NCBI GenBank assembly: GCA_001462235.1
Contig: LIUI01000030.1
Coordinates: 1 to 45,793 of the forward strand
From: Fibrobacteria bacterium GUT307
GTDB taxonomy: Bacteria; Fibrobacterota; Fibrobacteria; Fibrobacterales; Fibrobacteraceae
Length of the DNA stretch: 45,793 bases
Direction: 5' to 3'
The notes below the pieces were generated by a model. That model saw only the letters and a list, made by a program, of their open reading frames with translations, did no database searches and was not told the DNA's origin. Of this stretch, positions 1 through 45,793 are shown piece by piece; positions within the stretch are counted from its first letter, which is position 1; each line of letters begins with the position of its first letter. The position numbers and the translations under genes are program-made.

Positions 1-102
1 TATTTGGAAAAAGGGTGCAATATTTTCAAAATAGGCGTTGTGTTTGGGGAAAAAGAGAGGAATATAAAAGAATGGAAATTGGGAAATCTTAACCTTGGCT
101 AG
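1..102 (+). CDS. C-terminal end (5' cut by window) of a probable AAA-ATPase/PD-(D/E)XK (DUF1703-like) protein
   Basis: Frame open from base 1: YLEKGCNIFKIGVVFGEKERNIKEWKLGNLNLG*, resembling the 'KIGVxFxxxxRNIxEW' C-terminus of DUF1703-type proteins. Not in the ORF track because no start codon is visible. Confidence 0.5.
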   Translation, partial: YLEKGCNIFKIGVVFGEKERNIKEWKLGNLNLG

Positions 103-154
103 GTGAAAATTACTATATTACAGCTGTAAAAGTGTTAATGTTGGAGTTTTTTCA

Positions 155-1471
155 ATGGAAAGAAGTGTTATAAGCCACTTGCAGGAATGGCAAAAAGACA
201 AAAATAAAAAGCCTTTGTTGCTGGAAGGGGCACGACAAACAGGGAAAACCTGGCTTATGAAAGAATTTGGCAAACGCTATTACAAAAATTTTGTTTATTT
301 CAATTTTGACGACAATAAAAAATTATGGGCGGTTTTTGAGCATGATTTGGATTCGGCAAGGATAATCAGAGAATTAGAGCTACACAGCAGCCAAAAAATA
401 ATTCCGAGAGAAACTCTTATAATTTTTGACGAAATTCAGGAGTGCAACCGCGCTCTTGTGAGTTTAAAGTATTTTTGCGAAAACGCCCCTGAATATCATA
501 TAATTTCGGCAGGTAGCTTGCTTGGTGTTGCTATTCACAGTGGCAACTCTTTTCCTGTGGGCAAGGTAAATACCATAAAACTCTACCCCATGAGTTTTGC
601 TGAATTCTTGCAAGCTACGGGAGAAACAAGGCTAAAAGAAATACTCCGTGAAAAAAGATTTGATATGTTGCATATTTTGTCTAAAATTTTAGAAGAAAAA
701 TTGAAGTATTACTATTTTGTTGGCGGGATGCCTGCGGCTGTGCAAAGTTTTATTGAAACCGGAGATTTGCAAAAAATTCGCAAAATTCAAAAAGACATCT
801 TAGCCAACTACGAACAGGATTTCTCAAAGCATATAAATGCTCCGGATATTCCAAAGGTTGGCGCAGTTTGGAAAAGCATTCCGTTGCAGCTGGCAAAGGA
901 AAACAAGCAGTTTGTTTACAGAGAAATCAAGCACGGTGCAAGAGCCGCCCAATTTGAATTTGCGTTTTATTGGCTTGAGCGGGTTGGGCTTATATATAAA
1001 GTCCATAAGGTAGAAACGCCTAATATGCCGCTTATGGCGTATCAAAAAGAAGCTTTCAAAGTGTTTATGCTAGATATAGGCTTGTTATCTGCGCAGGTTG
1101 GTCTCACTATTGAAAATTTGGCTAACCCTAATGCAGAAGTATTTAATCATTTTAGAGGTGCTTTAACGGAGCAATTTGTTTTACAGGAGTTAAAAACAAC
1201 TGAAGAAAGCCCTGTGATTTGCTATTGGGCAAACGACAATAGAAAAGGCGTAGCAGAAGTAGATTTCCTTTTGCAATGCAAGGATAATATTATTCCTTTG
1301 GAAGCAAAATCGAGTATAAACTTAAAAGCCAAAAGCTTAAAAGCGTATATGGATTATTTCAATCCCAAAATAGCAATAAGAACTTCGCTTGCAAACTACA
1401 AAAAACATGACACCCTGCTTGACATACCGCTTTACGCTTTAGCTGGCTATATTGATTTTAACCTTGTCTAG
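155..1471 (+). CDS. AAA_14/DUF4143-type ATPase with C-terminal PD-(D/E)XK-like domain
   Basis: Walker A-like LLLEGARQTGKTWLMKEF; Walker B LIIFDEIQE; DUF4143-like C-terminus with EVDFLLQ...IPLEAKSS. Confidence 0.88.
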   Translation: MERSVISHLQEWQKDKNKKPLLLEGARQTGKTWLMKEFGKRYYKNFVYFNFDDNKKLWAVFEHDLDSARIIRELELHSSQKIIPRETLIIFDEIQECNRALVSLKYFCENAPEYHIISAGSLLGVAIHSGNSFPVGKVNTIKLYPMSFAEFLQATGETRLKEILREKRFDMLHILSKILEEKLKYYYFVGGMPAAVQSFIETGDLQKIRKIQKDILANYEQDFSKHINAPDIPKVGAVWKSIPLQLAKENKQFVYREIKHGARAAQFEFAFYWLERVGLIYKVHKVETPNMPLMAYQKEAFKVFMLDIGLLSAQVGLTIENLANPNAEVFNHFRGALTEQFVLQELKTTEESPVICYWANDNRKGVAEVDFLLQCKDNIIPLEAKSSINLKAKSLKAYMDYFNPKIAIRTSLANYKKHDTLLDIPLYALAGYIDFNLV

Positions 1472-1596
1472 GTGCAGCCATGTATTGCGGCACACGTCAA
1501 CAGTAGTTTGCAAAATGATTTTTTGAATTTTTTTTATCTATATTTACATATAATGTTATTATATTTGTAGTGAATGATTTTAAAAAGGAGTTTTTT

Positions 1597-2316
1597 ATGA
1601 CATTTGAAGAAGTTTGGTGCATAGTACAGGAAACCTCTCTGCAAATGAAAGAAACGGACCGCAAAATAGCGGAGTTGGCCAAAAATGGCGAGGAAACGGA
1701 CCGCAAAATAGCGGAATTGGCCAAAAATGGCGAGGAAACCGACCGCAAGATAGCGGAGGTATCTGAACAGCAGAAGGAAACCAGCAAGCAACTGAAAGAA
1801 ATCAGCCGCATAGTGGCCGACCACTCAAAACAGATAGCCGATCAATCAAAGCAGATAGCCGATCAGTCAAAGCAGATAGCCGACCAGTCAAAACAGATAG
1901 GCGGAATAGACGACAATACCGGGCGCCACGCAGAACAGTTTTTTCAGAATGTGTTTGCAGAGAACAAGGTCTTTGGCGGCATTGAGTATGATGAGATAAT
2001 TCTGAATATGGCACATAAAGAAAGAGACGGCGAACGCGTAGAGTTTGATATTGTTTTGGAAAACGGAAAGGCGGTAGCCCTAATAGAAGTTAAGAACCGG
2101 ATTCGTTCTCATTTTGTGCAAAAGCTGGCGGAAAAAAGAGTTAAAAAATTCCGCGAGTATTTCCCGAGATACAAAGATTACGATGTTTACCTTGGCATAG
2201 CTGGCTTTTCTCTTGACAAAGCCGTTTTGGAGATGGCCAGGAAGTATGGCGTGGGTATAATAAGGCAGGTAGGCAAGGGCATAGAGATGAAGGAAGGGCG
2301 GCTTAAGAAATATTAG
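1597..2316 (+). CDS. Coiled-coil protein with C-terminal PD-(D/E)XK-like nuclease-fold domain (DUF3782-like)
   Basis: Track ORF 1570-2316; ATG at 1597 follows AAAAGGAG. Tandem 14-aa and 7-aa repeats, then VEFDIVLENGKAVALIEVKN. Confidence 0.75.
   Translation: MTFEEVWCIVQETSLQMKETDRKIAELAKNGEETDRKIAELAKNGEETDRKIAEVSEQQKETSKQLKEISRIVADHSKQIADQSKQIADQSKQIADQSKQIGGIDDNTGRHAEQFFQNVFAENKVFGGIEYDEIILNMAHKERDGERVEFDIVLENGKAVALIEVKNRIRSHFVQKLAEKRVKKFREYFPRYKDYDVYLGIAGFSLDKAVLEMARKYGVGIIRQVGKGIEMKEGRLKKY
1648..1902 (+). repeat. In-frame tandem repeats: about 42-bp units (ETDRKIAELAKNGE) x3, then 21-bp units (QIADQSK) x4
   Basis: Read directly; multiples of 21 bp, i.e. heptads of a coiled coil. Confidence 0.85.
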
Positions 2317-2321
2317 GAAAT

Positions 2322-2429
2322 TCAATTAACGGCTGCTTGTGCCAAAACCTCATTCACAAAACGTTGGTATGGTTTGTGCTGTGCTTCTGCTTTTTTCTTA
2401 AGACCCTCGACAACGGACTGAACAATTTT
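2322..2429 (-). pseudogene. Possible C-terminal remnant of a small RHH/CopG-like antitoxin
   Basis: Minus-strand frame between two stops reads KIVQSVVEGLKKKAEAQHKPYQRFVNEVLAQAAVN*, with no start codon; 'KPYQRFVNEVL' resembles the end of CopG-like antitoxins. Confidence 0.35.
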
Positions 2430-2443
2430 CTATATTAACAATC

Positions 2444-3175
2444 ATGAGCGCGGGATTAAATGCAGAAGCCGTTTTAGCCTCTATAATAGAGCTGCGAGAC
2501 GGCATGGCAAAAGAAACCTCCGATTTGCGAGCCAGCATAGCAGAATTGCGAGACGGCATGGCAAAAGAAACCTCCGATTTGCGAGCCAGCATAGCAGAAT
2601 TGCGAGAAGAAACAAAGCAGGCTAATGCCGAATTGCGAACCAGCATGGCAAAAGAAACCTCCGATTTGCGAGCCAGCATAGTTGGGTTGCAAGCCAGCAT
2701 AAGAGACCAGGGGAAACGCATAGACATGAACACTAGTTCTGTGGGTTCGCTTGTGCATAAACTGGGCGGTATTGTTGAAAGCATAGTTATACCCGGCATA
2801 GTTGAAAAATTCAATGAAAAAGGCTTTGGCTTCGATTCCGTATCCACCAATGTTGAATTCTTCAACGAAGATAAAACCGCCAACGTAGCAGAGGTGGATG
2901 CCCTGCTAGAAAATGGCAGTTTTGTGATAGCCGTTGAAGCAAAGACAGACATGAGAGTTGGTGATGTTGATGACCACATAAAGCGTCTGGATGCGTTGCG
3001 TAAAATTTCAAGATTCAACGGCAAAAAGATATATGGTGCTTTTGCCACTGCAGTGGCAAGAAAACATCCGGTCAATTATGCATTGGAACAAGGCATCTAT
3101 GTTCTTCAACAGCCCGATGTCATGGGCGTGAAGATACTTGACTTTCCAAAAGGGCACACAGCTAGAGCGTGGTGA
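2444..3175 (+). CDS. Coiled-coil protein with C-terminal PD-(D/E)XK-like domain (same architecture as 1597-2316)
   Basis: 18-aa repeats (ELRDGMAKETSDLRASIA), then AEVDALLENGSFVIAVEAKTDM. Confidence 0.75.
   Translation: MSAGLNAEAVLASIIELRDGMAKETSDLRASIAELRDGMAKETSDLRASIAELREETKQANAELRTSMAKETSDLRASIVGLQASIRDQGKRIDMNTSSVGSLVHKLGGIVESIVIPGIVEKFNEKGFGFDSVSTNVEFFNEDKTANVAEVDALLENGSFVIAVEAKTDMRVGDVDDHIKRLDALRKISRFNGKKIYGAFATAVARKHPVNYALEQGIYVLQQPDVMGVKILDFPKGHTARAW
2490..2690 (+). repeat. In-frame tandem repeat, about 54-bp units, with partial copies
   Basis: 'ggcatggcaaaagaaacctccgatttgcgagccagcatagcagaattgcgag' recurs with near-identical units. Confidence 0.85.
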
Positions 3176-3319
3176 ATTTGGCATTTTAGGGGATATCGCA
3201 GTTTAGACAATAAAAATCACAAAAAAATGTAAAAAAACTCATGAAAATGTAATTTTTGTGTCTATTTTGCGGTTTTTTATATATATTTATATATTAAGAA
3301 CCTTAAAACGGAGTTTTTT

Positions 3320-4543
3320 ATGAATAAAATCCAGAAAGTTGGCATAGCTATGGCTGTAGCCTGTAGCATGTCTTTTGCAGATGATCCAATGTGGACTGCA
3401 GATGGTTATGCTGGGATAGTAGCGTTCCCATGGGTAGTTGAATGCATGACTGGTCCCGATTTTGACGAAACCGATCCAGATGACCCATGCTACAAAGACC
3501 AAGGCGGTTGGTGGTTTGGTTATGTAACCAACAAATCTACTCCCGGGCAGACGCGTTCCGATTGCAAAGATGGATATAATAGAGATGGCGAAAAGAGCTC
3601 TACTACAAATAAGGTAGAAGCTAAAATTGGCGGGCAGTGGATAACCTTTATTGGGCCAGATAACGATAATTGCGAGGGGCCTCCAATAACAGATATTGAA
3701 AATGGAGAAAGTCTTTTAGAAGATGGCTTTCTTGAAGTTAACCTTCTAGCTGAAGGTGGTGATAGACGCCCGGATGACGAAGTCTATGACGTATCCATGG
3801 CAGCCCTTGCCGTTAATCTTAGCGGAGATGGGACAGTAGATAGGGATATTGATGCATTGGGATATGGTGGCATTTGCCTAACATACGAAACTGACTACGA
3901 AGCCAATGGACCAGCAGATAGGGAGTTTGAGCAGGGTTTACAGCTTGAGCTTGGCTGGAACGAGGACCTGGGTGGCGGAACCAAGCTCGAAGAGGATGAA
4001 GTTTACGATATCTGGTATGCCGAAATTCCGGGTTCTACCGAAAAGATAACTAAAAAATTCGCTTGGGCTTCCGATTTATCTCAAGAAAATGCTGCTGCCC
4101 GTTACTCTCCAAATTTTAGCGGAGATTTTAGGCAGGACAATTATTCTGCCCAACTTAGGCCCCTATCAAAAGCCGTAAAAGAGATGCGTGCTGTTAAAAT
4201 TCGCATAAAGCAATACGCCAACATAGGCACCGTAAACTTTAAGCTCCATGCGTTTAGCTTTGCCCCTAAGAGCGGGCCTTGCCCGGAAGTAGGCGGAACT
4301 CCCATTATTTCTAAGGGTGCGGTTCCAAAAACAAATCTGGGCTTAAGCCTTAGCGGTAAAATGCTTTCTATCAATAATCTATCAAAACCCGCTCCTGTTC
4401 AAGTTATAAATTTGTACGGTGCAGTTGTCCAAAGCCAAGTCTATACGCCCGGCACTAAAATGAACTTGAACAACCTCCCAACCGGAGTTTACATGGTTCG
4501 CGTTCCATCCAGTGGCTATACCGGCAAAATCATGGTTAAATAA
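3320..4543 (+). CDS. Secreted protein with T9SS-like C-terminal sorting tail
   Basis: Signal peptide MNKIQKVGIAMAVACSMSFA; C-term VQVINLYGAVVQSQVY...NNLPTGVYMVRVPSSGYTGKIMVK; upstream ACGGAG. Confidence 0.8.
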   Translation: MNKIQKVGIAMAVACSMSFADDPMWTADGYAGIVAFPWVVECMTGPDFDETDPDDPCYKDQGGWWFGYVTNKSTPGQTRSDCKDGYNRDGEKSSTTNKVEAKIGGQWITFIGPDNDNCEGPPITDIENGESLLEDGFLEVNLLAEGGDRRPDDEVYDVSMAALAVNLSGDGTVDRDIDALGYGGICLTYETDYEANGPADREFEQGLQLELGWNEDLGGGTKLEEDEVYDIWYAEIPGSTEKITKKFAWASDLSQENAAARYSPNFSGDFRQDNYSAQLRPLSKAVKEMRAVKIRIKQYANIGTVNFKLHAFSFAPKSGPCPEVGGTPIISKGAVPKTNLGLSLSGKMLSINNLSKPAPVQVINLYGAVVQSQVYTPGTKMNLNNLPTGVYMVRVPSSGYTGKIMVK

Positions 4544-4560
4544 ATTTATTGTTTCAAAAA

Positions 4561-4594
4561 AAACACCCCCGTTTAAAAGCGGGGGTGTTTTTTT
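4561..4594 (+). terminator. Rho-independent terminator, probably bidirectional
   Basis: aaacacccccg-tttaaaag-cgggggtgttt followed by a T run; lies between convergent genes. Confidence 0.88.
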
Positions 4595-5012
4595 ATTTTG
4601 TCTTATTGCTCACGCCTTTGATTGCAGCGGTCATTATAGTTGCAAAACCGCCAGCTACAACCAAATAAGCTATATTTGAAAGCCCAAGCAACCCAAGCAA
4701 AATAGACACACCTAGTATAATTATCACCATAACGAGTATAATTATCTGAGCTCGAAAATCGTATTTTGAACCTTTTTCAATGGCTATTCGCACGGTTTCT
4801 GCCTCATGCTGTTTTCTGCTCATGTTTTGGGCTAGAATGTCAAGTTCTTTATCCGCTCTATCCATTGACTTTTCTGCCATTTTAACTATTCTCTCTGGAA
4901 GAGAGGGATCTAGTTTTTTGAAACGTTCCATCATTTCTGGTGGTGGAATAACGCCTTGGTATGAAAAGGCTTGTAACGTAGTGGTCTGTTTAGTTTGCAG
5001 ATTTGTAGCCAT
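4593..5012 (-). CDS. DUF2335-like small membrane protein
   Basis: PPPEMMERFKKLDPSLPERIVKMAE...HEAETVRIAIEKG plus two C-terminal TM segments; minus-strand GGAG before ATG. Confidence 0.7.
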   Translation of the reverse strand: MATNLQTKQTTTLQAFSYQGVIPPPEMMERFKKLDPSLPERIVKMAEKSMDRADKELDILAQNMSRKQHEAETVRIAIEKGSKYDFRAQIIILVMVIIILGVSILLGLLGLSNIAYLVVAGGFATIMTAAIKGVSNKTK

Positions 5013-5205
5013 ACTCCTTCTCTACTTCTCCAACCGCTTCCCACATGCGAGTGCCTACATCTTCCCATGCTGCCCGCATTATCTCGGCAGGAGTTCTTGC
5101 CTTGCTGAAAGGGAGTGGTTCGTCTTCAAACTTTGGCATTTCCATTGTAGGTGCAAAGGAAAGGGACCTTGCACCGCTGGCTAGCATATTGAAAAACTTA
5201 TCCAT
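4990..5205 (-). CDS. Small hypothetical protein overlapping the DUF2335-like gene by 23 bp
   Basis: Preferred start MDKFFNML at 5205 (track start 5220), 6 nt downstream of a TATATT box on the minus strand. Confidence 0.5.
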   Translation of the reverse strand: MDKFFNMLASGARSLSFAPTMEMPKFEDEPLPFSKARTPAEIMRAAWEDVGTRMWEAVGEVEKEYGYKSAN

Positions 5206-5223
5206 ACTTCTAATATACAAAAT

Positions 5224-6171
5224 TTATTGCTCCGCTCTGCCTTTTATATAATCAATAGCAAGGGATCCTGTATTATTTGTGGCATTTTTGGAATCGAACT
5301 CCACAATCCATAGGAATTTTTTTACCCTGGATAAATCAAAGGGAGTAGCCTCTAATGTACCCATGCCTTCAAAATCGCTAAAAGAAATATCTATTTCTTT
5401 ATAATCTGGGGATGCTTCCACTTTTACAAACCAAAAATCTTCATCGCTTTCTGCGGCACGGAATTCATGGGCACCACCCTCATACCTGTAAAAGAATTCT
5501 TTTGTTCCTGCTATAGCGCTTATGTCCTTTTCGCCTTCTCCAACATCAAAACCCAGCGCGGCTTGGTCGCCTGCCGCTTGCAAATTGTATCCCTCTAGTT
5601 TAATGGCTCTGGATATAGAAGTAGTGCTAGGTACAGTAAAACCGTCAATTTTATAGTGAAGAGGTGAATATTGGTTTGTTAATTGGTTTTGCAAAATTGC
5701 ATTTGAATTATCTAACCTGCATTTTTCAGGTGGTGCTTTTGTTTGCTCGGTTGTTGGGCAATCCTCAGTGTTTTCTACATCCCAATAGTCTTCCAAATTT
5801 TCTTTTGCCCCACCCTTTAAGGTATAACCATAAGCAAAAGTTCCGAATATTGATGCCTTTCCATCAAAAAGAGCCACGTCCACTGTTTTTAGGGGAGGTG
5901 TAGCATCGGAACTGGAACTGCCGGGTTCCTCGCCAGAACTGGAACTGCCGGGTTCCTCGCTAGAACTGGAACTGCCGGGTTCCCCACCAGAACTGGAACT
6001 ACTAGGCCCCTCGCCAGAACTGCTAGAAATATCCAGCGAAGAACTTGAATTTTCGCCTCCTGTTGCGGAGGAGCTAGGCGTAGTAGCATTGTTATCAACG
6101 TCAATGTCATTATCGCCGGTGCAGGCAAACAACGCAAACACGGCACAAACCGCAGCTAATTTTTTGAACAT
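5224..6171 (-). CDS. Secreted lipoprotein with polyserine linker
   Basis: MFKKLAAVCAVFALFACTGDN lipobox; SSSSSGGEPGSSSSSEEPGSSSSGEEPG linker. ATG at 6171 gives a better signal peptide than the track start. Confidence 0.75.
   Translation of the reverse strand: MFKKLAAVCAVFALFACTGDNDIDVDNNATTPSSSATGGENSSSSLDISSSSGEGPSSSSSGGEPGSSSSSEEPGSSSSGEEPGSSSSDATPPLKTVDVALFDGKASIFGTFAYGYTLKGGAKENLEDYWDVENTEDCPTTEQTKAPPEKCRLDNSNAILQNQLTNQYSPLHYKIDGFTVPSTTSISRAIKLEGYNLQAAGDQAALGFDVGEGEKDISAIAGTKEFFYRYEGGAHEFRAAESDEDFWFVKVEASPDYKEIDISFSDFEGMGTLEATPFDLSRVKKFLWIVEFDSKNATNNTGSLAIDYIKGRAEQ
5905..6022 (-). repeat. About 30-bp tandem repeat encoding the Ser-rich linker
   Basis: Repeated 'gaactggaactgccgggttcctcgccaga' units. 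Confidence 0.8.
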
Positions 6172-6321
6172 GGCAATCTCCATTAGGGTATAAACCTTAA
6201 AAGATAGAAAATACAAACCGACAATAAACTGACAATAAAATATCACATAAAAATGCTTTTTTTGCTTTTATATCCCTTTTTTCTGAAAAAAATTCTATAT
6301 TTATTAAAAAGCGGGGTATCC

Positions 6322-8577
6322 ATGAAAATCACTCTTAATTTATCCGGAATAGCATTAGCATTCCTAATACTAGCCTCTACTGCCTTTGCCGGCCCCGTTA
6401 GCCATTATGGTGCCTTAAAGGTATGCGGCAGCGATATATGCGGTTCAATAAATGGAACTACATCTCATAAGGTTCTCTTAAAAGGCCCAAGCCTGTTTTG
6501 GAGCGATGGCTATGGTGCCCCCTTTTATAGGCAAGAGGTTGTTGATTGGTTTGTTGACGAAATGCAAATAGGCGTAATTCGCGCAGCAATGGCAATTCAG
6601 TTTTACTCAGAAAACAGTAGCCCAATAAATCAGTCTGGCGGAACACATGGTTATTTCTTTAACAAAGCCACCCAAAAAACCTTGATCAAAAAAGTGATAG
6701 ATGCCGCCATATTAAACGACATTTACGTAATAGTGGATTGGCACTCTCACAATGCCCACGTAGATTCCGAAAAGAATTTGGCAAAAGATTTTTTTGTGGA
6801 AATGGCAAACGAATACAAAAACGTTCCCAACATAATCTGGGAAGTGTATAACGAGCCTGTGGGTGCAGATGCAGGGCAAATAACTTCCTATTCTAACAAC
6901 ATTATTAACGCTTTAAGGAGCGCAAGCAACAATAATCTGGTTTTAGTAGGCAGTAATTTTTACAGCTCTAAACCTCGCGAGCAGGCGAGCAATATGAAAC
7001 CGGCAGAATCAAAAAATGTGGCTTTTACCTTTCATTTTTATGCAGGCACTCACCCACAAAGCGGAACCTATGGCACTTCTGCGGCAGGTACCAGAACAGA
7101 TGGCTATGCTATATTTGGAACCGAATGGGGAGCAGTTAATGCAGATGGTGCAGGCAATGTGAATACCTCAGAATCGGATAATTGGACAGAATGGATGGAT
7201 AACAACAATATAAGCAACTGCATGTGGAATGCAAGCACCGTAACCGAAAATGGCCAAACATCTGCCTTTTTTAAAAGCGGCACAAATCCCGGTACCATTT
7301 CAACGAGTGATATAAAGGATGGTGCAGGAAAATACTTTCAAACATATATGGGCAAAAACAAATGGATTGATAAAATACCAAGCAACCATCCCAGAGGCAA
7401 AGATATTACTGTGAGCGTAAGAGATGGGGAATCTGTTACCATAAGTTCCACCGATTTAAACCTAAGGGGCAATATCACAGAAGTTGACGAAGTGCCATTT
7501 GGCGAACTTTCAATTGCTTCGGATAAAAAAAGCATCACCTATAAAACTTCGGGAGCTGGTTCAAACGATCCTTCTATTCGCTTTACTTACAAGATTACCG
7601 AGGGCAGCGTTACCGTTAAAAGCAAAGTAATTATAAATATTACAAATAGACGGCCAATTTTGCCGCAAATCTCTCCCACAGCCGTGAGCCGCAGGGCACC
7701 AACTTCTTTTAGGCTAAATACAACTTTGGGTGCTAGGGATCCTTCCAGCAATGGAATTGAACTAAAGAGCGTTTCTGTTTCTCCTAGCAGTGCAGGTACA
7801 GCCACTATTACGTCTGGTAAAGACACCATAGTATTTACTCCGGCTTCTAATCTGAGCGATGCTGAGCTTACGGAAGCAACCCTTAACTACGAGGTTGCAA
7901 CCAAAGGCAGCGGCAGCACTAGCAATTCTGCCAGCCTTGATTTGCGCATTCAAAATATGCCGCCAACAATAACCGCTGTTTCAAACACAACCTGCTGCCA
8001 GCCAAACAGTGGACCAAATACAGCCGCATTTGGAATAGGAATGAAAAACTTTAACGCCAAAGATGCAGATGGCGATCAAATGAAGTTTGATACGGTTTAT
8101 TTAGATCCGCGATACCCCGGAACAATAGAGAGGGTAGCATTGGATTCCTTTGTTTATCATCCAGAAGCCGGCAAAACAGGCAAGGTTGCTTTTTTAGCTA
8201 TAGTATCGGACGGCAATGCGCAATCCAATGTTGGCAGAGCTAATTTAACCCTTACGGGCAGTGGCACGGAATTCACTATTACCGCACCTACGGAAATTCC
8301 GGGTACCACTCCTATTATTCCCGGTTCAAAGCTCGGTGCAATTGGTGCTATTGGCTTGAATTATAGTTTTGGCATGGTTGAGCTTTATTTTGCGCAAAGC
8401 GGGTTTGCAAAATTGGATGTTTATTCGCTCTCCGGCAAAAATATGGGAACATTGCTGAGCGGCTTTCAAAATGCAGGCTCAAGAATTTCTCTTAAAAACC
8501 TTAATCTGCAAAAAGGCGTTTATATTTTACGCTTAAAGCAAGGTTCTCAAGTTAAAACAATTAGGATTGTTAATTGA
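6322..8577 (+). CDS. GH5 endoglucanase with Ig-like modules and T9SS-like tail
   Basis: VIVDWHSHNAH, IIWEVYNEP (acid/base Glu), IFGTEWGAV (nucleophile Glu); C-term LDVYSLSGKNMG...LQKGVYILRLKQGSQVKTIRIVN. Start at MKITLNLS. Confidence 0.9.
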   Translation: MKITLNLSGIALAFLILASTAFAGPVSHYGALKVCGSDICGSINGTTSHKVLLKGPSLFWSDGYGAPFYRQEVVDWFVDEMQIGVIRAAMAIQFYSENSSPINQSGGTHGYFFNKATQKTLIKKVIDAAILNDIYVIVDWHSHNAHVDSEKNLAKDFFVEMANEYKNVPNIIWEVYNEPVGADAGQITSYSNNIINALRSASNNNLVLVGSNFYSSKPREQASNMKPAESKNVAFTFHFYAGTHPQSGTYGTSAAGTRTDGYAIFGTEWGAVNADGAGNVNTSESDNWTEWMDNNNISNCMWNASTVTENGQTSAFFKSGTNPGTISTSDIKDGAGKYFQTYMGKNKWIDKIPSNHPRGKDITVSVRDGESVTISSTDLNLRGNITEVDEVPFGELSIASDKKSITYKTSGAGSNDPSIRFTYKITEGSVTVKSKVIINITNRRPILPQISPTAVSRRAPTSFRLNTTLGARDPSSNGIELKSVSVSPSSAGTATITSGKDTIVFTPASNLSDAELTEATLNYEVATKGSGSTSNSASLDLRIQNMPPTITAVSNTTCCQPNSGPNTAAFGIGMKNFNAKDADGDQMKFDTVYLDPRYPGTIERVALDSFVYHPEAGKTGKVAFLAIVSDGNAQSNVGRANLTLTGSGTEFTITAPTEIPGTTPIIPGSKLGAIGAIGLNYSFGMVELYFAQSGFAKLDVYSLSGKNMGTLLSGFQNAGSRISLKNLNLQKGVYILRLKQGSQVKTIRIVN

Positions 8578-9791
8578 AAATAATCTTTTTAATTACAATT
8601 ATATGTTTTGCTATTTCCTTTGCCGGCCCGGTTTCTTATTATGGCGAACTTAAAGTTCGCCCAACTACTCCTTTTATAGACGGGGCAAAAATAGGTGCTA
8701 GGGTGCAAGTCCGGGGGGTTAGCCTTGGCTGGAGCAATACGGGCTGGGAGAGTTCAAGGTTTTTTAACGAAACATCCGTAAATGCAATGGTTGACCATTG
8801 GAAAGCAGAGATTATTCGCACTCCAATGGGGCAAAACGATTCAAGCAATAAAGCAAGGGTTAAAACCGCTATAGAAGCAGCAATAGCCAAAGATGTTTAT
8901 GTTGTAATAGACTGGCATTCCCACAATGCGCACAACGAAACAAATGCCGCTAAAGCATTCTTTACAGAAATGGCGCAAAGCTATGGCAACTATGATAATG
9001 TGATATTTGAACTTTACAACGAGCCTTTGAATGCAGAGTGGGCAGATATAAAAGCTTATGCGGAGCAGGTTATTCCGGTAATCCGTGAGCATTCTGATAA
9101 TCTTATACTTGTTGGCACCCCATACTATTCCCAAAAAATCCAGGAAGTTATAGGAAAAAAAATTAAAGACAGCAACCTTGGCTATGTAATTCACTTTTAC
9201 GCCGCAAGCCACAACGTGGAGCTTTGGCAAAACAACATGGTTAAAGCTATAAACGATACAATGCCTCTTTTTATAACGGAATACGGCACAACTCATGCAG
9301 ATGGCGGTTGCAGCCCGGAAGCATCTTACAACGAAAAAGATTGCCCTGTAAGCCATTACAATACACACAATGCAGCCCGCTCAGATGCTTGGCATGCTTT
9401 TATGGATAGCAGAAAAATATCCTCTGTTGCTTGGAATATAAACGATAAATACGAGGGTTCTGCATTTTTTGGCACGGTTCCTATTCTTGGAGGCGGCACT
9501 TTTGAGCAAAACATTCCAGAAAACTGGGCAGATACAACAAAAATGACCGAATCCGGTAAGTACATATTCAAAAAATTGAATGAATACCATTTAACCGCGC
9601 CTTGGAACCCAACTCCCATATTGCCTGCAAGCCAGCCTATTTTGCCAACACCTGGGACCATTGTTGAGGTCTATTCTTTGCAAGGCAAAAAAGTGGGTAA
9701 AGATGTCTCAAATCTTAAAAACGGGGTTTATATCTTTCTTTTGAAGGAAAATGGCATAGTTCAAACAAAAATTTTTAGGATTGTTAAATAA
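8574..9791 (+). CDS. GH5 endoglucanase with T9SS-like tail (tandem paralogue)
   Basis: VVIDWHSHNAH, VIFELYNEP, LFITEYGTTHADGG; TTG start overlaps the upstream stop by 4 nt; C-term VEVYSLQGKKVGKDVSNLKNGVYIFLLKENGIVQTKIFRIVK. Confidence 0.9.
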   Translation: MKIIFLITIICFAISFAGPVSYYGELKVRPTTPFIDGAKIGARVQVRGVSLGWSNTGWESSRFFNETSVNAMVDHWKAEIIRTPMGQNDSSNKARVKTAIEAAIAKDVYVVIDWHSHNAHNETNAAKAFFTEMAQSYGNYDNVIFELYNEPLNAEWADIKAYAEQVIPVIREHSDNLILVGTPYYSQKIQEVIGKKIKDSNLGYVIHFYAASHNVELWQNNMVKAINDTMPLFITEYGTTHADGGCSPEASYNEKDCPVSHYNTHNAARSDAWHAFMDSRKISSVAWNINDKYEGSAFFGTVPILGGGTFEQNIPENWADTTKMTESGKYIFKKLNEYHLTAPWNPTPILPASQPILPTPGTIVEVYSLQGKKVGKDVSNLKNGVYIFLLKENGIVQTKIFRIVK

Positions 9792-9795
9792 ATTG
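9539..9795 (+). repeat. Copy 1 of a 257-bp direct repeat (GH5 3' end encoding the T9SS tail)
   Basis: Ungapped match to 10562-10818 with 3 mismatches by manual alignment. Confidence 0.95.
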
Positions 9796-9863
9796 ATTGT
9801 TTCAAAAAATACCGTAAAAAACATTTTTTCTTGCTTTTTCTGGAAAATTTTTCTATATTTATA

Positions 9864-9963
9864 ATTAGAAGCGTTTGGCATACGCAGCACCTCTTTGAGG
9901 GCGGGCATTGTGTCCCTTGGCGTCACGGAACTAGGTCGTTCTTGCTTGCCAAACGCTTTTTTT
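9864..9963 (+). ncRNA. Candidate small structured RNA
   Basis: TTTTTCTATATTT box at 9848-9860; perfect 10-bp closing stem gcgtttggca (9871-9880)/tgccaaacgc (9947-9956), then T7. Confidence 0.35.
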
Positions 9964-10594
9964 CGGTTTTTTCCTTACCCCATACATAAGCCGTGTAAAC
10001 TTCCAAAACATTGTTTTTGAGTATCGCTTCCACAATATGAATCATGCCATCCGCATACTCCTTTGAAAGAGCGATAGTTTCGTAACCGTTTTTGCCGGTT
10101 GGATTGCTTTCTCTTGTATTATCCGGATTCGCTAAAACATCAGGAATCAAAGCGATTATTTCTGCGGTTATCGGTACTTGCCCATCCGCAAGTTCCCTTT
10201 CAATGTCTTTTCCATGCCTATCATAAATATGCTTCAAATCATACGGGGTAATAACTTGCTTTGAAACGGTTTTCCCATAAAACTTTTCAACGGCTTCTTT
10301 TGTCTTTTGGGAAACTTCCCCTAAATCTTTGGTATATTTTAGATTTTTTACTTTTCTCTTTACGGTAGCATCCCACACAACCGAAAACCAATCTTTTAAT
10401 TTCTCCGGCACGTTAGCCAGTGCGTCTTCCATTGTTTGCAAGTTTTTACTATCCATCGCCAGCGTGAAGATAGAAAAATTGTTCGCAGGAAACTTAATAA
10501 TTGCTACATTGTCTAAGCAAACTTGGAAAGTGAAGTCGGGTGTCCCAATGCGGAAAACAGGAAAAATGACCGAATCCGGTAAGTACATATTCAA
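9923..10594 (-). CDS. PBECR-like (phage Barnase-EndoU-ColicinE5/D-RelE type) nuclease domain protein, probably 5'-truncated
   Basis: VITPYDLKHIYDRHGKDIERELADGQVPITAEIIALIPDVLANPDNTRES...GYETIALSKEYADGMIHIVEAIL. First residues are antisense to repeat copy 2; internal Met at 10456. Confidence 0.5.
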   Translation of the reverse strand: MNMYLPDSVIFPVFRIGTPDFTFQVCLDNVAIIKFPANNFSIFTLAMDSKNLQTMEDALANVPEKLKDWFSVVWDATVKRKVKNLKYTKDLGEVSQKTKEAVEKFYGKTVSKQVITPYDLKHIYDRHGKDIERELADGQVPITAEIIALIPDVLANPDNTRESNPTGKNGYETIALSKEYADGMIHIVEAILKNNVLEVYTAYVWGKEKTEKKRLASKNDLVP

Positions 10595-10818
10595 AAAATT
10601 GAATGAATACTATTTAACCGTGCCTTGGAACCCAACTTCCATATTGCCTGCAAGCCAGCCTATTTTGCCAACACCTGGGACCATTGTTGAGGTCTATTCT
10701 TTGCAAGGCAAAAAAGTGGGTAAAGATGTCTCAAATCTTAAAAACGGGGTTTATATCTTTCTTTTGAAGGAAAATGGCATAGTTCAAACAAAAATTTTTA
10801 GGATTGTTAAATAAATTG
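10562..10818 (+). pseudogene. Orphan duplicate of the GH5 T9SS tail (repeat copy 2)
   Basis: Same as 9539-9795 with 3 C-to-T differences (H>Y, A>V, P>S); lacks catalytic domain and signal peptide. Confidence 0.8.
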
Positions 10819-10852
10819 TTTCATTTTGTGGAAAAAAATGTATATTATGCTT

Positions 10853-11578
10853 ATGTATAAAACTATTCCCGTTTTCTTAACGGTTTTGTTACTGTTTTTT
10901 GCACTTTCATCTGCAGCTTTTAGCGATTACCGAGATAGGGATTCCCAACGATTTTTGCCCAAAACCATTAAACCATTCCATACAGACCAAGATGTGGTAA
11001 CCGTGATAATGCGGGAAAGCATTCCAAGGGGCGGGGGCTACACCTACCAGTATCCCCGCGAAAATCCGGAACCTAAGCTCACAGATAAATACGCTATGGA
11101 AGGTGATTTATCTATGGAAATAGAACTGGTAGCAAGCGATTATTCCGGAGTTGCAATTTGCATAGCAGGTTCTGCAGATATATCCCCATACCTAGAAGAA
11201 GGCGTTTTGCAGTTTTGGATTAAAGGAAACAAAGGCGGCGAAATTGCCCAATACGTGCTGGTGGACGACGGCGTAAAAAGCGGTGGAGAATCCATGCAGG
11301 TAAAAATAGGCTCCAAAAGTTTTGGAGAGATTACAACAGAATGGCAAAAGATAAGCATTCCTCTTAAATTATTTGGAGAAACAGGTGTTTATTGGGATGC
11401 TAAAAATTTAAGAGAAGTGCTGCTGCCTTTTTCTTGGAACAACGTAAAGGGCTTTAGAATAGAAGTTCGCAAAGACGAAAATCAAGCTTTCAAGGTTTGG
11501 ATAGACGATATTGTCATTAAAAAAGTGGGCGAAGAATATCAAGGTCCGGCCGGTTATCCGTTCCGCAATGTTCTGTGA
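10853..11578 (+). CDS. Secreted carbohydrate-binding-like (galactose-binding-fold-like) protein
   Basis: Signal peptide MYKTIPVFLTVLLLFFALSSAAF; beta-rich ...LQFWIKGNKGG...WQKISIPLKLF...VKGFRIEVRK...VWIDDIVIKK. Confidence 0.6.
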   Translation: MYKTIPVFLTVLLLFFALSSAAFSDYRDRDSQRFLPKTIKPFHTDQDVVTVIMRESIPRGGGYTYQYPRENPEPKLTDKYAMEGDLSMEIELVASDYSGVAICIAGSADISPYLEEGVLQFWIKGNKGGEIAQYVLVDDGVKSGGESMQVKIGSKSFGEITTEWQKISIPLKLFGETGVYWDAKNLREVLLPFSWNNVKGFRIEVRKDENQAFKVWIDDIVIKKVGEEYQGPAGYPFRNVL

Positions 11579-11585
11579 GGATTGC

Positions 11586-13895
11586 ATGAGAGAAAGTTTT
11601 TTCTGTTTGTTTTTTTTAGCGTCCTTTGCATTTGCACAGAGCGATGCAATAAATAAATTGCCGTTGGTAGAAGACCGTTTAGATTCCCTTGGAGAATACG
11701 CAGCTTCTACAGTTATAGGCAAAGACGATTCTCCCGTTGCTGTTTCCGGGGATTTTGCCGTTCGCTTAGGTCATTATGAATATACCGAGACCGCCACCCT
11801 GCAAGGTTCTGAAAAAATGCGAACCTTTATAAATTCTGCATTAAATGCTTCTATCGTTGTTTCTCCGGCATCTTATTTAACCCTATTTTCCAATCTTTAT
11901 CTGCCTTTTGATTTCAGTGGTTTCTTTACAAACGAGCAGGCTTTTAAGCCTAATCTGGAAAATTTTGGCAATTCCGGCGAAAGGGTGCAATGGTTCCACC
12001 CATCAACTGATTTTTACGGAGTATCCGTAAACGAAAACATGCTCGTTGGTTTGGATATGCGTGGCGGGAGTTTTGGCGCAACCCTCCTTATGGGCGGTGT
12101 TATTTGGACCACCCAAAGCCCTCTTAGTTTATACGAACGTGAAACAAGCCCCCGTTTTGTTTCTCAATACGAGCTTTACGAAGAAGAAAAAGTTGTTAGC
12201 ACTTACTATAAAGAAAAAAGTTTTAAGCCGGTAAAAGAGGGAGGCCGAGCATTTTGGACAAATCGTTCTTTTGGTGGTTTGCTGTTAAATGTTCATACAT
12301 TGCCTTGGAACTTAAAAGGGCAGCTTATGCTTTCTCAACCCGCAAGTGTTGACATCGGTGTAAGGGATGGTTTGCGCCTTAACACTAGGGACAACAGTGA
12401 ACTCGCAATGGTTGGCACCTACGATTATCGCGGCACTGTGGTGGGTGGGCGTTTTGCCAAAGAAAAAATTGAATTTGGCCAGGCTAGTTTAACTCTTGGC
12501 GCAAATTACACAGGCATCACTTTTGATAACGAACTAGTATATGAAACTTCGGCTTACAATCGTGGTTCTAATCCGGATAGCAGTGTAAAATTTGAGAACC
12601 TGCGTATTGCAACCATAGACCTAAAAGGCAATTTAACACCTCAATTCTTTTTATCCTTTGATTTAGCGTTCAGTTGGGACGATACAACCGTGTTTCGCCC
12701 AACCGCGCCTTGCGACCCGGCTAAAGATAGAGAAAGATGCTATGATGCTAATAACTACAGTTCCGTAACATCTAGCCCTGCTTTTGGTTTATATGTAAAA
12801 GCCCAAGATAAGCATTGGCAGCCCATGACTCTGGAACTCATTTATTTGCCAAAAGATTTTTATTCTCCTTACTCAATGGCTAACCCAGATAGAGTTTCTG
12901 CATGGCGTAAAGACCAATTCTATGTAGGTGCCGGCACTTTCCGCTATGGGCCAAATATGGTTGGGGCAAACTTAAAAATAGAGCCTGAATTTAACCGTGG
13001 CCGTTTTGATATACAGTATGGCATTCATAAACAAGTAGAAAAGGGCTTAGATGTAATTAGTTATAAATATAATTTGGTTGGGCGGTATTTATGGGAAACC
13101 TCTACAAGCTGGACTAGGCATAAGCCATTTTTCACAGCAGATTCCGGTTATTCAGATACCAAAAGGCGTTACACTTCTAGGTTAGCCGTAGGCCCGGGCG
13201 GTCCAAGAAACAATATATTCAAATTAAGCGACCAAGAGGGTGGTTTGCGAAGTGGCTACGGTGAAACTTGGGATTCCTTTATCCCTTACGAGAATATTCA
13301 AGATGCCATTTATTGCGACCAACTCAATTTTTACACCGAGGCAGATTATCCAAACGCCCCTTGCAATATGCCTACAAGCGTAAAATGGAATTCCTCAATA
13401 GCTTTAGATATGGGCTATGATATTGGGCATTGGTTTGGCACAGACAGAAATATAATGCTATCCCTTTACACAGCTCTTTCTGGTGTTTCTACATCATTTA
13501 TGCCGCTTGCTTACACAGATAAACGCTCAGATGATATGCTAATGTGGAATTGGTTTGCGCAATCTGAGCCTGCTATTGCAATTACCCCAAATTTTCATGC
13601 GATTTTAATTTTTGGAATGGAAGTTTTCCGTGCAGAAGTTGCTTATGCGGCACCAACCGAGCGTGTAGCGGCAAGCAATCCATACGGCGGGAAATATCCA
13701 TTTGGTATTTCTGGCTACGTGGTTTCTCCTATAAATGTTTTGCAAACCTCTTTGGGTTTTGGTTTTGACTGGGATTTTGCCGCAAGAGCGGGTTTGCATT
13801 TTCGCTATAGATACTTGACCAATAAAGATGAATTTTTGCCGCAAAATGATTGGAGTGTTCACTATATTCAAGCCGAAACAAAGGTTTGGTTTTAA
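11586..13895 (+). CDS. Outer-membrane beta-barrel-like protein (family member 1)
   Basis: Signal peptide MRESFFCLFFLASFAFAQS; alternating aromatic strands; C-term WSVHYIQAETKVWF; shared block IWTTQSPLSLYERETSPRF. Confidence 0.65.
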   Translation: MRESFFCLFFLASFAFAQSDAINKLPLVEDRLDSLGEYAASTVIGKDDSPVAVSGDFAVRLGHYEYTETATLQGSEKMRTFINSALNASIVVSPASYLTLFSNLYLPFDFSGFFTNEQAFKPNLENFGNSGERVQWFHPSTDFYGVSVNENMLVGLDMRGGSFGATLLMGGVIWTTQSPLSLYERETSPRFVSQYELYEEEKVVSTYYKEKSFKPVKEGGRAFWTNRSFGGLLLNVHTLPWNLKGQLMLSQPASVDIGVRDGLRLNTRDNSELAMVGTYDYRGTVVGGRFAKEKIEFGQASLTLGANYTGITFDNELVYETSAYNRGSNPDSSVKFENLRIATIDLKGNLTPQFFLSFDLAFSWDDTTVFRPTAPCDPAKDRERCYDANNYSSVTSSPAFGLYVKAQDKHWQPMTLELIYLPKDFYSPYSMANPDRVSAWRKDQFYVGAGTFRYGPNMVGANLKIEPEFNRGRFDIQYGIHKQVEKGLDVISYKYNLVGRYLWETSTSWTRHKPFFTADSGYSDTKRRYTSRLAVGPGGPRNNIFKLSDQEGGLRSGYGETWDSFIPYENIQDAIYCDQLNFYTEADYPNAPCNMPTSVKWNSSIALDMGYDIGHWFGTDRNIMLSLYTALSGVSTSFMPLAYTDKRSDDMLMWNWFAQSEPAIAITPNFHAILIFGMEVFRAEVAYAAPTERVAASNPYGGKYPFGISGYVVSPINVLQTSLGFGFDWDFAARAGLHFRYRYLTNKDEFLPQNDWSVHYIQAETKVWF

Positions 13896-13910
13896 GCGAG
13901 GCTATAGAAT

Positions 13911-16094
13911 ATGAATAAAAAACTGATTTTTGCCCTTTTCTCTTGTTCTGTAGCTTTTGCTGCAGAGAATTTGGAACAGCAAATAGATAATAGGTTAGAA
14001 GATATTAACGCACGTAAAGGAATTGAAATAGGCGGAACAGTTCGCAGTGCTTCTTATAATTCTTATTTTGAATCTCCCCAAGACAAAGCAGGTGCAAATG
14101 GCGTATTCACAAATAAAATGCCAAACCATGAAATAGCGGAATTTGTGCAATTGGATTTGGATTTTAAATTCCGCCCCTGGGATATTATAAATGCCAACTT
14201 GAAATTGCGTTTAGGTGCGGGAATGCAAGAGTACTTTGCCGCCGCCTCTACAACGGTAAATGTTCCGTGGATGAATATAGAAGGCAATTGGGGTGAGAAT
14301 TTTTATTGGGTTGTAGGAGACTTTCGCCAGTCTTATTCTCCGTTAACGCTTTATATGCCGGGTTTAGACATTATGTATGAGCCAACGGCTTTTGCCCGTA
14401 AAAGAGAAATGGCTCAAAAAGATGCCCTATTAGAGGGCAACCAAAGAAATTTGCAGGGCTTTAATTTGCAATTCCGTCCACAGCTCGGGGAACTTTTGGG
14501 TGAACTTAGAGTAGAAGCACTCGGTGCGCGTTTGCGCCGTGCAGGTTTTTTGGATGCAAGCGGGGCAATGGGCAATATGCTCCCTAACGAAGGCATTCCG
14601 GGTGCTACCCAAGCGGGGCGTTTTGATAAATTCTTGTTAGGCGGCAATCTTGAATTATTGCCTCTTAATAAAAACCTGTTAGTTGGCGCTACTTACTTGT
14701 CAATATTTGACGATGAAAGTTCTTCTAAATACTACGATACCACAGGCTTGCGTTTAGATCAATTTAATAGGGATTTCTTGGTAAACACTTTGGATTCTTT
14801 GCCTCAAAAAACAACTGTTTTCGCAGGCCGCTTAGGTGCAGATGTAGCTGGCATATTGGAGAGCAATTCTTTGATAGCAAATTTAACCGCAGAACTTGCA
14901 ATGTCTAACGATGAAGTTGCCGGCGTTCAAGAAACCGGCAAAGCAATTCTTGCCCAAATTGATTTGGGTTATAAAGAAGATGCTATAAATATTGTTCTCT
15001 CCAGTTCCTTTATTCGCAACGATTTACATTGGTTTAACAATGTAGCCCAGTCTCCTTCCTTTTTTGCACGTAGAGTGCTAAACAGCGATAAAGATGTTGG
15101 TTGCAATTCTAATACATGTGCAACATCACAAGACCAAGCTTTAAATTTAAGCAAGTATGGGGTTTATTCACCCCTTTATTCCACATTCGATGCTCTTTAT
15201 TTCTTTACGCCAAAGCATTCTCCAATGACAGCTTCTCTTGGTTCCGGGGAGCCACTAGCCGGTGCGCAAACAGATAGCTACAATATAAGGCCATACACTA
15301 AAAATTCTTGGAGCACCTCTACTTTAACACGCGCAGAACTCGCTTTGCTGGAGGAACTTTCTGACCTTAACCTGCAAATGGCTTTGCCAAGTGGTTTTGC
15401 AACCTCTAACCGCACAGGTTTTCAAGAGGTTTTAACAGCAAATTGGAAGGGTTTGGCAGAAGTAAAAGGTTTATTTGCCAGCTTTGAGCAAGTCTCAGAA
15501 AATGCCGGGGCAAAACCCGCAAAATACACGGAATTTGGAGGTGGTGCAAAGGTGGATGTTTTGGGATTTTTGGGCTTTGAGCAAAACCCCCTTGAGTTAA
15601 GCGGGAGTTATAAAAAATCTGCAAAAGAACAGCAATGGGCAAACTTTGGGCAGGCAGAATTTACCAGCGATTTTATGAATGCTGGTGTGTATTACCGCTT
15701 TTTTAGAAAGTTTGGTTTAACTTTGGGGTACCAGCAAATAAATTCAGATATGAATTTACCCGGAGCAAATGCTCAAAGGGAGCAAACAGCTAATCTAAGA
15801 GTTTCTATTGTTCCGGTTGTAAAGGCAACTCAAAATCAGTGGATGGCAGGCATAGACTACACTGTAGCCCCCAATGCTTGGCTTTCCATAAACTACGGAG
15901 TTGTGAGTGTAGAAAACACTTATAACGTAGAGGGTTTTGTGGATGAAGAAGGGAACATAATCAGAGTAAATAATGGTAAAAGAACGAATTTACCCGGCTA
16001 TGCTGTTGTAAACGGAGTTGAGGCGGGAAAAACGGAGTTAAAGCATGAATTTTCGCGTAATATTCTTGAAGCAACCATCAATGTGGAATTTTAA
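13911..16094 (+). CDS. Outer-membrane beta-barrel-like protein (family member 2)
   Basis: Signal peptide MNKKLIFALFSCSVAFAA; VVGDFRQSYSPLTLYMPGLDIMYEP...LLEGNQRNLQGFNLQF; C-term ILEATINVEF. Confidence 0.7.
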   Translation: MNKKLIFALFSCSVAFAAENLEQQIDNRLEDINARKGIEIGGTVRSASYNSYFESPQDKAGANGVFTNKMPNHEIAEFVQLDLDFKFRPWDIINANLKLRLGAGMQEYFAAASTTVNVPWMNIEGNWGENFYWVVGDFRQSYSPLTLYMPGLDIMYEPTAFARKREMAQKDALLEGNQRNLQGFNLQFRPQLGELLGELRVEALGARLRRAGFLDASGAMGNMLPNEGIPGATQAGRFDKFLLGGNLELLPLNKNLLVGATYLSIFDDESSSKYYDTTGLRLDQFNRDFLVNTLDSLPQKTTVFAGRLGADVAGILESNSLIANLTAELAMSNDEVAGVQETGKAILAQIDLGYKEDAINIVLSSSFIRNDLHWFNNVAQSPSFFARRVLNSDKDVGCNSNTCATSQDQALNLSKYGVYSPLYSTFDALYFFTPKHSPMTASLGSGEPLAGAQTDSYNIRPYTKNSWSTSTLTRAELALLEELSDLNLQMALPSGFATSNRTGFQEVLTANWKGLAEVKGLFASFEQVSENAGAKPAKYTEFGGGAKVDVLGFLGFEQNPLELSGSYKKSAKEQQWANFGQAEFTSDFMNAGVYYRFFRKFGLTLGYQQINSDMNLPGANAQREQTANLRVSIVPVVKATQNQWMAGIDYTVAPNAWLSINYGVVSVENTYNVEGFVDEEGNIIRVNNGKRTNLPGYAVVNGVEAGKTELKHEFSRNILEATINVEF

Positions 16095-16103
16095 GGGGTG
16101 AAT

Positions 16104-18218
16104 ATGAATTTGCAATTAACATCTAAAACCGCCTTGTTCGCCTTGGGTTTGTTTTCTTGCCTTTCTTTTGCTCAAGAAGCCGATGCTTCTGTGGAGAGCA
16201 AAGCCATGCTTTCCGTATTAGACAGCATAGAAGAAAATGTTACAGGTTTTGCCGTAAACGGGCGTGCTAAAAGCGGGCTTTTGTATTCCGGTTTAAGTTC
16301 AGAAGCTTTGCCGAATGAAGAAAAAGTTTCCGAATATTCTGCCTTTACGGATTTTTTGCTAAGTATTTCCGTGCGTCCAAGCAATGAAACAAAAGCTACC
16401 TTTGACCTTCAATTTCACAAAGACTGGCAATCTGCCTACCGTGAGGGCAATAATTCTCCTATAATAAGATGGTGGTCTTACGATGGCAACATTTTAGATA
16501 AAAAACTAAAATTCAATTTGGGAACAATGCGCCTTGCTTATACGCCTTTAACACTTTATTTGCCAGAACCAGACCTTATAGCAGAACCGGAGATATTTTC
16601 CGATCTCAAAAAAGAAGCTATGGAAGAAAGATACCTAGATGGCACAAATCGCAGGCTTTTGCAGGGTTTGAATCTTGAATTCTCAACTCCGGCAGGAATT
16701 TTGGATAAGGTATTTTTGCAGGGAACCATTGTGCGCTTGCGCAAAGTTGCAGACGAAACAGATAGAGTCTCTTTTGATTTTGACCCAAATAAAGACAGAT
16801 TTTCTGCCGGTGCCCGCATTGGCATAGAAACATTCGGTTTTTCCTTTAGCTTAAACGAAATTTACACCTTTAACAGATACGGCAGTTCTTTAAAAAATGT
16901 TAGAGTAGATTCCCTTATAGACTACGAAAGGAACAATGTGCTGAGTTTTGAATTAAATTATAATGGAAAAGAACTGCTTTCTGGCCCGATTGGTTTTGGT
17001 GTTGGGGCAGAGTATGCTATTTCCAGATGGAACTACAGGCGAGATGGAAGAATAGAAGGAGACTCAGTAACCAACTTGGTATTTTTGAATATGGATCCAA
17101 GTTTGATACCTGTTTTTATTTCACCATCTGCTTCTGGGAGTATTTACCCGTATTACAGAACTACTGTGAGTTCCTCTCCCAAATACAAAGTGTTAAGGGA
17201 TAGTTCCTTGAACAATAATGGAGCTTTGCTAGCAAATGCTTTTATTACTTTTAACCAAGAGCCTTTTGATGCAAAATTATCTGCTCATTACTTAAATATC
17301 AATAAATATTTTGAATCAGAACTTGCTGCATCCCCTGCTTATTTGCCCGGCTTGCCTATATTGAACAGCGATGCTGCTCTAGGTTATGGTTTGGCGCAAT
17401 TCCGCACGGCTTCTTTAGAAAATATGTATTATTCCAATTATTACACTTTGCCTCTTAGTGCAGCAACAATAGTGAGTGGTACTCAAGGGCGGCCAGCTAA
17501 TGTGATAAACGATAGTTCTTTTTCCAAATCTGTACGCCTAGATAATAATTATAAATTGGTTCATTACTACCGCAATGCTTACACCCAGCAAACATATACG
17601 CGTATGGAGCGTGAAAAAGACTCACATTTTGCATTCATAGACCCTTCTGTAAACATGGCTTTGCCTTATGGCTATGCCACTCCAGATAGAAGGGGTGCTG
17701 GGGCAGATTTGAATTTCACTTTCAATAAAGCTATTCGGTTGAGTGGAGTGTTTGGCTCTTATTCCTCTGAATTTAGCGATTATACCCGTTTGGGCGGTGG
17801 TTTGGAAATTAATGTGGCAAGTTTGGCAGGTTTAAGCAATGCTATTGTAATTTCTGGCTCTTATGAGCAGAATAAAGAAGAAGGAGGCGTTTATAACCCC
17901 CAAGTTGACCGCATTATGGCAGGAGCAAAAGTAGTTCTATGGCGCAACATTTCTTTATTAGGCGGTTTTCAGCAGCTTTCAAAGGAATATAAAAATCCTT
18001 ACGTAATTGTAAACGATGCAGATGGTTATTTTGCTGTTAACAAAACAGGCGAAATGTTGGTTATAGCGGGCCCGCAAATTAAAATCAGCGAAAGGGCAAA
18101 TTTCTCTTTGCAAGGTGGTTTGCTCAAAAACTCTATTTCCTTTATAATAGACGAAGGTAAAAAAGATGTTGATTTAGATAAATTTATTATGTCTGGCTCG
18201 GTAACGGTGGAGTTTTAA
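16104..18218 (+). CDS. Outer-membrane beta-barrel-like protein (family member 3)
   Basis: Signal peptide MNLQLTSKTALFALGLFSCLSFAQ; FNLGTMRLAYTPLTLYLPEPDLIAEP...YLDGTNRRLLQGLNLEF clearly related to member 2; C-term MSGSVTVEF. Confidence 0.7.
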   Translation: MNLQLTSKTALFALGLFSCLSFAQEADASVESKAMLSVLDSIEENVTGFAVNGRAKSGLLYSGLSSEALPNEEKVSEYSAFTDFLLSISVRPSNETKATFDLQFHKDWQSAYREGNNSPIIRWWSYDGNILDKKLKFNLGTMRLAYTPLTLYLPEPDLIAEPEIFSDLKKEAMEERYLDGTNRRLLQGLNLEFSTPAGILDKVFLQGTIVRLRKVADETDRVSFDFDPNKDRFSAGARIGIETFGFSFSLNEIYTFNRYGSSLKNVRVDSLIDYERNNVLSFELNYNGKELLSGPIGFGVGAEYAISRWNYRRDGRIEGDSVTNLVFLNMDPSLIPVFISPSASGSIYPYYRTTVSSSPKYKVLRDSSLNNNGALLANAFITFNQEPFDAKLSAHYLNINKYFESELAASPAYLPGLPILNSDAALGYGLAQFRTASLENMYYSNYYTLPLSAATIVSGTQGRPANVINDSSFSKSVRLDNNYKLVHYYRNAYTQQTYTRMEREKDSHFAFIDPSVNMALPYGYATPDRRGAGADLNFTFNKAIRLSGVFGSYSSEFSDYTRLGGGLEINVASLAGLSNAIVISGSYEQNKEEGGVYNPQVDRIMAGAKVVLWRNISLLGGFQQLSKEYKNPYVIVNDADGYFAVNKTGEMLVIAGPQIKISERANFSLQGGLLKNSISFIIDEGKKDVDLDKFIMSGSVTVEF

Positions 18219-18230
18219 GGAGAATTGCAT

Positions 18231-19139
18231 ATGAAAAAAGAATTGTTGTTTTTTTTGTGCGTGGCAGCCGCCTTGCTTTTTGGTTCTTGTTCCGATTATT
18301 CCCTAGACAAGGAAGAACAACTTGATTTGCCAAAAGATTTTGATTGGCGTACGTATGCAGAAATAAATAAAGATGCTGTTGTTAGCCAATTAGTGTTATC
18401 CGTAAGTGCAAAGAACAGGGAATTTAGACCAGCCGGCACAAGCCAAGCAGATTCCATTGCGAGCGCGCTCAGCAATTGCAAGAACGTTCTTTCTAATGCA
18501 GATTTAACAAAGAAAATCTATTTAAACTACGCTAATTGCCCCGCAAAGGGTTGGTTTCAGAACGGAAAATGCACCGGAATATACGCTAACAATAGCAATT
18601 ATAGCAAACCTGTTGTATCAAACGGAGATACCACGTGGACTTGTGCTATAGGAGCTTGCTGGCGCGGTGGCTGGAATGAAATAAGCGATAAAGATGCGGA
18701 ATGCACAGGAGATGAAGAACTTGACTGGGGCAAAGCTTGGTGCGATGCCGTTCCAAAGCCTCTTGAAGGTTTTATTCAAGATAGCGTAGCGCAATACACA
18801 GGAGCAACGGGTTCCAGGCCCTCTTTTGCACCTATTAGAATGATGTGCCAGTTTGTGCCAAAAGCAGAAAGCCCGGAAGAAGCAGAGGCTTACTTAAAAA
18901 GTTTTTATTACTTAGAAGATAATTCAATAGAATATGGCCCTAATTTTGACTACACTCTTGTTGTGCAGCATTATTTCTATATAGGCCTTGGCGATGGCAG
19001 GCCTTACAAATATTGCGATGGAGATATTGGCGAAGAAAGAAATCCGGGCCTTGCAGATAAGCGGGGTTCATATGACGATTATAGCAAAAATTCATTTTGT
19101 TTTAATAAAAGCGATGAAAAGGTATACGTGACGAAGTGA
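18231..19139 (+). CDS. Secreted lipoprotein of unknown function
   Basis: MKKELLFFLCVAAALLFGSCSDYS lipobox; AAGGAG upstream; Cys-rich body. Confidence 0.65.
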   Translation: MKKELLFFLCVAAALLFGSCSDYSLDKEEQLDLPKDFDWRTYAEINKDAVVSQLVLSVSAKNREFRPAGTSQADSIASALSNCKNVLSNADLTKKIYLNYANCPAKGWFQNGKCTGIYANNSNYSKPVVSNGDTTWTCAIGACWRGGWNEISDKDAECTGDEELDWGKAWCDAVPKPLEGFIQDSVAQYTGATGSRPSFAPIRMMCQFVPKAESPEEAEAYLKSFYYLEDNSIEYGPNFDYTLVVQHYFYIGLGDGRPYKYCDGDIGEERNPGLADKRGSYDDYSKNSFCFNKSDEKVYVTK

Positions 19140-19147
19140 GGTTTGCG

Positions 19148-20173
19148 ATGAAAAAGAATTTGCTGTTTTTTGTTTTGTTTTTTGCTGCAACGCTCTTTGC
19201 CCAAAACGGGGTAATCGCTTATTTCCCTCATTGGGCGCAGTATTCGCAATTTAAGCCTGCAGATGTGCGCTACAATTTTGTAACAGAAGTCCGCTACGGT
19301 TATTTAACGCCAAGCGGCTCTGAATTGGCTTTTGCAGATGAGTCTGATAAAGACAACTTTTTGGAATTGGTAAAGCTGGCAAAAGCCGCCAAGGTTAAAA
19401 TTACCGTTGCCGTAGGCGGATTGGGAAGTGAAAGCGCAATGGCAGAGGCTTATTCAAATTCTGCGGGTTTTGCAAAGGCAGCTGCAGCCTTCAAAAGAGA
19501 ATATGGCATAGATGGTTTTGAATTAGATGGCGGGGCAATAGATGCTTCCGGTGCAAGTAGCCTTATTAAGTTGGCTAATGAACTGGCTAACGAGGGAATT
19601 TCCGTTTCCATAGCTGCCCCCGGGGAAGAATCCTTGGCAGGTGAATTTAGCGATATTGGCAAAATAGATGCAATTTCCCTTTGGTTCACAGACGCTGCCT
19701 CCGCAAACGACTCTCAAGTAAAACCCAATTCCAACACAAGCGAAAATATTAAGGTTTTAGCCGCTTTTGCAAGCGCAGGCGTTCCTAAAAATAAATTGGT
19801 GCCAATCCTTCCTTTTTATGGCAAAACCTTTTACCACGCAAATGGCTTAGGTTCCTCGCACGAGGGCGCAGGTTCCGGCAATGATGGCGTTTTGCCATAC
19901 AAAGACATTCTAGACAAACTCAAAACCGCAGAAGCCTATAAAGTAAGCTTTGACGAGCCCAGCAAAAGCGAAGTTGCCGTAAGCGAAGGCGAAACCATAG
20001 TATTTAACGGCATTCCTTCGGTTAAAGCAATCTCAGAAGCCGTAAAATCAAACGGCTATGGCGGAGTAGCAGTCTTTGATATTTCCGGAGACCACAAGGA
20101 ACCCATAGTTTCCCTCTTGGTAACAATAGGCCAGGTTCTAAGGCCAACAATAGATTATAAAAAGAAACGGTAG
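19148..20173 (+). CDS. GH18-like secreted protein lacking the catalytic Glu
   Basis: Signal peptide MKKNLLFFVLFFAATLFAQ; VKITVAVGGLGS; YGIDGFELDGGAID where GH18 enzymes have DGxDxDxE; KLVPILPFYGKTF. Confidence 0.7.
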   Translation: MKKNLLFFVLFFAATLFAQNGVIAYFPHWAQYSQFKPADVRYNFVTEVRYGYLTPSGSELAFADESDKDNFLELVKLAKAAKVKITVAVGGLGSESAMAEAYSNSAGFAKAAAAFKREYGIDGFELDGGAIDASGASSLIKLANELANEGISVSIAAPGEESLAGEFSDIGKIDAISLWFTDAASANDSQVKPNSNTSENIKVLAAFASAGVPKNKLVPILPFYGKTFYHANGLGSSHEGAGSGNDGVLPYKDILDKLKTAEAYKVSFDEPSKSEVAVSEGETIVFNGIPSVKAISEAVKSNGYGGVAVFDISGDHKEPIVSLLVTIGQVLRPTIDYKKKR

Positions 20174-20205
20174 GGGCGTTGCCTGCAACGCCCTTATACC
20201 GTTTC
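20164..20205. terminator. Large hairpin, likely bidirectional terminator
   Basis: gaaacggta...taccgtttc enclosing gggcgttg-cctg-caacgccc, between convergent genes. Confidence 0.6.
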
Positions 20206-20784
20206 AACGCCCCGTTCCTGTCCCTGTTTTTCTGCCAATTCCCTTTGGGCATCTTGGGCCATTTTTGTGGCATCGGCTGCTATTTGCCTGTCTGAGGGCG
20301 AAGGGTCTGCGGGGGCAAGGGCGGCTTTGCGGACTATTTCTGCCTTTCTTATGGTTGCTTCCGGGGTGTTTTCCTTGCTTGTATCTATGTTTACATGCCC
20401 GGAATTAGCGTATCTTTTGCCATCCGGGCCTGTTACATATTCGTAATTTGCGCCGCCACGGGCATAGCCGCCTGCTGCGCTTAAATGTGCTTGCTCATGG
20501 GTGCGTACATTTCTGTCTATTTTTTCCAGTTCATCTACTTTTCTCTGCTCTTCTTCGCTAAGTTCTTCTGGGCCCCCCTTTTTTTCTGGATTATCTTTTT
20601 CCAGAGCATCCCAGCCTAAATCAGAAAAGGATAGCTTGTAGCCTTTTGAGCCGTTTTCGTTATCGTCGCTGTTTTCGTTTTGGGGATTAGTGCTTTCCGG
20701 CTGGTTTTTGTGTGTAAGAGCACCCGTTCCGTTAACTTCTGCCACGGAATATTCATTATTGGAACCGTGAATGGATTCTATCAT
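20194..20784 (-). CDS. SprA-related putative metalloprotease family protein
   Basis: EKIDRNVRTHEQAHLSAAGGYARGGANYEYVTGPDGKRYANSGHVNIDTS: HExxH-like HEQAH with family-typical context. Confidence 0.75.
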   Translation of the reverse strand: MIESIHGSNNEYSVAEVNGTGALTHKNQPESTNPQNENSDDNENGSKGYKLSFSDLGWDALEKDNPEKKGGPEELSEEEQRKVDELEKIDRNVRTHEQAHLSAAGGYARGGANYEYVTGPDGKRYANSGHVNIDTSKENTPEATIRKAEIVRKAALAPADPSPSDRQIAADATKMAQDAQRELAEKQGQERGVETV

Positions 20785-20840
20785 ATATGTGCCCTTACTA
20801 GGGTTATCGGCATATTTTTTAAAAACTTTAGCACTTTTTT

Positions 20841-21770
20841 TTACAAATGCAATATTTTTATTCTGCCCCCGAATTCTATGCGAACCGGCATTTCCAGTTT
20901 GCCGCTAAAATCTTCGCCGTCTATTTGGATAAATTCGTCTTTTTTAAGGTTAATCTCAATTTCTTTGGCTTTCATAACAGAATGGCCTGCCCCAATGGTA
21001 ACCGCCTTAAAAAAGGTCCTTATGGACTTTATTCGCAGCACTTCCAGCAAACCGTCTGCTATGTCTGATTTGCCAAAAGGATTGCTGCCGCTGGCAAAAC
21101 TCGGAATATTACCCACTATTACCGAGCGATGGTCGTCTAGGGAAAAACTTTTTTTAACGCCGGATTTATCTATTATGCTGAGTTCCCCGGTTTTTAAGCG
21201 ATAGTTCCTATCTGCAAAAAATCTTCTTACATAATGCAGTTTATTCTTTAGCACGGAATTGCCGGCTATTTTGCCTTCTGCTCTGTCACGGTTAAAATCA
21301 TGGGCTATGCGAGCGTCTATGCCTGCAGAAAAGTAATTGGCCATTGCAAATTTTCCGTTTATTTTCCATAAATCAAAATTTTTGGACTCTGCCACCACCA
21401 GCTTGCGAACAAGGTATAGCAAACCCCTGTCCACAAGGGCAGAATAAATATTCAAAACCCTTGCTAAATCGTTCCCTGTACCAAGAGGTATAAGCCCAAT
21501 TTTCCGCCTGAATTTCTCGTTTTGCAAAAGAACGCTAAAAACTGCTGTTGCCGTGCCATCACCGCCAACAGCTATCACGCACTCCGAGTTTGCCAAGGCA
21601 TCCTTAACCTGCTCCTCAAAGCTCCCGTAAATGCTGAATTCCCTTTTCCATTCCTCTTCTTTAAAATTCATAGAACGCATAATTTCCGGCAAAAAATCAA
21701 AAACAACCTTGCCCTGCCCGCCTCCGCTTACAGGATTTATCAAAAAATGAAACTTTCTGGAAATATCCAT
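20841..21770 (-). CDS. Diacylglycerol/lipid kinase family protein (DAGK_cat)
   Basis: FLINPVSGGGQGK; CVIAVGGDGTATAVFS; IGLIPLGTGNDLARVL. Confidence 0.9.
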   Translation of the reverse strand: MDISRKFHFLINPVSGGGQGKVVFDFLPEIMRSMNFKEEEWKREFSIYGSFEEQVKDALANSECVIAVGGDGTATAVFSVLLQNEKFRRKIGLIPLGTGNDLARVLNIYSALVDRGLLYLVRKLVVAESKNFDLWKINGKFAMANYFSAGIDARIAHDFNRDRAEGKIAGNSVLKNKLHYVRRFFADRNYRLKTGELSIIDKSGVKKSFSLDDHRSVIVGNIPSFASGSNPFGKSDIADGLLEVLRIKSIRTFFKAVTIGAGHSVMKAKEIEINLKKDEFIQIDGEDFSGKLEMPVRIEFGGRIKILHL

Positions 21771-21843
21771 GATATATAAAATATAAGAAATTCCGGCATT
21801 TACCCTTGAAAAATATCAAATTTTTTCTATATTTGTAAGACAC

Positions 21844-21915
21844 TGGGGTATCGTCAAGCGGTAAGACAGCGGGTTTTGATTCCGCGATTCGTTGGTTCGA
21901 ATCCAGCTACCCCAA
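21844..21915 (+). tRNA. tRNA-Gln (anticodon TTG)
   Basis: Acceptor stem tggggta/tacccca; anticodon stem-loop gcggg-ttttgat-tccgc; T arm ggttcgaatcc. TTGAAA-16-TATATT promoter just upstream. Confidence 0.95.
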
Positions 21916-21945
21916 TAAAGTTTTATCAGCAAAATTGGAGAAATT

Positions 21946-22614
21946 ATGCAATTTACAACTCTCAATGCAAAATCACGCACGATTGGTTCTTCGCGCGATT
22001 GCAGCCGTGCACGCAAAGTAGGCAATATACCGGCTACCTATTACGGCAAAGGTTCCGAGTCTGTTTCCATAAGCATTTTGGAAAAAGATTTGGAAAATGT
22101 TCTTGCCCCCGGCAAAAGATACACCCTGCTAGACCTAGTAATAGACGGCAAGGGTGGCAACCCTGCCATAGTTTACCAATATCAAAAGAACAATATTTCG
22201 CAAAAAATCATCCATATAGACTTTTTGAAAATAGAGGAAAATACCCCGGTTGCGGTGCGAGTTCCCATTCGCTTATCTGGCATACCAATAGGCGTTAAAA
22301 ATCAGGGTGGCAGCCTTTCTCAAGAGAGCCACTACCTGAAGCTCTCTGCAAAACCCGCAGATATTCCCACAAGCATAGAACTAGACATTTCTGAAATGCC
22401 TAACAACACAACCTACTATGCAGAAAAACTGGATTTGGGCAAAGCATCTTTGCTTTCTCCAAAACGTGCGGTTATTTTTACAATATCCAAAGGCCGTGAA
22501 GAAGCAGAAGCTGCCGCTACTCCAGCCGCTGCTGCTGCTCCTGCCGCCGCCGCCGCTGCCCCAGCTGCTGCAGCCAAAAAGGAAGAGCCTAAAAAAGACG
22601 CTAAAAAGAAATAG
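21946..22614 (+). CDS. rplY: 50S ribosomal protein bL25/general stress protein CTC
   Basis: Two-domain CTC-type protein ([17 protein letters not shown]...HIDFLKI...VRVPIRLSG) with Ala/Lys-rich tail. Confidence 0.92.
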
Positions 22615-22631
22615 TCAACCGATGCGCGCCA

Positions 22632-23414
22632 ATGCCTAATGTGAACATCCGTAATGACGACATCATGATAAAACTTCGCAATTTGCGAAAGAGTTTTGGC
22701 AAACAAAATGTCCTTATGGATGTGAACCTAGATATAAGGCGTAACGAGACTATGGTGATTATAGGAGCCTCCGGTGGAGGCAAGTCTGTTATATTAAAAC
22801 ACATGATAGGGCTTTTGCAGCCGGATGACGGAGAGGTAAGTGTTGATGGCGTTACAATCTCCACATCAAAATTTTTTGATACCCACACCATAAGAAAAAA
22901 AATGGGAATGCTCTTTCAGATGGGTGCTTTGTTTGACTCTATGGATACAGGCGAGAACATAGCCTTTGCCCTAAGGGAGCACCATCCGGAGCTTTCTGAA
23001 AAACAGATTCAAGATACCGTCACAGAAAAATTAAAACTCATAAACCTAGTGCCGGAGTTCCGCACAAAAATGCCATCCGAACTTTCCGGCGGCATGAAAA
23101 AGCGAGTTGCTCTTGCAAGAGCCATAGCCCTTAGCCCTGAGATTCTTTTATACGATGAACCTACCACAGGTCTAGACCCTATTACTTCTGATGTTATAAA
23201 CGATTTGATTTTGGATATGCAGTCAAAGCTAGGCGTTACTTCCGTTGTGGTTACTCACGACATGGTAAGCGCATTCAAAGTAGCAGACCGCATAGCCATG
23301 CTATACAGAGGCCGCATAATTGAAATAGGCACTGTAAGCGAAATAAAAAATACCTCTAATCCCTTTGTTAAGCAATTCATAACGGGGCAAAGAAATTTGC
23401 CAACTTTTGGCTAG
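22632..23414 (+). CDS. ABC transporter ATP-binding protein, MlaF-like
   Basis: Walker A GASGGGKS; signature [14 protein letters not shown]; Walker [14 protein letters not shown]. Confidence 0.9.
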
Positions 23415-23434
23415 GTAAGCTAGGTCTGGGTAAT

Positions 23435-23986
23435 ATGCTGCATCTCTTTGTGGGCCTTGGCAATCCGGGTCAAAAATATGCAAACACAAGGCACAACCTT
23501 GGGTTCATGGCTATAGACAGCCTTGCAGAGAATTCCATTTGGAAAAACGAGTGCAAGGCAGAGACTCAAAAAGTGAGCATTGCCGGCAAGGAGATCTTGC
23601 TGGCAAAGCCCCAAACATTTATGAACCTTAGCGGAGAAAGCGTCTTAGCACTGATGGCTTTCTACAAAATAAAGCCGGAACACCTGCTGGTATTCAGCGA
23701 CGATATTAACCTTGCCTGCGGCAAAATACGGGTAAGGCCCGGCGGCAGCGCGGGCGGGCAAAACGGCTTAAAGAGCATAATAGAGAAAATAGGGCAAAAT
23801 TTTGCAAGAATTCGCATTGGAGCAGGGAAATGCCCCCCAAACTGGGAGCTAATAAACTGGGTTCTTTCTGCAATAAGCAAGGAAGATAAACCGCTTTGTG
23901 AGCAGGCAATAGGCAAAATCAAAGTCCTTTGCCAAGAATATTTGACAAATGGCATAGAAGCAGCGCAAAATTTATTTAACGGATAA
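23435..23986 (+). CDS. pth: Peptidyl-tRNA hydrolase
   Basis: VGLGNPGQKYANTRHNLGFMAID; KPQTFMNLSGESV; RPGGSAGGQNGLKSI. Confidence 0.96.
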   Translation: MLHLFVGLGNPGQKYANTRHNLGFMAIDSLAENSIWKNECKAETQKVSIAGKEILLAKPQTFMNLSGESVLALMAFYKIKPEHLLVFSDDINLACGKIRVRPGGSAGGQNGLKSIIEKIGQNFARIRIGAGKCPPNWELINWVLSAISKEDKPLCEQAIGKIKVLCQEYLTNGIEAAQNLFNG

Positions 23987-24027
23987 TTTTTTTCTATATT
24001 CTACCCGGTTTAATTTTAAGGATCAAT

Positions 24028-24297
24028 ATGAGCAAGAGCATCTACGTGGGTAACCTCCCATTCGCATTCGGGAACGAACAACTTGGCGAACTATTCGCCG
24101 AATTCGGCGAGGTTAAAGGCGCCAAAGTAATCATCGACCGTGATTCCAACCGCAGTAAAGGTTTTGGATTTGTGGAAATGGATGATGACGCGGCGGGAAA
24201 AGCCATCCAGGCCTTAAACGGAAAAAATGTTGGCAATCGCCAGCTCCGTGTTAATGAGTCGCAACCGCGCGAACAGCGCCAGGGTGGTCGCGGATAG
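24028..24297 (+). CDS. RRM-domain RNA-binding protein
   Basis: RNP2 IYVGNL; RNP1 KGFGFVEM; Gly/Arg tail. Confidence 0.95.
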   Translation: MSKSIYVGNLPFAFGNEQLGELFAEFGEVKGAKVIIDRDSNRSKGFGFVEMDDDAAGKAIQALNGKNVGNRQLRVNESQPREQRQGGRG

Positions 24298-24299
24298 AT

Positions 24300-26015
24300 T
24301 TACATTTCTCTCACAGGAGCAAGCCCCAGCAAGTCTAGGACACTTTCCAAAATCTGCTGGGTGCAATAAACTAAAAATAGGCGCGAACCCTCCTCAGCGC
24401 TCCCAAGAACTCTGTTATTATGGATAAATTTGTGAGCGCTTTCTGCGAGTTCCAGCGAATACTGAGCTAGCATATAAGGCTCTCTATTTTCGCAAGCTGC
24501 ATTTATTTTTTCCTCTTTGCGAGAGAGCATTTTTACCAAGTCGTAAGAACTTGGGTCTAAAAGTTCCTCGCTTTTGAACGTTAGTTCCAAGGCACTCTTA
24601 CCGCTTTTTCTCAAAATACTGCAAAGGCGAACATGGGCGTTTTGGATATAAGGCCCTGTGGCTCCATCAAAACTAAGAGCCGCATCCCAGTCAAATTTAA
24701 CGTCCATTAAGCGGCGGTTTTTCAAGTCATTAAAGGCAATGGCTGCAATGCCTATTTTTGTTGCAACATCTTCTTTGTTTGCAAGCTCCGGATTTTTTTC
24801 GTTTATCAAGGTTAAAATTTTTGCAGAAGCAGCCTCTATTACATCTCTTAAAAGGCTTGCAGTGCCGGTTCTTGTTTTGCCCTTTTCCCATTTTCCTTCT
24901 TCGTTTTTGTGGAGGATTAAGCCAAAGGGTATATGCTCGCAGTCTTTGCTCCATTCGTAGCCCATTTTGTTTAGCACGGCAAATACTTGTTTAAAATGCA
25001 AGGCTTGCCCGTTGTCCACTACGTAAAGGCATTTTTCAAAATTGAATTGCTCCTTGCGGTAAAGGGCTGCCGCTAAATCCCGCGTTGCGTAAAGAGTGCT
25101 GCCATCGCTTTTTTTAATAAGGCAAGGCGGCAGGTCTAGCTCTTCCAAAAGCACAACATCTCTTTCTTGGCTATTCACCAGCAAATTCTTTTTTTCTAAC
25201 TCCTCAACTACGGCGGGAATTTTATCTTCAAAAAAAGATTCGCCTGTGTAGTGGTCAAAATCCACGCCCATTATTTTATAAATACGCATGAGCTCTTTTA
25301 AGGTTGCCTCTTTGAATGTGCTCCAAAGTTTGCGATAAAATTCATCGCCCTTTTCAAGTTTTGCAAAAGCGTCCCGTGCCTCACTCTCCAACTCCGGCTC
25401 TTCCTTGCTTATTTTTGAAAAGGAGGAATAAAGTTTGTTGAGTTCTTTAACGGTTAAATTGCAAAGAGTTTGCTCGTCTGTAGGCAAGTTTTCTCTTAAA
25501 TACATCACAATGAGTTTGCCAAACTGCGTTCCCCAATCGCCAAGGTGGTTTATTCGCTCAACCTTGTAGCCATTTGCTTTAAAGATGCGTGCTAAGCTAT
25601 TGCCTATCATTGTGCTGCGCAAGTGATGGAAGGCCAGTTCTTTGCCTATGTTTGGGGAACTGTAATCTATTGCCACTGTTTTATTTTTTTGTTTGGCAAA
25701 TCCAAATTCCAAGCCTTTTTCTTTTATTTCGTTTAAAATATTTTTCACAAAAGCCACTTTGTCTGCGTAAAAATTCCAATAGCCATTGAGGGCTTCGGTT
25801 TTTGCAAAGCCTTGTGGCGCAGGGAATTGCGCAGCTAATTCCTCTGCAATGGCTTTGGGTGCTTTGCGGAGTTTTTTTGCAAGCATAAAGCAAGGCAAGC
25901 ACCAATCCCCGCAAGAAGCATCGGGTGGGATGCTTATCAACAAAAGAGCTTCTGCTTTTGTCCAATGCCCGGTTTGCTCAGCCAATTCTGCAATTTTATT
26001 CTCAAAAGAAAACAT
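24300..26015 (-). CDS. argS: Arginyl-tRNA synthetase
   Basis: DYSSPNIGKELAFHHLRSTMIGNSLARI (HIGH-like motif), LGDWGTQFGKL; ArgS C-terminus. Preferred start MFSFENK at 26015. Confidence 0.96.
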   Translation of the reverse strand: MFSFENKIAELAEQTGHWTKAEALLLISIPPDASCGDWCLPCFMLAKKLRKAPKAIAEELAAQFPAPQGFAKTEALNGYWNFYADKVAFVKNILNEIKEKGLEFGFAKQKNKTVAIDYSSPNIGKELAFHHLRSTMIGNSLARIFKANGYKVERINHLGDWGTQFGKLIVMYLRENLPTDEQTLCNLTVKELNKLYSSFSKISKEEPELESEARDAFAKLEKGDEFYRKLWSTFKEATLKELMRIYKIMGVDFDHYTGESFFEDKIPAVVEELEKKNLLVNSQERDVVLLEELDLPPCLIKKSDGSTLYATRDLAAALYRKEQFNFEKCLYVVDNGQALHFKQVFAVLNKMGYEWSKDCEHIPFGLILHKNEEGKWEKGKTRTGTASLLRDVIEAASAKILTLINEKNPELANKEDVATKIGIAAIAFNDLKNRRLMDVKFDWDAALSFDGATGPYIQNAHVRLCSILRKSGKSALELTFKSEELLDPSSYDLVKMLSRKEEKINAACENREPYMLAQYSLELAESAHKFIHNNRVLGSAEEGSRLFLVYCTQQILESVLDLLGLAPVREM

Positions 26016-26050
26016 AACAAGAAGGTAGAATTTTCTATATTTCAAGCTCT

Positions 26051-27265
26051 ATGATTCAAATTGCGCTAAAAGAACTTAGAGCGGGCCATGTACTTGCTAG
26101 GAGTATATACCGTGATACAGGGGAAATAATGCTTTCTGCGGGTTATAGAATGACTCCCGATGTAAGCTTAAAGCTCAACGATATAGGAATAGATAGAATT
26201 TGGGTGCAAGAACAAGGCTTAGAAGACCTAGAAAGCGAGGATCTGGTTTCCGAAGCTACCATCAATCAATGCGTTCTTTTGCTGAGAAAAACCGTGCTGG
26301 ATTTTAGAGCAAAAGTTGGGCTTGCAAAAACCTCTTCAGAAGAAGATTTGCCATCTCCAAAACAAATTTTAGACAAACCGGAAATAATAAAAGAAGCATT
26401 GAATATTACGGCTTTCAAAAAAGTAGCTGCGGATATTTATCAGGAACTCAAAAAAGCAGACCCTACTATTTTGCACATTACGGGTTCTCGCTCCCTTGGG
26501 AATTTTTTCCAACAGCAATCTGTGGACTGTGCCATAATCGCAGCACTGCTCGCCAAGCATTACAACTATACACCAGACGAAATTGAAGATATGATACTGG
26601 CTGTTTTGCTTATGGATATAGGTTATATCCTTTTGCCAGACCACCTTTTGAACCCAAGCGCAAAATTATCATTAGAAGAACTGGAGCTTAGAAAGCAACA
26701 TCCGGATTATGGCTTTGATATTTTACGTGCCTGCAATGTTTCGCTAATTTGCGCAAACGTAGCATTGCAGCACCACGAACGGCAAGATGGCGGAGGTTAC
26801 CCCCGCAAGCTCATAGGTAAAAATACCCCACCGTTGCGTACAACAGGCCCAGCTACCAAAGGCACAATAAACCGATACGCAGAAATAGCCGCAGTTGCAT
26901 TTGACTATATTTCTCTTATAGCTCCACCGCCAGGTATCTCTGCTCAAACACCTATAAACAGCATAAAATTTTTAGTTCGCCTTTCCGGCGCAAAATTAAA
27001 TTCTGCCATTGTAGAAACCCTGCTATCCATGATTCCCGTGTATAATTCCGGAGACCGCATAATGGTAACTTCAGACGAAACAGGCGAATTAACCGGCCAT
27101 GTTGGTGTGGTGCTGCGTTCAAATTCAAAGGAGCAAAACCGCCCCACTATTGTTTTGATTTACAACAGCGCCGGGGAAAGAATACCACCCGTGCAGGTGA
27201 ATTTGTGGGAAAGAAAAGACATGGAAATAAGAGAAGCAAAATTGGGCGAAAGTTCCGCTAGCTAA
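26051..27265 (+). CDS. HD-GYP-like domain protein with degenerate HD motif
   Basis: N-terminal LKELRAGHVLARSIYRDTGEIMLSAGYRMT; LLMDIGYILLPDHLL in place of LLHDIGKI; HHERQDGGGYPRKL retained. Confidence 0.8.
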   Translation: MIQIALKELRAGHVLARSIYRDTGEIMLSAGYRMTPDVSLKLNDIGIDRIWVQEQGLEDLESEDLVSEATINQCVLLLRKTVLDFRAKVGLAKTSSEEDLPSPKQILDKPEIIKEALNITAFKKVAADIYQELKKADPTILHITGSRSLGNFFQQQSVDCAIIAALLAKHYNYTPDEIEDMILAVLLMDIGYILLPDHLLNPSAKLSLEELELRKQHPDYGFDILRACNVSLICANVALQHHERQDGGGYPRKLIGKNTPPLRTTGPATKGTINRYAEIAAVAFDYISLIAPPPGISAQTPINSIKFLVRLSGAKLNSAIVETLLSMIPVYNSGDRIMVTSDETGELTGHVGVVLRSNSKEQNRPTIVLIYNSAGERIPPVQVNLWERKDMEIREAKLGESSAS

Positions 27266-28151
27266 AACCGCAAACTTTGTTCCGTCCCGAATTTTTGGCT
27301 TTGTAAAGGGCAGAGTCTGCCATATTAAAGAGTTCTTCCATTGAGGAATTTATTGATGGAAAAACAGATGCAACACCTATGCTTATTGTTGCTGTTGGCA
27401 GGTTTGGCACAAGCATTTCTTCTACGGACTTGCGTATCTCTTCTGTGTGAGTTAGCGCTCCTGCTAGCTCCGTGTTGGGCATCATTATCACAAATTCTTC
27501 ACCACCCCAACGAGCCACAAAGTCTGCCGGCCTTCTTAGCATAGAAACAAATTTTCTTGCGAGCGCACGCAAAAGAACATCGCCTTGAATATGCCCGTAT
27601 TCATCGTTATATGCTTTAAAGTGATCTATGTCTGCTATAGCCAGGCTTAGAGAAGTTTTGTCTCTTATGGCTCTTAGCCATTCCAAATGGATGCGGTTGT
27701 CAAAGCCACGTCTGTTAGAAATGACTGTTACCGGGTCTTGCAGGTTGAGTTCTTCTATGGCTCTTATTTGCTTGGAAATTAATCTTTGATTATTGATTCT
27801 AACTTTGACTATAGAAGACCTAAAAGGCTTGCATATATAATCTACTGCGCCAAGAGCAAACCCCAATTCTTCATATTCGGGTTTGGTAGAATCGCCAATA
27901 AGTATTACGGGAATTCGCTCTGTATCTTCGTTTGATTTTACTTTTGCCAAGAATTCATGGCAATCTTGGCTTTCCATTGCTATATCCAAAAGAACCAGGT
28001 TTATATCCAAACCATTTACCAAATTTAAGGCTTCACCGGTAGAAGTTGCCATTTTTACGCTGTAATACGGCGTAAGTATGCTACTCAGGATATCCAAGTT
28101 TGTACAGTTATCGCTAACGGCAAGAATAGTAAAATCTCTGTCAAGATCCAT
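27258..28151 (-). CDS. Response-regulator receiver + GGDEF diguanylate cyclase
   Basis: Receiver (LVLLDIAM, VDYICKPF); RWGGEEFVIMMPNTE with I-site RPAD five residues upstream. Confidence 0.93.
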   Translation of the reverse strand: MDLDRDFTILAVSDNCTNLDILSSILTPYYSVKMATSTGEALNLVNGLDINLVLLDIAMESQDCHEFLAKVKSNEDTERIPVILIGDSTKPEYEELGFALGAVDYICKPFRSSIVKVRINNQRLISKQIRAIEELNLQDPVTVISNRRGFDNRIHLEWLRAIRDKTSLSLAIADIDHFKAYNDEYGHIQGDVLLRALARKFVSMLRRPADFVARWGGEEFVIMMPNTELAGALTHTEEIRKSVEEMLVPNLPTATISIGVASVFPSINSSMEELFNMADSALYKAKNSGRNKVCGFS

Positions 28152-28152
28152 A

Positions 28153-29643
28153 TTACCTCATCATACTCCCTGTTTCTATTAGCCTTTTGTGGAAATCAAA
28201 TGCTTTGTCTAAAGTGTGCGGCGTGTGCAGGGAAGCGGCGTGTTTTATGCCGTAGTCTAGGTATTCTTGCAAGAGCGGGCGGTAATTTGGGTGCGCGCAT
28301 TTTTCAATTATCAAACGTGCACGCTTGATTGGGGAGAGCCCCCTTAAATCTGCAAGGCCTTGCTCAGATACAAAAATCATGGTATCGTGTTCGGTGTGGT
28401 CTGTGTGGCTTACCATAGGAACTATTGCGCTGATTTTCCCGCCTTTTGCAATGCTTGGGGTCATAAAGAAGCCAAGCAGGCAGTTGCGGGCAAAGTCGCC
28501 GGAGCCGCCTATGCCGTTCATCATTCTGGAACCGTTTACGTGCGTGCTGTTCACATGCCCAAAAATATCCGCTTCCAGCGCGGTATTCATTGAAATTACG
28601 CCTAATCTGCGAATTACTTCGGGGTTATTGGAAATTTCTTGAGGGCGTAAAACAAATTTGGTTTTCCAGTTTTTGGTATGGGCGTTTGCTTTGTACTTTT
28701 CTTGCCCGTCAAGGGAGTAGCTAACGGAGGCACCGCTTGCTATGATTAGCTTGTCTGCTTCTAGAATGTCAAAAACGGAATCTTGGATTACCTCTGTGTA
28801 AAGAGCCACGGGTGCCTGAGCCGGGTCTTTTGCCATGGTGCCAAGCACGGCGTTTGCAACATTGCCTACTCCGCTTTGGTAGGGAACATCTGCCGGCAAG
28901 CGTCCCTTTTTGCGTTCGTGAGCGAGGAATTCCAGAATGTATGCGGCTATGGCGTTGGAATCTTCGTCTGGTGCTGCAAAGGGTTTTAGTGAGTCCGGTA
29001 AATTTGTTTCTACTATTGCCACTATTTTTTTAGGGTCTATTTGCACATAATCTTTGCCAATTCTATCGCCGGCGGAGTGAACCGGAACATCACCTTTGAG
29101 TTCCGGTATGAATATATCGTGCAAGCCTATGAGGGTATCTCCGTAGTGGGTGTTTAGTTCTATTATTATGCGGTCTGCGGTTTGCAGGTATGTTGGGGTA
29201 TTGCCGCCGCAGCCGGTTAGGTAAACTTTGCCATCTGGGGTTAGCTCGCAGGCTTCCACTATTGCAAGGGTGGGCTTTGGGACAAAGCCCATGCGAACCA
29301 TGCGTGCGGAGTGCGAGAGGTGCATATCTATATATTCCGTGATGCCTTTATTTATGTTATTGCGCACGTCTGCGTGGCTTTGGTAGGGCAATCGCATTTT
29401 CATTACGCCGGCACGGGCCAAAGTTCCATCGCATTCGTCGCCTATGGATGCGCCGGTGTAGAGGGATATGCCAAAGTCCACACCCTCGTCTCTCAATTTT
29501 TTGCCACGTTCTGCCAAGGCTGGGGCTACGGCTTTGGAATAGCCGGCTCCTGTGAAGCCGCTAATGCCTATGATTTCATTGTTATTGACCAAGGCAGCCG
29601 CTTCTTGTGCGGTTTTTACCTTGTTTTTGAGTTCAGCATGCAT
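28153..29643 (-). CDS. Acetyl-CoA hydrolase/succinyl-CoA:acetate CoA-transferase family protein
   Basis: IGISGFTGAGYSKAVAPALAER; INTALEADIFGHVNSTHVNGSRMMNGIGGSGDFARN; ISAIVPMVSHTDHTEHD. Confidence 0.93.
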   Translation of the reverse strand: MHAELKNKVKTAQEAAALVNNNEIIGISGFTGAGYSKAVAPALAERGKKLRDEGVDFGISLYTGASIGDECDGTLARAGVMKMRLPYQSHADVRNNINKGITEYIDMHLSHSARMVRMGFVPKPTLAIVEACELTPDGKVYLTGCGGNTPTYLQTADRIIIELNTHYGDTLIGLHDIFIPELKGDVPVHSAGDRIGKDYVQIDPKKIVAIVETNLPDSLKPFAAPDEDSNAIAAYILEFLAHERKKGRLPADVPYQSGVGNVANAVLGTMAKDPAQAPVALYTEVIQDSVFDILEADKLIIASGASVSYSLDGQEKYKANAHTKNWKTKFVLRPQEISNNPEVIRRLGVISMNTALEADIFGHVNSTHVNGSRMMNGIGGSGDFARNCLLGFFMTPSIAKGGKISAIVPMVSHTDHTEHDTMIFVSEQGLADLRGLSPIKRARLIIEKCAHPNYRPLLQEYLDYGIKHAASLHTPHTLDKAFDFHKRLIETGSMMR

Positions 29644-29688
29644 AACAGAATTCCTTTTTTGAAATTACAATTATGGGAATATAGAAAA

Positions 29689-31002
29689 TTATTTTTCCAT
29701 AATCAAAATATATTCAGTTGGATATGCAAGTTTTGTATTTTTATCAGATGCTTTTCCGAATCTTCCAGTTTCAGGGTCGCGTGTAGAGGGTAGCATTTTT
29801 GATGGAATTTCACGCTTAATTACGTTATAAGTTTTAAAACCAATATTTTCAAATTGTTCTTGAAATACTTCTGCGTTTAGAATTTCAACTCCGTTAAATT
29901 CGGTATTGCCAATTACAAATGCCGCTCTGCCTCCCTTTTTCAAAACTCTTTTGGTTTCTGCAAAAGTTTCAAGCATATCGGCAAAGTAATTTTTTACTTC
30001 GCGACCCTTTTTATTTTTACCCAAGCTTTCAACAATATCAGTAGCGATTTTACTCTGTAAATTAATATTGTCCCTATCTTTATATGAACTGCCAATAAAT
30101 TTTTTACGAAATTCAGGTAAATCTTTCAAGTAACCCAACCAGAGTGAAAGTAGTTGGTGTAAATCTGCGTATTCGTAAGAAGTTACATAAGGCGGACTTG
30201 TTACTATCAAAGTCGCAGCTCCATTTTTACATGGTAAATTTCTTGAATCGCCGCATTGAATGGTTCTAAATCTATCAATGTTTTGTTTTGTACGATTGTT
30301 CAGCAGCTTATTAAATTCGTAATGTTTCTTTATCATTTTTTTTGACTGTTGTAAGAACAATGTCAAAGGGTCATAAATCTTTTTTTTGGGGTCGCGTGTA
30401 GGCTTAACGCTTTTCTGTAACCAGATTGAACAAGATTTTAGAATTTGTGCAAAAGTAATTAAATAAAAATTTCTAACATTTTCTGTACCAATATCTAATA
30501 TCTTTGCTAAAATTATAGACAATTTATCTTTTTGTTCAGGTAAAAACCAATAATTGATTCTCTCGTTTTTAGGAATATATTTCTGTGCTTTATTTAAAAA
30601 ATAATCAAAACGTCCATTCAAACGATGCGGTAAATCTTTTTCAAAATTTAGATATTCTTTAACCAATTCTTCGTTTTCTATTGGGGTGGTTTTAACCTTT
30701 GAGAGCAAATAAGCAATTTCGTTAATGTCTGTTCCTATTCCAATACGGTTATTTACAATCGCTTCAACCACAGTTGTGCCACTGCCCATAAACGGGTCAA
30801 TTACAATATCGCCAACACTTGAATGTTCCTTTATCAAGCGTTGTGCAAGCTGCGGAATAAATTTGGCAGGATATGTGTAATAGCCATGAGTTATGTACGA
30901 AGTATCTTTAATGGTTTTATCCGAAAACGACCAAGAATAGTCAATTGGCACTATTGATAAATTTGCTTGTTCTCTCAAAGCTTGTGGTGCAAGTTTACTC
31001 AT
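29689..31002 (-). CDS. Orphan DNA methyltransferase (N4/N6 amino-MTase)
   Basis: DPFMGSGTTVVEA (motif I) and LIVTSPPYVTSYEYADLHQL (motif IV). Confidence 0.88.
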   Translation of the reverse strand: MSKLAPQALREQANLSIVPIDYSWSFSDKTIKDTSYITHGYYTYPAKFIPQLAQRLIKEHSSVGDIVIDPFMGSGTTVVEAIVNNRIGIGTDINEIAYLLSKVKTTPIENEELVKEYLNFEKDLPHRLNGRFDYFLNKAQKYIPKNERINYWFLPEQKDKLSIILAKILDIGTENVRNFYLITFAQILKSCSIWLQKSVKPTRDPKKKIYDPLTLFLQQSKKMIKKHYEFNKLLNNRTKQNIDRFRTIQCGDSRNLPCKNGAATLIVTSPPYVTSYEYADLHQLLSLWLGYLKDLPEFRKKFIGSSYKDRDNINLQSKIATDIVESLGKNKKGREVKNYFADMLETFAETKRVLKKGGRAAFVIGNTEFNGVEILNAEVFQEQFENIGFKTYNVIKREIPSKMLPSTRDPETGRFGKASDKNTKLAYPTEYILIMEK

Positions 31003-31076
31003 CTGCAGAAACCTTCAAACTGAGCGGCTGAAATTGATGCACACAGCAAAAGCAGTGCAATGGGGATTTTTTTCAT
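30999..31076 (-). CDS. 25-aa signal-peptide-like ORF (stub of a secreted protein gene, or leader peptide)
   Basis: ATAGGAG then ATG; MKKIPIALLLLCASISAAQFEGFCR*; its TGA overlaps the methyltransferase ATG (ATGA). Confidence 0.5.
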   Translation of the reverse strand: MKKIPIALLLLCASISAAQFEGFCR

Positions 31077-31149
31077 TATAAACTCCTATGAGGAAAATTT
31101 ATGTAAATATAGTAATTTTCATAAATGAAAAAAATGTATATTATATAGT

Positions 31150-33606
31150 ATGCACAAATTTTCTTTATTTTCTGCGGTTCTTCTCTGTGCTTTTTCTTTT
31201 TCGTTTGCTCAGGATATTCTGGTCAATGTGGTGGGGTATGAAAAAAGCGGCGCAAAACGCGCTGTTATTCAGCATACAACTTCAATTACAGATACTAAAT
31301 TCGAAATAATTGATGCACAAGGTAATGTTGTTACCAAAAACCTTGGGGCACAAGCCTCTGTCAAAGGGTGGAGCGGCCGTACTTTTAAGGTGGCAGATTT
31401 CAGTGATTTTAAGCAGGATGGTAAATACAGGTTGAGAGTAGGTTCTGTAACTTCGCCGGAATTTGAAATTGGTGAAAAAATTTTGCAAAGGGAAACAGGG
31501 GCTTTTCAGGTGAGCTTCTTTAATGGAATGAGGAATACCGACGAAGGCGACAGCAACTTGGGGATTCGCGGCAGTTCGCAAACCCACAATATCTACGGCG
31601 GTTGGTGGGATGCCACCGGAGACCCCGGTAAGCATCTTTCCCATTTGTCTTATGCTAATTATTTTAATCCTCAGCAAATACCTTTGGTTGTATGGGCATT
31701 GCTCCAAGCTAATGAATTTCAGCCTACGGTTTTCTCTACGCTAGCAACAGAAGAAGCGGCATGGGGTGCAGATTATCTCTTGCGTTCTCTATCTACTGCC
31801 GGTTATTTTTATATGTCGGTATTTGATGACTGGGGTGCTGGGTATCGTGAAATCTGCGAATGGAGCGGTTCGGACGGAGCGCGTTCAGATAGTGCAAATG
31901 CTTACCGGTCTGCAATGCGTGAAGGTGGCGGTGTATCAATAGCGGCTCTTGCTAGGGCGAGCAAAGCCGGTATAAGCGGCGATAGTAGCTTTGCCAGGTA
32001 TCTTGCGGGAGCAAAGCGTGCTTATGCTCATCTCAAAGCCAATCCTACTACATATCAGAACGATGGCAAAGAAAACATTATTGATGATTACACAGGTCTT
32101 CTCGCTGCAAGCGAACTTTACAACGCTACGCAAGAAAATGAATACCTTATAGACGCACAAGCTAGAGCAGCTTCTCTTTTGGCATATCAATCTGAGGATG
32201 GATGGTTTTATAGCGATAAGCTCAAAACGCGCCCATTCTACCATGCCGCAGATGAGGGCTTTCCTGTAGTTGCCCTTGCACGCTATGTGGAAATATGCAA
32301 GCCAAGCGATGCGGGAAATATACGGCAGGCAATAAGGAAAAACTTTCAATGGTACATAGACATAACCTACCAAGAATCAAATCCCTTTGAGTATGTTAAA
32401 ATGTATGGCTCTACTGGGGCCGGAACAGACCCAACTGCTATAAATCTTGCATTAAACGGCACAGCTACCGCTTCCCGCTCGGAAGGAGCATATACACCGG
32501 ATAAAGCGATTGACGGAGGTTCCACAAACGACTCTAGATGGTCAAGCTATCAAAGCGGGGCAACAGATAATGATGTGCAGTGGATAATCATAGAGCTTGA
32601 AGAAACTTATAAAGTGAATAAAGTTGTTCTAAATTGGGAAGCCGCATATGGAAAGGTTTATGACATAGAAGTTTCCACAAATGGAACTAGTTGGATTAAA
32701 GTTGCCGGAGAAACAAATAATACAAGTGTTGGACGTAAGGAATATTCATTTACTGCGACCAATGCCCGTTATGTAAAGATGAATGGTAAACAGCGAGGAA
32801 ATGAATACGGTGGATTTTCTCTTTACGAATTTGAAATATATGGCGAACAGGAGCAACCGATTACTCTCAAATCCCCGGCACGTTTCTTTATGCCTCACGA
32901 TAACGAAACTAAGTATTGGTGGCAAGGGGAAAACGCCCGCATAGCTTCGCTTTCTGCGGCTTTTGCAATGGGTGCGCAACTTGCTGCCCTAAACCGCGAG
33001 TTTTGGTACGACACTCTGTTTGCCATGACTACTGCACAGCTAGACTGGATACTTGGAAAAAATCCCTTTGGGGTTAGCATGATGTTTGGGTTTGGAACAA
33101 AAAATTATCCCGATTATACTCCTGGCGCAAGAATGCGTTCCAACATTAAAGGCGGAATTTGCAATGGCATTACTGCTATGGACGGGAATGAGAGCAATCT
33201 GGAATGGAAACCTTATAGGGATGATGAATGGCAAAATTGGCGTTGGATTGAACAATGGCTTCCGCATAACGCTTGGTATCTCACAGCAATCTCAGCTATT
33301 TCGTACACAATAGATAATCCCATTACGCCAATCAAAAAAAGCGATTTGGCAAAAGCTTCTCATTTTAAAATTTCGGTCATTAACGGCAGGAATATGAATG
33401 TGGAATTGCCTTTTGCCGCAGATAAGCACACAAGCATTGATATTTACAATATGCGTGGGCAAAAACTGCTTTCTTACAGCGTACCGGCAGGCAATTTATA
33501 TGCGACTATTGAGATGCCCTCTAACATAAAGCATGGCGTATATATACTGAGTGTTAAGAATATGGCTGGAAAAACTGCCTCCGGCAGGTTTATATTCGGT
33601 CAATAA
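31150..33606 (+). CDS. GH9 cellulase with N-terminal Ig-like domain, internal F5/8-type C (discoidin/CBM32-like) domain and T9SS-like tail
   Basis: GGWWDATGDPGKHLSHLSYANYFNPQQ; WWQGENARIASLSAAF; LDWILGKNPFGVSMMFGFG; internal NLALNGTATASRSEGAYTPDKAIDGG...YVKMNGKQRGNEYGGFSLYEFEIYG. Confidence 0.9.
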   Translation: MHKFSLFSAVLLCAFSFSFAQDILVNVVGYEKSGAKRAVIQHTTSITDTKFEIIDAQGNVVTKNLGAQASVKGWSGRTFKVADFSDFKQDGKYRLRVGSVTSPEFEIGEKILQRETGAFQVSFFNGMRNTDEGDSNLGIRGSSQTHNIYGGWWDATGDPGKHLSHLSYANYFNPQQIPLVVWALLQANEFQPTVFSTLATEEAAWGADYLLRSLSTAGYFYMSVFDDWGAGYREICEWSGSDGARSDSANAYRSAMREGGGVSIAALARASKAGISGDSSFARYLAGAKRAYAHLKANPTTYQNDGKENIIDDYTGLLAASELYNATQENEYLIDAQARAASLLAYQSEDGWFYSDKLKTRPFYHAADEGFPVVALARYVEICKPSDAGNIRQAIRKNFQWYIDITYQESNPFEYVKMYGSTGAGTDPTAINLALNGTATASRSEGAYTPDKAIDGGSTNDSRWSSYQSGATDNDVQWIIIELEETYKVNKVVLNWEAAYGKVYDIEVSTNGTSWIKVAGETNNTSVGRKEYSFTATNARYVKMNGKQRGNEYGGFSLYEFEIYGEQEQPITLKSPARFFMPHDNETKYWWQGENARIASLSAAFAMGAQLAALNREFWYDTLFAMTTAQLDWILGKNPFGVSMMFGFGTKNYPDYTPGARMRSNIKGGICNGITAMDGNESNLEWKPYRDDEWQNWRWIEQWLPHNAWYLTAISAISYTIDNPITPIKKSDLAKASHFKISVINGRNMNVELPFAADKHTSIDIYNMRGQKLLSYSVPAGNLYATIEMPSNIKHGVYILSVKNMAGKTASGRFIFGQ

Positions 33607-33623
33607 TTTATATATTTATGCCT

Positions 33624-35942
33624 ATGCAAGCTATAGTCCTTTTTTCCGCACTTTTCTTTATGGTGGGGAGCATTTTTGCCGCTCCTCTGAATCTAACAGG
33701 CACAGTTAAAACCGAAAACGACTCTCCTGTTGAAAACGCCGTTGTTTTGCTAAAGGTGAACGATGGCCTTATAGCATACGCTCGTACTTTGAGCGGTTCA
33801 AACGGCAATTTTGTTCTTTTGCCGGGTAAAGATGCTCCAACTCCTATAGCAAGGTCGGTTGCACTCCTGCCTACTAAGTTTGCGAGCTATCAAGCAATGG
33901 ATTTGAAGGGACGTGCTTATGGTCATTTGAACAATTTGCCGCAGGGTATTTATGTTCTTTTGGGCAAAACCGAAAGCGGCAAAAGCGTAAATTTAGGCAC
34001 TGTTTATCACAGGGGCGGAGCACTGAAAATCGGTGAAATTACGCAAAAGGAGCAGAAAGTTAAAAACCTGGCTAAAACCGTTGGCAACGATGAAGTTCGC
34101 TTGATAGTACGCAAAGCCGGATATTTGCCAAAAGAAGTCCTGTTCAACAACTTTGATGAAAATGTTGGAATCGTTGTTTTGGAACGCGATCCGCTTGAAA
34201 GCCGTATTGACGATGTAATGGCTACGATGAGTGACCAAGACAAGATTTATCAAATGACCCAACCTCTCGTTTCTGCTGGCTCCTATGGCGGCCCCAATTC
34301 CGACAGAAGTCTTTTCGGAAGTGTTTTGCAAGGCGGCGGTGAATATAGTTCAACTTTTTTAAATAGCATGAATACTACGTTAAGCAGTTGGGCCAAAGCG
34401 AAAATCCCTGTGACTTACGGCAAAGATTTTGTTCATGGAACTTCCGATATTGAAGGCTCTACCATATTCCCGCATAACATAGGGCTTGGAGCTACCAGAG
34501 ATTCTGCTTTGGTGCGCGAGATAGGTGAGGCAACGGCTAAGGAATCTTGGGCTGGGAAAGTGGATTTGATTTTTGGGCCTGCAATTTCGGTTCCGCAAAA
34601 TGAGCGTTGGGGCAGGGTTTATGAGGGCTTTGGGGAAACTGCAGAATTGGCGGTAATGATGGGTGCAGCCATGGTTCGTGGCTTGCAAGGCGAGAAATAT
34701 GATGCGCCTTGGCGTGTTATAGCAACAGCAAAGCATTATTTAGCAGATGGCTCAACAACAAATGGAAAAGACAGAGGAAATAATGCAGATATAACCGATA
34801 CTGAATTAAGAGCTGTTCATTTACCCGGATATGAAGCTGTTGTGGAGCAAGGTGTTTTGAGCGTTATGGCTTCTTTTAATCAAATTGGAGGTGTTCATCA
34901 GCATGTTGATTCTTTGCGTTTAACGGGATGGCTAAAAACCGAGCTTGGTTTTGACGGCTATATAATCAGCGATTGGCAAGGAATTGCAAATTCCACAAGG
35001 CCGGGATTTACGGAAGATTATGGTGGCGGTGGCGGCGGCGGCCCGACTTTAACTTCCGAGGCAGTTCGTAAGGCAATAAATTCAGGTATTGACCTTGCTA
35101 TGGAACCTAACAGCCATACACAATTTATAAACCTTTTAACCGCTCTTGTAGAGGAGGGCAAAGTATCTAAAGCTCGCATTGACGATGCTGTGCGCCGCAT
35201 TTTGCGTGCTAAATTCCGTGCGGGCAGAATGGATAATCCTCAAGGCCCTACGGCATATAGCGGTGCAAAAGGTACGCATCGCAATCTCGCAAGGAAAGCT
35301 GTTCGCCAAAGTTTGGTTCTGTTAAAAAATGATAACAATGCGTTGCCTATTTCAAAAAGTGCAAAAGTTTATTTGTTTGGCCAGCCTTCAGACATTATAA
35401 CTAACACTAGTTATCAATGCGGTGGCTGGACACTCGGTTGGCGGGGTTCATATAATTACGATATGTACGGCAATCCAACCAATGCAAAGAACGTTCCGGG
35501 TGCGACATCCATTCAAGCCGGCATAGACCTGGTTGCGTCAGGTGCAATTGTTTCCAATGCGGATAATGCCGATGTTATTATTTATGTCACCGGAGAAAGC
35601 CCTTATGCAGAATGGCATGGCGATATAGACAATATAACCTTTGACGATAATAATGCGTCTCAGTTAAGCACCTATAAAAATCAAGGCAAAAAGGTTGTCA
35701 CTGTTTTCATAAGCGGGCGTCCGAGAGAAACAAATTCTCTTTTAGACGCAAGCCATGCTTTTGTAGCGGCGTGGTTGCCGGGTTCTGAGGGTGCGGGCAT
35801 TGCGGATGTTCTTTTTGAAGGGCCTTATAATTTCACCGGCAAACTTCCTCACACATGGCCTCGCGATAAATCCGTTTTTCCTATGAACAGCACTCAAACA
35901 AGTGAAAAGTGGTTCCCCTATGGATACGGGCTTACATACTAA
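33624..35942 (+). CDS. GH3 beta-glucosidase-type enzyme with N-terminal carboxypeptidase-regulatory-like domain
   Basis: GFDGYIISDWQGI; VIATAKHYLADGSTTNGKDRG; ends WFPYGYGLTY. Track start 33618; ATG at 33624 fits the TATATT spacing better. Confidence 0.9.
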   Translation: MQAIVLFSALFFMVGSIFAAPLNLTGTVKTENDSPVENAVVLLKVNDGLIAYARTLSGSNGNFVLLPGKDAPTPIARSVALLPTKFASYQAMDLKGRAYGHLNNLPQGIYVLLGKTESGKSVNLGTVYHRGGALKIGEITQKEQKVKNLAKTVGNDEVRLIVRKAGYLPKEVLFNNFDENVGIVVLERDPLESRIDDVMATMSDQDKIYQMTQPLVSAGSYGGPNSDRSLFGSVLQGGGEYSSTFLNSMNTTLSSWAKAKIPVTYGKDFVHGTSDIEGSTIFPHNIGLGATRDSALVREIGEATAKESWAGKVDLIFGPAISVPQNERWGRVYEGFGETAELAVMMGAAMVRGLQGEKYDAPWRVIATAKHYLADGSTTNGKDRGNNADITDTELRAVHLPGYEAVVEQGVLSVMASFNQIGGVHQHVDSLRLTGWLKTELGFDGYIISDWQGIANSTRPGFTEDYGGGGGGGPTLTSEAVRKAINSGIDLAMEPNSHTQFINLLTALVEEGKVSKARIDDAVRRILRAKFRAGRMDNPQGPTAYSGAKGTHRNLARKAVRQSLVLLKNDNNALPISKSAKVYLFGQPSDIITNTSYQCGGWTLGWRGSYNYDMYGNPTNAKNVPGATSIQAGIDLVASGAIVSNADNADVIIYVTGESPYAEWHGDIDNITFDDNNASQLSTYKNQGKKVVTVFISGRPRETNSLLDASHAFVAAWLPGSEGAGIADVLFEGPYNFTGKLPHTWPRDKSVFPMNSTQTSEKWFPYGYGLTY

Positions 35943-35968
35943 AATCCAAAGCATGGCTTTGGATTTTT
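35941..35968 (+). terminator. Hairpin at the GH3 stop codon
   Basis: aaaatccaaagc-atg-gctttggatttt: perfect 12-bp stem with 3-nt loop, then T. Confidence 0.65.
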
Positions 35969-36132
35969 ACCAAGGCAATGTTGGCACAGCTAACTCTAAG
36001 TATTTCAGTATCTTAGACGAGTTGAGCAAATATGAGCCTTTTGTGAAAAATGCTAAAAAAGTGCTAAAAATGCAGGAAAATGAGGACTGGGTAGGCTTAG
36101 GGGATTGCTTTATATGTGTACTACCGCAGTAG
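35953..36132 (+). CDS. Small hypothetical protein
   Basis: MALDFYQGNVGTANSKYFSILDELSKYEPFVKNAKKVLKMQENEDWVGLGDCFICVLPQ; non-repetitive, but no clear SD, and the start lies in the hairpin loop. Confidence 0.35.
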   Translation: MALDFYQGNVGTANSKYFSILDELSKYEPFVKNAKKVLKMQENEDWVGLGDCFICVLPQ

Positions 36133-36138
36133 CGACAA

Positions 36139-39100
36139 TTACCTGCTAATAACCAATTTCTGTTTCTTTTCAAAAGTTTTTTTGCTTCCGCTCTCTGTTG
36201 ATTGCACGGTGCTTTGCACAATGTAATGGTAAAGTCCGTTTGCTAGCAAACGTCCCCTTGAATCCCTGCCATCCCAATGAGTTATTCCGGAAACTGCATT
36301 ATTTATGGTTTTGACAAGTTTTCCGTTTTGGTCAAAAATCTTTATTCTAACATCGCTTAGCCTTTCTCCGAATAAATTTTTGAAATAAAAAACAGTTCCG
36401 TTTTTTTTCATAGGATTAGGCACGTTAAATACATCCGTTAAACCCTCTTTGTTTTCTTGGCTAAGCGAAATTCTAAGAGAACGAGATGCAACATTACCTA
36501 AAATATCCTGTGCATTCACTTTAAAAACATATTCGCCAGGGTCGTAGGATGTTCCAAAATTCATTTTTGCAGCAGCACGTTTTCCGGTTTGCTCAGATAG
36601 TGGCCAAGGGTGCCAAGCATCTTCAACAGGGCTTACCTCAAAAGTAATTCCTTCATCTGCTTCTTCTCTATAATCTATGCCGGTAGAATCTCTTATTACA
36701 ACATCCAAGCAAGCTGGAATTTCCAAACCTATCTGTGCATTCTCTGCAAAAGAAGTGGCTATTCCGGAGCGCATACATGGATAGATATTTATGCTCGGGG
36801 GGGTAGTATCATTGATTGAATTTGCATAAGGTGAAGTTCCGGATAGCAAAATACCATTTACCGCCATTCTTCCTATTTCAATAGTTCCGGGCTTGTAACT
36901 CCAAAGCCTTATTTGTGCAGAAGTATCGCCGAATGATAGTTTGCGAGGAGTGATAAATTCTGTTTGAAACTTGCCGTCTTTTATCTCCAGTTCTTCGCTA
37001 TAAATAGGATTGCCCGGTATTTTTATATTTGCAGAACAATAACTTTCGTCATTGCAGTTTTTTTGAGTTAAAGTTCGGGATTTTTCGCCTTCCAAAACTT
37101 GTATGCGAACTCGCCCTGTTTGCACAGAAGCCTTACCGGAAATAGGTAGCTTTTGCAAAGCCTGAATTGTATCCGGGGCACTGTCTAGTTGCAGCGAAAT
37201 TCCCCTTCTTGGCATACTCAAAACAGGTTCTCCCAAAAGCACATATTTTGTGTTATTATACCTTTGATCAGCAGAGGTAAAATCAATGCTTTGTTTTACT
37301 CCAAAGATAGCGTCTCCTAAAAGATTATTCTGATTAAATAATGAGTATTCTAGAACTTTCTCTGAAAAATTTACATTTTGAGTGGCATAAACCTCCCTTA
37401 AAGCACCGATTGCAGCTATAGCCCCTTTGGATTTTGCGGTCACGAATGCTTCGGAAAGGCCTACAGAAGATGCGTCATCAAAACGAGCGACTGAGCAAGA
37501 AAAAGAACCTAAAATAGTGTACCTCCCGGAATCTGGATATACATTGCTCAAAGAAGATGTATTCAGTAAATCTTCGTCTGCCCATTGAACGGTATTTCCG
37601 TGCCCGTAATACATTGTGAAAAGTGCGCCTTGATTTAAGCGAAGCAAAAGTTCCTTTGCCGCACCTGGTTTTTTGCCACTACCGTCTTTTTCATATTGGA
37701 GCAAGGAAATTTTTCGCATATCCATTGTAAAGTTTTCTTTTCTTGAAAGTGAATCTATAAGGGTTGCGGTTCTTTCCATTTGTAATGTATGTTTAATATT
37801 ATCAATATTGCTTCCCTGCATTGCATCATCTGCGTTAAGGATAATTGTATTTCGCCAACTTCCATTGTTCATGGCAAAAACTTCTTCATAATCCTTTACT
37901 TTTTGAATGTAATTATCAAACTCATTAGTGTTTGAAACAGGAAGGCGCCCTATAGATAAAGATAAATTATATTTCCCAAATCTCACCACCTCACCACTAT
38001 CTAAAACGGCAAAAAAATCGTCTGTGGATAAATCTTCTGATTCATAAGGCGGGATTAAATTATCCCTTGAGTTAGACCTGATTTTTCTATAATCATAATT
38101 GCCATGCCCGGCGAGCAAAACATATCTTAAATTTTGGCACCGTTCTTTTGCATATCTTAGGTAATCTCTGATGGCAACAGGTGAATTCTTTTGCGCTCCG
38201 TGATTTCTGTAAATATCTTCTACCAAAACCACCGATGTATTTAATTTTATAGGAGCAGTGCCACCTTCTCTAAATTGTTTTAATTTAGCGGCACTATTTT
38301 GCAAAATCTCCGAAGTTAAAATCAAATATTCAGGGCAGGCATCAGAAATTTTCAACGGGTCTAAAACAGAATATCTATTTGGAATGGCTTCAATAAACGC
38401 CGGGGTTTTATAGCTGCCTTTTCTATGCAAAAAATATTTTGTATCTCCATCGCTTGATATTGTATCGCTTGTTCCTTCTAAAATTTCTACCGGAATAAAA
38501 TTTTTTACTTTTATGAGTTCCATATTTGCCGGCACGGGAATTTTCACTGCTCCGCTTGCAAACCCCGGAAACAGCCATTCGTTGCCTGGGCTTTTTGTTA
38601 TGTTGTAATTGTAGGCAATTGACAAGCCGTCAAATTTGTCATTTTGCCGAGTGCTGGAAATTTCCAATTTATATGAATTATTCGTTTCCGTTGCTTTGTC
38701 GCTTGCAAAAACAAATGCTCCGCCAACCGTGTCTATTGGTTCTAATTTTTCATTTTGAAAGAAAAAATTAAAATTTATGCCTTTCATTCTTTCTTTCCAA
38801 GACCAATTCCAGTTTTCTGAGGTTGAACGTATCGGGAAAAATGTCACTCCTATGAGTATGGATTTTCCATCTATGCCGTTCAAATTTTTAACGGAATTTT
38901 GGAAATCTGCTTGATTAACTGCAACTGTGGAATTTTTCTCACCCCATACCCAAAACCATTCCTTGCCTGTATTATCTTCAATTGAATGGTCGCCAAAATA
39001 GTTATCTCGCAAAATTGAATCCTTTTCTGAGCGGGCATATTTTTTCCAAATTATGTCTCTTGCTCCGCTTATGTTTTTTGAATTGCTCCCTAGTGTTTCT

Positions 39101-40053
39101 CCTGTTCCGCCTACACCTAGATAAAAATATTGGTAAAAACTATATGGTGAATTGGAAAAATAATAATCCATCCCGCTTTGAGAATGGCTTTTTTTCCAAA
39201 TTGCAGTTCCATATCCAAAGAATACTATAGAATCGCCTTTATCAAAAATTCCATTACTGTTTTTGTCTTTGACTATTATTGGGATTTCTTCTGCATTTGG
39301 GAAAGTTTCCTCTTTGTTAATTTTTTCTGGCAATGTATCCGGTGATGCGCTAAACAGCCTTAAGGCAGAGATTTTTATTCCGGGATCGCTAATTCTTTTT
39401 TCCACATCATCAAAAGAAATAGCATACATTCCATCTGCAAGTGTTGATAAATCTGCGCTGCCAATTCCAATTCTGAGCAGCCAGTCTATACCTGCCATAG
39501 AACTTTTCAAAGCCTTGCGGGAACTTAAATTTATTTTTGTTCCGAATTTCGTGGCGGCATTTTTATTTTCAACTTGTGAAAGTGCTCTTTTGCCCGGCAA
39601 GTAACCGTTTGCGTTTCCACTGAAATTTATTTTCACCCTAAAATCTTTCCGTAAATTCCATGAATTGCCGCTTGAATAAATCAAAGGAATATTGATCTTA
39701 ACTCTCCATAATCCATCTTTTAGGTAAGGCTCGCCGATTTTTAAGGAGTTTTGTTCTGCTCCGCACGGCTTGCCGTTTAATTTCTCGGTTTTAATGTTTT
39801 CTAGGCTAACACTTGGCAGTGAAGAATTTGGCAATGCTATTGTATATGCCCTAAAAGGAATGCCTGGGGTCTCTGCTTTGCCAAAAAAAGACGAGTTTTC
39901 CGGCATAAAAAGAACTTCATTTTGGCAAGGACCTTCGCTTAGAGCCGCAACTTTGTCCGTAAAGATGAATTCACTTTGGTTGTCGCGCTGAATTTCAAGG
40001 GCGAATATGCCAATAGGTAGCAAAATAAGGGTTTTAAAGATGCGAAAGATCAC
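36139..40053 (-). CDS. porU: Type IX secretion system sortase PorU-like C25 (gingipain-family) peptidase
   Basis: LRYVLLAGHGNYDYR; LFTMYYGHGNTVQWADEDLLN (His) and YTILGSFSCSVARFDD (Cys); signal peptide; FlgD-like C-term with WDGRDSRGRLLANGLYHYIV. GTG start. Confidence 0.8.
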   Translation of the reverse strand: MIFRIFKTLILLPIGIFALEIQRDNQSEFIFTDKVAALSEGPCQNEVLFMPENSSFFGKAETPGIPFRAYTIALPNSSLPSVSLENIKTEKLNGKPCGAEQNSLKIGEPYLKDGLWRVKINIPLIYSSGNSWNLRKDFRVKINFSGNANGYLPGKRALSQVENKNAATKFGTKINLSSRKALKSSMAGIDWLLRIGIGSADLSTLADGMYAISFDDVEKRISDPGIKISALRLFSASPDTLPEKINKEETFPNAEEIPIIVKDKNSNGIFDKGDSIVFFGYGTAIWKKSHSQSGMDYYFSNSPYSFYQYFYLGVGGTGETLGSNSKNISGARDIIWKKYARSEKDSILRDNYFGDHSIEDNTGKEWFWVWGEKNSTVAVNQADFQNSVKNLNGIDGKSILIGVTFFPIRSTSENWNWSWKERMKGINFNFFFQNEKLEPIDTVGGAFVFASDKATETNNSYKLEISSTRQNDKFDGLSIAYNYNITKSPGNEWLFPGFASGAVKIPVPANMELIKVKNFIPVEILEGTSDTISSDGDTKYFLHRKGSYKTPAFIEAIPNRYSVLDPLKISDACPEYLILTSEILQNSAAKLKQFREGGTAPIKLNTSVVLVEDIYRNHGAQKNSPVAIRDYLRYAKERCQNLRYVLLAGHGNYDYRKIRSNSRDNLIPPYESEDLSTDDFFAVLDSGEVVRFGKYNLSLSIGRLPVSNTNEFDNYIQKVKDYEEVFAMNNGSWRNTIILNADDAMQGSNIDNIKHTLQMERTATLIDSLSRKENFTMDMRKISLLQYEKDGSGKKPGAAKELLLRLNQGALFTMYYGHGNTVQWADEDLLNTSSLSNVYPDSGRYTILGSFSCSVARFDDASSVGLSEAFVTAKSKGAIAAIGALREVYATQNVNFSEKVLEYSLFNQNNLLGDAIFGVKQSIDFTSADQRYNNTKYVLLGEPVLSMPRRGISLQLDSAPDTIQALQKLPISGKASVQTGRVRIQVLEGEKSRTLTQKNCNDESYCSANIKIPGNPIYSEELEIKDGKFQTEFITPRKLSFGDTSAQIRLWSYKPGTIEIGRMAVNGILLSGTSPYANSINDTTPPSINIYPCMRSGIATSFAENAQIGLEIPACLDVVIRDSTGIDYREEADEGITFEVSPVEDAWHPWPLSEQTGKRAAAKMNFGTSYDPGEYVFKVNAQDILGNVASRSLRISLSQENKEGLTDVFNVPNPMKKNGTVFYFKNLFGERLSDVRIKIFDQNGKLVKTINNAVSGITHWDGRDSRGRLLANGLYHYIVQSTVQSTESGSKKTFEKKQKLVISR

Positions 40054-40113
40054 AGAGCATAAATATAATAAATTGTAGAATATTTTCTATATTTCTTATA
40101 AAAAGGAGACTGT

Positions 40114-40269
40114 ATGTTGGAGAAGGCTGTTAAAAAATATAAAGAACTGCTTGTTCTCAAGCTAAATAATGCGGAGAATTTGGAGCTTCAATGGGAAGCA
40201 AAAGCCTATATGGATTGTATAAATATGTTAGATACAATTCTTAAAGGAAATGGCGTAGAAACCTTGTAG
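40114..40269 (+). CDS. Small hypothetical protein (51 aa)
   Basis: AAAAGGAG before ATG; MLEKAVKKYKELLVLKLNNAENLELQWEAKAYMDCINMLDTILKGNGVETL*; CTATATT box at 40087-40093. Confidence 0.55.
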   Translation: MLEKAVKKYKELLVLKLNNAENLELQWEAKAYMDCINMLDTILKGNGVETL

Positions 40270-40285
40270 CCTAAGCTTGCCAGCT

Positions 40286-40621
40286 ATGTTTAAAGATCCA
40301 AAAATGGTAGAAATAGTGGCTGTAATGGGTTTTGGCGGCATTGTTTGGCTTTTGGCTATGAAGGAATTGTTGACTAAAGAAGAAGTAGCCAACGGAAATA
40401 AGGCTACATCAAGATTTAACAAGAAGGCAGGTAAACAAGATGGTGGTACAGCAATTCAGCTTACATATATCACTAAAGAACAAATTATGGATCTTACAGC
40501 AGAGCAATTGAAAGAAATCCCCGAATCCGAAGTAGAGAAATTGCCCACAGTTTTAAAAGATATGTTCAGAAGACGTAAAAACGATGTTTTGCTAGCCGAT
40601 AGGGCAAAAAAGAGTAAATAG
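40286..40621 (+). CDS. Small predicted membrane-anchored protein
   Basis: N-terminal hydrophobic segment VEIVAVMGFGGIVWLLAM, then charged tail; follows the 51-aa ORF. Confidence 0.55.
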   Translation: MFKDPKMVEIVAVMGFGGIVWLLAMKELLTKEEVANGNKATSRFNKKAGKQDGGTAIQLTYITKEQIMDLTAEQLKEIPESEVEKLPTVLKDMFRRRKNDVLLADRAKKSK

Positions 40622-41119
40622 CTCCCACTCTCCGGCTTTTAATGCCCCCAGTTCATAATCGCCAATTCTGCTCCTGTGCAGAGCGGCTACCTTGTTGCCA
40701 ACAGCGGCGAACATCCTTTTCACTTGATGGTAAACCCCACCTTTTATTGTTATTTCCGCTATGTTTTCCGCTGTAAGTTTCAATTCCAAAGCTGTGCAAG
40801 GGCGTTTTTCATTGCGCAGTTGAACGCCTGCCAAAAGTTCTTTTTGCATTTCTTCGGTTAAGGGTTCTGCAAGTGTGGCTATATAGGTTTTAGCAAAGCC
40901 CTTTTTTGGGTGTTCTATTTTGTGGATAAATTCGCCGTCGTTTGAAAGGAGGATTAAACCTGTGGTATCATGGTCAAGCCTGCCTGCGCATTGCAGGCCA
41001 TCTTTTATGAGTTGTGGCGGGAATAGAGAGAATACGGATTCATGGCTTGTGGGTGCGTGGCTGCATTCGTAGCCGTGCGGTTTATTGAGTTTTATATAGA
41101 CTTTGTTTTTTATTTTCAT
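40592..41119 (-). CDS. 16S rRNA pseudouridine synthase, RsuA/RluE family
   Basis: AGRLDHDTTGLILLSNDG; FAKTYIATL; EGITIKGG-like EITIKGGVYHQVKRMFAAVGNKVAALHRSRIG. Confidence 0.93.
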   Translation of the reverse strand: MKIKNKVYIKLNKPHGYECSHAPTSHESVFSLFPPQLIKDGLQCAGRLDHDTTGLILLSNDGEFIHKIEHPKKGFAKTYIATLAEPLTEEMQKELLAGVQLRNEKRPCTALELKLTAENIAEITIKGGVYHQVKRMFAAVGNKVAALHRSRIGDYELGALKAGEWELFTLFCPIG

Positions 41120-44100
41120 CTACTTAACATTTATTTTTGGACTTGCCATTTTCAATGCCGCATCCCATTCTTGCTTAATGCCTTCGTATTCGCTTGGGTC
41201 TGCAAAAACGGCGTCTGTTCGCCATTGCAAATTCAAATTTCTTTCGTCTTTGTTCAAAACTTTCATTTCAACAAACATATTTTTGGGTTTCTCATTAGCA
41301 ACTGCCAAAGAAACCTTGCCTTTGGCAGAACTCACGGAAAGCGAGTATTGGAATTTTGTTTCGTGCGGTATGCGTATAGGGTGATAGCGTTCTTTTACCG
41401 CCGGCAATCGCATCAAAGAACGTTCCCAAAGAATTGGGTATGGGCTAAACTGCGGGGAATTATACACAAGGGTTAGCATTAGCGGCTTTGAAAAATCCTC
41501 TGCATTTTGTGCCATAAAAGCCACGAGTTCGGAGTTTTCCAAACTCTGCGAAATCCATTTTGCAAAATATTCGCTTTGCTCTTTTTGGTCCCTTTGCAAA
41601 AGTTCATTTCTTATTGCGCTGGCAAATTTACCAGTAAAAATAAGGCTATCTCTAAAATGCCCAATGCCATTCTCGTCTATACGCAGGCGATGGAATAAGA
41701 ATGCCTCATGTTCCTGATTTATTTCCAAAATGGGCGTGATTGTTGAATAGCTGGAATCGCCTTTTATTACCAGTGCTACTCTGCCTTCCAAATCCAGCGG
41801 AATTGGGCGGCGGTTGCTCACCTTGTCGCTTGGGTCTATCCAAAGTTCGGGATAGTCTTTTGTTGCCGGCACATATAAAATTTCGTGGTTGAATTGCTGA
41901 ATAGAAGAAATTGCCTCGCTTCCGGATTCTTCCAAATGTATCAGAGCCAGATGGCTTTTAACCCCTATTGTTGCGAGCATTTCTTGAAGCAGCAAACTTT
42001 GGTCTTTGCAATCCCCTTGTTTTTCTTGCAGTGTTGCAAGTGCTGGCTTGGGAATTAGGGAATGCCCGCCAAAACCTCTGGAAGTGTATTTTACATTTTT
42101 GCGTACCCAGTCTGAAATGGCGTAAATAGCACTGAGTTTGTTTTTTGTGCCTGCAACTTCAAAAGCCTGCTCCCTAACGGGAACGGAATTTTTGTATTGA
42201 TGTTGTATTAAATTGTGATAACGTTCGCCTTCTTCGTTCCAGTAAAGTTTTGCTGCAAGCACCACACCGCTTCCAAAATCCTTGTATGCAGGCATGTATG
42301 GTTCCTTATGTATAACAACAGGGTCTTCAAGCGTCCATTCTATCCCGCCAGAAAATCCTGCACGCTCTGCTTCTCCATATTCGTCAAATAAAATTTTTGT
42401 TGTATCTGCGTAAACTTTGAACACGCTTTTTCCAACAGGATATTCACGGCTGAATTTATAATGTGTGTATGGAATTGAGCCGTCTGCTTTTATTGCGGTG
42501 CGGCTTGCCATGTAGTAGATAAAATCCCCAACAGAAAGCTGCAAGGGCAAGTGTGCGGTTTGAGCTTCGTTTTTATGGGCATTTGTGGTAGCATAAGTTA
42601 TATAGCCGCTTTTTAGATTTAAGGAATACTTTAATTTGAAAGTTGAATCATAAACATCAAGGGCATTTATGTAAACTCTATCTACACCCGGCAAATAATC
42701 TATTGTGATTTCGCTGAATAATTGAACTCCGCTTGAATTTAAAACTTGCAATAATCTTTGTTCCGTGCTTACCCAGGGTTGCCCCGGAATTACCTTTACG
42801 CTCTCATGCAAATAATGGGCTGCAACGGGATAATTCTTTTTTTGACTCAAAGAATCTATAATTAATTTCTTAATATTTGCAGGTTTTGACTCTGCCGGCT
42901 CTATAGCTTTTTGAATAGCTTTTATATCTGCTTTGCCCATAAATGCTTTTGAAGCAGAGAGAAAACTTTTTGCATCTTCGCTCTCGCTGTTTATAGCAAG
43001 GGCTTGATTCAAGGTTTGCTCCGCACCTTTATAATTCCTTAAATGAAAGAGGCTTTTTCCCTTTGCCAAGAGCAAGTCTGCATTTTTTTTGTCTTTTAAT
43101 AAGGCATCTTCGCTTACGGAAAGGGCTTCTTCATAGCGATTCAAGAATAAAAGAACTTCTGCATAAACCAAAGCTTGTTTTGAACTTATGCCAAACCGCC
43201 TTTTTACATCCATGAGCAAATCTGCAGCTTCGCTATAACGGTTCAAGCCCATAAGGGTTTTTGCAACATAAATTCCCAGCCTCTCGGTTGGTTGCTTTTC
43301 GTAAAGTGTTTGCACAGTTTCCATTGAAGCGGCTCTTTGCCCAAGGCCCCATAGGGCATCGCTTAAATTTATGTTTAGTTCTTCGTCGTGTGGCATTTTT
43401 TCCAAGGCGAGTTCTGCGTACTCCTTGGCTTTTTTGAAATTGTAAAGCGATTCGTGCATTTCACCTAAAATGAATAACAGCCGCCCACTCCGTTTTACCA
43501 AATCCGGTTGCGATTCAAAATGAGAAATACCCGGGCCGTATAAATGCCGCAGTTGGTAAACAAAACCGCAGTTCATTAAATAGAGGGTATCTGTTTTATC
43601 CATATCATTGGCTCGTTCAAAATAACTGAGTGCTTCTATGGGTTTCTCTTCCACAAGCCGCAAAAGCCCTATTTGATTTACAAGCCGTGCACTAAATCTT
43701 CTTGTTTTTGCGTGGGTGTTTTTTTCAAATTCTTTTGCGAGGTTAACTCCGTTTACGGCACGTTCCATTTCGTTTTTGAACTTGTTGTATAAAATTCCCT
43801 GTGCCCAAGAGATTGCCATAACTGCTCTGCCGTTTCCAAAAAAGAATTTGCCTTTGTAATTAAAATCAAAACTGCCAGCTACAAAAACAACATCAAAATT
43901 CCAAATCAAGTCGCTACCACTGGTGCTTTTTTTTACAGTTAGTTTTTCCGTATCCGGTGAAATACCGTGCCTCATGAGCATGGCTTTGAACACGTCTTCT
44001 GCGTTCAAAAAGTTCATATCTATATATGCGGCATAAATAAAAAATCCAAGCTCTTCGCTTGCATTCACCAGCATTAACTCAGCATCTTGGTTTATTGCAG

Positions 44101-44383
44101 CAATGCTTTCCCAATTATGCCAAATGGTATCTTTAACGCTCCACTTTAGCCCTAGAGGGGCAGAAGCATATTCCAAGACTTGTTCTTTGCCAACCTTTGT
44201 TTCTACGGAATCCGAGCCAAGCCCCCAAGAAGCATCTAACTCACCCTTTTCACCTGCAAGCTCAATTTGCGCAGAGCGTTCTGCAATGGGTTCCGGCTGT
44301 AAAGAGATTTCCCCTTTTACCAATGGTTTTGTAGTACAAGAGAGCAAGGCCAGGGCAATAGCCAAGGCAAAAAAACGGAACAT
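41120..44383 (-). CDS. TPR-repeat + DUF3857/transglutaminase-like lipoprotein
   Basis: Lipobox ALLSCTTKP; TPR-like repeats; QEKQGDCKDQSLLLQEMLATIGV (Cys), FNHEILYV (His), LWIDPSDK (Asp). Confidence 0.85.
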   Translation of the reverse strand: MFRFFALAIALALLSCTTKPLVKGEISLQPEPIAERSAQIELAGEKGELDASWGLGSDSVETKVGKEQVLEYASAPLGLKWSVKDTIWHNWESIAAINQDAELMLVNASEELGFFIYAAYIDMNFLNAEDVFKAMLMRHGISPDTEKLTVKKSTSGSDLIWNFDVVFVAGSFDFNYKGKFFFGNGRAVMAISWAQGILYNKFKNEMERAVNGVNLAKEFEKNTHAKTRRFSARLVNQIGLLRLVEEKPIEALSYFERANDMDKTDTLYLMNCGFVYQLRHLYGPGISHFESQPDLVKRSGRLLFILGEMHESLYNFKKAKEYAELALEKMPHDEELNINLSDALWGLGQRAASMETVQTLYEKQPTERLGIYVAKTLMGLNRYSEAADLLMDVKRRFGISSKQALVYAEVLLFLNRYEEALSVSEDALLKDKKNADLLLAKGKSLFHLRNYKGAEQTLNQALAINSESEDAKSFLSASKAFMGKADIKAIQKAIEPAESKPANIKKLIIDSLSQKKNYPVAAHYLHESVKVIPGQPWVSTEQRLLQVLNSSGVQLFSEITIDYLPGVDRVYINALDVYDSTFKLKYSLNLKSGYITYATTNAHKNEAQTAHLPLQLSVGDFIYYMASRTAIKADGSIPYTHYKFSREYPVGKSVFKVYADTTKILFDEYGEAERAGFSGGIEWTLEDPVVIHKEPYMPAYKDFGSGVVLAAKLYWNEEGERYHNLIQHQYKNSVPVREQAFEVAGTKNKLSAIYAISDWVRKNVKYTSRGFGGHSLIPKPALATLQEKQGDCKDQSLLLQEMLATIGVKSHLALIHLEESGSEAISSIQQFNHEILYVPATKDYPELWIDPSDKVSNRRPIPLDLEGRVALVIKGDSSYSTITPILEINQEHEAFLFHRLRIDENGIGHFRDSLIFTGKFASAIRNELLQRDQKEQSEYFAKWISQSLENSELVAFMAQNAEDFSKPLMLTLVYNSPQFSPYPILWERSLMRLPAVKERYHPIRIPHETKFQYSLSVSSAKGKVSLAVANEKPKNMFVEMKVLNKDERNLNLQWRTDAVFADPSEYEGIKQEWDAALKMASPKINVK

Positions 44384-44388
44384 AACTA

Positions 44389-44841
44389 TTATTCATTCTC
44401 CATGCTGTTGAGCAAATCTTCCTGAGTTCTCATTAAATTGCGGAGGCGTGCAAAATAGCTTACCTGCATTTGCTTTAAACGGTCTATATCGGACCGTAAC
44501 TCATTTGCTCGGTTTCTTATTAAGTCTGCTTCTTTTTCTGCTTTAGCCTTTGCTTCTGCGATTATTAAGTCTGCTTCTTTGTTTGCTCTAACCTTTGTTT
44601 CTGTTAGAGTTTCTTGCATTGTAACCACAGCATCCTTTAAGATTGTTTCCATTTCGTGGAATTTATCGAGGCTTTTTTTGTCGTTATTTATGGTTTTGAG
44701 CAAGTCTGCTCGCTCGTTCAGCAAATTTTCAAAAGAAGTAGCAACCTCGTTCAAAAAAGCTTGAACTTCTTCCGGGTCATAGCCCCCCAGTTTTTTTGTG
44801 CTAAACTTCTGATTGCGAATATCTAAAGGTATTAGTTCCAT
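44389..44841 (-). CDS. DivIVA-domain coiled-coil protein
   Basis: MELIPLDIRNQKFSTKKLGGYDPEEVQAFLNEVATSFENLL. Confidence 0.88.
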   Translation of the reverse strand: MELIPLDIRNQKFSTKKLGGYDPEEVQAFLNEVATSFENLLNERADLLKTINNDKKSLDKFHEMETILKDAVVTMQETLTETKVRANKEADLIIAEAKAKAEKEADLIRNRANELRSDIDRLKQMQVSYFARLRNLMRTQEDLLNSMENE

Positions 44842-44874
44842 GCTTAGAATGTAGAAAAAGTAGAGCTTGACTAA

Positions 44875-45793
44875 TCACCTCACCGGCACTCGCAAAATTA
44901 GCTTCTCGCTGCCAAATGACACTCTTGCTATATACATACCTTTTGGCAAGTGCCCAAACGATACGGCATATATGCCGTTGCCGAACTTTTGCCTATTTAT
45001 TAAGTCTCCGCTTAAACTGTAAATCTCAATCACCGCATTGTTTGTTGTTTGCAAATTTACGCCGTTGTAAATTTGCGTGGCTTGGTTGGCGGTTGCGATT
45101 TGCGGAAGACGGATGGGCGTACCCTCGCTGGAACTGGACGAGGAGTTGTCGGAAGAACTACTGCTTGATATTCCTTGGATGAATTTCGTTACAAGGTTAT
45201 TGCCGTTTGCCTCCAACTCCCAGCCCGGATTGATAAGCATAAAATTGTCGATATAAGCTGCACCATTGGTTACTACCTCTCTGCCCGCAGAAACATCGCC
45301 TTCAAGCGTAATACTGTATGTATTTTCGCCGGGGGTAAAATCGGCTGAAGCCTCTATTCTCGAAACAGTTGAAATTTTGATGCCCCCGGTAATCACGGGC
45401 GAGCCGCTAATAGTGAAGCTACCACTGTTGTCAATCGCATAGCCACTGCCGGTGTTGACAATATCGGCACTAGTGTTTATGCCAATACTTTCTGGAATTT
45501 TGATAGTAGAACTACTATTATTTGAAGCTATTTTACCTGAAAGCACAGCATAAAAGGAGCCAATACCACTGGAAAGAATGGGAAACTCTGCTGTTTGCGT
45601 ACCGATGGACAAGGTAACGTCACCATTCCCAAACTGTATGAAAACGGGAGGACATACTCCCGGGCATGGTTTGGTGTCTGCATCCGCTTTTATGGCGGCA
45701 AGCAGATCTGTGATTGATGTGCCAGCTTCAAAAAAAGTGTCTTTAGAAACCTTAAACGGATAACCGTTGCTGGGGCCATAGTCAATGATGTAG
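44875..45793 (-). CDS. C-terminal part of a surface protein with T9SS-like tail (continues past the window)
   Basis: Frame is open to the window edge (YIIDYGPSNGYPFKVSKDTFFEAGTSITDLLAAIKADADTKPCPGVCPPVFIQFGNGDVTLSIG...); SSSSSDNSSSSSSEG linker; AVIEIYSLSGDLINRQ...LPKGMYIARVSFGSEKLILRVPVR. Confidence 0.75.
   Translation of the reverse strand, partial: YIIDYGPSNGYPFKVSKDTFFEAGTSITDLLAAIKADADTKPCPGVCPPVFIQFGNGDVTLSIGTQTAEFPILSSGIGSFYAVLSGKIASNNSSSTIKIPESIGINTSADIVNTGSGYAIDNSGSFTISGSPVITGGIKISTVSRIEASADFTPGENTYSITLEGDVSAGREVVTNGAAYIDNFMLINPGWELEANGNNLVTKFIQGISSSSSSDNSSSSSSEGTPIRLPQIATANQATQIYNGVNLQTTNNAVIEIYSLSGDLINRQKFGNGIYAVSFGHLPKGMYIARVSFGSEKLILRVPVR

Follow-up and report, generated by a model that had tools for sequence, protein, structure and literature searches.

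Three exo-acting GH9 enzymes with solved structures, PBPRA0520 (5dgq/5dgr), VC0615 (6gdt) and VP2484 (3h7l), are glucosidases or exo-beta-D-glucosaminidases. VC0615 acts on chitosan oligosaccharides and has weaker activity towards cello-oligosaccharides (PMC6096475). Its exo action has been ascribed to two long loops, one between helices 1 and 2 (residues 112-162) and the other between helices 9 and 10 (residues 404-442), which block everything past subsite -1 and leave a single sugar subsite (PMC6096475).

Carbohydrate-binding modules (CBMs) nested inside a catalytic domain are already known in families GH5, GH10 and GH13. The GH5 endoglucanase MtGlu5 carries a CBM29-like domain that is nested in a loop of its catalytic domain and is aligned with the groove for the substrate, and deletion of this domain lowers both affinity and catalysis (PMC9063844). 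The GH10 xylanases Pm25 and Xyn10C contain inserted CBM4s, and one of them (Pm25) is a termite-gut enzyme (PMC7848910). Their homologues carry CBM4, CBM22 or unclassified modules at the same loop, and excision of CBM4 from Pm25 leaves catalysis intact (PMC7848910). SusG is a GH13 enzyme with a nested CBM58 (PMC7848910). No nested CBM in GH9 was found in a literature search of titles and abstracts, with most subscription papers outside its reach, and the GH9 case described here appears to be new.

A gene for a GH9 protein with a nested CBM32 was identified in a 45,793-nucleotide stretch of DNA (the window) from Fibrobacteria bacterium GUT307; among named genomes, bins of Candidatus Fibrimonas are its nearest relatives. 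The product is probably an exo-acting, inverting glycosidase of the glucosidase/glucosaminidase type that is exported by the type IX secretion system (T9SS) and houses a functional CBM32 in its alpha9-alpha10 loop. Visible in the sequences themselves are the nesting, the intact catalytic residues, both pocket-closing loops and the conservation of the insert, which within Fibrobacterota has been exchanged for a CBM6 once and lost once. If the proposal is true, the range of nested CBMs would come to include GH9 and an exo-acting enzyme, and their site would be the loop on which exo or endo action depends.

Domain organisation and predicted export of the GH9 protein

The open reading frame is exactly the one originally predicted (plus strand, ATG start, 818 aa), and the encoded protein has a signal-peptide-like N-terminus. 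Its domains and the adjoining gene are listed in Table 1.

Table 1. Features of the GH9 gene and its downstream neighbour, in window coordinates
Feature	Position	Strand	Evidence
GH9 enzyme with nested CBM32, whole gene	31150..33606	+	ORF; Pfam; homologues
Signal peptide, residues 1-20 (MHKFSLFSAVLLCAFSFSFA)	31150..31209	+	By inspection; PDB and Pfam matches begin at residues 21-23
N-terminal Ig-like domain CelD_N, residues 21-102	31210..31455	+	PF02927, E 2.1e-16
Catalytic (alpha/alpha)6 domain part 1, residues 103-420, helices 1-9, Asp154 and Asp158	31456..32409	+	Alignment to 5dgq/3h7l/6gdt; 9 AF2 helices; VC0615 Asp140/Asp144
Linker into insert, residues 421-431	32410..32442	+	Alignment; low pLDDT
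Nested CBM32/discoidin domain, residues 432-565	32443..32844	+	4zy9 match, E 1.4e-23; PF00754; Foldseek to DD1/DD2
Linker out of insert, residues 566-576	32845..32877	+	Alignment; low pLDDT
Catalytic domain part 2, residues 577-722, helices 10-12, catalytic acid Glu701	32878..33315	+	PDB alignment; 3 AF2 helices; VC0615 Glu546
Sorting domain for type IX secretion at the C-terminus, residues 755-815	33412..33594	+	TIGR04183, 29.1 bits, cut-off 23; PF18962 just below its own cut-off
GH3 exo-1,3/1,4-beta-glucanase-like neighbour	33618..35942	+	Pfam; best PDB match 5m6g beta-glucosidase, then 3usz, barley ExoI

Pfam profiles place CelD_N at residues 21-102, Glyco_hydro_9 in two pieces (the first at 137-382), F5_F8_type_C at 439-555 (E 2.9e-21) and Por_Secre_tail at 750-810. 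The PF00759 (GH9) profile scores 57.9 bits, above its cut-off of 27.7, and the F5/8 type C profile scores 76.4 bits on the insert, above a cut-off of 28.2. In phmmer searches against the PDB, residues 23-422 and 577-715 together match one continuous GH9 domain in 5dgq (3-426, then 433-569), 3h7l (4-416, then 427-567) and 6gdt (3-416, then 425-560). These insert-free homologues, the comparison asked for by the original prediction, align on both flanks and have only 6-10 residues between the two matched blocks. The intervening residues 432-565, which were also searched as a domain alone, match the CBM32 modules DD1/DD2 (4zy9, E 1.4e-23).

A single catalytic domain that is contiguous in its relatives is here split by a complete CBM, as had been proposed when a discoidin/CBM32-like domain was placed inside the GH9 catalytic domain. 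Because both flanks match one continuous GH9 chain, the downstream segment belongs to the barrel, and residues 577-715 complete it. The nested architecture, as read from the gene, is real. The bounds first given for the insert (32430-32855) locate it correctly and are slightly wide, with a start that is out of frame; the insert proper has the limits in Table 1 and occupies about 32410-32877 with its linkers.

Two AF2 models were obtained from alignments of 10 and 12 rows, with mean pLDDT of 61 and 64. The linkers and residues 628-702 are poorly modelled; the models suffice to match folds but do not show how the CBM is turned towards the pocket. In the first of these weak models, nine helices before the insert and three after it make up a 12-helix barrel, in agreement with the split barrel for which such a check had been suggested. 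The top Foldseek hits of both models are exo-acting GH9s across the whole chain, with TM scores on the target of 0.68-0.70 for the first model and 0.59-0.60 for the second. The insert has a discoidin fold and superposes on the DD1/DD2 crystal structures with TM scores of 0.81-0.84 at 2.3-2.6 A.

The C-terminus scores above the cut-off of TIGR04183, the NCBIfam model for the T9SS type A sorting domain. The genome also encodes SprA (SprA_N hit) and has 19 Por_Secre_tail matches. A PorU-like C25 peptidase of 1304 aa (window 36139-40053, minus strand) scores 408.9 bits with NF033707, slightly under the cut-off of 420, and is a candidate T9SS sortase. With a C-terminal sorting domain on the protein and the machinery in the genome, the GH9 enzyme is predicted to be secreted via the T9SS.

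Active-site loops and the exo-acting subgroup

PBPRA0520, VC0615 and VP2484 are the best sequence and fold matches of the GH9 protein. They share with it the Ig-like domain, the (alpha/alpha)6 barrel, the Asp/Asp/Glu catalytic residues, the loop between helices 1 and 2 and the two flanks of the helix 9-10 loop, but have no domain at the insertion site, chains of 582-586 residues and no T9SS tail. Asp154, Asp158 and Glu701 align with Asp140, Asp144 and Glu546 of VC0615, respectively. The helix 1-2 loop has 51 residues, compared with 54 in 5dgq/3h7l, and contains the same motifs. The insertion point corresponds to VC0615 residues 416-425 in the PDB alignment, within the helix 9-10 loop, and the NPFxY and NE(S/T)xYWWQGE(N/D)AR stretches of this loop are intact on either side of the insert.

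The protein was first described as a GH9 cellulase. The GH9 fold is borne out, whereas the cellulase label is not. Since the closest characterised relatives are exo-acting glucosaminidases and glucosidases rather than endocellulases, the enzyme probably has a pocket for one sugar and no open cleft in which the nested domain could reposition substrate, as first suggested, and an endo-type cellulase identity is unlikely. A "cellulase" label, which such a protein would likely be given, would be corrected for one of several GH9s in Fibrobacterota of the termite-gut type; the same genome encodes three other full-length GH9s and one fragment.

Around C2 of the -1 sugar, the subgroup is characterised by Tyr148, Trp220 and Tyr or Phe232. 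The tryptophan is kept as Trp228 in the GH9 protein, whereas His162 and Trp238 take the places of the Tyr and the Tyr/Phe of the Vibrio-type exo GH9s. As two of the three residues differ from those of the Vibrio enzymes, specificity may differ as well. According to the source paper, the residues of the C2 region do not account for the preference for GlcN (PMC6096475), and the mismatch therefore limits the substrate claim and not the exo claim.

In the proposed mechanism, the one-sugar pocket would accept beta-1,4-linked oligo- or polysaccharides of Glc and/or GlcN by their non-reducing ends, and one sugar would be released at a time from the chain end. The CBM32, held to the pocket wall by two linkers, would grip nearby chain ends and keep the enzyme on chain-end-rich material, acting as an anchor and taking no part in the chemistry.

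Distribution and evolution of the insertion site

Relatives were sought in 168 Fibrobacterota genomes, and full-length matches were found down to about 39% identity. Contigs were scanned by exact peptide patterns, which recover close relatives only, and the survey of the site covers Fibrobacterota. In 18 proteins, encoded in 17 genomes, a CBM32 lies in frame at the homologous site and has the same junctions, which excludes chance. A nested CBM is indeed unusual for GH9, as originally remarked, but the present gene is not a one-off, and the architecture is phylum-wide in Fibrobacterota.

An assembly or annotation artefact (a chimeric contig, a frame error or two fused genes) is a conceivable source of such an architecture, given that the source genomes are mostly fragmented metagenome bins and that the reading frame of one family member (L008/L027) breaks within the CBM32. 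The open frame and the identical junctions in these 18 proteins, at identities down to about 39%, together with purifying selection in the insert, speak against it, as does the variant with a CBM6, whose halves are both nearest to the same relative (L017). The recurrence of the junctions in independent genomes refutes an artefact for the family, and for the gene itself the probability of one is negligible.

The nested domain is not always a CBM32. In L029 (the same as L009, 6001-8580), the domain at the same GH9 site is a CBM6 (PF03422, E 5.9e-12). Its two halves are both nearest to L017 (78.6% and 89.4%), so L029 is not an obvious chimera. The site is nearly empty in two relatives, L028 (1483-3552; the same as L057) and L040, with 11 and 15 residues, respectively. 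L028 is a close relative with a longer helix 1-2 loop (65 residues). A sister clade that includes a large genus (g5) has a short loop of 10-22 residues in all 22 proteins; we read this genus as Fibrobacter, whose sampled copies have the site empty.

For a tree of the catalytic domain, the columns of the insert were removed and 5dgq/3h7l served as the outgroup. All insert-bearing proteins form a clade with L028 and L040 (100/99), next to the group of 22 proteins that lack an insert (100/95). A topology in which the insert-bearing proteins are held together without L028 is rejected (p 1.7e-7), whereas one that leaves out only L040, which has a long branch, is not (p 0.21); the groups and tests were picked after the pattern had been seen. 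The simplest reading of these sequences is that the insert was gained once, was lost in L028 and gave way to a CBM6 in L029; independent gains of the insert are strictly still conceivable. Identities of the insert and of the catalytic domain co-vary (Mantel r 0.93, p 1e-4). The dN/dS ratio is 0.10-0.33 for the insert where estimable and 0.10-0.19 for the catalytic parts, rough values since several pairs are almost saturated at synonymous sites. The nested CBM32, judged by these substitution rates, is under purifying selection, and the natural insert-free relative L028 shows that at least one lineage can do without the CBM.

The swap to CBM6 and the loss suggest that the tip of the loop tolerates a binding module and acts as a docking slot for it. 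The varying CBM families at the GH10 loop resemble this exchange, although Pm25, Xyn10C and SusG have GH10 and GH13 folds, carry their modules in the beta3-alpha3 loop or the B domain, and are endo-acting. MtGlu5 likewise differs in being an endo-acting GH5 TIM barrel with a CBM of another family and from another organism. A bolder proposal, which we consider improbable, is that the helix 9-10 loop of exo-GH9s is an evolutionary docking slot for exchangeable modules (CBM32, CBM6 or none) in which the module directly shapes the active-site wall, so that the pocket for one sugar opens, becomes ordered or is fed once the CBM has bound a chain end; specificity would then change by module exchange inside the catalytic domain and not by mutation of the pocket. 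MtGlu5 and Pm25 disagree on the catalytic role of a nested CBM, which makes L017 (CBM32), L029 (CBM6) and L028 (empty) useful: this closely related natural set would be a ready-made experiment on that role. The GH9 site could also serve as a tolerated point for building nested-CBM enzymes.

No donor CBM32 was found in the same genome, in which the nested domain is the only F5/8 domain found. A genome of the same genus encodes a Ser-rich probable lipoprotein of 311 aa (L052, 982-1914), with a terminal CBM32 that is 53% identical to the insert and may be its source, its relative or its offshoot. A scan of viral contigs with the family alignment gave 17 pattern matches and no relatives. In a plasmid collection, 46 records were matched, none covering 80% of the query, and the best was an Aeromonas GH9 in two pieces (64% of the query). 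In a 2016 phylum survey (PMC4704652), CBM32 makes up 5.9-6.7% of the 15-17 CBMs per Fibromonadaceae genome, which by those figures corresponds to one CBM32 per genome; the place of CBM32 within the protein is not described in the passages concerned.

Two further members of the family are aberrant. In L008 (6001-8596; the same as L027), the GH9 frame is broken within the CBM32 into frames of 542 and 345 aa, through either a sequencing error or a real disruption. In L044, a divergent insert-bearing second copy in genome G035, the Asp that acts as catalytic base is replaced by Glu and the Arg of the CBM signature is absent; L044 is possibly an inactive paralogue.

Ligand signature, gene neighbourhood and substrate

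By sequence comparison, the nested CBM32 most resembles the chitosan-binding modules DD1 and DD2 of the Paenibacillus sp. IK-5 chitosanase/glucanase (4zxe, 4zy9, 4zz5), with whole-domain likeness at about 40% identity. DD1 and DD2 stand in tandem at the C-terminus of the Paenibacillus enzyme, whereas the CBM32 described here is nested in the catalytic domain. The ligand residues of DD2 were reportedly identified by Shinya et al. in 2016 as Glu14, Arg31, Tyr36 and Glu61, and these residue letters do occur at positions 14, 31, 36 and 61 of the DD2 sequence. Three of the four are kept in the insert, where Glu445, Arg463 and Glu497 align with Glu14, Arg31 and Glu61, respectively; the match of position 36 (Tyr36 in DD2, Glu36 in DD1) is uncertain. 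The Glu/Arg/Glu trio is kept in 14 of the 18 inserts, and the exceptions include L021-L023 (Gln for Glu14) and L044 (no Arg). About a dozen further CBM32s from the phylum were aligned; the trio is absent in most of them and present in a few, and is therefore not chitosan-specific evidence.

The insert could also be a structural element, such as a loop stabiliser, an oligomer interface or a cell-surface spacer, that has lost sugar binding. Both of its ends are fixed in the loop, the Vibrio homologue is dimeric in solution, and the signature is incomplete in some members (L021-L023, L044). The presence of the unrelated family CBM6 at the same site would be expected for sugar binding and not for a particular interface, and the signature residues are kept in most inserts; a purely structural role is thus quite improbable. 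A sugar-binding role of the nested CBM32 is preferred.

The enzyme may be a chitosan specialist, namely an exo-beta-D-glucosaminidase with a nested CBM32 that, like DD1/DD2, binds the non-reducing ends of chitosan (from fungal walls or deacetylated chitin). The nearest solved relatives of both halves (5dgq/6gdt for the catalytic domain, DD1/DD2 for the insert) are chitosan-active, and the three chitosan contacts are kept here and in most inserts. Against this stand the -1 pocket, where two of the three residues close to the 2-amino group differ, the presence of the Glu/Arg/Glu signature in other CBM32s of the phylum, the fact that close CBM32s elsewhere belong to beta-1,3-glucanases, the absence of a chitosanase among the proteins scanned, and the beta-glucan-related genes near the locus. 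Chitosan specialisation is accordingly rated as doubtful.

Those genes include the adjoining ExoI-like GH3 beta-glucan exohydrolase, which starts 12 bases past the GH9 stop and has among its PDB matches the exo-1,3/1,4-beta-glucanase 3usz, and a pair of neighbouring GH5 cellulase genes whose ends overlap (window 6253-9791, plus strand). Gene neighbourhood was considered as a guide to substrate and rejected, because the position of the GH3 is not conserved in most relatives. Elsewhere in the window (11511-18218, plus strand), three consecutive ORFs of 706-794 aa are followed by one of 304 aa, none with a Pfam match at E 1e-5.

The downstream GH3 and the nearby GH5s point to beta-glucan. The GH9 protein may act as an exo-glucosidase on beta-glucan or cello-oligosaccharides, with a CBM32 that binds beta-glucan chain ends or another glycan of plant or fungal walls. 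The three other full-length GH9s of the genome and the additional cleavage of cello-oligosaccharides by the Vibrio relative (PMC6096475) are in keeping with this. Among the relatives examined, a GH3 lies near the GH9 only in L002, and the others have unrelated genes there, which weakens the case. Activity on beta-glucan is held as a tentative reading with a chance somewhat short of even, and beta-glucan is placed ahead of chitosan as the substrate with low confidence.
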